This document shows, one piece after another, positions 1 to 64,000 of a DNA stretch of 64,000 nucleotides (within the stretch, counting starts at the first letter, position 1; every line of letters starts with the position of its first letter). This stretch comes from Spirodela intermedia. Lineage: Eukaryota; Streptophyta; Magnoliopsida; Alismatales; Araceae. Made by a program: the position numbers and the translations under genes. The stretch lies in NCBI GenBank assembly GCA_902729315.2, contig LR746279.1, positions 3,380,001 through 3,444,000 on the forward strand, read 5' to 3'. A model generated the notes under the pieces. It was not told where the DNA came from and did not search any database. It saw only the letters and a program-made list of their open reading frames with translations.

Positions 1-943
1 CCCGGCTCAGCGCCGTCCTCCCGTCGCCGACCACCGCCGTGCGCAGATCGGCCTCCCTCGCCCTGCGCAGCATCTCCGAGAAATCGGAGTCGTCGGAAAC
101 CAGGAAGAGCCAGTCGACCCCTCTGGCCATGGAGTGGTGCACCTGCCGCTTCAGCGCCGCGTCCGCCGCCTGCGGCTTGTCGGCGACCATCTTCACGAAC
201 ACCCCCGCGCGGCGCAGCTCCGAGGCCAGGCCGTACCCTACTTTGGGCTTGAGCAGGTCCCTCGCGGCCTCCTCGTACTTGGCGTTGCCGGAGATGAACC
301 TCTCCCTGTAGCTGCGCCGCTTCTTGGGGCTCTTGAGGGAGCGCATGCGGGCGAGCTTCTTCTGGCGCTCGCGCTCGTGAAGCTGCCGGAAGTGCTTGCG
401 CAGGTCGGCGTGGGTGCGGCACTTGCGCCCGCACACGCCGCAGACGTAGGGATCTGCGGGGGCGGGGGAGAGGCCCTTTCGCTCCATCTGCTCGAGCTGG
501 CGACGCTCGCGGCGCTGCTCGAGGACCCACTGCGGGAGGTGGAGGAAGGCGTGGCGGTTGGCGTAGGCGGAGACCTCCAGGACGCGGCCGAAGAGACCGG
601 CGAGCTGCCGGAGGGCGACGGCGGCCTCGTAGGGAGGGCCGCGCGGTGGCTTGTTGTCCAGGTCCCACAGCACCACCACCTTCGTCTCCTTCCCCTTCTT
701 CTTCTCGTCCGCCACCGAGGACCACACACCGTCCCCCCCGCGCACCATCTCCACCTCCACTGGCCCCGCCGCCGCCGCCGCCGAGGAAACGGGGGGGAAC
801 TCGCCGGCGCGGACGGCGGCGATTCGGAGGGGACACCTCCCCCCCCCGCCGCGGAGGGCCGGAGGCAATGGCGGCAGCGTGTCCGTCGACCGAGGAGGGA
901 TCGGATGGAACGACGTTCGTGGCCCCAACAGCAGCGGCCTCAT
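1..943 (-). CDS. NYN-domain / C2H2 zinc finger protein, 3' end outside window
   Basis: An open frame runs from an ATG at 943-941 to the window edge (314 codons, no stop seen). Residues 1-80 are Pro/Ala/Gly-rich and could be an organelle targeting or disordered leader. Residues 88-100 read KVVVLWDLDNKPP, the typical first strand of a NYN (PIN-like) nuclease domain. A C2H2 finger follows (YVCGVCGRKC...HADLRKHFRQLH) inside a basic Arg/Lys-rich stretch. The domain then resumes with VDWLFLVSDDSDF, which carries the acidic residues expected of NYN enzymes. The arrangement matches the plant 'C2H2-like zinc finger' NYN family (Arabidopsis At5g52010 type); RNA cleavage is inferred from the fold only. 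The GC content is very high, with a G9 run in the N-terminal part where a sequencing indel would shift the leader but not the domain. The gene is head to head with CLF. Confidence 0.8.
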   Translation of the reverse strand, partial: MRPLLLGPRTSFHPIPPRSTDTLPPLPPALRGGGGRCPLRIAAVRAGEFPPVSSAAAAAGPVEVEMVRGGDGVWSSVADEKKKGKETKVVVLWDLDNKPPRGPPYEAAVALRQLAGLFGRVLEVSAYANRHAFLHLPQWVLEQRRERRQLEQMERKGLSPAPADPYVCGVCGRKCRTHADLRKHFRQLHERERQKKLARMRSLKSPKKRRSYRERFISGNAKYEEAARDLLKPKVGYGLASELRRAGVFVKMVADKPQAADAALKRQVHHSMARGVDWLFLVSDDSDFSEMLRRAREADLRTAVVGDGRTALSR

Positions 944-1697
944 GGCGGTTCCGCCGCCGCCGCCACCAGCAGAACGGAAGGGACCGATCGATTCGATTCC
1001 CCTCTCCGCTCCTGCTAAAAAAATCTTCGGTTTATCCCTTCCCTCTCTAGACGCTGGGAAAATATCCGCCCCCGAGAGGAAGGGAGAGAGAGAGAGAGGA
1101 GAGAGATGGTGGATAACAGTGTACGGCTCTGTCGACCATCTCCGTTAGGGCATGTCGGAACTCGGCGGCCTGCGGAGATGGGAGATTTACTATCCTTAAC
1201 CATATACTTTTTAATTTATGATTTTACTCCTTTTTGTTTTATAAAAGACCCGAAGATCTAACGGCCCCCCCTCCGCCACGCAGTTTCAGGGCTGATGTCG
1301 GGCTTTTTAAGACACGGGAAGGCCCGGCTCGGTTCGCTCCGGCCCGTTGGAGCTCTTCTATGGAAAGGGACGGCGTGGTGTATGAACGGTCAGCGCGGGC
1401 ACTGAAGAAATGAGGTGGATTTGAAAACAATAGGGGGAGGGAGGCGCCGTTCACGAGGAGACTTTCTCCCCTCCTCCCAATTCTCTCTTCCTCTCTCTCT
1501 CTCTCTCTCTCTCTCCCGCTCTACCCTCTCTGTGGTATAACTCACCGGCTGCCGCCGGGGTAGTTCTCGCTCGGTTTCTGGGCAGTACCTCCTCGGGCGG
1601 CGAGGAGAGCCGCCCCCTTCTCTGTCGGCTCGTCAGCGGGTGCTAGGGTTTTTCTGAAAACCTGAGGTGGGATAGGGGAAGCCCCCGCGGGGCTGCC
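944..1697. promoter_or_regulatory. Shared head-to-head intergenic region and CLF 5' leader
   Basis: About 750 bp separate the start codons of the divergent NYN gene and CLF, so both promoters and both 5' UTRs must lie here. The segment holds GA-rich stretches near 1080-1110 and a perfect (CT)n tract at 1490-1515. The tract is about 180 bp upstream of the CLF ATG and probably lies in the CLF promoter or 5' UTR. GA/CT repeats are known targets of plant BPC (GAGA-binding) proteins. I see no convincing TATA box for either gene. Confidence 0.5.
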
Positions 1698-4600
1698 ATG
1701 GTGTCTAAAGCCTCCTCCTCGGCTAACGGCGGCAAATCGGAACCCCCCGCTTACCGTGAGGTGCGTGCCGCCACAGCCTGCTCCGGATCCATCTTGCTTT
1801 GAGCTGTTACTCCTCTTCCCCATCTCTTTTGCCCGGATTTTGGTCGCTGCTGCCGTTTTTGGTCGGGGATCACACGTACGAGTGAGTTTTTTTATAATGT
1901 GGGCTACAAGGCGCGGGTTTTATGCCATTTGCCATTTGGCAACAAGGTGCATTGCCCTTCTGGGCTGGTCTTTGGATCTTCAGAACACGAGGGAAATTGT
2001 TCGGTGCTTTGATCGTGTAGTAGCAGTGCGATTTGTTTCTGCATTGGAGTAGTACGTCTCCTCAAGGAGCAAATATAGTCTGCCTTTTTTCTGATGAAGG
2101 GAAGCGATGCTCCTTGTGGAAAGAACACCCCAATATTCAGGTGCACCGGAAAGGTTTTGTATATTAAGTGGAAGGTCATCCAATTTGGAAAAAACATTTA
2201 AAGCCGTTGGTTAGAAGGAAAATGATATATTCTTCTGCTGTCGATTTTCTGTGCATAGTTAATGGCACTTTCATGTGTGCCAATGACTTTTGATGAGATT
2301 TGGAACAGAGCGAAAAATCATATGATGGACCTATTTTCCTGGTCGAACTGAAGTTCCATAATTCCCAATGAAGATGTTTTTTTTTGTATATAAATATTTG
2401 AGAATTATGTAACTGGTACATGGATTTACGCTTTGATCTGTGTTCCTCTCTTTAATTATTTTTTCATTGTTGAAAAGAAAAAAAATATAAGGTGGCGGTT
2501 ATGTGCAATTACTCAATCGAATTTTTTTCGAGAAATACTTAACGCAGCATGTGGGGGCTTTCCCATTCTCAAGGCTCAAACAAACATGGTCGACAAACTA
2601 TTAAAAAAAGAATGAGGAAAATAGAATATAATTATGATAAAAGATTTCATATGGTTGATTGCTACCTTCATCCGCAGAAGACGACGAATTTTCAGCATAT
2701 AGTTTAGAAAAACACTGTAAATATCCACTTTCTTTTAAGGCTGGCCGTGATCTTTTTAAGACTATAGCTCACTTCAAAACTCTAACCTTGATAAGCTATA
2801 TAAATAGTGGATGTCGCTCGGAGCTATTGATGGTGTTAAATTCGGAGCCATTTCTAACTGAGATGTACAACTACTCTTGTTCGCTATAGGAGTTTCAAAT
2901 GGCTTTGTATTCGAAACTCTTACCAACTCTAAACCTCCATGTATCATGGTCCACTATTTGATCTGATCTCTATTTGAATCAGCAAATAGATTCGGGGCAC
3001 ACAAAATTGTGTGCACACAATTGTGTGCCTACTTCGTATTCGGGGTACAGTATGTATAGAAATATCTTAATTGTGTGCTGTAAACCAATTATGCAGAGGT
3101 ATGAGATGTAAACTAGCCATTTAGATGCAGTCGTAGTGAGACGTTTGTTTATGAGGAATTATGCATGCGGTCCACTTATCAGCTTATCAACTGCTTGGAT
3201 TCAACTCAATAAATGTGCAAGTTTTGATTCAGAGTCGTCTTTATAGGTTGAACTTCGCCGCCTGTGATTTAGATTTATAGAAATATGTAGAAATGCATAT
3301 CTTATGCTTACTGTACTATTACTGTATTAAAATTCAGTGATAATGGACATCATGACTTGAATTTTCTTATGTTCTACTTTCGCCTTTTTTAACAAAATCA
3401 TGGTTCTCTAAAAATTGAAGGTAAAAGTTTCGTGTTCCCGCATTTTTTTCTGGGTTCTGGAATATTATTGTATGATATCCTTGATTCTTGGATTTCATTG
3501 ATGGGGTATTGGTTTACTTCTCCATTTTAAGCAAAAAAAGGATGAATTTTAAAAAATTTCTGTTTCATATGTTCTTGTGCGAACTATTAATTTTTCGTGA
3601 GGCCCCTGAATTATGGTTTCTACAAATTCAGTATTAATTTTCTACAATATTGTTGTTGACTGGGGTGTAACTGTTGTTTTTTTTTTTTTTTTTGGCTAAT
3701 TTTTGGCAGGTGTCTGAAGGACAGGAATCAATTCGTGCATCAAAGGATATAATGTTGCTCATTAATTCTCTGAAGACGCAAGTTATTAATGACAGATACA
3801 GTTTTATCAAGGTTTGTTCTTCTATCTGCGAGGTTGCTGGGTCCAGACAAAGGGATTCCATTCACAACTGAGTCAGGCAATTTGGAGGCCAGTTCTTCAT
3901 GGAATTGGTTGATTCCGTCTCACGTTAGCCAATTTTTGTCCCATCTTATGTGGTATTAGTGGCCCTATTGGCTGTCCAGATATCTTGTAAGAAGGGCCGA
4001 ATTTATTGACTTTGGTGATCCAGCTCTGAGCACTGTGGATATACACCTCTCACATTTCTTTTTGTTTTTTAGTAATTTAGAGTCGTAGAAACATTATGGT
4101 CAAATCATCATACGACTTAAATATTCTTGAATTGCAAGGGAAAATCTGACTAAAAAAATTGATAGTTTTAAACTGTTTGAGTATGCTTATAAATCATAAC
4201 CAAACATGAGATTTGAATGGAAGTCTGTTAAAATTACTATGCTAATATTTTTTTTTATTTTCTTTGTGGATGCTCTTCTTTGTAATTCTTCAGCCATCAT
4301 CTTACAACTCGAGGATACAATTTTGCATCCATTTCATCACAGAATTTGTGACGAACCTGTGCTGCTTGCTTTGTTTATTTTTTCAGAAAAGAGTGGAAGA
4401 AAACATGCAGAAACTATGTGGTGTCACAAGTCATGTGTACTCTTTGTCCAAGTCAAGACAAAAGGTGATAAATGATAGTGATACAGCTCCAGATTTATTG
4501 ACTAAGAGAAAGGAGGATGTGCTTTGTACCTTAAATGGTTTTGACCAAGCGAATGGAGAGAATGATAACGGTATCAACCATGACGATAATTTGCATACGT

Positions 4601-7600
4601 CTACAACTGTTTCGTCAGGTAACAATTATGGAGGAAAGAATGCTTTACGACCCATAAAGATCCCTGCAGTGCCTCAACTTCCTCCTTATACAACATGGGT
4701 TTTCCTGGATAGGTGAGGTTTTTGAAAAACCATGTACAAACATGATTTATCTTCTATGAGTTCGCACCAAGAATAGTCTTGGGGAGGTTCTATTCTCTTA
4801 TCATGCTGGGTAGATTAATTGAGAAGTCAATTGGAATTTCGTGTTGCTACCACTGTCTTCTTGACATGTATTCTCTTTAGTTTTCAATTACTTCTATGTT
4901 TCAAAATCTTCAACATCCTTCAAAATTTTCTTTTCTATTTCAGGTTTGTGAACCCAATGCACATAGAGAGACATTACAAGAAATTTGTTCGGTTTTCCAG
5001 AAATTGTTAGCCGGTGCCAATTTATATTATTCCTTTTAATTAAAATTACTCACTAAGAACTAAATTTATGATCATGCAGATAAATTGGAGTGATGGGATG
5101 GGACTGACTGATTGAGCTTTTCTTCTTTGATGATGTCTTACTCTCTAAGTTCAGCAATCAGTAGTATGCTGTGTACACATAATTAATTTATATCCTAATT
5201 TCTGAGCTATCTCCTTCATCGGAACTGTCACTTTATTTAAAACCTTTGATGTAATTAACACTGGTTGAAGTGACGTAAAATGGAGAAAGCTCTGTAAGGA
5301 AATTGAATACTTCTTTTCTGATATGACATTTTCATTTGATGATTTTGTCCTGAATTAGATGTATTTGTGCTGTAGGGATTTTTCTTGAAGGCAGATATAT
5401 GTTGATTCAGTAATACTAATCACATCAATAAATCTGAAAGTTCTCTATAAAACTTTAATCTGGTTAGGTTAAAATCCGATTCTGACGTTGTGGACTGTAG
5501 AACAGCTCTTTCTATTTGATTAATCCACAGCAACTGAATAACATTCCGAAGGAATGCTAAACTAATGATTAGATTGATAATAAAACCTTCGTAGTTGAAA
5601 AAAGTTGAAAGTTGATATGAGTTGCACATTCATTCAGAAAATTGTTACGCTTAAAATATTGTGAAAACATATTAATATAGTCTCTTGTTGTGCTAGGAAT
5701 AACCGTTAGAGACAAGGCTATAGCTTTTTGATAGTGCGAGTCATTTTGTAGCCTAGTTTTCATTACCTTGTATTCATGCTAAATTTATTTTCCATGAATC
5801 AGAGTGAATTCGGACTATAGATATCCATCTGAAGTTTAAGAAAGCTCATAATGCCTCAGTAAACGATCCTTGCTAATTGTAGTCAGTTGAAGATGGTATG
5901 TGGTGAGGAATTATGTCAATATGTATTGTTTCATTGTTAATAGAAGCTTAAGATATGGTGACACCATTCGTTATATATATACAGATATTTCAGACTTCCA
6001 TTAGAAGATTGTTTTGTGTACGTGACACATAGGATATTGCCCAATACTGTAGCATTCCCCAATCATCACTCCATTCTTGGCAGTGAAAAGAAAGAAAGAA
6101 AGGCTGCCGGCAATCATGGTGGTTGTGAACATTTTTGGAGAACAATTCTTTTTTTGTTCTGTTTTCCTTTGTTGTTTCTTCCCTGTCACTTCATCTTCTT
6201 TCTCTGCCTGCTGCATCCTTTTTTGCTTTTTGACCTCTTCAGCTCTTCTAGCTACAAGAGGTAAGTTTATCACGTTTATCTTTTCGTTTTTATTTTATTA
6301 CTCTAGGAACCATGATTTGAATTCAAAGTCTATCACTCTACGAAATTGATGGTAGCTTTATGATGGTGCTGAGTGCGTAAAGGGATATGGAGACTTATAG
6401 CAAATCTAGGATTATGATATCTTCATATGTTACTGTAATCGGATAACAAGATGGCATAAAGTTTTTTTTCCTTTTCTTGTGTTACTGTAATTGTTTACTG
6501 TTCTTGGTTGCCAATGCCATTTGCTAGCGCAGAGGAAAGGTGAAAAATGTGCACCAACTTTGATTCATGCATCTGATATTCAGACTCCTTAGTAGGCAAC
6601 TGGTCACATATAAGGAAACGAGGTGCTTGTGAATGGATTGAGGTGTCATTTATGACGTATATTATGTAAAAAAGAAGTTTTTTTGTCTTTTGGTGTGGGT
6701 GTGCCGAACACTGACATGCCGCTCTATCCTTGTTAATGATAAACTTGTCTTATATAACGTTTCATGTATCATTGTACTTGAAGACTAATGGTACTTAGTT
6801 GAATCATCTTTCTGCAGGAACCAAAGAATGACTGAAGATCAATCTGTTGTCGGTCGAAGAAGAATTTATTATGATCAAAATTGTGGTGAAGCACTAATCT
6901 GCAGTGACAGTGAGGAAGAGATGGTCGAAGATGAAGAAGATAAAAAGGATTTTGGAAATCATGAAGATTATGTTATTCGGTTTGTGAAAACATAAAGCTA
7001 TTGAATCTTTTGAGATTCTGTATGATTTTAATTTTGTGTCCCACCTAATTTTTGCTTGTGCCTCCACCTATTCACTGATTAATGTCAAGTTATCTTTACA
7101 TTTATACAAGTCGAAACTGGGTGAATTCATATGCATCAGTCTAGCACTCTTTTTTTGAAAAGGCCTTACTGTATGATATTTGCTTTCTGAAATAATTGTT
7201 CGCTTGGTTAAAAGTAGCAATGTGGAAAATAAATTTTAGCGGCTTGAATGCTCAAGAACTGGTGCTAATGGGAATCAAGAAACTTTGGTGACATGCAGCT
7301 AAATACATTTAGGCTTAAATTACTTGTTGGCGTATGTTCAGGTTGGCACTGATAATTCCGTCCATTTCATCTTGTAATTTCTGAGTTTTTTTCTGGAAAT
7401 ATTGTTAGACTCAACTGGTTTGCATCAAAAGCTTGCACAGCGTGAAATGACGTTTGTCTGTCCATCCACAAAAAAATCAGCATAAATACTAACGAATAAT
7501 GATCAGTATAGCAAATTATGGCACGAAACACGAACAATAACATCTCACTGAGCTTGATGAATCTCAACAGTCTTCGCAATTTTGTTAGGTTTTCTGGAGG

Positions 7601-10600
7601 AAGTGAATTTTCGATATTTACTTGTTGTTTGACTAATTTATAGACTAAATATGGAGCTATCCTTTTTGTATTGTATAGGCCAAGCTTTAAGGCCGGTTAA
7701 ATTTGGGTAGTTATATCAGTTGGGGATTTTAAGATGTCATCATGGAGCTCAAATTTGAGAATGCGACATAGCTCATTAACATGCTGCGTTTCCAAGTTTT
7801 TTCCTGGAAATTCTTCAAATTTCTCAACTTTTTAGTGTCGCACAACTCATAGCATCACAAATTCTTGCGTGAAGATACAATTGAACCAATGCAATTTTTT
7901 AAATAACTGACATAGGCAAAAGGCATTGATATTGTTTTTTTTTCATATGAAGTCAGTGACGTTTCAAAGGCATTAATACATAGGTACATTGAGTTAGTAT
8001 CTGGTTCCTTATGATAGAAAGGATTTGTAGATCTTTTGCTATTCCTCTAAGCGAATATGAATCTCGAAGTGAACCTAGGGAAACTAGGAGATTCTGAAGA
8101 ATGTGGGAGGGCAAGAGTAGACCCATTTACCTGTTTGATCAAACCGAATAATATTTAGGTTTTGTTGTTGTAGCAAATTATTGATATTCTTTCGTAATAA
8201 TTGTTATTGATATTCTCCCTTCCATGTGTTGAATTCCGTTTCAATTAGTTACTTCTGCCTTTTGGGTTGTTTTCTCCCGCTTTTTCCAACTTTGTAAAGT
8301 CTCTGAAATGAAATTTGAATAAACGAGATGAATTCATGGTGTGGATGGGAGAAATTAGAAAGGCGTTCTTTGCATGTTGCAAGAGGTGCTTTGAATAGTC
8401 GCCTGGCTAACGCATTTAGGAATATTTGGCTTGTTGAGCTTATCAAGTTCGTGCAATTTTCTGGTGTTTACGGTTTCAAATGTTAATTTTTCATGACATA
8501 TTTGTCATCATCCACCAACTTATTTTACGTGCATACTGCGAATTCTCGTTCAACATGTTTCAGGATGACCTTACAAGAAAATGGTTTGTCTGATTGCGTG
8601 GTAGATTCCCTTGCTCAGGGTTTAGAAAGAAAACCTTCTGAGATAAAGGTATGGTTTCCTAGTTAAATAAGAGTTGCTCAGTGTTTAGTTCTTCCATTGA
8701 GTGATTATAAGTCACCATACCTTGATTCTATTTTCTCCTCATTTTACTGTAGTAGAAAATTATATGTAATGTAAATTCGGGCTTCATTAGCTTCCCATCC
8801 ACTTCTGCTGCTGTTACTGAGTGTGAAACAACATCAAACGTCTTGAACAGGGAAGATGTGAAAGTCTTCTGAAGTCAGGAAGCCCCAGCGACTGCAACAA
8901 AAAGGGGAATTGTGGAACGGATCTGCAGATTGATGGGAAAGATTTAGATGCAGCACTGGATTCCTTTGACAATCTTTTCTGCAGGCGATGTCTGGTTTGT
9001 TCCATCGATATGTTCTATTTCGGTTAGCATACTGTCTGACTGAACTTTTGGGATGTTTTATTTACTGAGGTCAGTATTCGTTTCTTCGTCCCCATCGCAG
9101 GTCTTCGATTGTCGACTGCATGGATGTTCTCAGGAGCTTGTATTTCCTGTAAGATGCTAATTCCACGTCAGATTATTTCCTTGCAAGCATTGCATGCCTT
9201 TTGAATTGTTTCCTTTTCTCTATAAGTCAGAGAAACAAATCCCGTGGAGCAATTCTGATGAAGGAATTCCATGTGGGAAAGATTGCTATCGGCTGGTATG
9301 CATTTTACGTTTAACATTATGCACAAGAAAAAAAAAAAGCTATGCTATCAGGTGTATTAGTTTCCTTTATTTCTGATTTGTGTAGAGTAACGTTTGGTTG
9401 TATATTTCCTTTATCTGTTTTCCAGGCGTCAAAGTCAGAAACCGTTGCTACTGTTGATTCTCCCGTGGCTCATCATTGTGGGAGCCAAACGCATTCATCC
9501 CTTGGTGCTGGAATGCAGGTGTCTTTGAGAAAGAAAACAGTTAATTCGTCTGTTCTTAGGAGATCGCAGTCTCATCAAAGTGGTGAAAGTGCTTCCAGTC
9601 CAAAAGTTCCTTTGGAGAGTAGTGAGTCAGAAGTAAGACCTAGCGATGACAACTCCATTCACGAATCCTCATACCCATCAAAGCCTAAACATCGAAAAGG
9701 CAGTGGTCATAAAAGGACCAACAAAAGAGTTGCTGAGCGGGTTCTTGGTCGTATTCATAAAAGGCAAAAGAAAATGACCACTTCGGATACTGATTCAATT
9801 GGTGCTGGCTGTCTTCGTCCCAGAGATATGAAACTTAGGTCAAATTCGCACAGGGGAAAGAAAAATGCAAGTTCTTCCCAAAAGAAGGCTCCAAAATCTC
9901 GGATAACAAGAAAATACTATAAAAAGGAAACATCTGTTGAGGGAAAAGCCAGTTCAGTTTGTGTTAAAGTTAAAAAAGAAAAGGATTCTGAGAAGATGGA
10001 CTCTCCAAAGGCAGTCGGTGACAGAAGTTCGCACAAAGAAGAGTTAATTGATGAGAATATCTGCGGACATAAAGCTGTGGGCAATACCTGGAATGTCATT
10101 GAGAAAAGTTTGTTGGAAAAAGGCATTGAGATTTTTGGAAGAAACAGGTCAGTTTGAGCTCAGATTTTTGATAGAGCACCTTGATGTTTGGTCTTCAGAA
10201 CTTGGTGTTCTCTTTTTCATTATACTGTGCGATTTTCTGTTATATTACATGTACATAATGGTAAATTCTTATCATGGATAATCATTACTTTGGACCGACA
10301 AGCAATTTGTGGAAGTGGCTGAGTCGGAACAATAACATTATTTTTGTTTTCTGCTGCTAACTATGCTTGCGTATGTTGAATGACGGGATTGGAGGTCACA
10401 GTCATGCGCTAATGTTGCATGAGTTATAACAGTCTGCAGAATCTATGATAATCTGTCTTGACCTGTTGTCTATAACAAATTGTGCACTCATTTAACAAAT
10501 ATTTACGATTCACGTGTAATATACTTAGTACAATTCTGTTGCAAAGGTTTTGCTCTTCGATCTAATTCCTTGTAGTTCATTGGCTGGACAGCTGTTTAAT

Positions 10601-13600
10601 TGCCAGAAACCTTTTAAGTGGTATGAAGACATGTTCAGAAGTCTTTCAGTACATGAACCTCATTGAAAATAAAGCTACGTATAGAGCTGGCGATGGAACA
10701 AATTCCCATGCTGAGGGCCATAACAAGGTTGACTACAGGGAGACTGGTTTGCAGTCTTTCTGTTTTTTATCATATAGCTTTGTTTAATCTAGAATTGATA
10801 AATGTTTTTTTAATTGACATCCAGGGTGGTGAGTACCGAAGAAGATCAAAATTTTTGAGAAGGCGAGGTCGTGTTCGTCGTTTGAAATACACTTGGAAGT
10901 CTGCTGGGTATCATTCTATTAGAAAACGCATTAGTGAGAAAAAGGATCAGCCATGTCGACAGTACACTCCCTGTAACTGTAAATTTGGTTGTGGAAAAGA
11001 TTGCCCTTGCCATTTGAATGGAACGTGCTGTGAAAAATATTGTGGGTAAGGTTGTTTCTTATTACCTACAATTATATTTGCTCAAACAAACAAACGAAGC
11101 CAAAAAAATTTATCCAACTTTTCAATCATGCCAATTTTTATGCAGAATTTTCGCAATTGTAGGTGCAATTTGAACTTGTTTTGCGATTCCTTTTGACTTA
11201 GCTCGACTTTATCACTGGGACACGGTTAACTTTGCATAGACGATTAGTGCATATTGACAATACGACAGACCTAAATATAGAAAAGTCCCTAAGTGGTCAT
11301 ATGTCTTCTTAGAGCAACGACATTATTGTGTCCTTGAATCATGAAAGGATTGTAATCGTAAGGAAAATGTGATGACAATATCTTCATTAAAGTCAGTTTA
11401 GGTTTTTGCTTATTGAATGATCTACGTCAATTGATTTATGATGAATTACGATTTGTGCTTTGTGTGGGGTTACGAGGCAGGCTATATCATTATTCGTATA
11501 CTGATTGGTCTTCCAGTTCATCCATGAATCGAACCAGCTTCTTGCAGATGTAAGAAATTACTGAGTCCTGCTGTGGTTTTATGATGTATGGTGTCCAGTT
11601 CATGAGCATACCAAAGGAACGTAGAGAAGTTCCTTTAGCATTTCCTCGTTCACTTGATTGCTATGAACATACCAAAAAATGTAGAAGTTATTGATAGTAG
11701 GTTAAGTGCTAATTTTATTAAATAAGGTAATTCAATAGGATGGTCAAGGCAGTAAACAAGATTGCTAAGATGCTGATGTGACTAAGTGAGCTCCTTTTAC
11801 ATGTGTTCATGCTGTGCCTTAAAACACGAACTTCTTGCTGTGTTGACTGACCCTAAAACTTTCCTTATATATGATTGATACAACTTAATGGTGAAAGGAC
11901 CCTAGAATTGGTTCAGCGTGAGGAAGAGGGGGGCCAGTACTTGTTTTAATCTGAATCTTGATTTCTGGGTGTCATGCTCTGTTGTCGATTATCACTTTTT
12001 GCTTGCATTTAAAGGATCACTTCATTTTTTGTATTTCCGATTTTTCAACACATGATAATTAATCTCGTCTTTATATGAAGGAATATTCAAGCCACAGAAA
12101 ATCTATGTTTTCTGTACACGTTTCTTATTTCCCTCTTCTTTCTATCCTCTTTCTTCTGTCTTCTGTGGATCAAAGGAGGATCTCGTTCTTCAGGCTTTTA
12201 CATGACGCATCAAAAAGCCAAGCCTAGCTTGTCTATATTATAGGCTGAGCTGGGGCAATTTGATTTTGCAGCATGCTTTCGTTTTTCCTTGAGATCTCTA
12301 TATTCCACAATTTTTAAGGCGTTGTGTGTCGAATTTTTTTATGGGTATAGCTTCTGTAGCAATGATAAATTGTAAGTTATTTGTCAACCTCAATGTGCTA
12401 CTATCGTTACTGAGTTTTAAAGGGTTTTTTCCTTGCGCTAGCCATATTTTATTGCACTCTATACTTAATATATATATATTTATTTTAATGCAGTTGCTCC
12501 AAGGCTTGCAAAAATAGGTTTAGGGGTTGCCACTGTGCCAAGAGCCAGTGTCGAAGTCGTCAATGCCCGTGCTTTGCTGCTGGTAGAGAATGTGATCCTG
12601 ATGTTTGTAGGAACTGCTGGGTTGGGTATGTCTCTACTTCAAAAACCTCTTCTAACAACTTTCTCTTGCCTTATTGAGGCTGGCTTATTGATATCTGTAT
12701 TGTAATATTTTTTCCTGTCGCCTATGTTCTTTCTCTTCCTTTTATTTGTGTTCTTTCACTTTTCAAGCTTAGTGGTCTATTGCTCTCGCCGTCTTGATGT
12801 AGTTGGTAATGTAGTACAACTGCAAGGCACACACCTCTGTAGACTTTGAAACTTGTTCCTGAGTTATCTAATATATAATTACTTTAATTCATTTTGAGAT
12901 CAAGGTTATTCATCATTGATTTCAAATGTAATGCACAACCATTCCCAAACAGTAATAAATAAGCTGGAGTACTGAAATTTAAGATCTTCTTCTTCCCCTT
13001 ATTAGTTGACGAATGCTCTACTGAGTTTTTTGGTGAAGTGTGAAGTATGTTGTGTATGCATAAGCTATCTTCCCAACCCATTCCCAAGTGCCTACACTCC
13101 CTTTCCTTTGGATACATCTTCATGCTTTTGGAATTATTAAAATTTTAAGTATTATATTTAAGGTACGGATTTATGTCAGGATAATTATGGAGAGGGCATA
13201 ATGAAAGGAAAATGGAGAAAGAGTGCGAGTTATTCAGGAAGAGAAGAGCTATCAGCCACATGATTCAGCTCAATCTCTACTATGCATTCGTGAAAGACCT
13301 CTGGATGTGGAAATATTTTTGACGTCTGGATTGTGAAAACTGCTAGACAGAGAGTGTTGAAAGTAGGTCAGGAATTAAGGATAGCTCAGAAATTATGTCC
13401 ATAGAACTGCGAGTTATTTAATGGAGGGTAATGGCACTTATACACCCTTTATGGGTTGGAGAACATCCCACAAAGAGGGATTTTAACGCCCTGGGATCTA
13501 AATGTCCCCCCTTATGTCGACCATAAATTTGAAAAAATAATACACAACGAAATAATCTAGGGACAAGATTATTTGTAATTTTTAGGTTTGAAAAGAATAA

Positions 13601-16600
13601 GGATATTGTTATCATTGAGTTCTTGGATCCTTAGGCTTTAGGAAGCAAACGGTTTATGGGATGAATGGCCATAATAACTGCTTTTCTCCAAAAAGATTTA
13701 GGCACATGTTTTGGAAAAGAAGGGCCTGGGTTGCCACAAGAAAATGACCATTTTTCCTTTTTGTTACTCTGTTTTGCTGTGATGTATCGACACACAATGG
13801 CTCATGTACTATGCACTCTGCTTGAAAGTATGAAGTTACGATTTTATTGAAATAGTCCTTAGGCATTGTTCTAAGCCAAACTTTTTTTACACGGAACAAA
13901 ACTTTGGGAGAATAATACTGACATCATATTGATATTTGACCAGAAAAATCCGAGTAACCGAGCAGAATCATCAATGAATGTCACAAAACATGTAGGCCCA
14001 GAAACATTAAGAATGATTGAAGGACCCTAAATATCACTATGAATACAAAAGAAAGGAATATTTCTTTCATTACTGTCTGGAAAAGATACATACTGTGTTT
14101 TGCAAGTTTGCACACTTCACAATGAAAATATTTAGAGCTTAGGTTTTGAAATAAAGAAGAAAACATACTTTTAATAACCCTAAATGAATAATGCCCAAAT
14201 CGGCTTTTGTGAAGTCTAATTCTCTCATTGGATGAACGTAGATCAACAAAATGTGGTAGATCGCACTTTGCAATGTTTGATTAGTTTGGCGCTTCAAGGT
14301 AGTGGATTCCATTCTATTATTTAGCTTGTCCAATTTTCGTCCCCGAATTCTTACCATGAAATACACAACAATTACGATGGATAATCACTTTGCAATGTAA
14401 ATCTACGGTAAGGTCTTTGATAGACACACTGGGTTAGTGAAGGACTTATTTTCACGTCTCCCACACCTGCTACAGTTGTCAAAGAAGACAACTTTTCCAG
14501 AAGTTGTCAGTGAGTGGGTCATGTCCTACCCAAGGCATTTAATTCAATAGAGGATGGAAGTTCACCTGAATATCATAATAAAAAAGAATCGAGTTTGTTA
14601 ATGAGAGATCTCACCGTCTTGACATGTTCTTGGTTGATTCCGCCTCTAGCCACCATAGCCCAGCTGTCTATGCTTTGTCGTCCAAGCATCAAGCCTCTCT
14701 CCGATTGTGTTATAGCGATCATCCTACATTTTCTGATGTCTATAGAAAAACTGACAGCTATTTGCAGCAAAAGGATTGTTGGCGTTTAAAGGCTGAGTGT
14801 ACCAACAATGAAGGTCAATAATCAAGGGAGAAATTAGGTTCCAAGGCATTAAAATGCCTCTTTGTGGACTACTCTCCAATCCTCCCGCAAAGTAACTCCT
14901 TTGTTAAGCCTTTATCCAAGTCCGTGCCAGATTCTGAACCTGTATCTGAGCTCATGCTGTGAACGGAAAAACCCTAGGCAGGTGACTGAGTGCAGCTGAA
15001 GAAAGATTATCCCTCACTAAGTCTAACTAGGCCTGGTTTATATGCCAGACCCATAGTCCAACAGTGAAACGGGCTGGTCCGACAGTGAAACAGTAACAAA
15101 AACTGGTCCATTCCCACAGTATCATGTGGATCTAGGGTTAATATGAAGTTCTCTGTTCAATGCGTCATTCAAGCATCTACTTTTCAGTCTTGCTTATGAA
15201 TGATATTATGTGTGGCACTCATTTTCTGGTGATGCTCGCGGCTAAATGGAGCTCTTTCTCATAGGTTATCATTTTCGACTTTTATTTTTATTCATATATT
15301 ATTCATTCTTTTCCTACAGTCTGCAGTCCTCAGAAACTGTTTTTTCAAAAAAATCTCCAAATTACCTGGTGATTAGCTTCGAAAGTTTTATATAAAAACA
15401 ATAGGCTCTGTTTTCTCGTTCATTGTTTTGAAGATGTGTTAGCATAGGCATTACATATGCGTATCCTACTTATGGCTCCCCTTAACATTCTGTCTTCCAC
15501 ATGTTCAGTTGTGGTGATGGTACCTTGGGTGGTCCCGCTCAAAGAGGAGATAATTACGAATGTAGGAACATGAAACTACTTCTTAAGCAGCAACAAAGGG
15601 TAATATTGCGTTATCTATTTCTTTTGAAGTGTTAATTTACGCACTCTGCTTAGTTTTGATGTTTTAAAAGATGAACACAAGGGTTACAGCGCAATATTGT
15701 CATTTTGCTTCACATTTTACCAATTCTCGTTAAAATGCATATTATTATTTTAAAATTTGAAATATGGATTCGTCTTTAGAATATCTAACCGAAAAGTTGA
15801 ACTTATTAGTTGAACTAGTCAATGAACAACAGATTAGAAATATTTTATTTTCTTATCCTTTTGATTGATTAATGAAAAACGCATCGTCAGTTTTTATCTT
15901 GTAGTTGAGTCGCCATCATTGTTACAATCATGATGATGATGAGGTCATTCCCATCAGTCTAACGTTGGTTAAATATGAAGAAGAATCTACTTAGCTTCAT
16001 GTATTTTTTTCAAACAAATGTTTGTGTGACATGTAACCTTAATAGGTTGTGTTTATGCTTGACCAGGGAAACTGAATATATGGTATATAACACCGGTAGT
16101 GGTTAACAATGGGATGCTCCTTTTTGGTCTGATATTGATAGATTATGACATGATGTGAAACTGAAGATGGACTTTGCCTTCGGAAAAATTTCAGTCTGTC
16201 GATTAAGAGACTAAAAAGCCACACGTCCCATACAACCATGAATGGCTTTAACTTAAAGGCAAAATGAAAATCATGTGAAAATGCCCTGAAGTGGATCGGC
16301 ATCTTCCCAGGAGACAGGCCCCCCCAAGTCAAGCGCGCTGACTTTACTGGAAATTATAATCCGATTTCAAAAATTAAGTTTTTGTCTAATTTCATCAAGA
16401 AACGTTTACCTCTTTCCTCACGTCTGCACTTTCATGAGTACAAATCTGATTCATGAATAAGTAAGCTAGATCTTCAGTGAAGATTCCTTCAAAATCCTGG
16501 ATCCCATCAACCTGCGTGAGTACAGTTATGCCAAGTATCTTCAATGGCTCTAAAGCTTGAAATTTTCCATCTTGGAAAATGTTCTTTTCAGATTTCGGAA

Positions 16601-17722
16601 ACTTAACTTTAGTTGCAACTTTCATGCTCATCCTCTTCTGTCAAACTCGTCCGGATGATCCCATACCTGAATTTCTCTTCCTCTGTTCTGAGTTTCCACA
16701 ACCATGTCTTATTGTACTGATACCTGATTGAAATCTCTAATACAAGATCTCTGATCTTTTCGATCTGTACCTTGTTCCTGGAGAAGTGCCAACCAGCTAT
16801 ATATATAGATAGCTAAGGTGCCCAATCTCACCAACCTGCCATCAAAGCAGCCTCTCTGGCCTCCATCGTCTCCTACTCCATGAATACTGTTGGAAATGGA
16901 GAACTGTCCTCTGTTCTCCCTCTAACCTCCATTATATAGGGAGGAACCTTACACAATTTTCGCGAAACACCCTTAGTTGCTTACAGAATTTTCTTACGAC
17001 CTAGAATTTCCAACAAATATTATGTTTTTGCCTCAAATATAAGTGCATTATTGAGGGGAACTACATCTCTGCAGGTCCTACTGGGAAGATCGGATGTCTC
17101 TGGCTGGGGGGCATTTCTCAAGGTAATCCGACCCTGGCTCTCCTTGACTCTGCTCTTGGCGTTCTCATCCTGGTTTCCCCCATTGCAGAATAGTGTTAGC
17201 AAGCATGAATATCTCGGGGAGTACACTGGGGAGCTGATCTCACATCGAGAGGCCGACAAGCGCGGAAAGATCTACGACCGCGAGAACTCCTCCTTTCTCT
17301 TCAATCTCAACGACCAGGCACCATTCTTTCTCAGATCTCTTTGGGGCCATCTTCATCTTCTCCTGCAGTCTTCTCGGAGTATTCATGTATCTATGTATTA
17401 TCGTTATATATATATATTTTTTTATTTTATTTTATTTTTTTTGTGGGTGCAGTTTGTGCTTGATGCGTACAGAAAGGGGGACAAACTGAAGTTCGCCAAT
17501 CACTCACCTGACCCAAACTGCTACGCCAAGGTCATCATGGTGGCAGGCGACCACAGGGTGGGGATTTTTGCCAAGGAGCGGATAAATGCTGGGGAGGAGC
17601 TCTTCTACGACTACCGCTATGAGCCGGACCGGGCTCCTGCCTGGGCCCGCAGGCCAGAGACCACTGCCCAAAAGAAGGAAGAGACATTCCCTTCTGGCGG
17701 CCGTGCCAAGAAACTCGCCTAG
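1698..17722 (+). CDS. CLF: CURLY LEAF-type histone H3K27 methyltransferase (PRC2 subunit)
   Basis: Exons: 1698-1760, 3710-3811, 4387-4712, 6818-6979, 8564-8648, 8851-8994, 9101-9148, 9227-9295, 9426-10147, 10592-10727, 10825-11045, 12494-12625, 15509-15599, 17075-17122, 17189-17317, 17453-17722. Together they encode 915 aa (Arabidopsis CLF is about 902). Plant E(z) signatures appear in order: TTWVFLDR...[12 protein letters not shown], an acidic stretch, [20 protein letters not shown], a basic low-complexity region, the cysteine-rich CXC domain (about 663-737), and a SET domain (about 768-880) with [19 protein letters not shown] (840-844) and YDYRYEP. It ends GRAKKLA, as in CLF orthologues. 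The protein is the catalytic subunit that places H3K27me3 in the nucleus to silence developmental genes. Exon 15 ends at CAG|GC, a non-GT donor. Exons 14-16 are much more GC-rich than exons 2-13. The exon 10 donor (AAG|GTTGAC) is the least certain junction. Confidence 0.93.
2996..3029. repeat. Near-perfect palindrome in CLF intron 1
   Basis: A 34-bp inverted repeat is built from the words GGCACACAA and TTGTGTGCC with an internal GTGCAC centre. It can fold as a hairpin on either strand. No transposon ends or target duplications are obvious around it. It could be chance, a MITE relic or a cruciform-prone site. Confidence 0.5.
13418..14770 (-). pseudogene. Degenerate Ty1/Copia gag-integrase remnant in CLF intron 12
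   Basis: Reading the minus strand from about 14.77 to 13.42 kb gives scattered Copia pieces separated by stops. First come a gag-end/protease-like part ([11 protein letters not shown]) and a pre-integrase motif ([12 protein letters not shown]). Next is the integrase core ([15 protein letters not shown], then [18 protein letters not shown], equivalent to the usual TPQQNGVAERKN). Last is the integrase C-terminus ([21 protein letters not shown]). No RT, RNase H or LTR pair is visible. The element is antisense to CLF and accounts for much of the 2.9-kb intron 12634-15508 region. It cannot be functional. Confidence 0.8.
16888..17015. mobile_element. Solo LTR in CLF intron 13
   Basis: A 128-bp segment starts TGTTGGAAAT and ends ATTTCCAACA, a perfect 10-bp terminal inverted repeat of the Copia/TRIM type. 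The flanks AATAC and AATAT fit a 5-bp target duplication with one change. It contains TATATAGGGAGG, which resembles an LTR promoter. It ends only 59 bp before the acceptor of exon 14, so it lies close to the branch-point region of that intron. Confidence 0.65.
17318..17452 (+). other. CLF intron 15 with apparent GC-AG splice sites
   Basis: The conserved SET sequence NLNDQ|FVLDAY requires a junction after CAG at 17317. The next bases are GCACCA, so the donor is GC, while the acceptor at 17451-17452 is a normal AG after a T-rich tract. The nearest in-frame GT donor is at 17387. Using it would insert 23 codons (starting [10 protein letters not shown]) into the SET domain without a stop. Confidence 0.7.
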
Positions 17723-17937
17723 GTCACCCTCTCTCTCTCTCTCACACTCACTTTCGCTGTCTAGTGTTTACTCTCTCTCCATTTAGATGCCAACCAGTCC
17801 TGGCGTGCATTTTTCTCGCTGGGTCGTCATTTTTAGATCCCCTCCTTTCAACATGTGGATTATCATTTTAAGACATTGACATTGAAAATACTCAAAATGC
17901 AAGGAGGCTCTCTGTCTCTCTTTTTGTGTGGGCTTCA

Positions 17938-18255
17938 GATCCTTGTTTCCTAAATGGTTTCTCACTGGTGTTGCACCCTCGAGAAGATGGAAAGATGAGC
18001 AAGGGCTAGACAGACAACCTCACTCCTGCTTTAGAATGTATGACACCGTCACGGATTCCTCCATTCAACATGCTGTAAAACCAACATCTCCATTAAGATC
18101 CTTGTTTCCTCCAGGGTAGGTTTCTCACGGATGTTGCTCCCTCAAGAAGATGGAATGATGAGCGAGGGCTAGAAAGACAACGTCACACCTGCTTTAGAAC
18201 ATATGAGACAGTCATGGATCCCTCCATTAAAGATGCTGTAGCATCAACACCTCAT
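17938..18255. repeat. 159-bp imperfect tandem duplication downstream of CLF
   Basis: Two consecutive copies begin GATCCTTGTTTCC at 17938 and 18097, a period of 159 bp. Each contains matching words such as GAAGATGGAA, GATGAGC and CACTCCTGCTTTAGAA-like blocks. No ORF spans both copies. The pair lies just after the CLF stop codon and may fall in or near its 3' UTR. Confidence 0.75.
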
Positions 18256-19680
18256 GGCTCCTCCATTCAATACCACCAGTGACAATCATGGTTCCTTCAT
18301 TCGTAGTTAAGGATATAACCCATGCAATATGATATATATTTGCTGCGAACTAATGGAATAAAATTTCTTCCAGTGATTTTTGTGTGAAAACGTACCAACA
18401 AATCCCACAATGAGTGATTTACTGGTGTCTTTTGAAGCTCAATAAAGTTAAGCTTCGTATTGAGTGTAATGACATTTGAGGCCAACCGTGGGCAAGAATG
18501 GGAAGGGCATGAAGGAATTTCAATAGACGATAGCCTCGTATTTATATCTTTGTCAAAATGTTCGTTTGTTTTTCTTCTGCTCTATCTAAGATTGCATTTT
18601 CATGATGATTTTTCAAGTGCCATGGAATGGTATTCAAAGCCAGCCAGATTAGAGTAATGCTGCTAGCTTCATCTCCTTCACCAATTTACAATCTGAAAAG
18701 AAAAAACCCCTCTTTCATACTGGAATTATCATTTTTTGCATGGATTCAATTGACCTTCCTCCCATTATGACATTATCAATCCTCACTTTAAATCACTCAC
18801 TTCTTGATGAGACATTATCAACACTTTAAATTCTCAATTTGCACTCAGCTCAGCTCAATGATTGAATCCTAGCACTTTTGGTGACCAGTAATGCTGTCCC
18901 TACCCATTGAATCATCCTTGAATTAAATATTTCATATATTTTTAATCAATTTCAACTAGAACAAATTTGACCCAGAAAATATTCTCTACTTTTTACGCAA
19001 CATTCTTTAATTAGTGGAATGACAATGATATCGCCTTTAAGGGTTTCACATTCCTTAATCTCTTTGCCCACTTTGCCGACTTCTTCTTAGAGTGGATCGT
19101 TGCATTGGATCCACAGCCTACTGACATATTCGTTTGTCTTGTCTTTACTTAATCTGTCAAGTCGCATCTGCTGGTCTATAGTGGATAATTTATTGGTAGT
19201 TAAGCCCAAATAATCCGACCCATGTGCAATGGTCTGCGAAGTATTAGTCTTCATCTGTTAACTGTCTCCGGTTCTCCAGATGAGTGAGTCTGAAGTCTCT
19301 GCATTAAAGGGAGATCCAACAGAACGGAAGGTAGATCAGTAACTCTATGCATTTAAGGCCCGCTAACCTCATCCAATGTGCTCAAGCACAAGAGTGGATT
19401 CAGTACTTGTGTTTATAGCCAATACTGTGTTCGTTTGTCATAAACCATGGTAGTCTCCTGTAATATTCCATGAAGATCTGTCAATTTCCTCCAAAAATAC
19501 ATAAACTGTTGCATAGTACATAATCAAGTGCACGTAGGTGATCAACAATCTTGGGTAATCAATGTGCAAATATATATCCATGCCATGTGTTCTATTATCC
19601 ATTTTGTTTTTGCTCAACATCAAGATTCACGAGGCTCCAAAAACCTAAAATAAGTTATGCTGTCCAAGTTTTGTCACGTG
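18256..19680. other. Convergent spacer, no gene seen
   Basis: This is AT-rich sequence between the 3' ends of CLF and SUD1. I see no ORF with a recognisable domain, no RNA gene and no clear transposon ends. The stretch near 19.2-19.6 kb may belong to the retroelement scrap that follows. Confidence 0.4.
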
Positions 19681-19699
19681 TCTAGTGAGTTTTCCTTCC

Positions 19700-20450
19700 C
19701 TCGATTTCATCATTGTCTCTTTTTACCGAAGATGTGTCGGCACAACTCTCTCTTTCTCTCTCTCTCTCTAGTAATATTTTTTCTGAGGTGATTTTTTTAA
19801 TCCGTTGACTTGACATGATGCCTCTGACTTTTGACATCTGATTTCTCCGTTTGTAACCTGAGAAACATGTTACCACAACAACTAAAAAACTAAATCTTGA
19901 ATTGATTATTAGTGTGTTTCGACATAATTCATGCAGTTTTTCTTTATACATCTATTTTGCATTTTATTTTTTGACATCAAAATCATCATCACAACTGGTA
20001 CCTCTGCAACCTTTGAGCTTTGATTCCTTGTTGCTCGAGGTGGCAATCATTGTCTTCCTTCTTAGGGGGGTAGCTCAGAAGTGTCCTTGTTTCTTGCACT
20101 TAAAAACACGCTTCTTCAAGTTTGTAAGAATCATTAATTGTTCTGTGGTCCTAAACTTGTCAGCCTCTGTTTCTATAGAGATCTCTTCAACAATTTTCCA
20201 GATAGTAGTAGAGCTTTTCCTCTTCGAAGCGGGACCAAACTTTCTGTGATCATTTTCTCTGAATAGAACGTTTTCATTTTTGCTCTCTAGAGAGACCTAT
20301 TTCATTGGTCAGCAATGATTCCATGAGTTCATCGAGCGGTAATTAAAGTCTTTAGCTTCGTCTATAATTGTCACCCCAAGTTTCAAAACACGAGGTCGAT
20401 GATCTCAAGATCCTCCTATTTTTCTGTATTTGTATAATTTGTGTATTTTT
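19700..20450 (-). pseudogene. Copia-type gag fragment with zinc-knuckle relic
   Basis: The minus strand gives a damaged plant Copia gag. It has LPLDELMESLLTNE (the usual LTLDELLGKLLAYE motif), then EADKFRTTEQLMIL, and then a decayed CCHC knuckle, FKCKKQGHF followed by a stop. No protease, RT or LTR can be joined to it. A CT microsatellite lies at about 19749-19770. Confidence 0.6.
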
Positions 20451-20596
20451 TTTAGTATATTAGTGATATCTGTAAACTACTAAATATGTCATTAATAGTC
20501 TCACTTTCATCTATGGCAAAATAATCCACGTATCTGTGTACCAAAAATCAATTTTGTCGAACATGGCTTGTGAAGTTCCTTTGTATACATTGTCTC

Positions 20597-20600
<4 letters not shown>

Positions 20601-20641
<41 letters not shown>
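20601..20641. repeat. (CT)n microsatellite
   Basis: About 20 perfect CT units lie about 200 bp beyond the SUD1 stop codon, in the convergent spacer. Confidence 0.95.
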
Positions 20642-20645
<4 letters not shown>

Positions 20646-20847
20646 GCATCATTCTTTATCTTCAGGGGTTCAAAAGGCGAGGAGAGAAAAGAGAAACATA
20701 GCAACAAGCCGAGAGTTTTGACTCTCGCTGTTGATTGATTAGGAGGCACTAGTAGCAGGACACCCACAAACTCCTGTTTTATATCTCTCACTATCCTCAG
20801 TAGGGGCGAAACTTTACAGTGGAATCACAAACGCCACAAGATTTTTC

Positions 20848-23800
20848 CTACATAAGCAGCTGGTTGGGCCTCCGATTATGGTGGCGGAGCCTCAGGCCCA
20901 CATCCACATCCGCATCCGCCTGGTGCTGGTGCTGGATCTGCTGCTCGACGTGTTGCAAGGTGTGGTGGTGGTGGTCCGGCGGACTATCGTTGGAAGGGCC
21001 GGCGGCGGCCGGGTCCGCCGCGGGGATCTCGCCAAAGTCGTGGAGGCGCCGGCCGCGGAGGTAGCGGTCGTCGCGGATGGCGTTGTGGAGGTTGGTGAAC
21101 CAGACGTGGAACCTCTTGGCGCAGAAGACGAGGGTCCCCAGCAGCAGGCAACCCAGCCACGCGAAGCGGTACACGGCGGAGTTGACGACCAGCGGGTAGC
21201 CCAGCAGGGGGAACACCCCCCGCGCGAACACGTACGGCACGCATAGCGCCGTCAGCAGCTTCACCACGATCGGCACCACGATCTCCTGCAGCACCCACAG
21301 CCCCTGCAGCCGCGAGAACCCGTTCTCCCTCACCCTCTCGAACTTGCCCTTCCACCCCTCGTCCACCAGCGGCGCCATATGCTCCAACATCACCTGCCAC
21401 ACGACACGACGGAGGGCATGAGACGCTCCTCGAGAAGCTCCTCTGCTCTAAATAAAAAGCCCAGCGGTTGATTGGTTGGTTGCTCACCAGTCTGGTCCAG
21501 ATCTTGAGGAAGATCAAGCCCAGAGCCCAGTCCTGGTACAGGAGGAAGACGGGGCTCTCGTCCACAGGCACTCGCATCGGCACGATCACCAGCAGCTCGA
21601 ACAGCAGCCCGATCAGCACCGGAATCACGAAGATCTGGGCGACCAAACAGATGAGATAACACCAGAAGAAGAAGAAGAAGAAGAAGAAGACAAACTGTGC
21701 GTTGCTCACCCAGATAGATAAGAGACCAGAGCTCTTCAAGATGATAGCGCTCCACTTCCATGCCTGAGACAGCAGGACCCTGGTTCTCTGACTTCTGATG
21801 TAATCGACGGCGTATCTGGTCCCAGCTACGATGCTCCAGATGAGATAGAAACCGATGTTGAAGGCGTACAGATCTGCACAAAAAAAAAAAAAAAGATTAG
21901 TTTCCAGCAGTGTGTTGATGCCATCAATCGCGAGAGACGAGAGAATATTTAGCAATGTTACCGTTGCACTTGATGCCGTGAGTGATTGGGAGCCGAGGGA
22001 TTGCGTTGAACAGGAAACGTCCGAGATAGATGGGGATGATGATCAGGCTCGAGTTGAACAGTAACAAAGTCAACCATGCCAAGACCAGCAGTAACACAAT
22101 CCGGAGCACAAAACTATATCTGTCAGAAAATCGAAGCAGCAAGAATCAAGGATAGAAGAAAAAATGGCAGATAAAAGGCAAACTGCCCTCCCAGTATCCC
22201 AATGCCCAGCCATCCTTTTCCATCCATAGGCCAGCTGTATCCTCATATGGGGCCTCGGCAACCAGTTAGAATGGCTTCTCAGTTTGATAGGGTTTTAACT
22301 TTTTAACGATCATTAAACAAATAGAAACAGGACAATATGTAATCATATGGGTCAGTGGGATTTGTCAGGGAGCGGTTTTCAATTTGAAAGTATATCAAAA
22401 AAAATTCCGAATATAACTTCAACTAATCTTCACCTGCGAAAAATTATTTATTTTTCCCGAAGTTTATAAATTTTCTCTCCAAAACAAGGTGAACTTGACC
22501 AATCAACAATTTTCAATTCAGTTCATCCCGTTGTCACTCAAACAGCCACTCTCCAAGTTCCATGAGGGACAGCTTTCACTCATTCTGTTACTCTTACCTA
22601 CCTATAATTGCAACCTATATTCTGTCAACCGAAAGCATATTTTTCTATCCCTAATGATGCAGCTTAGAAATCCTAAGTCAACCTAGCTTCGAAAAAAAAT
22701 TGTTAGCGTCTGAGGCGCAGTACAGTACAACATACAGAAAGGCTAAGCAAAGGCAGTGTCACTTACTCTGAATCTGATTGATCATCAACATCATAACCAT
22801 CAGTGACATCAACACCTCCAGCTGTGTGTATTCCACTATCTGGTTGTCCAGCAGCTTCAGGAAGGAAGAATTGGTCTAACAGCTCAACTTGCATACCCCC
22901 AGGTTGCTGTGCATCATGCAACCTGTCCTGCCTTATAGGTTCTGCATTCTCAATCTCCCGCCCTCCATTTTCTTCACGTGGTGGCAATAGAAATTCAGTT
23001 AAATCAAGAGCCCATCCAGCAGCCGTGAACCAGTGATGCAGAAGTGCCTTAATGGTAGCTCTTGGTTTGAAATGCTCAATTGCGAATGGAATACATATCT
23101 GGAACAGAAGCATGTCTGCCGGAATCTCCGTGAATGGATCAGAAACACTGCATTGTTTAGACGCACAACTAGATGTAAAATAGCACAAAAAATTAATGAG
23201 ATTTAAATTCGAACTAAATTGGGGATGAGAGTATCTGATACTAACGTAATATCCAACGGAAATATAGATGGAGCTAATCGCAGGGCAAGCTTGACTGGTA
23301 CGAAGACAAGCATTACAATCAAGCTCCCATAAACAGCAACTGATAAAAGAACACGGCGAGCATGCTTGTGAACTGGATCGTCAATTAGATCACGAAATGG
23401 ATTATAATTTGGATCAGCTGGGTCTCGAAGGAAATACAAAACACCATTTCGTAAGACCTACAAGAAGGATTGGAGTCAAATATCAAATGAAATTAACTTT
23501 ACTGAAAATAAATGAAGAAACAGTACAAATCCAAGCAAAAGTAATACCCCTCGAAGAAGGCTGACAAAGATGCTTATTTGAAGCATATAAATAATTCCCA
23601 CAATCCAATGAATCAGAGAGCTCGCTAATGGTGAAACCGAAAAGAACTCAATCCTTCGTGACATGGTTGTCCCCAGCATCCTTATAGTGCAGATGTCCAG
23701 CCACCAACCACACATCAATGGAAATATACCAAGTTCAATGACTAGAAGAAACGCAACCTTGACCATTGTCATTAAATGTTTCATTCCTGACAAAAACTGC

Positions 23801-26800
23801 CTGAATAGCGAGGAAAATGCTTCAATAATTGACACTATTCCATAAAACCTTCGGTTGGTCAAGGGCTCACCACGACTATAGCGAATTAAGGCAACAAAGG
23901 CTAGGTAAAATAAAACTAAAGAAAAGATAAACATGTATCCAATGGCAAGAGTTGTAACATCAGATAGGCGTGATGACTCAGCGCCCTTAATCATATCAGC
24001 AGCAGGAGGAGCATTGACCATATTAGTCACTTCTTGCAATCCAGTATTATTTTGCAGGGACTCAGAAACAGCCTCCATAACATGCCCAGCGAGGTGCTCA
24101 CTGTCAGATAAGTTCTTCACAGTTGTCAGTGTGTTCTTTACTGTCGCATTAGCAAAAGAGAGTGCAGATTCTGAAAGAGGCATGAAAGTTGACAACGGAC
24201 TACTGGATGACGAGAAGAACCAAGAGAAAAAGTAGAGAACCATCCGCCCAAAGGTAAAGGGGATAAAAATCACAACACCAAGGAAAATCGCGTTGCTTGC
24301 CAGAACCTGTCAGTTGACGGACAAGTAAAATTACTTAGAATCACAAGTTAGAATACAGTGAAAATGGGCAAGGTAGAATCAAATAAAATGATGATATTCA
24401 AAAGTAATTACTTTCCAATAAGAATCACAGGCTACACGTGGAAAATATAATAAGAATTCATGAATCAGCGAACCTTTATCCTCCCACATTCTTTCAGTGA
24501 TGTAGAATAACCATTTCACAGAACCCCCATATTCAATGCAAACTACATGCAAATGCCACTTCATCTTTGCGTTTGCAAAAGAACAATCCACATTCTTATA
24601 CTTATTTACTTTTTTTATTAATAGACTAGCCAGACTGTAAAAAAATGCTAATATTTTTCAACACGCATGCATTGCAATATAAAATTAAAGCACAGCAAAT
24701 CATTGACATATAACTCTTAAGAGTAACTATAATTCCAAAGGTAAAAGTGCTATATTATGATCTAAACTTGAGAAATATAGTATAATTATGATTAAATACG
24801 ACATGCCAGGTAGGCATTGCAGAAATGATGGTATTGGATCCCGCTAAGACAACCAAAGTGTGCATGAAATGCCCACTACATCTACACAATCACTACTAGG
24901 ACAGGAAGATGGATGAACAATGCAAGATATTATCCAACCTCAAATGAGCTTAACTGGTAAATTTTACTTTTTTCTAGATGCATATCTTCTAACATTAGCC
25001 ATATCCAAGATAAAATATTCACATAGTTTCTAAACTTCAAAAAGTGAACACAAAAAGAAACTAATATATTGACAGGAACTTCAGAAACTAACTGTTGACC
25101 TGATCGTTTTGGCATGTAGAGCACAAAAACTTCAAAAAATTATCATACACTCACCGTTATAGCATTTTCAACCAAATGAAAGACAGGACCTTGCATGCCG
25201 ACCAACTCATCAAAAGGTACATCTTCAGCACCATCAGCATCGTCTAGTCCATCAAACATTTGTTCAACATGTGCTTCAAGACGTGCAGCCTGCATTTCTA
25301 GCTGAGCAGCTACATTTTCTGCATTTCTTCTGATCATCTGACCAGCACCAGCAATTCCTCGTGCCCCACCAACATCTTCAACATTTCCATCTCCCCCATT
25401 AATCATATTTGGTTGACCAGGAGGTCTTCTCAAAGCACGAGCACCATGTCTTTCTTGAACATCCTCATCCCTCTCAGCATCATGCCCAGCCAGTTCACGA
25501 AGATGTCTAAAGTAATCTCTCAAAGAAGTAGCTCCGAGGAATATGAACACAATGCTCGCCGATAGTAAAAAGCCATGCAGGCAGTCAGTAAGAATCAAAG
25601 GTGTAGATATGTGACTCAGAAACAGCATCTGTGCTTCACCAAGGCTTCTCACAAATGCCAAACGCCATATCCAGAATGTAATGAAAGGTATTATGAGAAG
25701 CCAAACCGAAAGTACGAAAGCCAATCGTAGAAAGAATTGTAGAACAGAGCATGCTTTCATGGCCATTCCAATCAAAAATTCCCGAAAGGGCAACCTAGCA
25801 GGGGCGTCGTCAGCATAGAGCGGAGAGAATGAAAATGGATGCTTGCAGACCTGCACAGGTTTCGACACATTGCTCTTAACAATTAATCAAGGAACATACG
25901 AGGTCAAGTAATAAACTAAGAGCCATGACACAAAACACCAGAAACCATCAAATATTTTCAGAAGACAGTACGAAGCCTCAAATATAATATGCGGCAACAC
26001 AACGCAATTAACTCAATAATGCGATTACGTTTCAGACGGGGGCAATCAGAAGATAATTAAAAGCATACGAAGCTTAAGTATCGTACTCGTGAGTTTTGCG
26101 TCCTGTATGTTAAAAATAAGTTATCTCTAAGGTTGTTCAAAGGAGAGAGGATAACCTCACTTTTATTTGCATCTAAAGACAACGACATGGGAATCACTTC
26201 CGTAATGAGGCTTCGAGAGGAGAGAAAAAATGCCCCGGAGAAAGCCAAAGCACACAGAGAAACAACCAGCTAGGTTTTGGTTTCTTGCATTATTCATCTT
26301 TCAAGGGAAGCGCCCAAGAATTACCAAACAGAGATTTTGAAAAGAAAAGTAAATTCATCCTCAACTATGGTGTCTTCCGTATTCCGTGTTCAAGTACCAG
26401 CAAGGACTCATATAGAATAACCCCAAAGCAAAATTTCAAGAATAAGAACAGCGATCAAGAGATAACCGGCAAAATAAATACACGAGCAAAAACCTAATTC
26501 CAAACGAAAGGAAAAACAATTTCCTCAAAAATCAGACCACAGGAAACCTAAACAGACGAGTCCACAATCCAACGAATGTAAAAGGAATAGAAATAAAGGG
26601 TTCCCAATCTAACCTCGCAGTGCCGGGCGTTGCTGTGATCGAGCCACTGTAGGAGGCAGTGCTCGTGCACATACTTGATGCTACCGCTGCAGGCGCACGG
26701 ATAACGCAGCGGCCTCTCGACATCCGCGGGATTCCGGCAGATCCTGCACACGTCCCCCTCGTCGTCATCGTCGACCACGGCAGCCAGAGAAGACCCAACG

Positions 26801-26892
26801 GCAGCGGGCACCGGACCCTCCCCGTCCCCAGCCCGCCCCTCCTCGTCCCTCATATCGGGGCCAGCTGCTGCGATCTCCACGGGCGCCTCCAT
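20848..26892 (-). CDS. SUD1: SUD1/DOA10-type membrane E3 ubiquitin ligase
   Basis: Exons in transcript order: 26614-26892, 25155-25850, 23548-24306, 23246-23457, 22767-23147, 21962-22119, 21710-21873, 21488-21634, 20848-21393. These join in frame to 1113 aa (Arabidopsis SUD1 is about 1108). The N-terminus has an acidic stretch, then a RING-CH finger (C49, C52, C66, C68, H76, C79, C92, C95). Many membrane segments follow, as in the roughly 14-TM DOA10/TEB4 family. The protein sits in the ER membrane and ubiquitinates proteins for degradation; in Arabidopsis it influences HMG-CoA reductase activity and cuticle formation. The C-terminus (last about 35 aa) is His/Gln/Asp-rich with DHHHHTLQHVEQQ. 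The start MEAPVEI is chosen because it immediately precedes the acidic/RING region; the frame is open further upstream. Exons 1 and 7-9 are GC-rich, and the middle exons are AT-rich. Confidence 0.93.
21664..21690. repeat. (GAA)n tract in SUD1 intron
   Basis: About nine GAA units lie in the intron between the coding exons 21710-21873 and 21488-21634. On the coding strand this is a TTC-rich pyrimidine tract before the acceptor at 21635-21636. It is probably length-polymorphic. Confidence 0.9.
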
Positions 26893-27126
26893 CGCGAAGG
26901 GGGAGCGAAGCCGGTCAGCGGAGAAGAACCTCCGACCGAACCTCCCACCGAACCTCCCACCGAACGGAAGAGAGGAAATGAAAACTAGTGAAATACAAAA
27001 TACATATAGAGATGGCTGCTGGACGACCCAAGCCACTACGAATTTGACACGTAACACTTTGCACAGAGAGAGAGAGAGATTAGAACGAACCATGTCGGTA
27101 TGGGTAGGCTCGGGCGTCGTCCAAGG

Positions 27127-27129
<3 letters not shown>

Positions 27130-27161
<32 letters not shown>
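27130..27161. repeat. (GA)n microsatellite upstream of SUD1
   Basis: About 16 GA units lie about 240 bp upstream of the SUD1 start codon, so within its promoter or 5' UTR (CT on the coding strand). This repeats the arrangement seen upstream of CLF. Confidence 0.95.
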
Positions 27162-27162
<1 letters not shown>

Positions 27163-27164
<2 letters not shown>

Positions 27165-28399
27165 CTCTCTCGAACCCAAACCCTGAATGCTGGGCCGGTT
27201 CGAGGTTCCGTGGCCCATTTCTCTTCCTCAGTGCGGTCCAGCCTACAGATTCGTCTCAGTTCCACCAAATGGGCCGGACCAGGGCCCTGACGAGTGGTAG
27301 ACCCCGAGCCAGGTTGACACCTCCGGCATGGCACCTGTGGCAATAGGTCATAGGAGAGAGAGGGACACTAAAGTGGTGACCAGTTGCCTACACATGAGAT
27401 TCAACTTCTCTTAGCATAGAAGTTTTTGTTCCTTTATCCATTCAATTTTATAAGGACGCGGGTGTGTATTAGTTTTCAGCCCTGACCTTCAAATTATAAT
27501 TAAAAAAATATTATTTTTATTACCACCAATTATTATACATAAAGCCACATGTAGATCAAGAAGGGAAGATTGAATTGATCAAATCTAATTTATTTAGTTT
27601 TCTCGTCTTTCTAATTTCTCACTTTTTTTTCTTAATTTCCCAAATTCAATAAATTTTATATTAATTTTGCCTATTAATTTCTCAGCTACTATGCTCTACA
27701 AGGACACTCCGCGTCCCTGAGAAATAAGTCGTGCTTGATGAATATAAATTTTTTTTCACTAGGGTGGCAACTCAAAAAAGAAAAAAGGGTGTTGATGAAT
27801 TATTATATTTTGATGAAGAAATTGATTGATTACTTATGATTTCTAGGTTACAACCCTTTAAACGTTCAGATACTTCTAGTTGATTTTCAGTTGGGATGAA
27901 ATTATCTCTTGATCAGTTTGCAATCTCAACTTCAACCATGTGATTGTCATCGGAGCTTTTGAATTTCAATCTAAAATCTTCTTGGAGTGGCATGAAAGCA
28001 CTATAGATAATAGATAATTGGGTGAGTCTTTGTTTTAAATGGGCAAGAAATGCTTGATTTATACGTTTAATTTTGATTTTTCCCTTTAAAGAAAGGATTT
28101 TTGGTATATAAGAGAAATAATAGCGTTCGTGCAGTCGTGCTGTGGACCCGTCGTTGTACCCATTCTTTCTAGGGCATGAAGAGGAAGGATCCGGGCTTTG
28201 AGCCAATCTGGGCTCTGGAAGAAGTCAGCCCCAAGGTCATTCTGTGAAGAAGGCTACTAAACATGGAGGCCTGATCATATCCGAGGCTTATTTCGAAGAG
28301 AAGACATGGAAGACAGAGGAGGTGGTGACGTAGAGTAGACCACATATATGCACAGCCACGTTAACAGCCCTACAAGCGAGAGAGTGAGAGGAAGGGGAG
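27163..28399. other. Intergenic region upstream of SUD1, no gene seen
   Basis: A GC-rich part to about 27360 probably belongs to the SUD1 promoter. After that the sequence is AT-rich. A 97-codon frame on the minus strand (27913-28206) has no recognisable domain and atypical composition. I see no RNA gene. Confidence 0.4.
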
Positions 28400-28723
28400 T
28401 CAGATGGCCACGGACAGGAGGCTCTGGAGGCTGCCGTCGTCCAACGCCGCCGCCCGGCGTCGCCCCACGCCGTCGGCGCCGTCAAGTTCGTCCTGCAGCA
28501 GGCGGAGCGCCCGCCGGTACCGCGGGACGCGGGCGGCGACAATCCGTCGGAGGCGGAAGAGAAGCAGCGACGTAGCGGCGACGGTGGCGTTGCACATGCC
28601 AGGCAGCTGCCGGGCAAGCGGAAGGTAGATGTTGAAGGGCCACAGAAGAGGCGATAACCGGAAGAGCAGCTGCAGGAGAGGCCTCTTCACCACCACCGCC
28701 CCCGCCAAGAAGTGGATCGCCAT
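28400..28723 (-). CDS. Small hypothetical protein (107 aa)
   Basis: This is a GC-rich single-exon frame beginning MAIHFLAGAVVVKRP at ATG 28723-28721 and ending SLQSLLSVAI. The first half is hydrophobic and Leu-rich with Pro/Arg, suggesting one membrane-associated helix or a targeting sequence. The second half is Arg/Ala-rich. Codon composition resembles the GC-rich exons of RD21 next to it. A TATAAGAA word lies only about 35 bp upstream of the ATG, which would leave an unusually short leader. I do not recognise the family, and other frames of this GC-rich block are also open, so it may be spurious. Confidence 0.4.
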   Translation of the reverse strand: MAIHFLAGAVVVKRPLLQLLFRLSPLLWPFNIYLPLARQLPGMCNATVAATSLLLFRLRRIVAARVPRYRRALRLLQDELDGADGVGRRRAAALDDGSLQSLLSVAI

Positions 28724-29219
28724 TACTACCCCCACACCTCTCGGCGCTCCCTTCCATTCTTATACTAGATGGGTAGTTTCTCCCCCCCTTCCTCTCTCTC
28801 ACTCGCTCACTTTCTCGCTCTACGGACAGTGCCGGCGAGAGCCAGCGGAGGTGACTCGAGGCGGGTACAAGAAGGACATACGTACAATTATTAAGTTTCC
28901 CTTTGGGCCGAAAGCATTGAGGACACCTCAGAAACGAACCCATGAATAATTTGCCAAGAATCAGGGGTTTATTGAAAACTAGTGGAGAAACTAACGAAGA
29001 TTAGAAATTCTTCAATAATGAGAGACAGAGCGTGGGGGGGTGGGGGACAGATAGGCGGCCTTCATGTTGATGATGACAGAGATGACGACGACTCGAAGAG
29101 ATAAATAGAGATAAATCCAAATGGGAATATGTACAGATCAAATGGAGACTTCTCCCCGCTACGGAATAGCTCATCTACCTTCCGGTCATGCCTTCCTCAG
29201 GTCGCCGTCCCTGGGTTCT
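28724..29219. other. Spacer between small ORF and RD21 3' end
   Basis: I see no gene here. A GA/G-rich run lies near 29020-29045. The RD21 3' UTR and polyadenylation site are expected in the right part. Confidence 0.4.
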
Positions 29220-31529
<2,310 letters not shown>

Positions 31530-31639
31530 GAATCCCTCCCTCGTTCCTGCTACGTTCTTCCAAGGGCGGTGGACGCAACCAGAGAGAAGGCGGCAGGGGA
31601 AAGCAGAGATTGGGGCCGTGGAAGAGCAGGATGGGGCCG

Positions 31640-31660
31640 GGCTTGTTTATATAGACGTGG
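31640..31660 (-). promoter_or_regulatory. TATA box and ACGT element of RD21
   Basis: On the minus strand TATATAAA (31653-31646) lies about 117 bp upstream of the ATG, giving an expected leader of about 85-90 nt. Directly upstream of it is CCACGTC (about 31660-31654), an ACGT-core word of the kind bound by bZIP factors. That would fit the stress induction known for RD21. Confidence 0.6.
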
Positions 31661-32630
31661 TGGGAGCAGGATGGGGTCACCATTCTGCGCGTCTCATTCT
31701 GCCCAAATTCCTGTACGTTGATGTGTGTGGAACTCCTCTGGGCGGTGCAATCACCGGGCGGTAGGGGGATCTGGAAAAGGGAAGGGATTCATCACGTCTC
31801 GCTGGAAGGATCAGATTGGAGAACGGAAGTTGCAATTGCAAAAAAGCTGATGAAAACGTTTTATTAAAAAAATGTATAATTTACGAAATAGTGCTTTGAC
31901 AAGTGTCCACCTGTAATTAGAAAATAAAAGAAATAGAACCCATGTTGGTAATAAAATAGAAAATAGGGAGAAAAGGGCAAACATAAAAAAATGTTAGAGA
32001 AAAATATGGGGTAGCGCGCAAATCGAGGAAGTCGCAGGAGTCCAGTTCGCCCATCCGTTTCTCTCCCCTTTTGTCGCCTCATCTCTCTCTCTCTCTCCTC
32101 TTTTCTCGCGTCATTCTTTCTCTCTCTTTCTCTCTCTCTCTCTCCTCCCGCATACGTCTCCATCGAACGATGGACTGCTAATCCCTGTGTGGTGAGAGCG
32201 ACACCCTCGTCCATTTCCTACCCTGATAAAGATATATTTCCGCAAAAAGCCTTACTTTAGGATGTCGGATCGTCCAAGAGTAGAAAACAAATAATTCCGG
32301 AATCCGAACCCGACAACGACCCGGTAACTTTCCCAGTCAAGTAGCCGTCTCGAACAGAGTCCATTCAATCTCGCTGGGATCCGCGTTTCGAGGTAATGAC
32401 GTGGCTGATGCCAATTGGTTGAAGCTACTGGCGCGAGTCCCGGCGCTCAGGGCGGCGCCGATCAAAGGGAAGGATGGCCTAATCCGCTCGGTGGAAGAGA
32501 CGTGGACGACAATATCACCGTCTAAAGGCTAAACCTGGCCGTTACTCGATTGGACGGACGGAAATGCCCCCGATTCCCTCCAGACGAAGAAACCGCCCGG
32601 ATCAAAGATGGACGGCGGAGCAATGGGATG
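31661..32630. other. RD21 upstream region, low complexity, no gene seen
   Basis: The stretch contains AT-rich sequence and CT-rich runs at about 32083-32100 and 32110-32145. Open frames here are low-complexity Arg/Glu repeats from the CT tract and are not credible proteins. Confidence 0.45.
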
Positions 32631-32637
32631 GTTAACG

Positions 32638-32677
32638 CCACGTGGCCGCGTATCTCCAATGCTTATGAGATATAAAG
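32638..32677 (+). promoter_or_regulatory. G-box plus TATA box without an obvious gene
   Basis: CCACGTGG (32638-32645) is a perfect palindromic G-box. TATAAAG starts at 32671, 25 bp later. The first ATG downstream (32733) opens a frame of eight codons. The next long frame (32749-33081, 110 codons) is basic, Gly/Arg-rich and unrecognised. This could drive a non-coding transcript, a lost gene or nothing. Confidence 0.4.
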
Positions 32678-33170
32678 CGAACGATATAAGGAACTGCCCA
32701 AAATCATTTCATCCCAGCAACTACGCGGACCAATGAGCGCGCACATGAATGGAATTTAGAGCGGCGGATGGGGACACCCAGCGTGAAGAGCATGAGGAAT
32801 CATCACGTCGGGAGTTGACCGGACCCCAAAGGGTCCGAGTGGGCTCGAGCCTGGGCGCAAAAGTATGGACCGAGCCGAGCCCTGGCCCGGGCCATGGACC
32901 AGGTTCGTGGGAATATGGGAAGCGAAAGGGACGGGTGCGTGCGGTGGCAGCATCCATCGGGGTAATCGCGACAGCGATCGGCTTTCACGGCGGGAGCTGG
33001 TCCGACGGGATCCGTTTTGTCGTCTTACGGTGGCGCGTGAAAAGCGGTGCTCACGAGGCGAAGGTTAGTATGCCGCATTGACCGGCGCGTTCGGGATCGT
33101 CCGGTTGCTTGATAGCAATGGAACGAAGGTATTGCTATCAATAGCTCTCCGTGTCTCTGTGTCTCTCAGT

Positions 33171-33395
33171 CTTCACACACGCACACTTGAAACGGGGAAC
33201 TCACTTGTAGAGACTTCTCTCTCTCTCTCTCACTCTCACTCTTCACATACGCACGCCTGAAATGGGCAACTCACTTCTAGAGACTCTTTTCCTCTCTTTG
33301 TCTCCCTCTCTCTCTCTCTCTCTCACTCTCACTCTTCACACACGCACACTTGAAATGGGCAACTCACTTGTATAGACTCTTTTCCTCTCTTCCCC
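33171..33395. repeat. Three-copy tandem repeat with CT tracts
   Basis: The block CTTCACACACGCACACTTGA, then AAxxGGGxAACTCACTTxTA, then a CT tract, occurs starting near 33171, 33241 and 33333. The spacing varies because the CT tracts differ in length. Confidence 0.8.
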
Positions 33396-34700
33396 CCTTA
33401 CGCTTGAGAGCATGCATGCCTAAAATTGGCATTTGATAGGACGCCCATTGCAGGTTGCAAACTCAAAAATAAAAATGAGTAGCCAATTTTTGGTTTTCAT
33501 AATATTTTAAATAAAAATGTGCACAATTGATGATGATTGGATTAGTAGGGAGTGAAGGCATATCTACCTTACTCAAAAAAATTATAGTTACTTACCACGA
33601 AAAGTGGATAAATGTCACTTGTATACTCATCATAATGAGGATTTATGTTTATACTCTTTAGTATTGTCTTAAGAGATATTTTGGAGAGCTCTTTCTTTGG
33701 ATTGATTTCATAGCTAAGCCTCTTTGAGTTACATGGAATAAAAAATCCTCTATGGTTATATTGCACATAAATATCGTACGCCAATGTCATAAATATCTAG
33801 GAAAGTTAACTAGATGGTTTTTTCAGTTGAATAGAGCATTATATCAAATAAATAAATAAAATTTTGACCATTTTCATGCACGAACAAATTCTTGATAATG
33901 TGGTAATTTATTTTTTCTATAAACATTTTTCTAGCTTATATGTTCTTATTTTAATTTATATTTTTTTAATTTTTATAAAATATATTAGATTATGATAAAA
34001 TAAATTTATTTTATTACAATTTCATAGATAACAATAATGAAGGAATATAAATTAGTATATACTTGTGAAATGAGTAAAAACTTGGCAAGACTAAAGCCTC
34101 ATAAAACATTCAAATGAGGTCTAAGTATGAAATATTATAGAAATGGTATATTCAACTAGATGCAAAAATTATACATAATTAAAAAATATATTTTACTTTA
34201 AAAATAGTTATAAAAAAATGGATACATATGAGAGAGAATATAGGAGGAAACATATTTATGAAAAGATATTAACATATAGAGTTGTCTGAAAAAAAGGAAA
34301 TTTCACCTCTTAAATCCACAAGATAATTTCAATGAACAAGTTAAGTTTTGAATCCACCTAATTTGAAAACTTCAATCTATGAATACTTCTCTCGATATAA
34401 TTGACTGGGTAACGATTTTATCCACAAGCATCACATGTTTATTTGAATCCACAAGCAGATGGAAAAAATCATGTATAGGAAGAAATCATACTTCTACATT
34501 TATTCTATCAAATATAATATTGTCAAATATTCAGATCATAAGTCATTAAACATGCTTCCAATCATCAAGCTCAATCTATAAGACTAATTGTTTTTATGAC
34601 ATAAAAATGATCATATTACAGACTGTTGTGGACATCATAATATTTACAGAATATTTTACATCGAGGATCGGCAGTGCTACAGAGGCTGTGAAATTCTATG
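33396..34700. other. AT-rich intergenic region, no gene seen
   Basis: This is very AT-rich with many stops in all frames. No transposon ends, RNA genes or coding motifs were recognised. Confidence 0.45.
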
Positions 34701-34739
34701 GCAGTGCTGCAGAGAGAAGGTTGAGCATGAGGAATGGAC

Positions 34740-35338
34740 ATGGACCACCGGTGACCTGCGTCTTCTCTCACCCGGTGCCCAGGGGGGAGGAGCGGCGGCG
34801 GCCTGTCGGAGGCACAGGAGCTTGTCCGCTGTCTGCTGAGGAGGACCGGCAAGGGGAAGCAGCCGCCTGTGCCCACCCTGAACATTTTCGTGCGCGTCTT
34901 GAGGACGGAGCTGCCCTCTCCCGACATTCCCTCCTGGGACATCATCTCGAGCATCAGCCGAGCGTTAGGCGGTGGGGGTAATCGGAAGCTGAAATCGAGG
35001 ACGAGTGTGAAGACGGGGACATCGGGCGTCGCCATCTTCCAGCGATTGGACTTCTCGGGAGGTGCCGCAGCGGAGGAATTTACCCGAGCAAACTCATCTC
35101 GCAGACACGAGAAATTCCCACGACGGAGCTGCCATCTTTTGCAACGCCCTTCTTCGACCTTATCTCGAGTTTCTGGCTGACGTTCAGCAGTGGCCTTAAC
35201 CCGGCGCTGAAATGGAAGACGGGGATGAAGAGGGAGACCGTGGGCATCGGTACCTTCCTCCGCTAAGACCACTTGAGAGGTTTAGCGGCGGAGGAAGTGG
35301 AGACAGAGGTCCAATCCCATTTCGTTACGAACGAGGGG
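34740..35338 (+). pseudogene. GC-rich segment with a 218-bp duplicated unit
   Basis: This is an abrupt GC-rich island. One open frame (34869-35180) contains ELPSPDIPSWDIISS, then KLKSRTSVKTGTSG, then GGAAAEEF. A second copy 218 bp downstream reads ELPSFATPFFDLISS, then ALKWKTGMKRETVG, then GLAAEEV, in another frame and with a stop. The period is not a multiple of three, so the pair cannot be one intact repeat protein. It may be a decayed gene or gene fragment. The family is unknown. The Gypsy element is inserted at its right edge. Confidence 0.4.
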
Positions 35339-35343
35339 GGAGC

Positions 35344-35547
35344 CGTTGAGACCTTGGCATCCGAAATGGGGCCAAGGAGGAAGCGGTCTCGCAGAAATCG
35401 CCCCGGCCCAGGAACAAAGCCGGGCAGCCCGAGCGGAAACCAGTTCTGAGCCGTGTTGTTCTGGAAGCTGTGAGAGTCCGACTTATCAATAAAAGTCAGC
35501 AAGGGAGGGGGGGGGTATTTTACGTTTGAGTCAACAGGTCTTCATCA
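35344..35547 (+). repeat. 5' LTR of Gypsy element, internally deleted
   Basis: The sequence matches the two ends of the 3' LTR (GCATCCGAAATGGGGCCAAG near the start, GTTTGAGTCAACA near the end). About 455 bp present in the 3' LTR are missing after CCCGAGCGG. The first base is C instead of the expected T. Confidence 0.85.
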
Positions 35548-35549
35548 AT

Positions 35550-35561
35550 TGGTATCAGAGC
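35550..35561 (+). other. tRNA-iMet primer binding site
   Basis: TGGTATCAGAGC, the standard plant initiator-Met primer binding site, lies two bases after the 5' LTR. A second, mutated copy (TGGTATCATAGC) is at 37090-37101 because the region was duplicated. Confidence 0.85.
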
Positions 35562-37064
35562 CTCCACACCCATCTCATGGGGCCCAAACCCACTGATTCC
35601 AAGGCTCGACTCCCTCGAGAAAGAGTTGGAAGAATTCCGGTACCTCACCCGCTCCAATCAAGTAGCAAATGCTGACCAGTTTCAAGCCCTGAGGGCAGGT
35701 CAGGCAGACATACGCCAGCAATTGGGATCCATGTCTCATTAGTTGGGGGCAGTCGCACAAATCCTAGACACCATTTAGCAGCAGCTAAGAATTTCCCCCA
35801 ATCGGGCTGGCAGTCTACTCCACCCACCCATGGAACTGTCGACGGAGTGGGCTCCTAGGGAAACCAGCATGGGCCAACACCCATTTGCAACAAGTGAACC
35901 CAATCACTACGAGGAGCCATTTGTGAACCCTCATGGCCACGGCGGACTGTCCTTTCGACAGCAGCTTTGTGGTCCATTAGAACCCAAACCCCGGTGTTCT
36001 TTGAAATTTCCTATATTCTTCGGTGTCAACCCCCCAGAAGGTTGGATCTATTGAGTGGAGCTCTTATTTCTCCTCCTAGTACATGATAGGGCCCGAGCAG
36101 TTGGTGGAAGCTTGCCTCAGCATGGAAGTAAAAACCTTCCATTGGCTCCAATGGGTCAAGACTTGCCAGTCATCCTGCAGCTTGGAGGATTTGAAATACT
36201 GACCCTTGGAGCATTACGGCGACAAACGCTCAAGCTCTCTCTATCAGCAGTTTCTCGGACTTGAGTAGACAGGGACGGTGGAGGACTATCACGAGCAGTT
36301 TGAGCTCTTGTTGGACATCCTTTATGACATTCAGATGCCATTTTAGAAGAAAACTTCGTCAATGGCCTTTGAGAGGAGATTTATGCCGAAGCACACGCCG
36401 TCAACTTGTGAGGCTTAGAGGTGATTATGAGGATGACCCAATAGATTGAAACCAAACTCCAAATGCTAACAAACGGGGGACGATGTCTTGATAGGGGCCC
36501 AAGGAAAGGCTCCTTGGCATATGATGGACGCCAGCTACATGTCTCGCCGCAGGGTGTGCCAAGTAGGGATAGGGGGCAGCCTCCTAGAACAACAAATGCT
36601 GGCACTCTAGCAACCATGATCGGCGCTTTCTAGATAGATTGTCAACGTCGTTTGCATCTTATGATGATGGAAATCCAGGCCTAATGGGCCCAAGGCCTAT
36701 GATTCCATTGCAATGAGAAATTCACGCCAGGCCATCAATGCAGGCGCCAGCTTATCCTCTTGTTTACCCTAGCTGACTCTAATTATTTGTAGAGCGAAGA
36801 CCATGAGGAAGAGCTTCTCCCTGAAATTTCTTGGGTGATAGCTTGATCATTCAACTCGAAGTCACTTTACACTCACTCTCAGGCCAATCACATAGATGGA
36901 CCATGTGCTTCAAAGGGACGATCCGAGGACGCCAGGTCTCTATCCCGTTTGACATTGGCACGACATTCACCTACATCAACAGTCACCTAGCAAAGAGTTG
37001 CATCTGCCCCAGGTCAAGAAAACTCGATATTGGGTGGACTGCCCTATATCGATTGGTATTTGAT
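35562..37064 (+). pseudogene. Gypsy gag-protease block, copy 1
   Basis: Decayed gag with the family motif LKFPIFFGVNPPEGWIY (the usual KFPKFDGxxPxxWI). At the end is an aspartic protease piece, GRQVSIPFDIGTTFTYIN, where FDIGTT replaces the usual DSGST. Stops and frameshifts run throughout. The block ends where the LTR end (GTTTGAGTCAACA) begins again. Confidence 0.75.
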
Positions 37065-38430
37065 GTTTGAGTCAACATGGTTCATCAATTGGTATCATAG
37101 CCTTCACACCCATCTCATGGGGCCCAAATCCAGTGATCCCAAGCTCGACTCCCTTGAGAAAGAGATGGAGGAATTCTAGCACCTCACCCGCTCCAATTAA
37201 GTAGCAAATGCAGACCAGTTTGAAGCATTGAGGGCCAATCAAGTAAACATATGCTAGTAATTAGGATTTGTGTCTCACCAGCTGGGAGTAGTTGCGCAAA
37301 TCTTGGACACTGTTCAGTGTCAGTAGAAAATTTCTCCTAATCAGGCTGCCAAGTCCGCTCCACCCATTGAACCGTCAATGGAGTGGGCTCCCAGGGGAAC
37401 TAGCATGGGCCAACACCCATTTGCAGCAAGTGAACCTAGTCATTGGGAGGAGCTGTTTGTGAACCCCCCACGGCCATAGTGGACTGCCCGATCGATGGTA
37501 GCTGAGTGGTCCATCAAAACCTAACCCCCAGTGGTGTTTGAAATTTCACATATTCTGACATCGAACTTGAAGGTCGTATCTATCGTGTGGAGCTCTATTT
37601 CTCCACCTACCACCTCATAGGGCCTGAGCAATTGGTGGAAGCTTGCCTCAACATGGAAGGACTTGTCAATCATTCTGGAGTAGGGAGGATCTGAAATGCC
37701 AACTCTTGAAATGTTGCGGCAACAAACACTACAACTCCCTCTGCTAGTAGCTCCTCAAGGGGTGTGGAGGACTATTTCAAGTAGTTTGAGCTCTTGTCAA
37801 GCATCCTTTGCGACATTCTGTACGTCATTCTAGAAGGAAACTTCTTCAATAGCCTTTGAGAAGAGATTCAGGCCGAGGTACATGCCCTCAACTTGTGAGG
37901 CTTAGCGGCAATTATGAGGATGGCCCAATAGATTGAAACTAAACTCTAGATGTTGACAAACAGGGGGTGACTACACCCTTGTAGGGGCCCAAAGAAAGCC
38001 CCCTTGGAGCGCTTTCCTAGCAGATTGTCGATGTCATTTGCATCTTACGATGGTTGAAATCCAGGTCTGACGAGTCCAAGGCCTCTAGTATCATTGCAAT
38101 GAGGAATTCACACTAGGCCATTGATGCAGAGAAGAGCTTAACATCTGGTTTACCTTGATAGACTCTGATTATCTGTAGAACGAAGACCATGAGGAAGAGC
38201 TTTCCCCTAAAATTTTCCTAGGTGACAGCGCGATCGTCCAACTAGAAGTTAGTCTACACTCACTCTCAAGCCAGTCACATGGATGGGCCATGCACTTCAA
38301 AGGGACAGTATGAGGACAGCAAGTCTTTGTCCTGCTCAACACTGACAACATTCAACTTTATCAACAATCGTCTGGACAAAGAGATGCAGCTGCCCTAGTC
38401 AAGATGACTTGATATTGGGTGGCCATGAGA
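37065..38430 (+). repeat. Tandem duplicate of LTR end, PBS, gag and protease (copy 2)
   Basis: From 37065 the sequence repeats that of 35524 onward, an offset of 1541 bp. It includes the last LTR bases, the PBS, ATCTCATGGGGCCCAAA, the gag and the protease start. Copy 2 carries its own stops and small deletions. After about 38.43 kb it runs on into the rest of the protease region. Confidence 0.85.
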
Positions 38431-38930
38431 ACCGGCAAGATGGTCTTCGGTTTTGAGATGTGCCAAGGCCTCGTTGTTGACCTCCTGGAAACTATTATTC
38501 ACTGACGATTTCCTCTTCTTTTCCTTGGCCTCTGTCGACATAATCCTAGGCATGCACTGGATGTAGGGATGATGCAGGCTCGAACTGGACTTAGATGAAT
38601 AGATCATGACGTTCCTTGTCATAGTTGAGAAGGTGGTGCTCGAGGCAAAACCACCAGATACCTGCTCAGAACTCCACCTGAATACCTTCGTCAATAAACC
38701 CTGCAAGGGCAAAGCCTATTTTGAGTTATTTCAACTCGATGCTGGAGAAGCAACGGCACCCACTAGACGGTTAGCGGTGGAGGTTCAACAACATTTTTTG
38801 AATGTTTTTGCAGACATCACCAGTCTTCCACCACACTGCGACTAGGAGCACCGTATTATCCTCAAACAAGGATGATAGACCATTCCACTACCCATATTAC
38901 TAGAACACAGAGCTGGAGAAACATGTCACC
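38431..38930 (+). pseudogene. Gypsy protease end and RT start
   Basis: This part includes protease-linker sequence and the RT leader LLNVFADITSLPPHC-like, followed by a DHxIxLKQG-type motif, the usual entry to Gypsy RT. The reading then breaks off near 38.93 kb. Confidence 0.65.
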
Positions 38931-38944
38931 AGCCCTTATGTGGG

Positions 38945-40160
38945 AGTTTCATGACTCACCGACATGAGGAAATGGACATACCTCCGGCTCAAATGGAATG
39001 TCCACTAGCGAGGAATGAATACGGTAGTTAAATGCTATGTAGCTACTTGCCTGAGTTGTCAAACTAGCAAGTCAAAGCTGCTGTCCCTTGCAGGTCTTCT
39101 TCAGGCCTTTCCAATTCTAAACAATGTCTGGGAAGACCTCACCATAGACTTCATCAAAGGGCTGCCCATCTCCACTAACTGAAATGCCATTATGGTCGTT
39201 GTCGATTAACTCATTAAGTCAGCTCATTTTTCTATTCTTTGTCATTACTTCACAACACAAATAGTGGCCGACATCGTCATCTGGGATATCGTTCGTCTAC
39301 ACAGATTTTCAATGTCACTCATGATGGATCATGACTAGATTTTCATGAGTGTCTTCTAACAAGCTCTCTTTCGATAACAAGGGATGACACTCCGGTAAAC
39401 TAACACATATCACCACAGACTGACAGCTAGTTGAAGTTGGCCAACTATGGGTTTGAAACCTATCTCCCATCTTTCACTAGTGAGTGTCCAAAGTAGTGGT
39501 ACATGTGGCTTATGTCGACGGAGTTTTGGTATAATATGAACTTCAACTACTCCACGAGGATGATCCCGTTTCATGTGGTCTACGGTCAGCCCCCACCCAC
39601 CTTGATTTGCTTTACCAGCTAACCCAAGGCGCCTAGAGATCTTGAGCAAATGCAATAAGAATGCGATAACATTCTCACACAACTCAGGCAGAACTTGGAG
39701 CACACCCAAGCTCGAATGAAGTGTTTTGCGAACAACAAATGGCAGGAGCTTGAGTTCTAGGTCGGTGAGTGGGTCTACCTTTGCTTGCGGTCTACTATTA
39801 GACCACATTCAATGCGATGGCCTTGTGCGGAGCTAGCTCTCCACTTCTCCGGCCCGTTCAAGATCCTCCATTGAATTGGGCCGGTGGTGTATCATCTGGA
39901 CCTTGCCTCAGCCCAAGTATGTCCAGTGTTCCTTGTATCACAGCTCAGAAGGGTAGAGCAATGAGAGGAGAATTTGACGACATTAGAGCTGCTTGTGGAT
40001 GGCGACTTGTGCTGGACAGCAAGCTTGAATTAGGTCATGGATGTCCACTATGGTGCTCATGGCCCAAAGGTGCTGCTACAGTGGGATGGATTGCCGCCAC
40101 GTGGGAACCCACGTGCAATATCCTTCGGCAGTTCCCTAATTTCTACCTTGAGGACAAGGT
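38945..40160 (+). pseudogene. Gypsy integrase (zinc-binding end, core, C-terminus)
   Basis: Broken reading frames give CYVATCLSCQTSKSKLLSLAG (HHCC-proximal), then a VWEDLTIDFIKGLPIS-like core start, NAIMVVVD, SAHF, and further core remnants to about 39.6 kb. Next comes the C-terminal PVVYHLDLASAQVCPVFLVS, and finally TWEPTCNILRQFPNFYLEDK, the usual integrase tail. Stops are frequent. Confidence 0.75.
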
Positions 40161-40166
40161 ACATAA

Positions 40167-40184
40167 ATGGGAGGGGGGGAGAGT
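40167..40184 (+). other. Polypurine tract of Gypsy element
   Basis: AATGGGAGGGGGGGAGAG lies directly before the 3' LTR, the expected place for plus-strand priming. Confidence 0.75.
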
Positions 40185-40186
40185 AT

Positions 40187-40845
40187 TGTTGAGAACATGG
40201 CATCCGAAATGGGGCCAAGGAGGAAGCGGTCTCACAGAAACCAGCCCAACCTAGGAATAAAGTCAGGTAGTCCCAGCGCAGAGTGGGGGGCGAAGAGACA
40301 CTAGAGTTTGACACCATCACAGAAGATGAAGATAATATGACGGATCCTAGAAGGCAAGAGTCACGGGTGGCAGATGAATTTGGCGGCTAACCAGGACAAG
40401 TGCAGGACCCAACAATGACATATCACATCAAGTATCATGTTCCATCATATCCAATCACTAGGCTGGTCAGTTTGACGACTAAAGATCAGTTCAAAAAAAG
40501 TGGAAAGCAGAGGTTGACATGGAGGGAGGAAGGCTATAAGAGAGCGAGAGCGACCCACACTTGAGGGGAGAGAATTTGTAAGGAACTCTATTCAGAGTTG
40601 GAGACTTGTCATCTCGTATTGACAACCCCAAGACCGGGGAGGTCTTGGTTTCTTGGTGTGTTCTCTTTCTGTGTTTTTGGGGTTTTCTCTTTCTGTGTTT
40701 TTGGAGTTCACCCCGTTATCCTTCCTTGTTCCCCACCCCTTGTTCAAGCAGAAATTAGTTCTGAATCATGTTGTTTTGAAAGCTATGAGGGTCCAACTTA
40801 TCGATTGAAGTCAACCAGGGACGTTTGAGTCAGCAAGACTTCATT
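40187..40845 (+). repeat. 3' LTR of Gypsy element
   Basis: This is a 659-bp LTR starting TGTTGAGAAC. Its end has TTG where the 5' LTR has TCA. It contains two near-identical TTTCTGTGTTTTTGG words at about 40.66-40.71 kb. It is the full-length partner of the deleted 5' LTR. Confidence 0.85.
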
Positions 40846-40850
40846 GGGAG

Positions 40851-41220
40851 CATGCCGCCGGACGCACAGAAGCAGTCGAAAACCTCCTAGGCGTCGTCTG
40901 CTCACTGAGCTCCAATGGCCTGTGGTGAGCAGGAGGCGGCGGCGATGATGAGCCCAGCCAAGAGGGCAGGAAGGCGGAGGATGCTGCCAGATGCACTAAT
41001 GCGGTCGAAGACCTCCCCGTTATCGTCACCCCGCTGTGCTCTGACGGTGAGTTCGAGCCTGCCCAGCAAGGCCTTCGATCCACTGGCGAAATGGGAACTT
41101 CTTGCACCCCCACGAAAGGATCCCAAAAGTGGTAGAGTGGGGGCAGGGCTCCGCATGGCGGTGGTACCGCCACATCCCTCCAGGGAGATGCTGGAAAGAG
41201 TTGCTGCTCAGAGGTGAGAG
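40851..41220. other. GC-rich flank right of the Gypsy insertion
   Basis: This is GC-rich like the left flank (34740-35338) and probably was contiguous with it before insertion. On the minus strand GEVFDRISASGSIL and a shorter EVFDCFCASGGML suggest another internal duplication. No intact gene or family is recognised. Confidence 0.35.
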
Positions 41221-41272
41221 TGAATAGATATAAAATTTTGCGTAGCAGAATTTCCTAAAATTCCTCAAATTT

Positions 41273-41950
41273 ATGAGGGGTAATTTAAATTTTATGTTAG
41301 AGAGAGTAGCAAGAAAGAAGGATCAACAAGCCCTATTTGTGATGCTTGGAGCGGTGTTTGAAGACATTCACTCGCAACTTGATATCATCAAAATAGTGAA
41401 AGAAATGTGGGAACTCCTCAAGTCAACAAATGTGGGAGTTGCTCGCTTCACGAAATCAAGACTTCAAGGTCTCAGATGAGATTTTGAGATGTTGCAAATG
41501 GGAGATGAAGAGACTATCAGATTTCTCTGGAAAATTGTCTCGAGTAGTTACTCAAATTAGAAATTTGAAAGAAAAGATAGAAGAAAGCATTGTTGTCGCA
41601 AAACTTCTCAGAGAAATTCCTGCAAAGTTTGACTCCATCACTACCTCTCTTGAACAATTTGGTGATATAGATTCAATGCCTTTTGAAGAAGTAGTGGGAT
41701 CACTAAAAATCTACAAAGAGAAGCTAAAGACTCGTGAGTAGAGAAAAAATGAATAAGTCCTCTTTTCACATGATATCAAGAAATCAAGAAGAGAACGTAG
41801 TTGAGGTACAGGTCATGGCCGAGGTAGAAGAAGAGGCAATGGTAGAAGTGCTGATGAGAACTGAAAACCTCGACACAAATCTAAGGTAAAATGTTATAAT
41901 TGTGACAAATTGGGACATTATGCTTTTGAATGTTATGTAGAGAAAAAGAG
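41273..41950 (+). pseudogene. Copia gag with zinc knuckle
   Basis: Gag of the UBN2/RVT-gag type: KDQQALFVMLGAVFEDI, then WELLKSTNVGVARFTKSRLQ, and, after a frameshift, VVAKLLREIPAKFDSITTSL and VVGSLKIYKEKLKTRE. A CCHC knuckle CYNCDKLGHYAFEC is at about 41.89-41.94 kb. Confidence 0.85.
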
Positions 41951-42049
41951 GAGACAGCTCACCTTGCTAATATTGAAGAAAATGTTGAATCCACACTTCT
42001 CATAACAGAAATTGATGATTTTTTTCTACAAGGAACACGAAACTCAGGT

Positions 42050-43330
42050 TGAAGAGGGAATGTGGTACCTAGATACTAATGCCACAAACCACATGACAAG
42101 TAGATGAAGCTTGTTTTGTGATCTTGATGATTTACTAGGTGGTGTAGTAAAGTTTGGTGATGAATTCAACATTGACATCTTTGGCAGATGAAGTATTTTT
42201 GTGAATTGCTAGGATAGAAGTAAATTGAAGCTTAGTAGTGTCCTATACACCCCTAGACTCAAGACCAACATTCTCAATCTCGGTTGTCTAGATGATCAAT
42301 GATTCAAGATAGTGTTGGGATCTGGTTCCCTTACTATCTATTATCAGTACAAAAGACTTATTAAAAGGTGAAGAAGACAAATGAAAGACTATATTTACTA
42401 CATTTATAAATTAAAAAATAGTCTTATTTCAAAAGGGTGCCATGAAGTAGATTGGAGATGGCATAGAAGGTATGGACACTTATATTTCTATTCATTGAAA
42501 AATCTCGCCTCTCGAAACATGGTGAAAGGATTGCCTATAATGAACATCTTTGATAATCTCTATCGAGACTATGTTGCTAGTAAGCAACACAAAAGCCCAT
42601 TCCCATCCTCTTTTGAATTCAGAGCTAGTACAGCACACTTGACCTTATTCATGAAGACATCTGTAGGCCCATCTCTCTTACTACTTATGGAGGATACATG
42701 TACTTTTTGTGGATGACTACTCAAGGCTGATGTGGGTTGCAATGTTGAGGTAGAAAAATGAAACTTTTCAAGCATTTATGAAGTTCAAGATAATGACTAA
42801 TCTAGAGAAAGGTGAAAAGGTAGGAATTCTAAGAATTGATCAAGGGGGAGAATTCACTTATGCTGAGTTTTCTTTCTTCTACATTCAACATGGAGTCATA
42901 TGACAACTCTCTGCCCCTTATTCATCTCAACAAAATAGCATTGTAGAAAGGAGGAACATAACATTCATGGAGATGGTTCGAAATATGTTGAAAGAAAAAA
43001 ACTTATATCCTGAACTTTGGGGTGAAGCTGTGAGCATGTGTCTACATCTTGAATCGATCTCCCACTAAGAGCCTAGATGGAGCTACATCGTATGAAGCTT
43101 AGACCAGTTCAAAGTCAAATGTAGCTCATCTTGTAGTGTTTGGCTCACTGGCCCATGTGAGGACACTCGGACAATGACTGATGAAACTACAAGATAGAGG
43201 TAAACCTATGCTCTTCATAGGCTATAAAGTTACCACGGAGGATTATATGTGCTATAATCCACAAGAAGACAAATTTCACATCAATAGAGATATAATTTTC
43301 GAAGAAGATAGCAAGTGGGACTAGAATCAC
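42050..43330 (+). pseudogene. Copia protease and integrase region
   Basis: Protease start MWYLDTNATNHMT (DTNAT for the usual DSGAT), then the pre-integrase HRRYGHLYFYSLKNLASR. Then come integrase core pieces around 42.6-43.1 kb, including an SQQNSIVERRN-like motif, and the integrase C-terminal part to about 43.3 kb. Frameshifts and stops are numerous. Confidence 0.7.
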
Positions 43331-43534
43331 ACTAATTAAATAAGTAGAGGTACATTATGTTTTTCATCTTTTATTGATTCAACTAACATAGGAGAAACTT
43401 AGGTTGATCATATTGACTATGAAGCAAGACCCAAAAATTCCCCTAATTATGAACAAGATAGATCTTTATTCATAGAGGACTGTTCTAGAAGATATAAGGA
43501 CATAGACCATCTATAGAGAGATTGAAGGGTGCCA

Positions 43535-45000
43535 CTTAATGCCTGAGGAGCCCACCTCATATCGAGAAGTAGTGGCACAAGAGGTATGGAAAAAAGTTAT
43601 GGAGGAAGAAATTGAAGCAATAAAGAAAAATAACACATGGAGTCTCATCCAAACACTGAAGGGATACAAGCCCATTGGCCTAAAATGGATATTCAAGGTG
43701 AAGCAAAGTTCTCAAAGAAAAATTATCCGACACAAGGCTCATTTAGTTGCAAAGGGATATGTTCAACAATAAGAGTAATAATTGCTCTTGCTACTCAAAA
43801 TAGATGGAAACTTCATCCTTTAGACGTGAAGTCAGCTTTTCTAAATGATGAAGTGGAAGAAGAGGTGTTTGCAAAACAATCAGAAGGTTTCATCCAAAAA
43901 GTAAGCATAATTATGTTTTAAAGCAAAAAAAGATACTTTATGGCTTGAAACAATCTCCTCGGGACTAGTATACAAAGTTAGATAAAAGTCTTACCTCACT
44001 TAGTTTTATTAGAAGCTCATATGAACATGCATTCTATACAAAGTCATTAGATGAAGCGCATCTAGTAATCAAAGTCTATGGATGACCTCATAATAGTTAG
44101 AATAAATGAAAAGGTATTTCAAATATCAAGTAACGAATGATGAAACATTTTGAGATGAGTGATATGGGCTTACTCACCTCGTACTTGGAAAGTGAAGTGG
44201 AACAACATGGAGATGTGATCAAGCTGAAGTAGAGGAGTTATGCTCTATGATTACTTGAATAGAGTAGAATGTAAGATTACAATTCAGTTTCCACACTATT
44301 AGAAGCTTGGTTCAAGTTCAATGAAGATTGTAAGAATCCATCAGCTGATTCTACTAAGTTTAGGAGCATAATTGAGAGCCCTAGGTACCTAATCCACACT
44401 TGGCCTGATTTGACTTATTTAGCGGGTTATCTTAGTAGGTATATTGAAGTACCTACATTAGAGCACATGACAGCATTGAAGCAAATTCTTCGGTATGTTA
44501 AAGGTACTATAAATTATGGCCTGATCTACAAGAGGGAAGCCAATTTCACTTACATCAAGATATAGTGATAGTGATCATGCTGGAGACCCAATTTATCCAA
44601 AAAAAGCACAACCAGAGTTTTGTTCTTCCTCAGATCAAATCTAATAAGTTGGACTTCACAAAAATAGAAGATAACTGCACTATCCTCATACAAGGTAGAA
44701 TATGTAGTTGCCATTGTCACAGCCTGCCAAGGAATTTGGCTAGCAAGGGTCATCATTGAATTGAAGATGGAGAAACCCACTTAGGTAAAACTATTTATTG
44801 ACAATAAATCAATAATTACATTACCAAAAAACTCAATTTACCATTGTAGATCAAAGCACATCGATACATGGTATTACTTCATTCGATCCTACCTCAAAGA
44901 GAAAGATTGAAGTGGAGCATATTAGTACTAGTGATCAGTTAGTGATATACTCACGAAGGCATTGGGAAGAACTTGATTTGGCAAACTGCATAAAAAATTG
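43535..45000 (+). pseudogene. Copia reverse transcriptase and RNase H
   Basis: RT start WKKVMEEEIEAIKKNNTWSL, then GLKWIFKVKQ, and KLHPLDVKSAFLNDEVEEEV with the catalytic-strand region. The YGLKQSPR word is damaged. RNase H follows (SDSDHAG, later DQLVIYS). Frames are interrupted repeatedly. Confidence 0.8.
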
Positions 45001-45085
45001 AGCATGACAAAGGGTGATGGAATTATTGAGCTTAGAGGGGAGATTGAAGGCATTAAGCTCAATCAATGAATGTGTCTGTGAAGAT

Positions 45086-45336
45086 TGTTGGAGTTGGTGA
45101 AAACTCCATTGAGTTATAATGGCTAGATTAGGAGTTACATGGGAATGTGGGTTCCATGGATCATAACTATCTCTAGAAAATGTCACACACACTCTCTCTC
45201 TCTCCTATAAATGTACTTATTGTGTTCGATGAAAGTAGAGGAGAAAGAGAGGATTTATGTTGTGTTCTTGAAATTCTAGTTTCGATTCTTCTTCTTATCT
45301 CACATGCTCCTCAAGCAAGTTTTTTTAGTCCCAACA
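45086..45336 (+). repeat. 3' LTR of Copia element
   Basis: A 251-bp segment starts TGTTGGAGTT and ends CCCAACA, with CTCTCTCTCCTATAAATG near 45.2 kb as the probable LTR promoter. It follows the purine-rich AGCTTAGAGGGGAGATTG by about 40 bp. Confidence 0.75.
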
Positions 45337-47820
45337 TTGGGCTTGTGCGGGGATACCAATAGGCTGCCACCAAAGCCCATCTTGAGCACCACCCCTTTCC
45401 CTGCAGACACTTCTGGGCTTCTTCATCGGGGCTGCATTTCAAATTCAATCTAGCTGCAAGGCTCGTCATGGGCTTATACTAGTAATCTAGCTCGTTGTCG
45501 AAGTAAACTTGCCCCCAAAACTTACCTTCTTTAGTTGAACTAGGGAATTTAAAGATCGGATTTGAGCTCCTGATCAAACCCACAAGACCTTATGTTTGAG
45601 TTGGAGTGTCAATTGCCTTATTATTCTTAAAGATGATAAGTGATAAGTCTTCATTATCATGAGTTAATAATTAATAAATAATATATTTTTAACCTTAAAT
45701 TATGATAAATAGACTTATATTTATGTTAATTTGTGAAAAGTGGTTTTTAGTTGGTTAATGTGATTTTTTGACTAATTATGTGATTTTATACAAGTTTATA
45801 TGATTTTTATAATCCTATTTTTGAGATAAATGAAAATAAAATAAAATAAAAAAATAGAAAAAAGAGGGGACATGCTGGCCAATTGGGCTTGCAAGCAGGT
45901 TGGAAGTACAATTGGGGTGGAGCCGTGAACAAGGGCTCAAATGGCTATGGACTGATGTGGGCACATGTGCACCACTCCCCTTACACGTCACCAGTGGCCA
46001 ACTAGTTGTGAGGCAAGGAGTGGTCACACACACAAGTAAGGGACTCAATTGATTCTCAAATCTCACGTTACCATATATGTATCTTAAGATTTGGCATATA
46101 ACTGATGTTGTACTAAATCGGTGGTCACACCTTCCCTAGAATATTTCCAAAGATTTTAATACCTAAAATATTCTTTATTTATAATAGCGAGGTATCATGA
46201 TAACATCACTAAATAAAGATATTTAAGAACTTACTCTTTCTCTCTCATGCAAGCAAACAACCGATGTGGGTTTGAATCTTACTAGAGCCAAAAACTTGTA
46301 TCTTTATTTGATTAAATTGTGACTTTTCTACAGATTGTTGGTGAAAGATTAAGCTACTAGAATCACTTGATCATTAGTACAAATCTCGTCAATGCGATTT
46401 ACAGAGTATTATTACTCAAATTGTTGAACGATTTACGATAAAAAGATCATAAATCTATCGAGTAAATTATCTCTGATTTATTGACGAATAAGTCATCATT
46501 GAGAAGATGATGATCCATCAGAAGATGAGTCGCCACCTCTTGAGAGTATACTAGATGCAATAAGAGCCTTCTCTTATTATGCATACCTGAAGATAAAATT
46601 CTCTAACACATATCTCCACCTCTATCTAACTCTTTTATGTCAGGTGACAGTTGTTAGAGAGCTACAAAGTTACTATTTTTCTATTCTACTAGGTGATAGT
46701 CACCGAAAATGATTCGATGACTCATTTTATTGATCTCTAGACTTTATAAGAAGATCTAGAGATTGCCTATGTTGTCTTTATCTAAGGAGAAACTTTGAGG
46801 TCGTAGAAACTACACGACAATCTTCTCGAATGCTCAAGATTCTAGTACATCATCAACTCATCACCATCATAACGTTAGAACTTTATTTTCCTACTTTCAA
46901 CTTAATGTTTGCTTCATATAGTGATAATTTGTGTAATTTATACTTTCTAAACTATTTTTTATTTAATTATGATTTTTTTGACTTTTACAAATCTTAATTT
47001 GACTAATAAAATTATTTATAATCATTTATATAAGAATCATTAGGTGAAACTCTATTTCTATCCGATTCACATTTGTTATGGCATTGACATCATTCTAATG
47101 TCCACACCTCTTATTTTCTTTTTTTATAAAATTTAAATATATTTTATTCTATTTCTTAATATAAAATTCGTAAAAAAATTCATTCCTTGAGAATTCTAAA
47201 ATATTAGTTGATATTATATTACATCCCTATGATTGACTTGGAAAATTTTCACTATTTTTAGACATTTTATTAAATTATAATTAATATATTTATTAAAAAT
47301 ATTTCTAAATATCTAAAAAATAATATTTTTTAGTTTAATAAATTTTAAATATACATGTTTTATTATACAATGACTAAGTCATGCCAGTAAACTTTTCCAA
47401 CACCGTTGGGCCACTATGGAACTCATCAATGACCATGTCGTACAAGAGAGTTGTCCAAGTAATTAGTGGGCATACATAAGACTATAGACACTTCATCAAA
47501 TTTCAGATTGGGGTAAGAGGTCATGGTTTGTTGTGTTGACTTAGGTTGGCTAAAGACTGCTCATGGCATCATAGACAAAAATGATATTCTCAAAATTTAT
47601 ATTCATAATACTGATTAGTTACTTTGAAAATGGTGTTACTTTGTATTTTTTGAAAGTTAAGTCTGTAACCTATTTTTGATCTTCTCCGGAATTCAAGTTT
47701 CTAACCATTACAGCCAAATCTATTTTAACCGTTCTTAACACTTTCATAGATCATTTAATACAATTTGAAACCATATAAGTCTAATACATTTCCAATCGAG
47801 GTTCAGGATTCGCAAAACTG
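45337..47820. other. AT-rich intergenic region, no gene seen
   Basis: This is mostly AT-rich with stops in all frames. A TGTGGGTTTGAATC word near 46.27 kb resembles a tRNA B box, but no A box or tRNA fold was found. No transposon ends were recognised. Confidence 0.4.
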
Positions 47821-47939
47821 TTAGAAAATGGCGATGATCAATTTCATTTTGGGGGAACACTTGGAATCCACGTTTTTACGTTTTCAGGTCATCTGGGGGC
47901 TCAGAAAACTTTCGTATATCTCGTTTTCTCAAGTATTGA

Positions 47940-48275
47940 CAGTGGTTAGGACCTGGTTTAGGCTGAATGGGCCAGGCGCCGGCCTCGGTCGCACCCCATT
48001 CGGTTGGCAAAGGTTGGGTGGGGGGGGGGGGGGGGTGTATCATGGAAGAGAGTCTGCATCTGTATCTGGCACAGTACCGACGGAGATGGGGAGAGGCTGA
48101 TCCAGTTGCACTGCCGCTTGAGGACGGGAGAGGGGCCCGAGGATGCTCCGCCGCCGATATCCCTCGCGCTCCGTCTCCCCGCCTTGTGCCCATTTCCCTC
48201 TTCGCCGTCCGCCAAATTCCGCTCCTCGTCTTCCTGCTTCGTCGGGTTGAGCCTGGGGAGCAGCTAAATGGAAGA
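47940..48275. other. CpG-rich island with G16 run, coding status unclear
   Basis: This is an isolated GC-rich block in AT-rich DNA, with overlapping open frames on both strands and a run of 16 G at 48020-48035. The minus frame has GEEGNGHKAGRRSARDI. None of the frames shows a recognisable domain. It may be a first exon, a gene relic or a CpG-rich insertion. Confidence 0.3.
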
Positions 48276-49239
48276 AAATGATCCTGATGTGCTGTGTCTC
48301 TTATCACCTGGTCGACCAAGATTGCCGTATTTGCATAACCAGGATTCATTCACAAATAAGCGTACAGCGCTGGTTGAGAGTCTCTGACATACGGTAGGCA
48401 CACGTACACTGATTCATCATATTTTTTATAAAAATATTAAACAATATTCCGAAAAATGCTGTTTAAAATGTTTAAATAATCAGATGTTTAATTGCAACTC
48501 AACGTGTGAGTCTATCAAGTTGAGTTTAGGAAATCATTTGTGCATATTTCAATTACCTCCTGACCATTTCTTGAATCATCTACCTCAAATAGGTTATAAT
48601 TTATTGCTTGATGTGGTTTCTGTACGTAGCCAATCGGCTTAGTTCTAATAAGACATTTACATCGAAAATGATGATCATGTACCAATTGAGAATTACAAAC
48701 AGTGCCCTGGTATCATAGATGTACCATGAGTGTTCAATAGGATTGTCTGCCTTAATACTTCTGGAAACCATTTTGGTTCATGAGTGCACTTAGAAATTAA
48801 AATGTATATGCAATGGAATACCTAGACTGCAATGGAATACAGTTTTCATGGAATACTGCAATGAAATTAAAATTTCCATGGAATACAGTTTTCAGTTTCA
48901 CTACTCCATTTCATTTACATAAAAATATCAATTAATGTTTTACATAGCACTTATGAACTACAAGAAATGCAGCGTCATGTTCCTAAGGTATGTGCAATGT
49001 TTCTGGGTTTTGATGAGTTCATTGATCCTTATGTTTAGAAAATAGTGTTGGAACAGGGCAGCACGGAATTGAGGAAATTAAAAGTTACCTGGTATACAAG
49101 TAAACATATGCAGACAGAGAAGTTTGTCCATTGGTTTTATGATCACACTCCACGTGTCAATTTTATCAACTCGATTGCAGAAGTTACGATACATTCTATT
49201 TTATTATCAAAAGCGCATTTCATCATTTTATTTAAACTG

Positions 49240-49660
49240 TAACGCCCAATCCGATTTGAACGTATAAAATGCTATATACCATGAAAACAAGCAGACAATA
49301 TGCTAACTTTCATGATCGCCAATAAAAGAACGATAAATAACGTTAATACTAGATGCACCCCATTATTGACACGACCTTTCTCGATACAGGTCCAAGACGA
49401 AATTACATTCGAGCAGCCGAGATCTGCACGGGAAAAAATTATCAGGAAGAAAATTGCAGTGAACCTGGAAATGTTACTTTACAGTTGCTTCAATTGTGAT
49501 CTCACTATCTACTTTACTTTCCATCAAATAAAATAGTAATGGTAGGGGACGGCCAGAGTATTTACATAATCATGTTGTCCATGGGATGAACGAGTCTAAA
49601 CGGCAGAGGTCTGATAATGGAATATAAACAAAGACTGTTACATATTTGACCACACACTAC
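49240..49660 (+). repeat. Segmental duplication unit X, copy 1
   Basis: Shares with 55070-55510 the ordered words GATTTGAAC, TCATGATCGCCAATAAAA, TTAATACTAGATGCA, GATGAACGAGTCTAAACGG and ATAAACAAAGACT, with scattered substitutions and indels. No ORF is conserved between the two copies. Confidence 0.8.
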
Positions 49661-50149
49661 ACATGCAATGTGAGGAAAATGTGACGCGATGGCCGTTTTA
49701 TGATTTAAAAAACCACAAACGAGTTAGGCTGAAGTCAACAAGGGGGCCCGGAACAGATAATGTTGATATGACAAGTAGCTCAGTTATAGCCAGATGAAAG
49801 AGAAAATGCAGATAGTACATGTATTATCTTAAGCCCTGACATGTGGTAATTATTTCTTAGTGATGAAAAGGCAGTGCAAGTTCTCTTTCGTATACTCTCG
49901 TTAGTTCTTAGGTCAACCTTCTTCCGCCTTGTGGTCAGTCAACAATACATATCGTGGCCCTTCTCGTCATTACTCTTTTCACTGAGTTTGTCATAGTGAA
50001 CGGCTGAGCTGGTAAACTCAAACAATCAAGAATCTGTAGCCACTTGGACGGTCTTCTTCTGGTGATACGTGTCGTGTAAAAGTATGACTGAACAGACCCG
50101 GTTTCCAACTAGAAAAAGACTCAAGAGTCGTGGAGTGACCTCAGTTCTC

Positions 50150-50440
50150 TAGCTCGATTCCGTTTTCAAATAAGAAATGGGTGGAAAGCTCAGGGCGAGA
50201 GCGTGAGGCAACGCAGCCGCGTTTCTTTGGCGGTGACGGTGCCCACAGTTTTCTTGCTAGTGCTCTACGATGCTGCGATACGACAGCGGGAACTACTGTC
50301 AATGACACTAGCTGGCCCTTTCGCATTGTTGTAAGTAAGAGGCATTCTGCATCTCCCCACCGCTTGCACACTAAGAGAGGTGCACGTCATCTACACGCCG
50401 CCTTCGGACCATATAACTGCCAGCTTCTGGATTAAAATGC
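50150..50440 (+). pseudogene. Possible secreted-peptide relic (frameshifted)
   Basis: This is a GC-rich island in AT-rich DNA. ATG 50177 starts MGGKLRARA and then stops. One frame over, RVSLAVTVPTVFLLVLYDAA is a plausible signal-peptide core. Its placement and composition resemble the intact peptide genes at 53.75, 58.3 and 63.5 kb, but the homology is weak. Confidence 0.25.
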
Positions 50441-51359
50441 TAATGTGACATATTATGTCTTCTCTCCGTTTGTCCCTCTTTTATGTCTGTCCGTCTGTCT
50501 TTCTGTGACTCTTTCCTTCTCTCAATTTTTATTTCTTCAACTTTTTATCAGATGAAAAATCCCTAGGTCTTGGTTTATATCGGCCTTCACTTTTTCTTCT
50601 ACAACGATTTGCAAATCGGATATCACTGTTTGGAAGAAATTTGTTCTACATTCCATTTATCTCCTGGTTCCTGACCATGTTACGTATCAAGCTTATTGAA
50701 TAACAAGGATGAAGAGCGGGTTAGTCGCGAAAGGAAAGAGTAACATTGTCAGCATCTAAAGTACCAGAAGATCCCATCGTCAGCAGTTGAAGTGTTGTAT
50801 AACTAACGAATGGATTTGTGATGAAGTGACGTCTTGACATCTTTTGGAAAAACATTAGCTCAATAAATCCTGCTGAGAAGAAAGCTGAATTTTATTACCT
50901 GGCTCATGATGAAATCAATTCTATTAGAACGACTCAAAAATAGTAAATTATTCCGCACTCAAATTTTCCTTTTATCATACTTCGGTCACAGCCAAGTTGT
51001 GTGCTATTCTTCAGGCCTCTGACTTGTTCATAATGTTCAGGGGTCAACAACTGGATCTTTAGCTGCATTACCACCAACATTAATATTTTCTAATAGTTAC
51101 GATTATTGATTTTTATGTTCTTTTAGAAGTAAACTTTGTTATTTCTCGACGTCCAGCCATCAACACTTACGAAATTGTGGAGAATCATATAATCAACGCA
51201 GAGATAAAGCGGAAGTACTTACTCCAAGAAAATGAAAAAGGATAGATTTCCCGTGAACTACAGAAATGAGGCTTGTCATTATTCTCGCCATCAAGGAAAA
51301 GAAGATCTATTTCCTTCATTGTTAATAAATGATAAATATTATAATTGATATTTGGAAAG

Positions 51360-51860
51360 TTAAGTAATTAGTCGGAGTTTCCTTTATATGTAGATAGCAC
51401 ATGGCTTGGTTGCAACATATGGCCTGATTATTCCCCTATACCAATACTCTTATGGATGGATCCTTCATATGAAAGTCAGACCACAAGTTTGTTTCCGCGA
51501 TTTACGGGCTACTAAGATAGCTTCTTTACAGGGAATCGAAGCAGTGCCTTCAGGATCCTCCTACTTGCAGCGGTTTCATTATACCCATTAGACTATAGCC
51601 TTAACTATCAGAGGCATTGTCTCTTAAAAACGGTTCTGACGATTGAGAGATTTGCCTTTTTGTCTATATAATGCAAACAGTTTTTCCCTGAACTCTCTCG
51701 GTTTAAATAAACTCTCTCAGTTTAAATAAAGAAACCAATTGCTCAGTTTCCAAGCTATATATAGATTGGCGGACAACGGTTAGGTCTTTCTTCGGAAGGA
51801 AAATTTATCAATGATTGATAACCGTGGGACATAAATATCATCGAATAGAGAGTGACAATG
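51360..51860 (+). repeat. Segmental duplication unit Y, copy 1
   Basis: Matches 61680-62140 in order: GCTTGGTT, ATGGCCTGA, GAAAGTCAGACCACA, CCTTCAGGATCCTCCTACTT and, after a gap, ATATAGATTGG and ATTTATCAATGATTGAT. The copies are clearly diverged. Confidence 0.75.
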
Positions 51861-52009
51861 AATTTTTAATGAGTCGATTTCGTCATTAGCGAATTTGTGA
51901 AATGGTAAATATGTCAGTAAAAACAAGAACCTGATTCTACTTTAGATGATAAAGGAGAGTATCTGTGTAGAGAAATGTGGTCAAAGGCTTGATTAAGTTC
52001 CTATGATCC

Positions 52010-52895
52010 CTTAGCGGTTATTTTTTGTAGTGGGGGTCTACCCGTGATGTTTAGGATACTTGATCAATTATGCTGAAATTCGGTCCTCATTTAGTTGTCG
52101 ATTCATTTGAATGGCTTTCAATTTTTGTGGATTTTTCTGCCCTGGTGTTTCTATGGCCCCAACTTCTCGCTGTACCCTCCCTCAGTGATGGTGGTGGGCG
52201 TCAGCTTGTCTATTCGAGAAAAGAGGTTGTTCTCTCTTTAAGTCACTCCCATCAGAAACCTTCAGAAACCTTAGATCCTTAGTTTTCCTTCAACATATAC
52301 TGAAAATACGATAGGAACACGGAAGTTGACTTATGTCAGTTTTCTTCCTTTGGTCACAGGAAACTTTAAAGAGTCTATGTACCGAGACGTTGAAAATTTA
52401 GGACCTATTTGTTGGTTCTATCACGTTTAATATGAGTTTCATTGATCTAAGAAATTGGAAAAACATTAGGGATGCGAAAGAAGACTGGCCCAGTGTTCTT
52501 TGTTCATACTCGAGCTGTCCTCGTCTCAACAATCACTAGTGCCCTGTCACGCACACGAAAGTCTCTTGTTCACACGGGATCTCTAACATCAACGGCTCGA
52601 CGGATTCTGGGTGAAACCTTCGAAGTGCGTGTGTCGAAAAGTCAAAATTTCAAGAGCTGTTCCCTTGGACCTATGGTGCTTGGTGGTGACCCATTCACAC
52701 TGAAGGTTCGGCATGAGGAAAAAGCCTAACTCGATCCTTTGCCCATGCTAAAACTGTTGTCCTGTCAACAATGACCATTTTACATGATGTACAAGAGTCT
52801 CCCGTTTTAGAAAGTCATTCTTAGCTGCTTTACTTTTTAGTCAACTGAATTTGCCATCACCGTGTTGAATTGAAAGAGTGGAAAGTTGTTGAGAG
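52010..52895 (+). repeat. Segmental duplication unit Z, copy 1
   Basis: About 880 bp closely similar to 57280-58165. It includes GGTCCTCATTTAGTTGT, GGCCCCAAC, TTCGAGAAAAGAGGTTGTTC, AAATACGATAGGAACACGGAA and TTAGTCAACTGAATTTGCC. It is the best-conserved duplication of the cluster, apart from unit P. Confidence 0.9.
52130..52282 (+). CDS. Short ORF tail shared by both Z copies
   Basis: The frame from FVDFSALVFLWPQLLAVPS through SRKEVVLSLSHSHQKPSE to TLDP-stop is kept in the second copy (57405-57557) with conservative changes. A hydrophobic start followed by a polar tail is peptide-like. However, the upstream starts differ because of two single-base indels, and no promoter is clear. The unannotated start may be ATG 52070. 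Confidence 0.25.
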   Translation, partial: DFSALVFLWPQLLAVPSLSDGGGRQLVYSRKEVVLSLSHSHQKPSETLDP

Positions 52896-52915
52896 AACAA
52901 CTTCAGATCACATCT

Positions 52916-53085
52916 AAGAAATTGGAAAAACATTAGAGATGCAAAAGAAGATTGGCCCAGTGTTCTTTGTTCATACTCGAGCTGTCCTCGTCTCAACAAA
53001 CACTAGTGCCTTGTCAGTACACAAAATTCTCTTGTTCACATGGAATCTCTAACATCAACGGCTCGACCAATTCTGGGTCAAACCT
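52916..53085 (+). repeat. Third partial copy of part of unit Z
   Basis: AAGAAATTGGAAAAACATTA, GCCCAGTGTTCTTTGTTCAT and the following ACTCGAGCTGTCCTCGTCTC recur here. The other copies start at about 52449 and 57725. This copy replaces the place where the peptide gene at 58305 sits in the other block. Confidence 0.85.
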
Positions 53086-53680
53086 TTGAAGCACTTGTGC
53101 CCAGGGAAGTGTGTTACAACATCCGTTAGTGGTCTACCCGTTCCATCGTTTGAATAGTGAAGTGTGTTACAACATCCGTTGTGCCCAGGGAAACCAGAAA
53201 GTCGTCATTTCAAATACTTGTAATGTTCTCGAAGTTTTCTAAGTACTCTTACGACTTGGTCACGATGTTACAACATCCGTTGCGTATGCAAAAAAGCATA
53301 TCATTATCTAATAAAAAAGACGATGCGGTTATTCTTAAGTTTAGGTAGGATTATCTTTGTTATGCTTGTCATGATGAAGAAGAGTGGTCCTGATCAATGG
53401 TTCTTTCAAATTAATACGTGATATCACATCAGGTTTAGAAAGAACCATATTCAACAGAGTTTCGTTGTACTACGTCAGCCTTTAATTGTTTCCAGCTTTC
53501 ATCTTTTTAAACGCAAAGAATGGGCCCATTCTCATTTATCACCCGTTGCCAATTTCCAGCTTTGGTTTTCATTCCGTCAAACAGTTGCCGATTTTTTTAT
53601 TACGAATCTCCACAGATTAGCGCGTTTCCTTTGTTTCAGGAAGTTGACTGTGAAAATGGTCTTGAACCACTTGTAGAGGC

Positions 53681-53686
53681 TATATA
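53681..53686 (+). promoter_or_regulatory. TATA box of peptide gene 1
   Basis: TATATA in GGCTATATACTG lies 71 bp before ATG 53752, so transcription would start near 53713. The duplicate at 63.4 kb has CTATCTGTTGG here and lacks the box. Confidence 0.5.
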
Positions 53687-53751
53687 CTGAAAGAAGTGCA
53701 GAGAGTTTTATCGAGCTTTGGATGGTTATACAAGGGAAAGAGGGGGAGCCC

Positions 53752-54003
53752 ATGGCGATGATGCGGATGATGCAGGCAAGAGAAGGGACCGTGCTGGCAA
53801 TTTTGCTCTCAGTTCTTTTACTGTCGTCCACGCCTGGCGGTGCAGCCCAGATTCTAGCGAGAATGAAGACAGTTTACCATGCCTCTGCTTTACCAGAAGC
53901 ACGTCCAAAATTACCGGTTAGATACTCGCGAAATCTGCGAGATCAACATGCTGTCAAGTCCGAGCCGCAACCCAGGCCGGTACCATTTCCATGCTGCCCC
54001 TAG
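53752..54003 (+). CDS. Putative small secreted peptide precursor, copy 1 (83 aa)
   Basis: Single-exon ORF. MAMMRMMQAREGT is followed by a hydrophobic core VLAILLSVLLLSS and a probable cleavage near TPGGAAQ. Then comes a polar section with ASALPEARPK and a Pro-rich end PRPVPFPCCP. This is the build of a plant signalling-peptide precursor. I do not recognise the family. I chose ATG 53752 because of its strong context (GCCCATGGCG) and because it directly heads the signal peptide; an in-frame ATG at 53722 would add 10 residues. The stop is followed by sequence shared with copy 2 at 63488. Secretion is inferred from the signal peptide alone, and expression is unknown. Confidence 0.6.
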   Translation: MAMMRMMQAREGTVLAILLSVLLLSSTPGGAAQILARMKTVYHASALPEARPKLPVRYSRNLRDQHAVKSEPQPRPVPFPCCP

Positions 54004-54798
54004 GATGGATATCTGTAATGGACTTTTCTAGTTTGCTTGCCCAGTTCCCTTTCTCTGTGTTTTATCAACAGCCAGTCTGCTTGTCGATCTACTACAATAC
54101 TTAAATAACAACAATGATTCCTCCTGTATCGTTAATAAGGAAACGATTTCGTTTTTCAGTTAACATTTCTCGAGGTGTCATGGTGTACTGAAAGAGAAAG
54201 TTCACACTGCTGCTAAAAAAATTGTTCATTTCATGTCTGAAACGGGGCGGGGCCTGTACCAATTTGTTAGAAAGCCGACCAATGTCTAAGTTCTGAGAAC
54301 CATGTCTAGTTCACGTTCCGTTACGAAGTGTTTTGGTTCAAGTGATGGACCAGAATAGGGATCACGAGATTGGGTTAGTCGGGAGAGAAGGCAAAAAAGA
54401 ATCCTCCGCCCATGATCCGTGACCTTTTTCCACCTGATCCTTGTGAAATTAACAGGATAAAACTGATATTTCAGTTTTGTAATACGCTGATGCTCCTTGC
54501 GCGACGCGTTGAAGGTGTGCCACGTGGATGACTGAAAAACGATGAACGATTGACAGACATGCAGTTTCATAGAGATCTAAGGGTATACTAAATCTAAAGA
54601 TAGCAAATTTTTGGACTTTCTGAATGCCTTGACTGTTATGATCCCTCGGACTCGGTCATCGTTCCCGGGTGAACGTCATTACAAAATCAAACTTCTAGTC
54701 GTTGAAACTCAAGAAACATGACTGCGGCGATGGTCTTACTCCGTTGCTACGTTCTTAAACGAAACAGTACCATCTCTAGGGCATCCAGCCGCAAAGAG

Positions 54799-54862
54799 AT
54801 GCCCGGATTCCCCTGGTAACGGCTCTTTTACTTCTCTTGGTGCTGTCGTCGTCTGACAGTAA
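54799..54862 (+). pseudogene. Possible peptide-gene relic (frameshifted signal peptide)
   Basis: ATG 54799 opens MPGFPW-stop. One frame over, IPLVTALLLLLVLLSSSDS is a clear hydrophobic signal-like core, then a stop soon after. It lies in a small GC-rich island, like the intact peptide ORFs. The overlapping minus-strand frame (54736-54999) has no known domain. Confidence 0.25.
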
Positions 54863-55069
54863 AACGCCTTGATGGGATCAGGCTTGCTGTGTACTGTCAC
54901 ACCAAACGAAGAAGCTGGAGGCTTTGACGGCCGAAGGCAGCACCGACCTCGCAGCGCCGGTATTAAAGGATCTCTGTATCTAAAAATAATTGGATTCAAT
55001 GATTTACCTGGGTCCTTTGATCTATGACTGCCTCAGTCACGTCTTACGTACGTATCAACCCTGTATTTA

Positions 55070-55526
55070 CATTGTAATGCCCAGTACGATTTGAACTGAT
55101 ATTAAATGCAAAGTACCATGAAGACAACCAGGAAATATGTGAACTGTCATGATCGCCAATAAAATATGTTAATACTAGATGCACAACATTATGGGAATGA
55201 CCTTCCTCAATACAGGTCCAAGGTAAAATTACATTAAAAAACTGATATATTCCCGGAAACACCTGTTACGAGGAGAGAAAAAATTTCTCACGAAGAACAC
55301 TGCTGTGGACCAAGAAATGTTATGTTATACTTGCTTAAATTATTTTTGACTACCCCTCTATGTCTGATCTCAGTGTCTACTTTAATTCCTTTCCATCAAA
55401 ATAAAATATTAATTGTAGGGGACGACCATATTTACATGATCATGTTGTCTGTGGGATGAATGAGTCTAAACGGAAAATATCTAATAGTACAAGATAAACA
55501 AAGACTAGTACATATTTGTCTTGGTC
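55070..55526 (+). repeat. Segmental duplication unit X, copy 2
   Basis: This is the counterpart of 49240-49660. It is cut off on the right after ACATATTT by a Copia insertion. Confidence 0.8.
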
Positions 55527-57282
55527 CCTAGATGGTTGGATAATTGAAGAGAGTGGGGGAGTGAATTGCCTTTTAATTTTCTTAAAAGTAATATATATAT
55601 ATTATTTTTTTATCTATTAATATCTCATTTATATCTTTATATTAATATATAAATATAAAACAAACCAACATGGGATAGTTCACTCTAGATTTTTAGAGTG
55701 ATTCAGTTAACTCCTTTGACATACATCTACATTTGAGGACTCCACCTCTATTTTAGTATTCCACTCGAAGAATTCACCCTTGATTTTATGGGAGTCAAGA
55801 ACTGTTTATGTTCTTAGGCTTGATGAGTTTACCACCAACCAACCTAAAACTCTAACCTAGAGTTCCAAGGTCTTTAGGTCATTTTCTTGTAAGCACATTA
55901 TAAGTGCCTCAACTGACTATGTGATTGCATTGACGACACATCATTGATGTCTCAATCAGTCCACATACAATAATTAATATGATTACATTGATGGCAAACC
56001 ACATGTCTCAATTAGTTCACACATCACAAACTAAGGTAGAAATAATAAATAACATAAAACAATTATATTTCAGCCTTCAAATCTTGTTTTCTATTTACCA
56101 AGAGTTGAAGGTTTTTACTAATATTGGGCTAAAGAGATGTCCACAACTCTCTTAAGAAATCAATCTCTTCTTTAATTCCTAGAAACTTGAGTGAGTTCAC
56201 AAACAGAAAAAAATCATTATTGATATTGTAGCTATAACCTAAAACTGTGCTCTTCTCTCCTGACCTAATTTTGGGTGAACTATCTTATTTATAAGTAGGG
56301 GGGGCAGATTCTCTTTGGCCTTTATTTGGTCAAATAGTTGAGTTAAAATGGGCTTGAATTGCTTGGGTGCAGATCTTGAAAAATAGAGATTAAGAGTGAA
56401 AAATTCATAACTCTCTTGGTACTCTAAATATTTAGGAACCATTTTTAGATTTAAATTTTTCTAAATTTAATTTCCATTTAGTGACTTCATGCCTATATTT
56501 GTTATGTATTTCTTTTGAGATAATAATCATTTTAGTATGAAAGGTCATATTCTAGACCATTATACTCTTGTGCAAATATATAAAATCAGTAATCTTGTAA
56601 AATTAATATCAAATCAAGAAACCATAGAATATATCATCAATAATAAAACATTACTTGTGTAAATATAGAGGAGGAGATAGAGATAATGGACCATAATGGG
56701 CTAAGAGTTCGATGACATTATCAAACACTCTCCCTTAAGCTAGAGTATATAAGTCAAATATGTTCAACTTAGTACATGTGATGTCATAGGAGATTCTGGC
56801 CAAAATTTTCTTGAAGACATCTACAAGCTGATAAGATGTGGCCACATGAGAAGTAGAGATGAGGCTAGACATATCTTTACCTTGATAGTAGTAATAACTA
56901 ATCTCAATATACTTCATATACTCATGAAAGGTGTGATTGCTGATTATCATAATGCATGGGGATTAGAGAAAGAGAAGAGATGCCAAAATCTTTGAGAAGT
57001 GATTGAAGCCATATCATCTCCCGTGGGGTCTTAGTCATAGCTTAATACTTAAACTCTGCACTGGAGCAGGACACCACTCTCTATTTTTGAGATTGTCAAG
57101 TGACGGGATTACCTCCGACATATGTGTAGTAACTCATAGTAGACTTTCGGTCTCCCTTGTCACTTATATACCCAACATCAGAATAGACTTTGACATGGAG
57201 ATGGCCATGTTGTCAATAAATGAGTCTTTTCCATAGGACTTGCTTGATGTATGCTAGAACCCATAGAACTCCCTCCTAGATG
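55527..57282 (-). mobile_element. Truncated Copia insertion (LTR plus RT/RNase H end)
   Basis: On the minus strand 57280-56730 reads LAYIKQVLWKRLIY, VKVYSDVGYISDKGDRKS, SYYTYVGGNPVT, then HEYMKYIEISYYY and HVATSYQLVDVFKK, the RT end and RNase H of Copia, with stops. The purine-rich AAGGGAGAG is followed by TGTTTGATAATG, the probable start of an LTR of about 1.2 kb reaching to about 55.53 kb. It separates duplication units X and Z, so it arrived after or with that duplication. Confidence 0.7.
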
Positions 57283-58165
57283 ACCCCTTAGCAGTTATTT
57301 TTTGTAATGGGGGGTTACTTGTGATGCTTTGGATATTTGATTAATTATGCGGAAATTCGGTCCTCATTTAGTTGTCCATTCATTTGAATGCTCTCAATTT
57401 TTGTGGATTTTTCTGCCTTGTGTTTCTATGGCCCCAACCTCTCGCTGTACCCTCCCCCAGTGATGGTGGCAGGCCTCAGCTTATCTATTCGAGAAAAGAG
57501 GTTGTTCTCTCTTTAAGTCACTCCCATCAGAAACCTTCAGAAACCTTAGATCCTTAGTTTTCCTTCAACATATACTGAAAATACGATAGGAACACGGAAG
57601 TTGGCTTATGTCAGTTTTCTTCCTTTGGTCACAGGAAACTTTAAAGCGTCTATGTACCGAGACGTTGAAAATTTAGGACCTATTTGTTGGTTCTATCACG
57701 TTTAATATGAGTTTCATTGATCTAAGAAATTGGAAAAAACATTAGGGATGCGAAAGAAGACTGGCCCAGTGTTCTTTGTTCATACTCGAGCTGTCCTCGT
57801 CTCAACAAGCACGTGCCCTGTCACGTAAACGAAAGTCGCTTGTTCACACGGAATCTCTAACATCAACGGCTCGACAGATTCTGGGTGAAACCTTTGAAGT
57901 ACGTGTGTCGAAAAGTTAAGATTTGAAGAGCTGTTCCCTTGGACCTGTGGTGCTTGGTTGTGACCATCGCACTGAAAGTTTGGCATGAGGAAGAACCCTA
58001 GCTCGATTCTTTGTTCACACTTAAACTGTTGTCCTGTCAACAATGACCATTTTACGTGATGTACAAGAGTCTCCCTTTTTAGAAAGTCATTCTTAGCTGC
58101 TTTACTTTTTAGTCAACTGAATTTGCCATCACCGTGTTGAATTGAAAGAGTGGAAAGTTGTTGAG
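57283..58165 (+). repeat. Segmental duplication unit Z, copy 2
   Basis: This is the counterpart of 52010-52895. It begins GACCCCTTAGCAGTT right after the Copia remnant. It carries the second copy of the short ORF tail (57405-57557) and leads directly into the peptide gene at 58305. Confidence 0.9.
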
Positions 58166-58225
58166 AGAACAACTCCAGATCCCATGTTCCATATTTCTCG
58201 TTCGACGGTCGTCTGAACCTGTGTC

Positions 58226-58232
58226 TATAAAG
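58226..58232 (+). promoter_or_regulatory. TATA box of peptide gene 3
   Basis: TATAAAG in TCTATAAAGGGGG lies 79 bp before ATG 58305. The expected start near 58257 falls after the in-frame ATG 58251, which supports 58305 as the translation start. Confidence 0.55.
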
Positions 58233-58304
58233 GGGGACGTGGCAGGAAGGATGAACGATGTCCCTGTTGGTTTCGTAGTCAGAAAAAGGAGAGCTTCGTG
58301 CCAC

Positions 58305-58499
58305 ATGGCGGGACAGGTGATACCGCGAACAAACTCACCCGTCCCTGCGGCAGTGCTCCTATTGTTTCTCTTGCTCATCTCCATGTCGTCCATTTGGGCT
58401 CGTCCGCTGACCAAGGAGTCTACTTTATCTTTCCTTGATTTTCTGAAATCAATGAAGCCAAAGGTGGGTACGCACCCTCCTGCTCCATCAATACCTTAG
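58305..58499 (+). CDS. Putative small secreted peptide precursor (64 aa)
   Basis: The ORF starts MAGQVIPRTNSPVPAAV, with hydrophobic core LLLFLLLISMSSI and a probable cleavage after IWA. The mature part begins RPLTKESTLSFLDFLKSM and ends KPKVGTHPPAPSIP-stop. The architecture (signal peptide, spacer, short Pro-rich C-terminus) is that of a plant signalling-peptide precursor. The tail faintly recalls IDA-like PPSAPS cores and ends P-A-P-x-x-P like the peptide at 63488, but I cannot assign a family. Start context is CACATGGCG. It lies right after unit Z, with a TATA box in the expected place. Confidence 0.6.
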   Translation: MAGQVIPRTNSPVPAAVLLLFLLLISMSSIWARPLTKESTLSFLDFLKSMKPKVGTHPPAPSIP

Positions 58500-58739
58500 C
58501 TCAAAACTCATCCATAAGGCCATCTGATATTCTATCTCTCTTTTCTTCAACTGTAATACGCGTTTTCCATTGTTTGGAGGGGGAAGTGTGTTACAACATC
58601 CGTTATGTCCATGGAAACCAGAAAGTCGTCGTTTCAAATATTTGTAGAGAATGTTCTAGAAGATGTCTAAGTACTCTTACGACTTGAAGTATTTTCAGAT
58701 CTCTTCCGAATTGTGTATATGTTCTTTCATTCGTTCACG

Positions 58740-59006
58740 TTAAATAACCGGCGAACTGCTGCACCTCGAGTAGAACGTTAACCCCCTCTGGAAAGGTCGG
58801 GGAGAGAGTAATGTGAACGGTGTCATCCTCAGCGTCTCGTCCCAGTTCAGGGTGCCCATTTCCGGATCGACAGCGGCGGCTTGCCAGCTTCCAACCGTCA
58901 AGGTAGCAACTTCGTACAGTGGCAGTCCAGCGAGCTGTGCTAACTGGAAACGCACCCGAGGGTACAGGAATATGTTTTGATTATGTAGGCGCTGTCTAGT
59001 TATCAT
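58740..59006 (-). CDS. Hypothetical ORF in GC-rich island (88 aa)
   Basis: The minus frame includes VRFQLAQLAGLPLYEVATLT and GSWQAAAVDPEMGTLNWDE. Its composition is GC-rich against AT-rich surroundings. There is a P450-like ETLRMTP...PR pattern, but nothing else supports that family. It may be a relic or chance. Confidence 0.25.
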   Translation of the reverse strand: MITRQRLHNQNIFLYPRVRFQLAQLAGLPLYEVATLTVGSWQAAAVDPEMGTLNWDETLRMTPFTLLSPRPFQRGLTFYSRCSSSPVI

Positions 59007-59439
59007 AATGTCAGTGATATCTTACGAGGCACTCGTGGATAGCACAAGTGAAATTCTGTTTGTTATGAATGTGGTTGAAGGTTTGTCAGACCTTAACATG
59101 CTTAGACACTTGCCCCCTCCAGTCCAAGCCTTGTGATCAGATTCAATTTTCATTTTTGTACTAACCGGTATAGCGAACGTTCTATCGTCTTTTTCAATAT
59201 TGAACGAATATTTTCGGTACCATTTAGGCTTTAAGGAAAATATTAAATGTCAAGCAAAAAGGGGTAGATATTGAAGAATATATGGCTATGCATAAGTAGT
59301 GGTACGAGTTGGAAGATAAAACCGCATCAGCAGATGAATGAGAAAGAAACAGAAACAAACAATTATGATGATTCAGTCAGTTCTATGGTTTGTTGACGCC
59401 GATATATAGCCACAGAATAGTCCAATTGCCGAGATTTTT

Positions 59440-59700
59440 TTGTCCACATTATGGTGTTCGGTTGAGACAATTTTAACCGATTTTCTCTACAAACATGGAA
59501 CGTCAACATGGAATGGTAAGGTTTATTTCGATCTCTTAACATGCCATCGCTAAACCATTATCCAACCGCCAGTTCGTGGTGGCTCGTTGCGACGAAAGTC
59601 ACACAGCTCGCGGTGGCGCAAATAGAAGGCCGATCTCCGCGCCAAGGCTTCGCTCTTAACATGTCAGCAAGCAAATTTCTAATCGGAGCCTAGTTGAAGC
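59440..59700 (+). repeat. Segmental duplication unit V, copy 1
   Basis: Shares with 60540-60770 TTTTGTCCA, TCGGTTGxGAC, CTACxxxCxTGxxAACATG, ATGGTxxxGTTTATTTxGATCTC, AACATGCCATCGCT and GTTGCGACGA...GTGGCGCAAA, with many changes. Confidence 0.7.
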
Positions 59701-60539
59701 TGTCATTAAAATAATAAAATGGAAAGAAAGAAGATGGATGAGATATGGATGTAAATATGGATGTACTCGTTAGGCGTACATTTAGTAAATTCTCTAATAC
59801 AAGTCCTGCGTGTGAAATAGATATGTTTCCTTAAAGCCAAGGAACTGATGCTATTGGATTGTCAACCCTCTCTAGATGTCATCTTAATCCTGAAGCCTTG
59901 TGCCATGCTAAATTTGCATATCAATGAAGATGGATGGTGTAAAACCTTACGAATCATCCAAGTATTGGAGATGATTTTCCGACGAACTGGAGTGATCACC
60001 TGGATTGTGTTCACATCTTTCGAATTTTGGGAATTTAAAACTACTGATAAGCGCACTGAATTATGATCTATAAGATATAGTATTTCGTCTATGATCATTA
60101 CAGAACTTCCAAGATCATATAATTTGAGGTCAATTTAATTGTTAAATCTTGTTATCAACAAGACGAATATGTATTAAGTTAGGAACTAAGGCACTAGCTA
60201 AAAATATTGTTATCAATACTCCTTAGAGCGTCTTCAGATGTAAAAATATTGATATAATATTTGCATCTCAATCGTGAGGCTTAAAAGAAAAACTTTCTTG
60301 AGTTTTCGGACGATTAAATGCTTAGGGAAGCTTTCACGTAATTATACTTGCAGTAGAAAGTGGACGTGAGACTGTAGCATGAATGGATCGAATTAACTAG
60401 TGGTTGTTGCCTGCTCAGAAGGCTTGTATGGTTGGAATTTTCATAACGGCTGAAAGCTGTACGGTTGAAGTTGAAATCAGTAAAGATTTGATTAGAGAAA
60501 GTAATTTTTTTCGGGCGATTACCTATAGAGTAGTCAAAT

Positions 60540-60827
60540 TGCTAAGATTTTGTCCATCCTTATCCGGCTCGGTTGGGACTCTTTTAACTGAATTCCTCTA
60601 CGGTCCTGTCAACATGCAATCCAATGGTTTATTTGGATCTCCTAACATGCCATCGCTTCAGCATCCAACAGCTAGTGGCGTTAAAACCCTATTTCGTCCG
60701 TTTCTGCGTTGCGACGAGAGTACGCAGTTCGTTGTGGCGCAAACAGAAGGCCTTCCTTGTGCTGTCCTCCTCCCTTTTCTCATCTCTCTTGGTACTATCC
60801 TCATCCCAAACTACAGCTGACCTCTAA
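60540..60827 (+). repeat. Segmental duplication unit V, copy 2, with signal-like frame
   Basis: This is the counterpart of 59440-59700. The frame from ATG 60624 ends with KAFLVLSSSLFSSLLVLSSS and QTTADL-stop, a hydrophobic segment similar to the relic at 54.8 kb. A longer overlapping frame (60404-60820) shows no domain. It is probably a decayed peptide gene. Confidence 0.4.
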
Positions 60828-61679
60828 CCTGCCTTTCAGGGGGTCAACGGTCAATTGCGCAGTTTAGTTGGAAGCACTTATCCATGAGAACCAAATTGCC
60901 TGGGTGCTTCAAGTTCTGGCTGCCTCAGCGACTATTCGCCTGCTAATTGCCTATTTTCTACAATGACGACGCTTGTGGGAACGGAGATCAGTAAAAGATG
61001 AAGTTTGATTTATCTCGTTGACTGGAAGATATTATACAATGAGATGCCTATGGTAATTCGTCTTAGTAATGGAATTGAGAATTATTTTTAGTTCTGTCTA
61101 AACGCAAGGCATTTGGATGCCATTTGTTGGCCAAGAGAGGCAGAAATGACTGTCATGGAAATTCATCACAGGTTATGACGAAGCAAAGTGAATAACAATT
61201 CGTCAACGGGTAATTTATCAGCAGTTAAAAGTATTAAGCTATCCTTCAGCTGCCTGAATAGTCTTTTTATCGCGCTCTTTCCCCCCCGCCTCGCTGAAAA
61301 TCGCCAGGAGTCTTCAAGGAAAAATGGATTCATTGAATGATCAAGCAAGATTGTTCTTTCTCTTTTCAAATCAAGGTATGAAAGAACCAGAGTTAGCCGA
61401 ATTTATTGATTGCTAAGGCACAGTCTTTTAGCAAAAGCAGGAAAACAATCCTTTATGTACTTTGCCTAACATCAGGTGAAGGAGCCATATCACTATTTCC
61501 CGAATGACATCGGATTCATAAATCAGCTAGAGAATAAAGAGAATACACTTGAAGGAGAATAAAGGATTAGAATTACCCGTGAACTAGAGAAACAAGGGTT
61601 CCTTAAACCAAAGAAGACTAGATATACTCTCCTTATTATAATTTTTTTTTAAAATTATGAAATATCTTGAGGAGTTAAG

Positions 61680-62140
61680 TATTGTAATTATCAGACATTC
61701 CTTGATCTGAAAATAGAAGATTGCTTGGTTTCAACTTATGGCCTGAAAATATTGAGTTATATGGAAAGCTACTTCATGTGGAAGTCAGACCACATATTGG
61801 CTTCCATACTTTACTAATTGTCAGGACTGGTCTTTTACATGCTAGGGAAGCATTACCTTCAGGATCCTCCTACTTCTTGCCGTTAGGATATAACTTTATA
61901 TATCTGAGAGATAATATCATAAAAATTCTTCTGATGATTCAGACTTTGGCCTTGTTGACAAGATATCGGTAACAGTTCAAGTCACTAAATAGTGAGGATT
62001 TATACTCATCCAGAAATTATGAACTCCCTTAGTTAGCAGTTGCTCATCTTCGAAGCTAAATATAGATTGGTGGACAATGATGAGGGCCGTCTGTCTGTGG
62101 AGAATTTATCAATAATTGATGACTGTGGGAATAAGTATCC
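61680..62140 (+). repeat. Segmental duplication unit Y, copy 2
   Basis: This is the counterpart of 51360-51860. Confidence 0.75.
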
Positions 62141-62268
62141 TTATCTCTTATCTGAAAAATGTCAACCCTTCGAGAGCATGGCAGGACTAGGATCATTCAA
62201 TCCATCTCCATCTCCATCTCCTCATTTATCTCACTAGAAACCCCCGGCCTGGCATTTCTTGTCCACCT

Positions 62269-62273
<5 letters not shown>

Positions 62274-62303
<30 letters not shown>
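62274..62303. repeat. (GA)n microsatellite
   Basis: A GA run of about 15 units, followed by open but domain-free frames to about 62.7 kb. Those frames could be a first exon or 5' UTR, but no protein family is seen. Confidence 0.9.
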
Positions 62304-62308
<5 letters not shown>

Positions 62309-62639
62309 GAAAAATGCTGGGGGAGAAAGAATGGGGCATCTTCGATCAATCTATCGCTCTCCACAATCACATTCTCTCTCCTCCGGCGGCGACGAACGCC
62401 CCATTCGCCCAAATCATCCATCCGATACAAACGATGGATTTCTTCTCGATTTCTCCCGGATTCAGCCGCTACGGAAGCTGAAATTCATGTACGAAATCGT
62501 CTCATTCTTCGTTCGATACAAACGGCGAAGAACATCTTCCGAGGATCCTTCTCCGGACGCCGCGGCATGCTCGGCTTCGAACCACAGCCGTCGTTCGATT
62601 CTAGCAAGTGAAATTTTTTGGGATCGTCATTAATCGGCC

Positions 62640-63179
62640 TGGAGATAGTGTAGGAATCAACTAGGTGCACCGCACCTGCACAGATCTATCGAATTCAGGC
62701 GGAAATTCGATCGACCACCGTTCCGCCCAATCTTCCGTAAGATTTTAATCTTTGCACGACTTTTACGTTCTTCTTATTTATCAACAGTTTGAGTCAATTA
62801 GAATTTGTGTTACGAACAATTTATTCCTGTAAATTAAAATCTAATTCAAATTAATTTGGCTTTGATTTTGACAAATACGAGTTCGACGTATTTCCGGCGA
62901 CTCGAATTTAGGGGTGTTCGTCGCGAGCTGACGTCCAATGACGTCATAATACATAATTTAGTATTTTATAATTATTATTAATTTTCGCAATTAAAAATTC
63001 TAAAAAGACTAATCTATCAACTGGAAATTAAAAACATAAGTAAGTAATTTTTTTATCTTCCGTGTGTTCGACCTGGGAAACCCTATAAAATTACTTATTT
63101 CTAAATTAGCTTATTTTCATTATTTATAAATTTTAAATTTGGTGAATTTTCTTAAAAATGACAGAAAATATTCATACAC
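62640..63179. other. AT-rich spacer before unit P copy 2
   Basis: I see no ORF, RNA gene or transposon ends. A short GC-rich part around 62640-62740 leads into AT-rich DNA. Confidence 0.35.
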
Positions 63180-64000
63180 TACGTCAGCCTTTAATTGTCT
63201 CCAACTTTGGTCATCCTTTGTCGATTTCCTGCTTTTGGTTTTCTTTCTGTCAGACATTTGCCGAATTTTTTATTACGAATCTCCACCGATTAACGCGTTT
63301 CCCTAAAAAATAAAATAAAATAAAATAAAAATAATTAAATAATAATAATAAAAAAACGCGTTTCCCTTGTTCCAGGAAATTGAATGTGAAAATGGTGTTC
63401 AACCACTTGTAGAGGCTATCTGTTGGAAGAAGTGCAGAGAGTTTTGTCCAGCTTTGGATGGTGATACAAGAGAAAGAAGGGGAGCCCATGGCGATGATGC
63501 GGATGATGCAGGCAAGAGAAGGGACCGTGCTGGCAATTTTGCTCTCAATTCTTCTACTGTCGTCCACGCCTAGCGATGCAGCCCAGATTCTAACGAGAAT
63601 GAAGACAGCTTACCGGGCCTCTGCCTTACCAGAAGCACGCCCAAAATCACCAGTTAGATACTTGCCAAGTTTGCATCCTCGAGCTCCTCGGATGTTCCAT
63701 CCGCGCCCCAAGCCGGTACCTGCTCCGTGCTGCCCCTAGGATGGATATCTCTAATGGACTTTTCTAGTTGGCTTGCCCAGTTCCCTTTCTCTGTGTTTTC
63801 TCAACACCCGGTCTGCTTGTCGATCTACTACAATACTTAAATAGCAATGATTATTCCTCCTGTGTCGTTAAAGGAAACGATTTGTTCGTTTCATGTCTGA
63901 AAGGGGGCTTGTACGAATCTATTAGAATGCCAACCAAGGTCTAACTTCTGAGATGTCAAGGCTTGTTCACGTTCCGTTGGCAAGTGTTTCGGTTCAAGTG
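63180..64000 (+). repeat. Segmental duplication unit P, copy 2
   Basis: This is the counterpart of 53470-54300 and continues past the window end. It contains an extra AT insertion with a (TAAAA)n run at about 63305-63330, duplicating the word AACGCGTTTCCC on both sides. Confidence 0.92.
63488..63739 (+). CDS. Putative small secreted peptide precursor, copy 2 (83 aa)
   Basis: Same length as the ORF at 53752. The signal peptide differs by one conservative change (VLAILLSILLLSS), and the probable cleavage region reads TPSDAAQ. After ASALPEARPKSPVRY the sequence becomes LPSLHPRAPRMFHPRPK and ends PVPAPCCP. Copy 1 has SRNLRDQHAVKSEPQPR at the corresponding place. The open frame is fully kept in both copies. 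The proximal TATA box of copy 1 is absent here. Family and function are unknown, and secretion is inferred. Confidence 0.6.
   Translation: MAMMRMMQAREGTVLAILLSILLLSSTPSDAAQILTRMKTAYRASALPEARPKSPVRYLPSLHPRAPRMFHPRPKPVPAPCCP

Follow-up and report, generated by a model that had tools for sequence, protein, structure and literature searches.

The window, a stretch of 64,000 nucleotides from Spirodela intermedia (C16:3380001-3444000), contains two open reading frames (ORFs), copies A and B, each predicted to encode a small secreted-peptide precursor (Table 1). A first-pass annotation had described them as ORFs of equal length with common beginnings and ends, and their translation bears this out: each precursor has 83 aa, and the two share the start MAMMRMMQAREGTVLAILLS and the end PVPxPCCP. 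The precursor plan of the family to which they belong, termed type-1, consists of a hydrophobic N-terminus, AQILTRMKTAYQGSALP and a Pro-rich SHPPAPPVP-like C-terminus, with or without PCCP. The hydrophobic character of the N-terminus and its conserved small residues were read by sequence from the family alignments. A third copy, C (L010, C16:3448295), is the tandem partner of A and lies 4.3 kb beyond the end of the window. The same region also carries a second small family, type-2, with a C-terminal motif similar to that of type-1. Other ORFs of the window contain SET, RING-variant, MARCHF6 C-terminal and copia gag domains of Pfam, as well as a papain-type protease with granulin, a set in keeping with a plant; the MARCHF6-like and RING-variant ORFs are perhaps parts of one E3 ligase gene.

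Table 1. Features of the window discussed in the text (positions are those of the window; strand and basis are given where available).
Feature	Position	Strand	Basis
ORFs with MARCHF6-like C-terminal domain and RING-variant domain	20851-27255	-	Pfam
Papain-type cysteine protease exons, with I29 propeptide and C-terminal granulin domain	29369-31646	-	Pfam
Copia-type retrotransposon remnants, gag and gag-pre-integrase domains	41400-42713		Pfam
A/C tandem duplication, A side as aligned; outer arms 8.2% diverged	49991..56211	+	
A/C duplication, inner block; 1.9% diverged outside core	51536..54620	+	
TTGACT hexamer of copy A; near this position in 8/22 loci; absent in B	53644..53649	+	
TATA-like box of copy A, CTATATA; spacing kept in 14/22 loci	53680..53686	+	
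Copy A, 83-aa peptide precursor ORF (MAMMRMMQ...PRPVPFPCCP)	53752..54003	+	translation; genome family search
Copy A, putative signal-peptide region: hydrophobic LAILLSVLLLSS, with small residues ahead of QIL	53752..53847	+	inferred from sequence and family alignment
Copy A, pro-region (QILARMKTVYHASALPEARPKLP), moderately conserved	53848..53916	+	family alignments
Copy A, hypervariable core and tail; 17/75 differences and 6-bp indel against copy C	53918..53998	+	
Mosaic tract: ten consecutive informative sites, C matches B and not A	53960..53991	+	
Type-2 precursor ORF (MAGQVIPRTNSP...KVGTHPPAPSIP), small secreted-type, ends THPPAPSIP	58305..58499	+	
A-rich AAAATAAAAT-type insertion upstream of copy B; absent from A and C	63303-63356		
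Copy B, TATA-like position, reads CTATCTG	63416..63422	+	
Copy B, 83-aa peptide precursor ORF (MAMMRMMQ...PKPVPAPCCP)	63488..63739	+	translation; genome family search
Copy B, hypervariable core and tail	63654..63734	+	

Copies A and B differ mainly in one short segment just before the common tail, as had been noticed at first pass: at 53930-53977, 21 of 48 sites differ (44%), with no indel, against 6-12% in the adjoining flanks. Ungapped counts gave 11/92 differences in the 5' flank (53660-53751), 12/174 in the first 58 codons (53752-53925), 22/52 in the core (53926-53977), 4/26 in the tail (53978-54003) and 5/87 in the 3' flank (54004-54090), and 48-bp windows placed outside 53926-53977 contained at most 7 differences (step 6, 446 ungapped bases). 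The conservation that had been claimed for the flanks is true of the 3' side, but the upstream flank of B carries the A-rich insertion and an altered TATA-like box, and farther upstream 19 of 117 sites differ, with gaps present.

DNA and protein searches of the 136.5-Mb assembly (32 contigs) identified at least 22 type-1 loci, including C16:3348016 and C16:3042843. With 21 loci located within 0.96 Mb of C16 (3.04-4.00 Mb) and one on C17, type-1 is a clustered multigene family. The C17 locus is L022 (C17:3485883), and no further copy was found outside C16. Its 5' flank does not resemble that of L018 (p-distance 0.56 and 0.63), and the gene may thus have moved and left its promoter region behind. 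A match at C6:2043671 (E 0.27) was dropped on inspection. The frame is open from the MMQA-equivalent codon to the stop in 17 of the 22 loci, and 8 of these 17 end in PCCP. A majority consensus built from 16 members is MAxxMMQAKGGxVLAILLSILLLLSTSADAAQILTRMKTAYxGSALPxAxSxSxGRxxxxxxxPSHPxAPPVPxPCCP. Searched with these members, a set of 5.77 billion proteins yielded two relatives outside the assembly (P0005 and P0006; 63% and 57% identity to L018 over ~90%, E 5e-20 and 2e-18), which keep the signal, the pro-region, SGGRRML and a C-terminal (S/A)HxPA.

Across all 22 loci (231 pairs), the mean p-distance is 0.425 in the core, 0.36-0.40 in the flanks and 0.30 in the pro-region. Since the core is only slightly more diverged than the flanks at this scale, its acceleration appears to be mainly a property of the subclade formed by the five PCCP copies A-E. 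The possibility that the whole family is equally hypervariable was rejected, as the core divergence of L018/L039/L020 and of L019/L036 does not rise above the flank range. Outside the subclade, 9 of 12 open ORFs have S[HN]xxAxP near the C-terminus; within it this motif is not kept, PCCP is fixed and the core is diversified, suggesting that A-E may have changed their target. In several members GRR or RR precedes the C-terminal part, a possible hint of proteolytic release of a mature peptide, although this was not seen in A, B or C.

Upstream of the ORFs, 14 of 22 loci have a TATA-like box between -81 and -87 relative to the anchor codon, with the same CTATATA in C as in A, and a TTGAC[CT] hexamer is located near -120 in 8 of 22; the TTGACT of copy A is a W-box-like hexamer. 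Copy B has neither the TATA-like box nor the hexamer, and L012 does not have that stretch at all. The missing TATA-like boxes of B and L012, together with five loci broken by stops or frameshifts (L019, L025, L026, L036 and L039) out of the 22, might indicate that type-1 loci are decaying, functionless tandem repeats with chance ORFs, with a core that looks fast through relaxed constraint and noise in the alignment. The family-wide flanks, nearly as conserved as the pro-region, and the omega near 1 of the signal and pro-region in the A-D clade (see below) are also consistent with decay. However, stops are absent over 50 codons in 18 of 22 loci, whereas neutral substitution would be expected to leave 9.0 +- 2.3 such loci. 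This comparison is indicative only, as the loci are related, and it takes L028 as open, its apparent stop being a gap-register artefact. The dN/dS of the signal region is 0.60 over the 17 ORFs (0.89 within A-E), and the layout is kept in the homologues from outside the assembly. Gap intervals in the core of the 17 open copies are all divisible by three (11/11), which is partly guaranteed by the choice of open copies, against 8/38 in the 5' flank, 22/56 in the 3' flank and, as counted, 2/5 in the signal and pro-region. Relaxation alone should, moreover, not push the core past its non-coding flanks, unless these were homogenised. Decay is regarded as an improbable explanation.

The contrast between core and flanks is stronger in the A/C tandem pair than in A/B. 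The two copies differ at 49 of 2533 sites in the inner flank, at 244 of 2990 in the outer arms and at 17 of 75 in the core, where a 6-bp indel is added (Fisher p = 8e-13 for the core against the inner flank, p = 1.2e-4 against the outer arms). Over 5598 aligned sites the most diverged 60-bp window is 53927-53992, with 17 differences and the 6-bp gap, and the highest count away from the core is 12. Thus, in A/B and strongly in A/C, the core does not simply share the divergence of the flanking non-coding DNA, which the first-pass annotation had named as the outcome that would speak against its reading. These region-wise figures suggest that the inner block, about 3 kb long, is younger than the arms or was homogenised, and the excess of the core over the outer arms indicates a core that predates the duplication or has changed faster than it.

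Gene conversion had been offered at first pass as one possible cause of this pattern. Among the 116 sites in 53495-54611 at which C matches just one of the other two copies, it agrees with A at 100 and with B at 16, and 10 of the 16 are consecutive; such a run occurred in 0 of 100000 shuffles. Sites before 53495 and after 54611, which align poorly to B, were left out of the test, as were C-private and three-way sites, so the run contains one uncounted C-private site. Lying within flanks where C equals A, the run looks like a short, B-like conversion tract in C, but an import into the A lineage, or a burst of change on A alone, could give the same pattern. L014, a more distant copy, agrees with B and C at 7 of the ten tract sites and with A at 3. 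In CDS 209-240 C differs from B at 1 of 32 positions and from A at 11 of 32; the former value is not unusually low, as C and B elsewhere differ at 10/165 and 11/153. Copy B was rejected as the donor of the whole core of C: the B-like part is confined to the ten-site tract and the upstream half is not B-like. A direct genome search for a donor of the core of A returned only A; since B and C also escaped this search, a diverged donor could have done so too.

Conversion or ectopic recombination alone, with no selection on content, might account for the same data if the flanks were homogenised, or a tract pasted in, around an older core. The slightly diverged inner block inside more diverged arms and the ten-site run are what such a process would leave, and synonymous changes are raised in the core and tail of A-C (3.5 of 18.5 sites). 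The branch of copy A is also long in the core on a neutral scale (0.318, compared with 0.054 in the signal and pro-region). On the other hand, the core exceeds even the outer arms, none of the 21 other aligned loci has an A-like core, and a B donor would leave unexplained four C-private sites, two three-way sites and the 6-bp deletion that are found in the core of C. Counts per segment in two independent pairs, A-C and B-D, raise a further difficulty. Non-synonymous differences (rounded counts) amount to about 24 of 98 sites in the core and tail against 23 of 225 in the signal and pro-region (p = 0.002), and synonymous ones (likewise rounded) to 4/34 against 9/81 (p = 1), so that the excess is only non-synonymous. 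Recombination without selection is, on balance, considered unlikely.

Diversifying selection, the other cause put forward at first pass, receives moderate support from codon models. Segments were tested by a purpose-written codon likelihood, with L012 left out because of its proline-repeat core. For A, B, C and D, omega is 4.2 in the core (p = 0.002 against 1) and 1.7 in the signal and pro-region (p = 0.17); with branch lengths shared between the segments, the estimates are 6.0 and 1.4, respectively (p = 3e-7). The core value for A, B and C alone is less decisive, being 3.15 (p = 0.034), 2.33 (p = 0.115) or 2.07 (p = 0.18) under three codon-frequency models. Omega of the core reaches 10.7 without A (p = 0.002), and is 3.8 without C (p = 0.014), 3.8 in L013/16/17 (p = 0.043) and 2.0 in L018/20/22 (p = 0.14). 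In the robustness sets, from which gapped codons were excluded, it is above 1 in 7 of 7 and has p < 0.05 in 4 of 7, uncorrected over the seven sets. Overall, omega is 2-11 in the core and about 1-2 elsewhere, with a significance that varies with the codon-frequency model and the taxa. In the A-D sets the signal and pro-region gave 0.97-2.1, and no purifying selection is visible there. Pooled counting over A-E, which includes the poorly aligning L012 as the fifth copy, gave a core dN/dS of 1.06, as synonymous distances in the core are likewise high. The codon tests assume a single tree, and recombination, which violates this assumption, can inflate tests on omega.

Hits to Pfam were weak for both families. 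There was one match for A and B (9.6 bits, cut-off 27), a best E of 0.0058 for the 16 members, to a phage family (first member 11.4 bits, cut-off 30), and one match for three type-2 ORFs (14.3 bits, cut-off 27). The 16-member profile had no match in PDB, no Rfam family reached its gathering score within the window, and copy B had no homologue among known proteins at E <=10 (3 candidates). Among the titles and opening abstract lines screened in a largely open-access literature, none describes type-1, and PPAPPVP and HPPAPP led only to unrelated papers. The family, known so far from this genome and the two outside relatives, is apparently undescribed. For type-2, a genome search gave seven further C16 matches down to E 0.7, several of them broken and one being a type-1 locus; the three type-2 ORFs found no relatives among the 5.77 billion proteins. 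One type-2 locus, L047, has two copies of the motif. As the profiles of the two families align only in the hydrophobic signal region, what links them is a short motif and position only, and the shared C-terminal motif may be convergent.

Several plant peptide systems have a comparable design. CEP, PIP, CLE, IDA and RGF precursors are built as preprohormones that end in a short peptide, which often contains Pro; type-1 precursors have a layout of this type and a Pro-containing C-terminus, although the signature motifs of those families are not known to occur in type-1 peptides. Prosystemin and HypSys are proline-rich, basic defence peptides, and type-1 peptides resemble them by description in both respects. 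Defensin-like peptides possess a fixed framework of at least four cysteines, unlike type-1 peptides, which contain at most one CC pair and no cysteine framework; cysteines number 0 or 2 in 15 of 17 ORFs, and the other two, L024 and L027, have a single cysteine in the run-on tail and in the signal region, respectively.

The design also resembles that of the Arabidopsis PROSCOOP precursors, though without homology. As described in PMC6382344 and PMC8448819, these are clustered paralogues of 72-117 aa with an N-terminal signal peptide, a variable middle and a short conserved C-terminal motif, present twice in some members, and they are lineage-restricted. Clustering, precursor size, variable middle, C-terminal motif, two-motif members and lineage restriction are the points of likeness, and the hydrophobic type-1 N-terminus with its conserved small residues may be a further one. 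PROSCOOP genes are reported to have two or three exons and are noted for the absence of cysteine (PMC6382344, PMC8448819), whereas a type-1 gene is one open frame, as read from DNA alone, and part of the family contains cysteines. No SxS was seen by eye in the conserved type-1 C-termini, which have SHxPAPP-like sequences and/or PCCP instead, and there is no shared Pfam or sequence match, the SCOOP sequences being compared by description.

Plant defensins, which are cysteine-rich antimicrobial peptides, are likewise small, clustered and diversified and, as type-1 products probably are, secreted (PMC5731061). It is possible, though rather less than likely, that type-1 products are themselves directly antimicrobial proline/arginine-rich peptides and not signalling ligands, a role compatible with the explanation preferred below. 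The post-signal parts of the 17 ORFs are basic (net charge +2 to +9) and contain 12-32% proline, and the secreted-type layout and the diversification fit such a role. The S[HN]xxAxP kept by most open ORFs outside A-E, however, looks like a recognised epitope, and the similar ends of type-2 ORFs, one of which has the motif twice, point the same way.

Taken together, A and B are members of a clustered family that probably encodes precursors of small secreted peptides. In the preferred explanation, held with moderate confidence, the core was diversified by selection plus conversion. The precursor would consist of a signal peptide, a moderately kept pro-region and a variable basic/proline-rich core, with a PCCP end fixed in the subclade. 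Selection would favour amino-acid change in the core, and short stretches exchanged by neighbouring copies, combined with homogenisation of the flanks, would move core differences and expose them. Judging from the layout, the precursor would be secreted and then cleaved, releasing from its C-terminus a basic, Pro-rich peptide of about 15-25 aa; in the apoplast, this peptide might serve for immune-type signalling or be antimicrobial. A more specific, and doubtful, extension is that the mature segment is an exchangeable cassette of lineage-restricted ligands: core pieces of 30-80 bp would be traded by conversion among neighbouring genes, selection would keep the cores different while the flanks are homogenised, and new variants would thereby arise in a possibly mostly clonal plant.

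If the precursors are transcribed and secreted, type-1 would be a plant peptide family in which the probable ligand is the part that changes fastest. The A/C pair is a natural experiment, with a flank difference of about 2%, nearly the same promoter region and signal, and a different peptide, and it could separate point selection, conversion or both in the diversification of plant peptide ligands. In a duckweed host, the origin of such diversity in a mainly clonal plant becomes a testable question.
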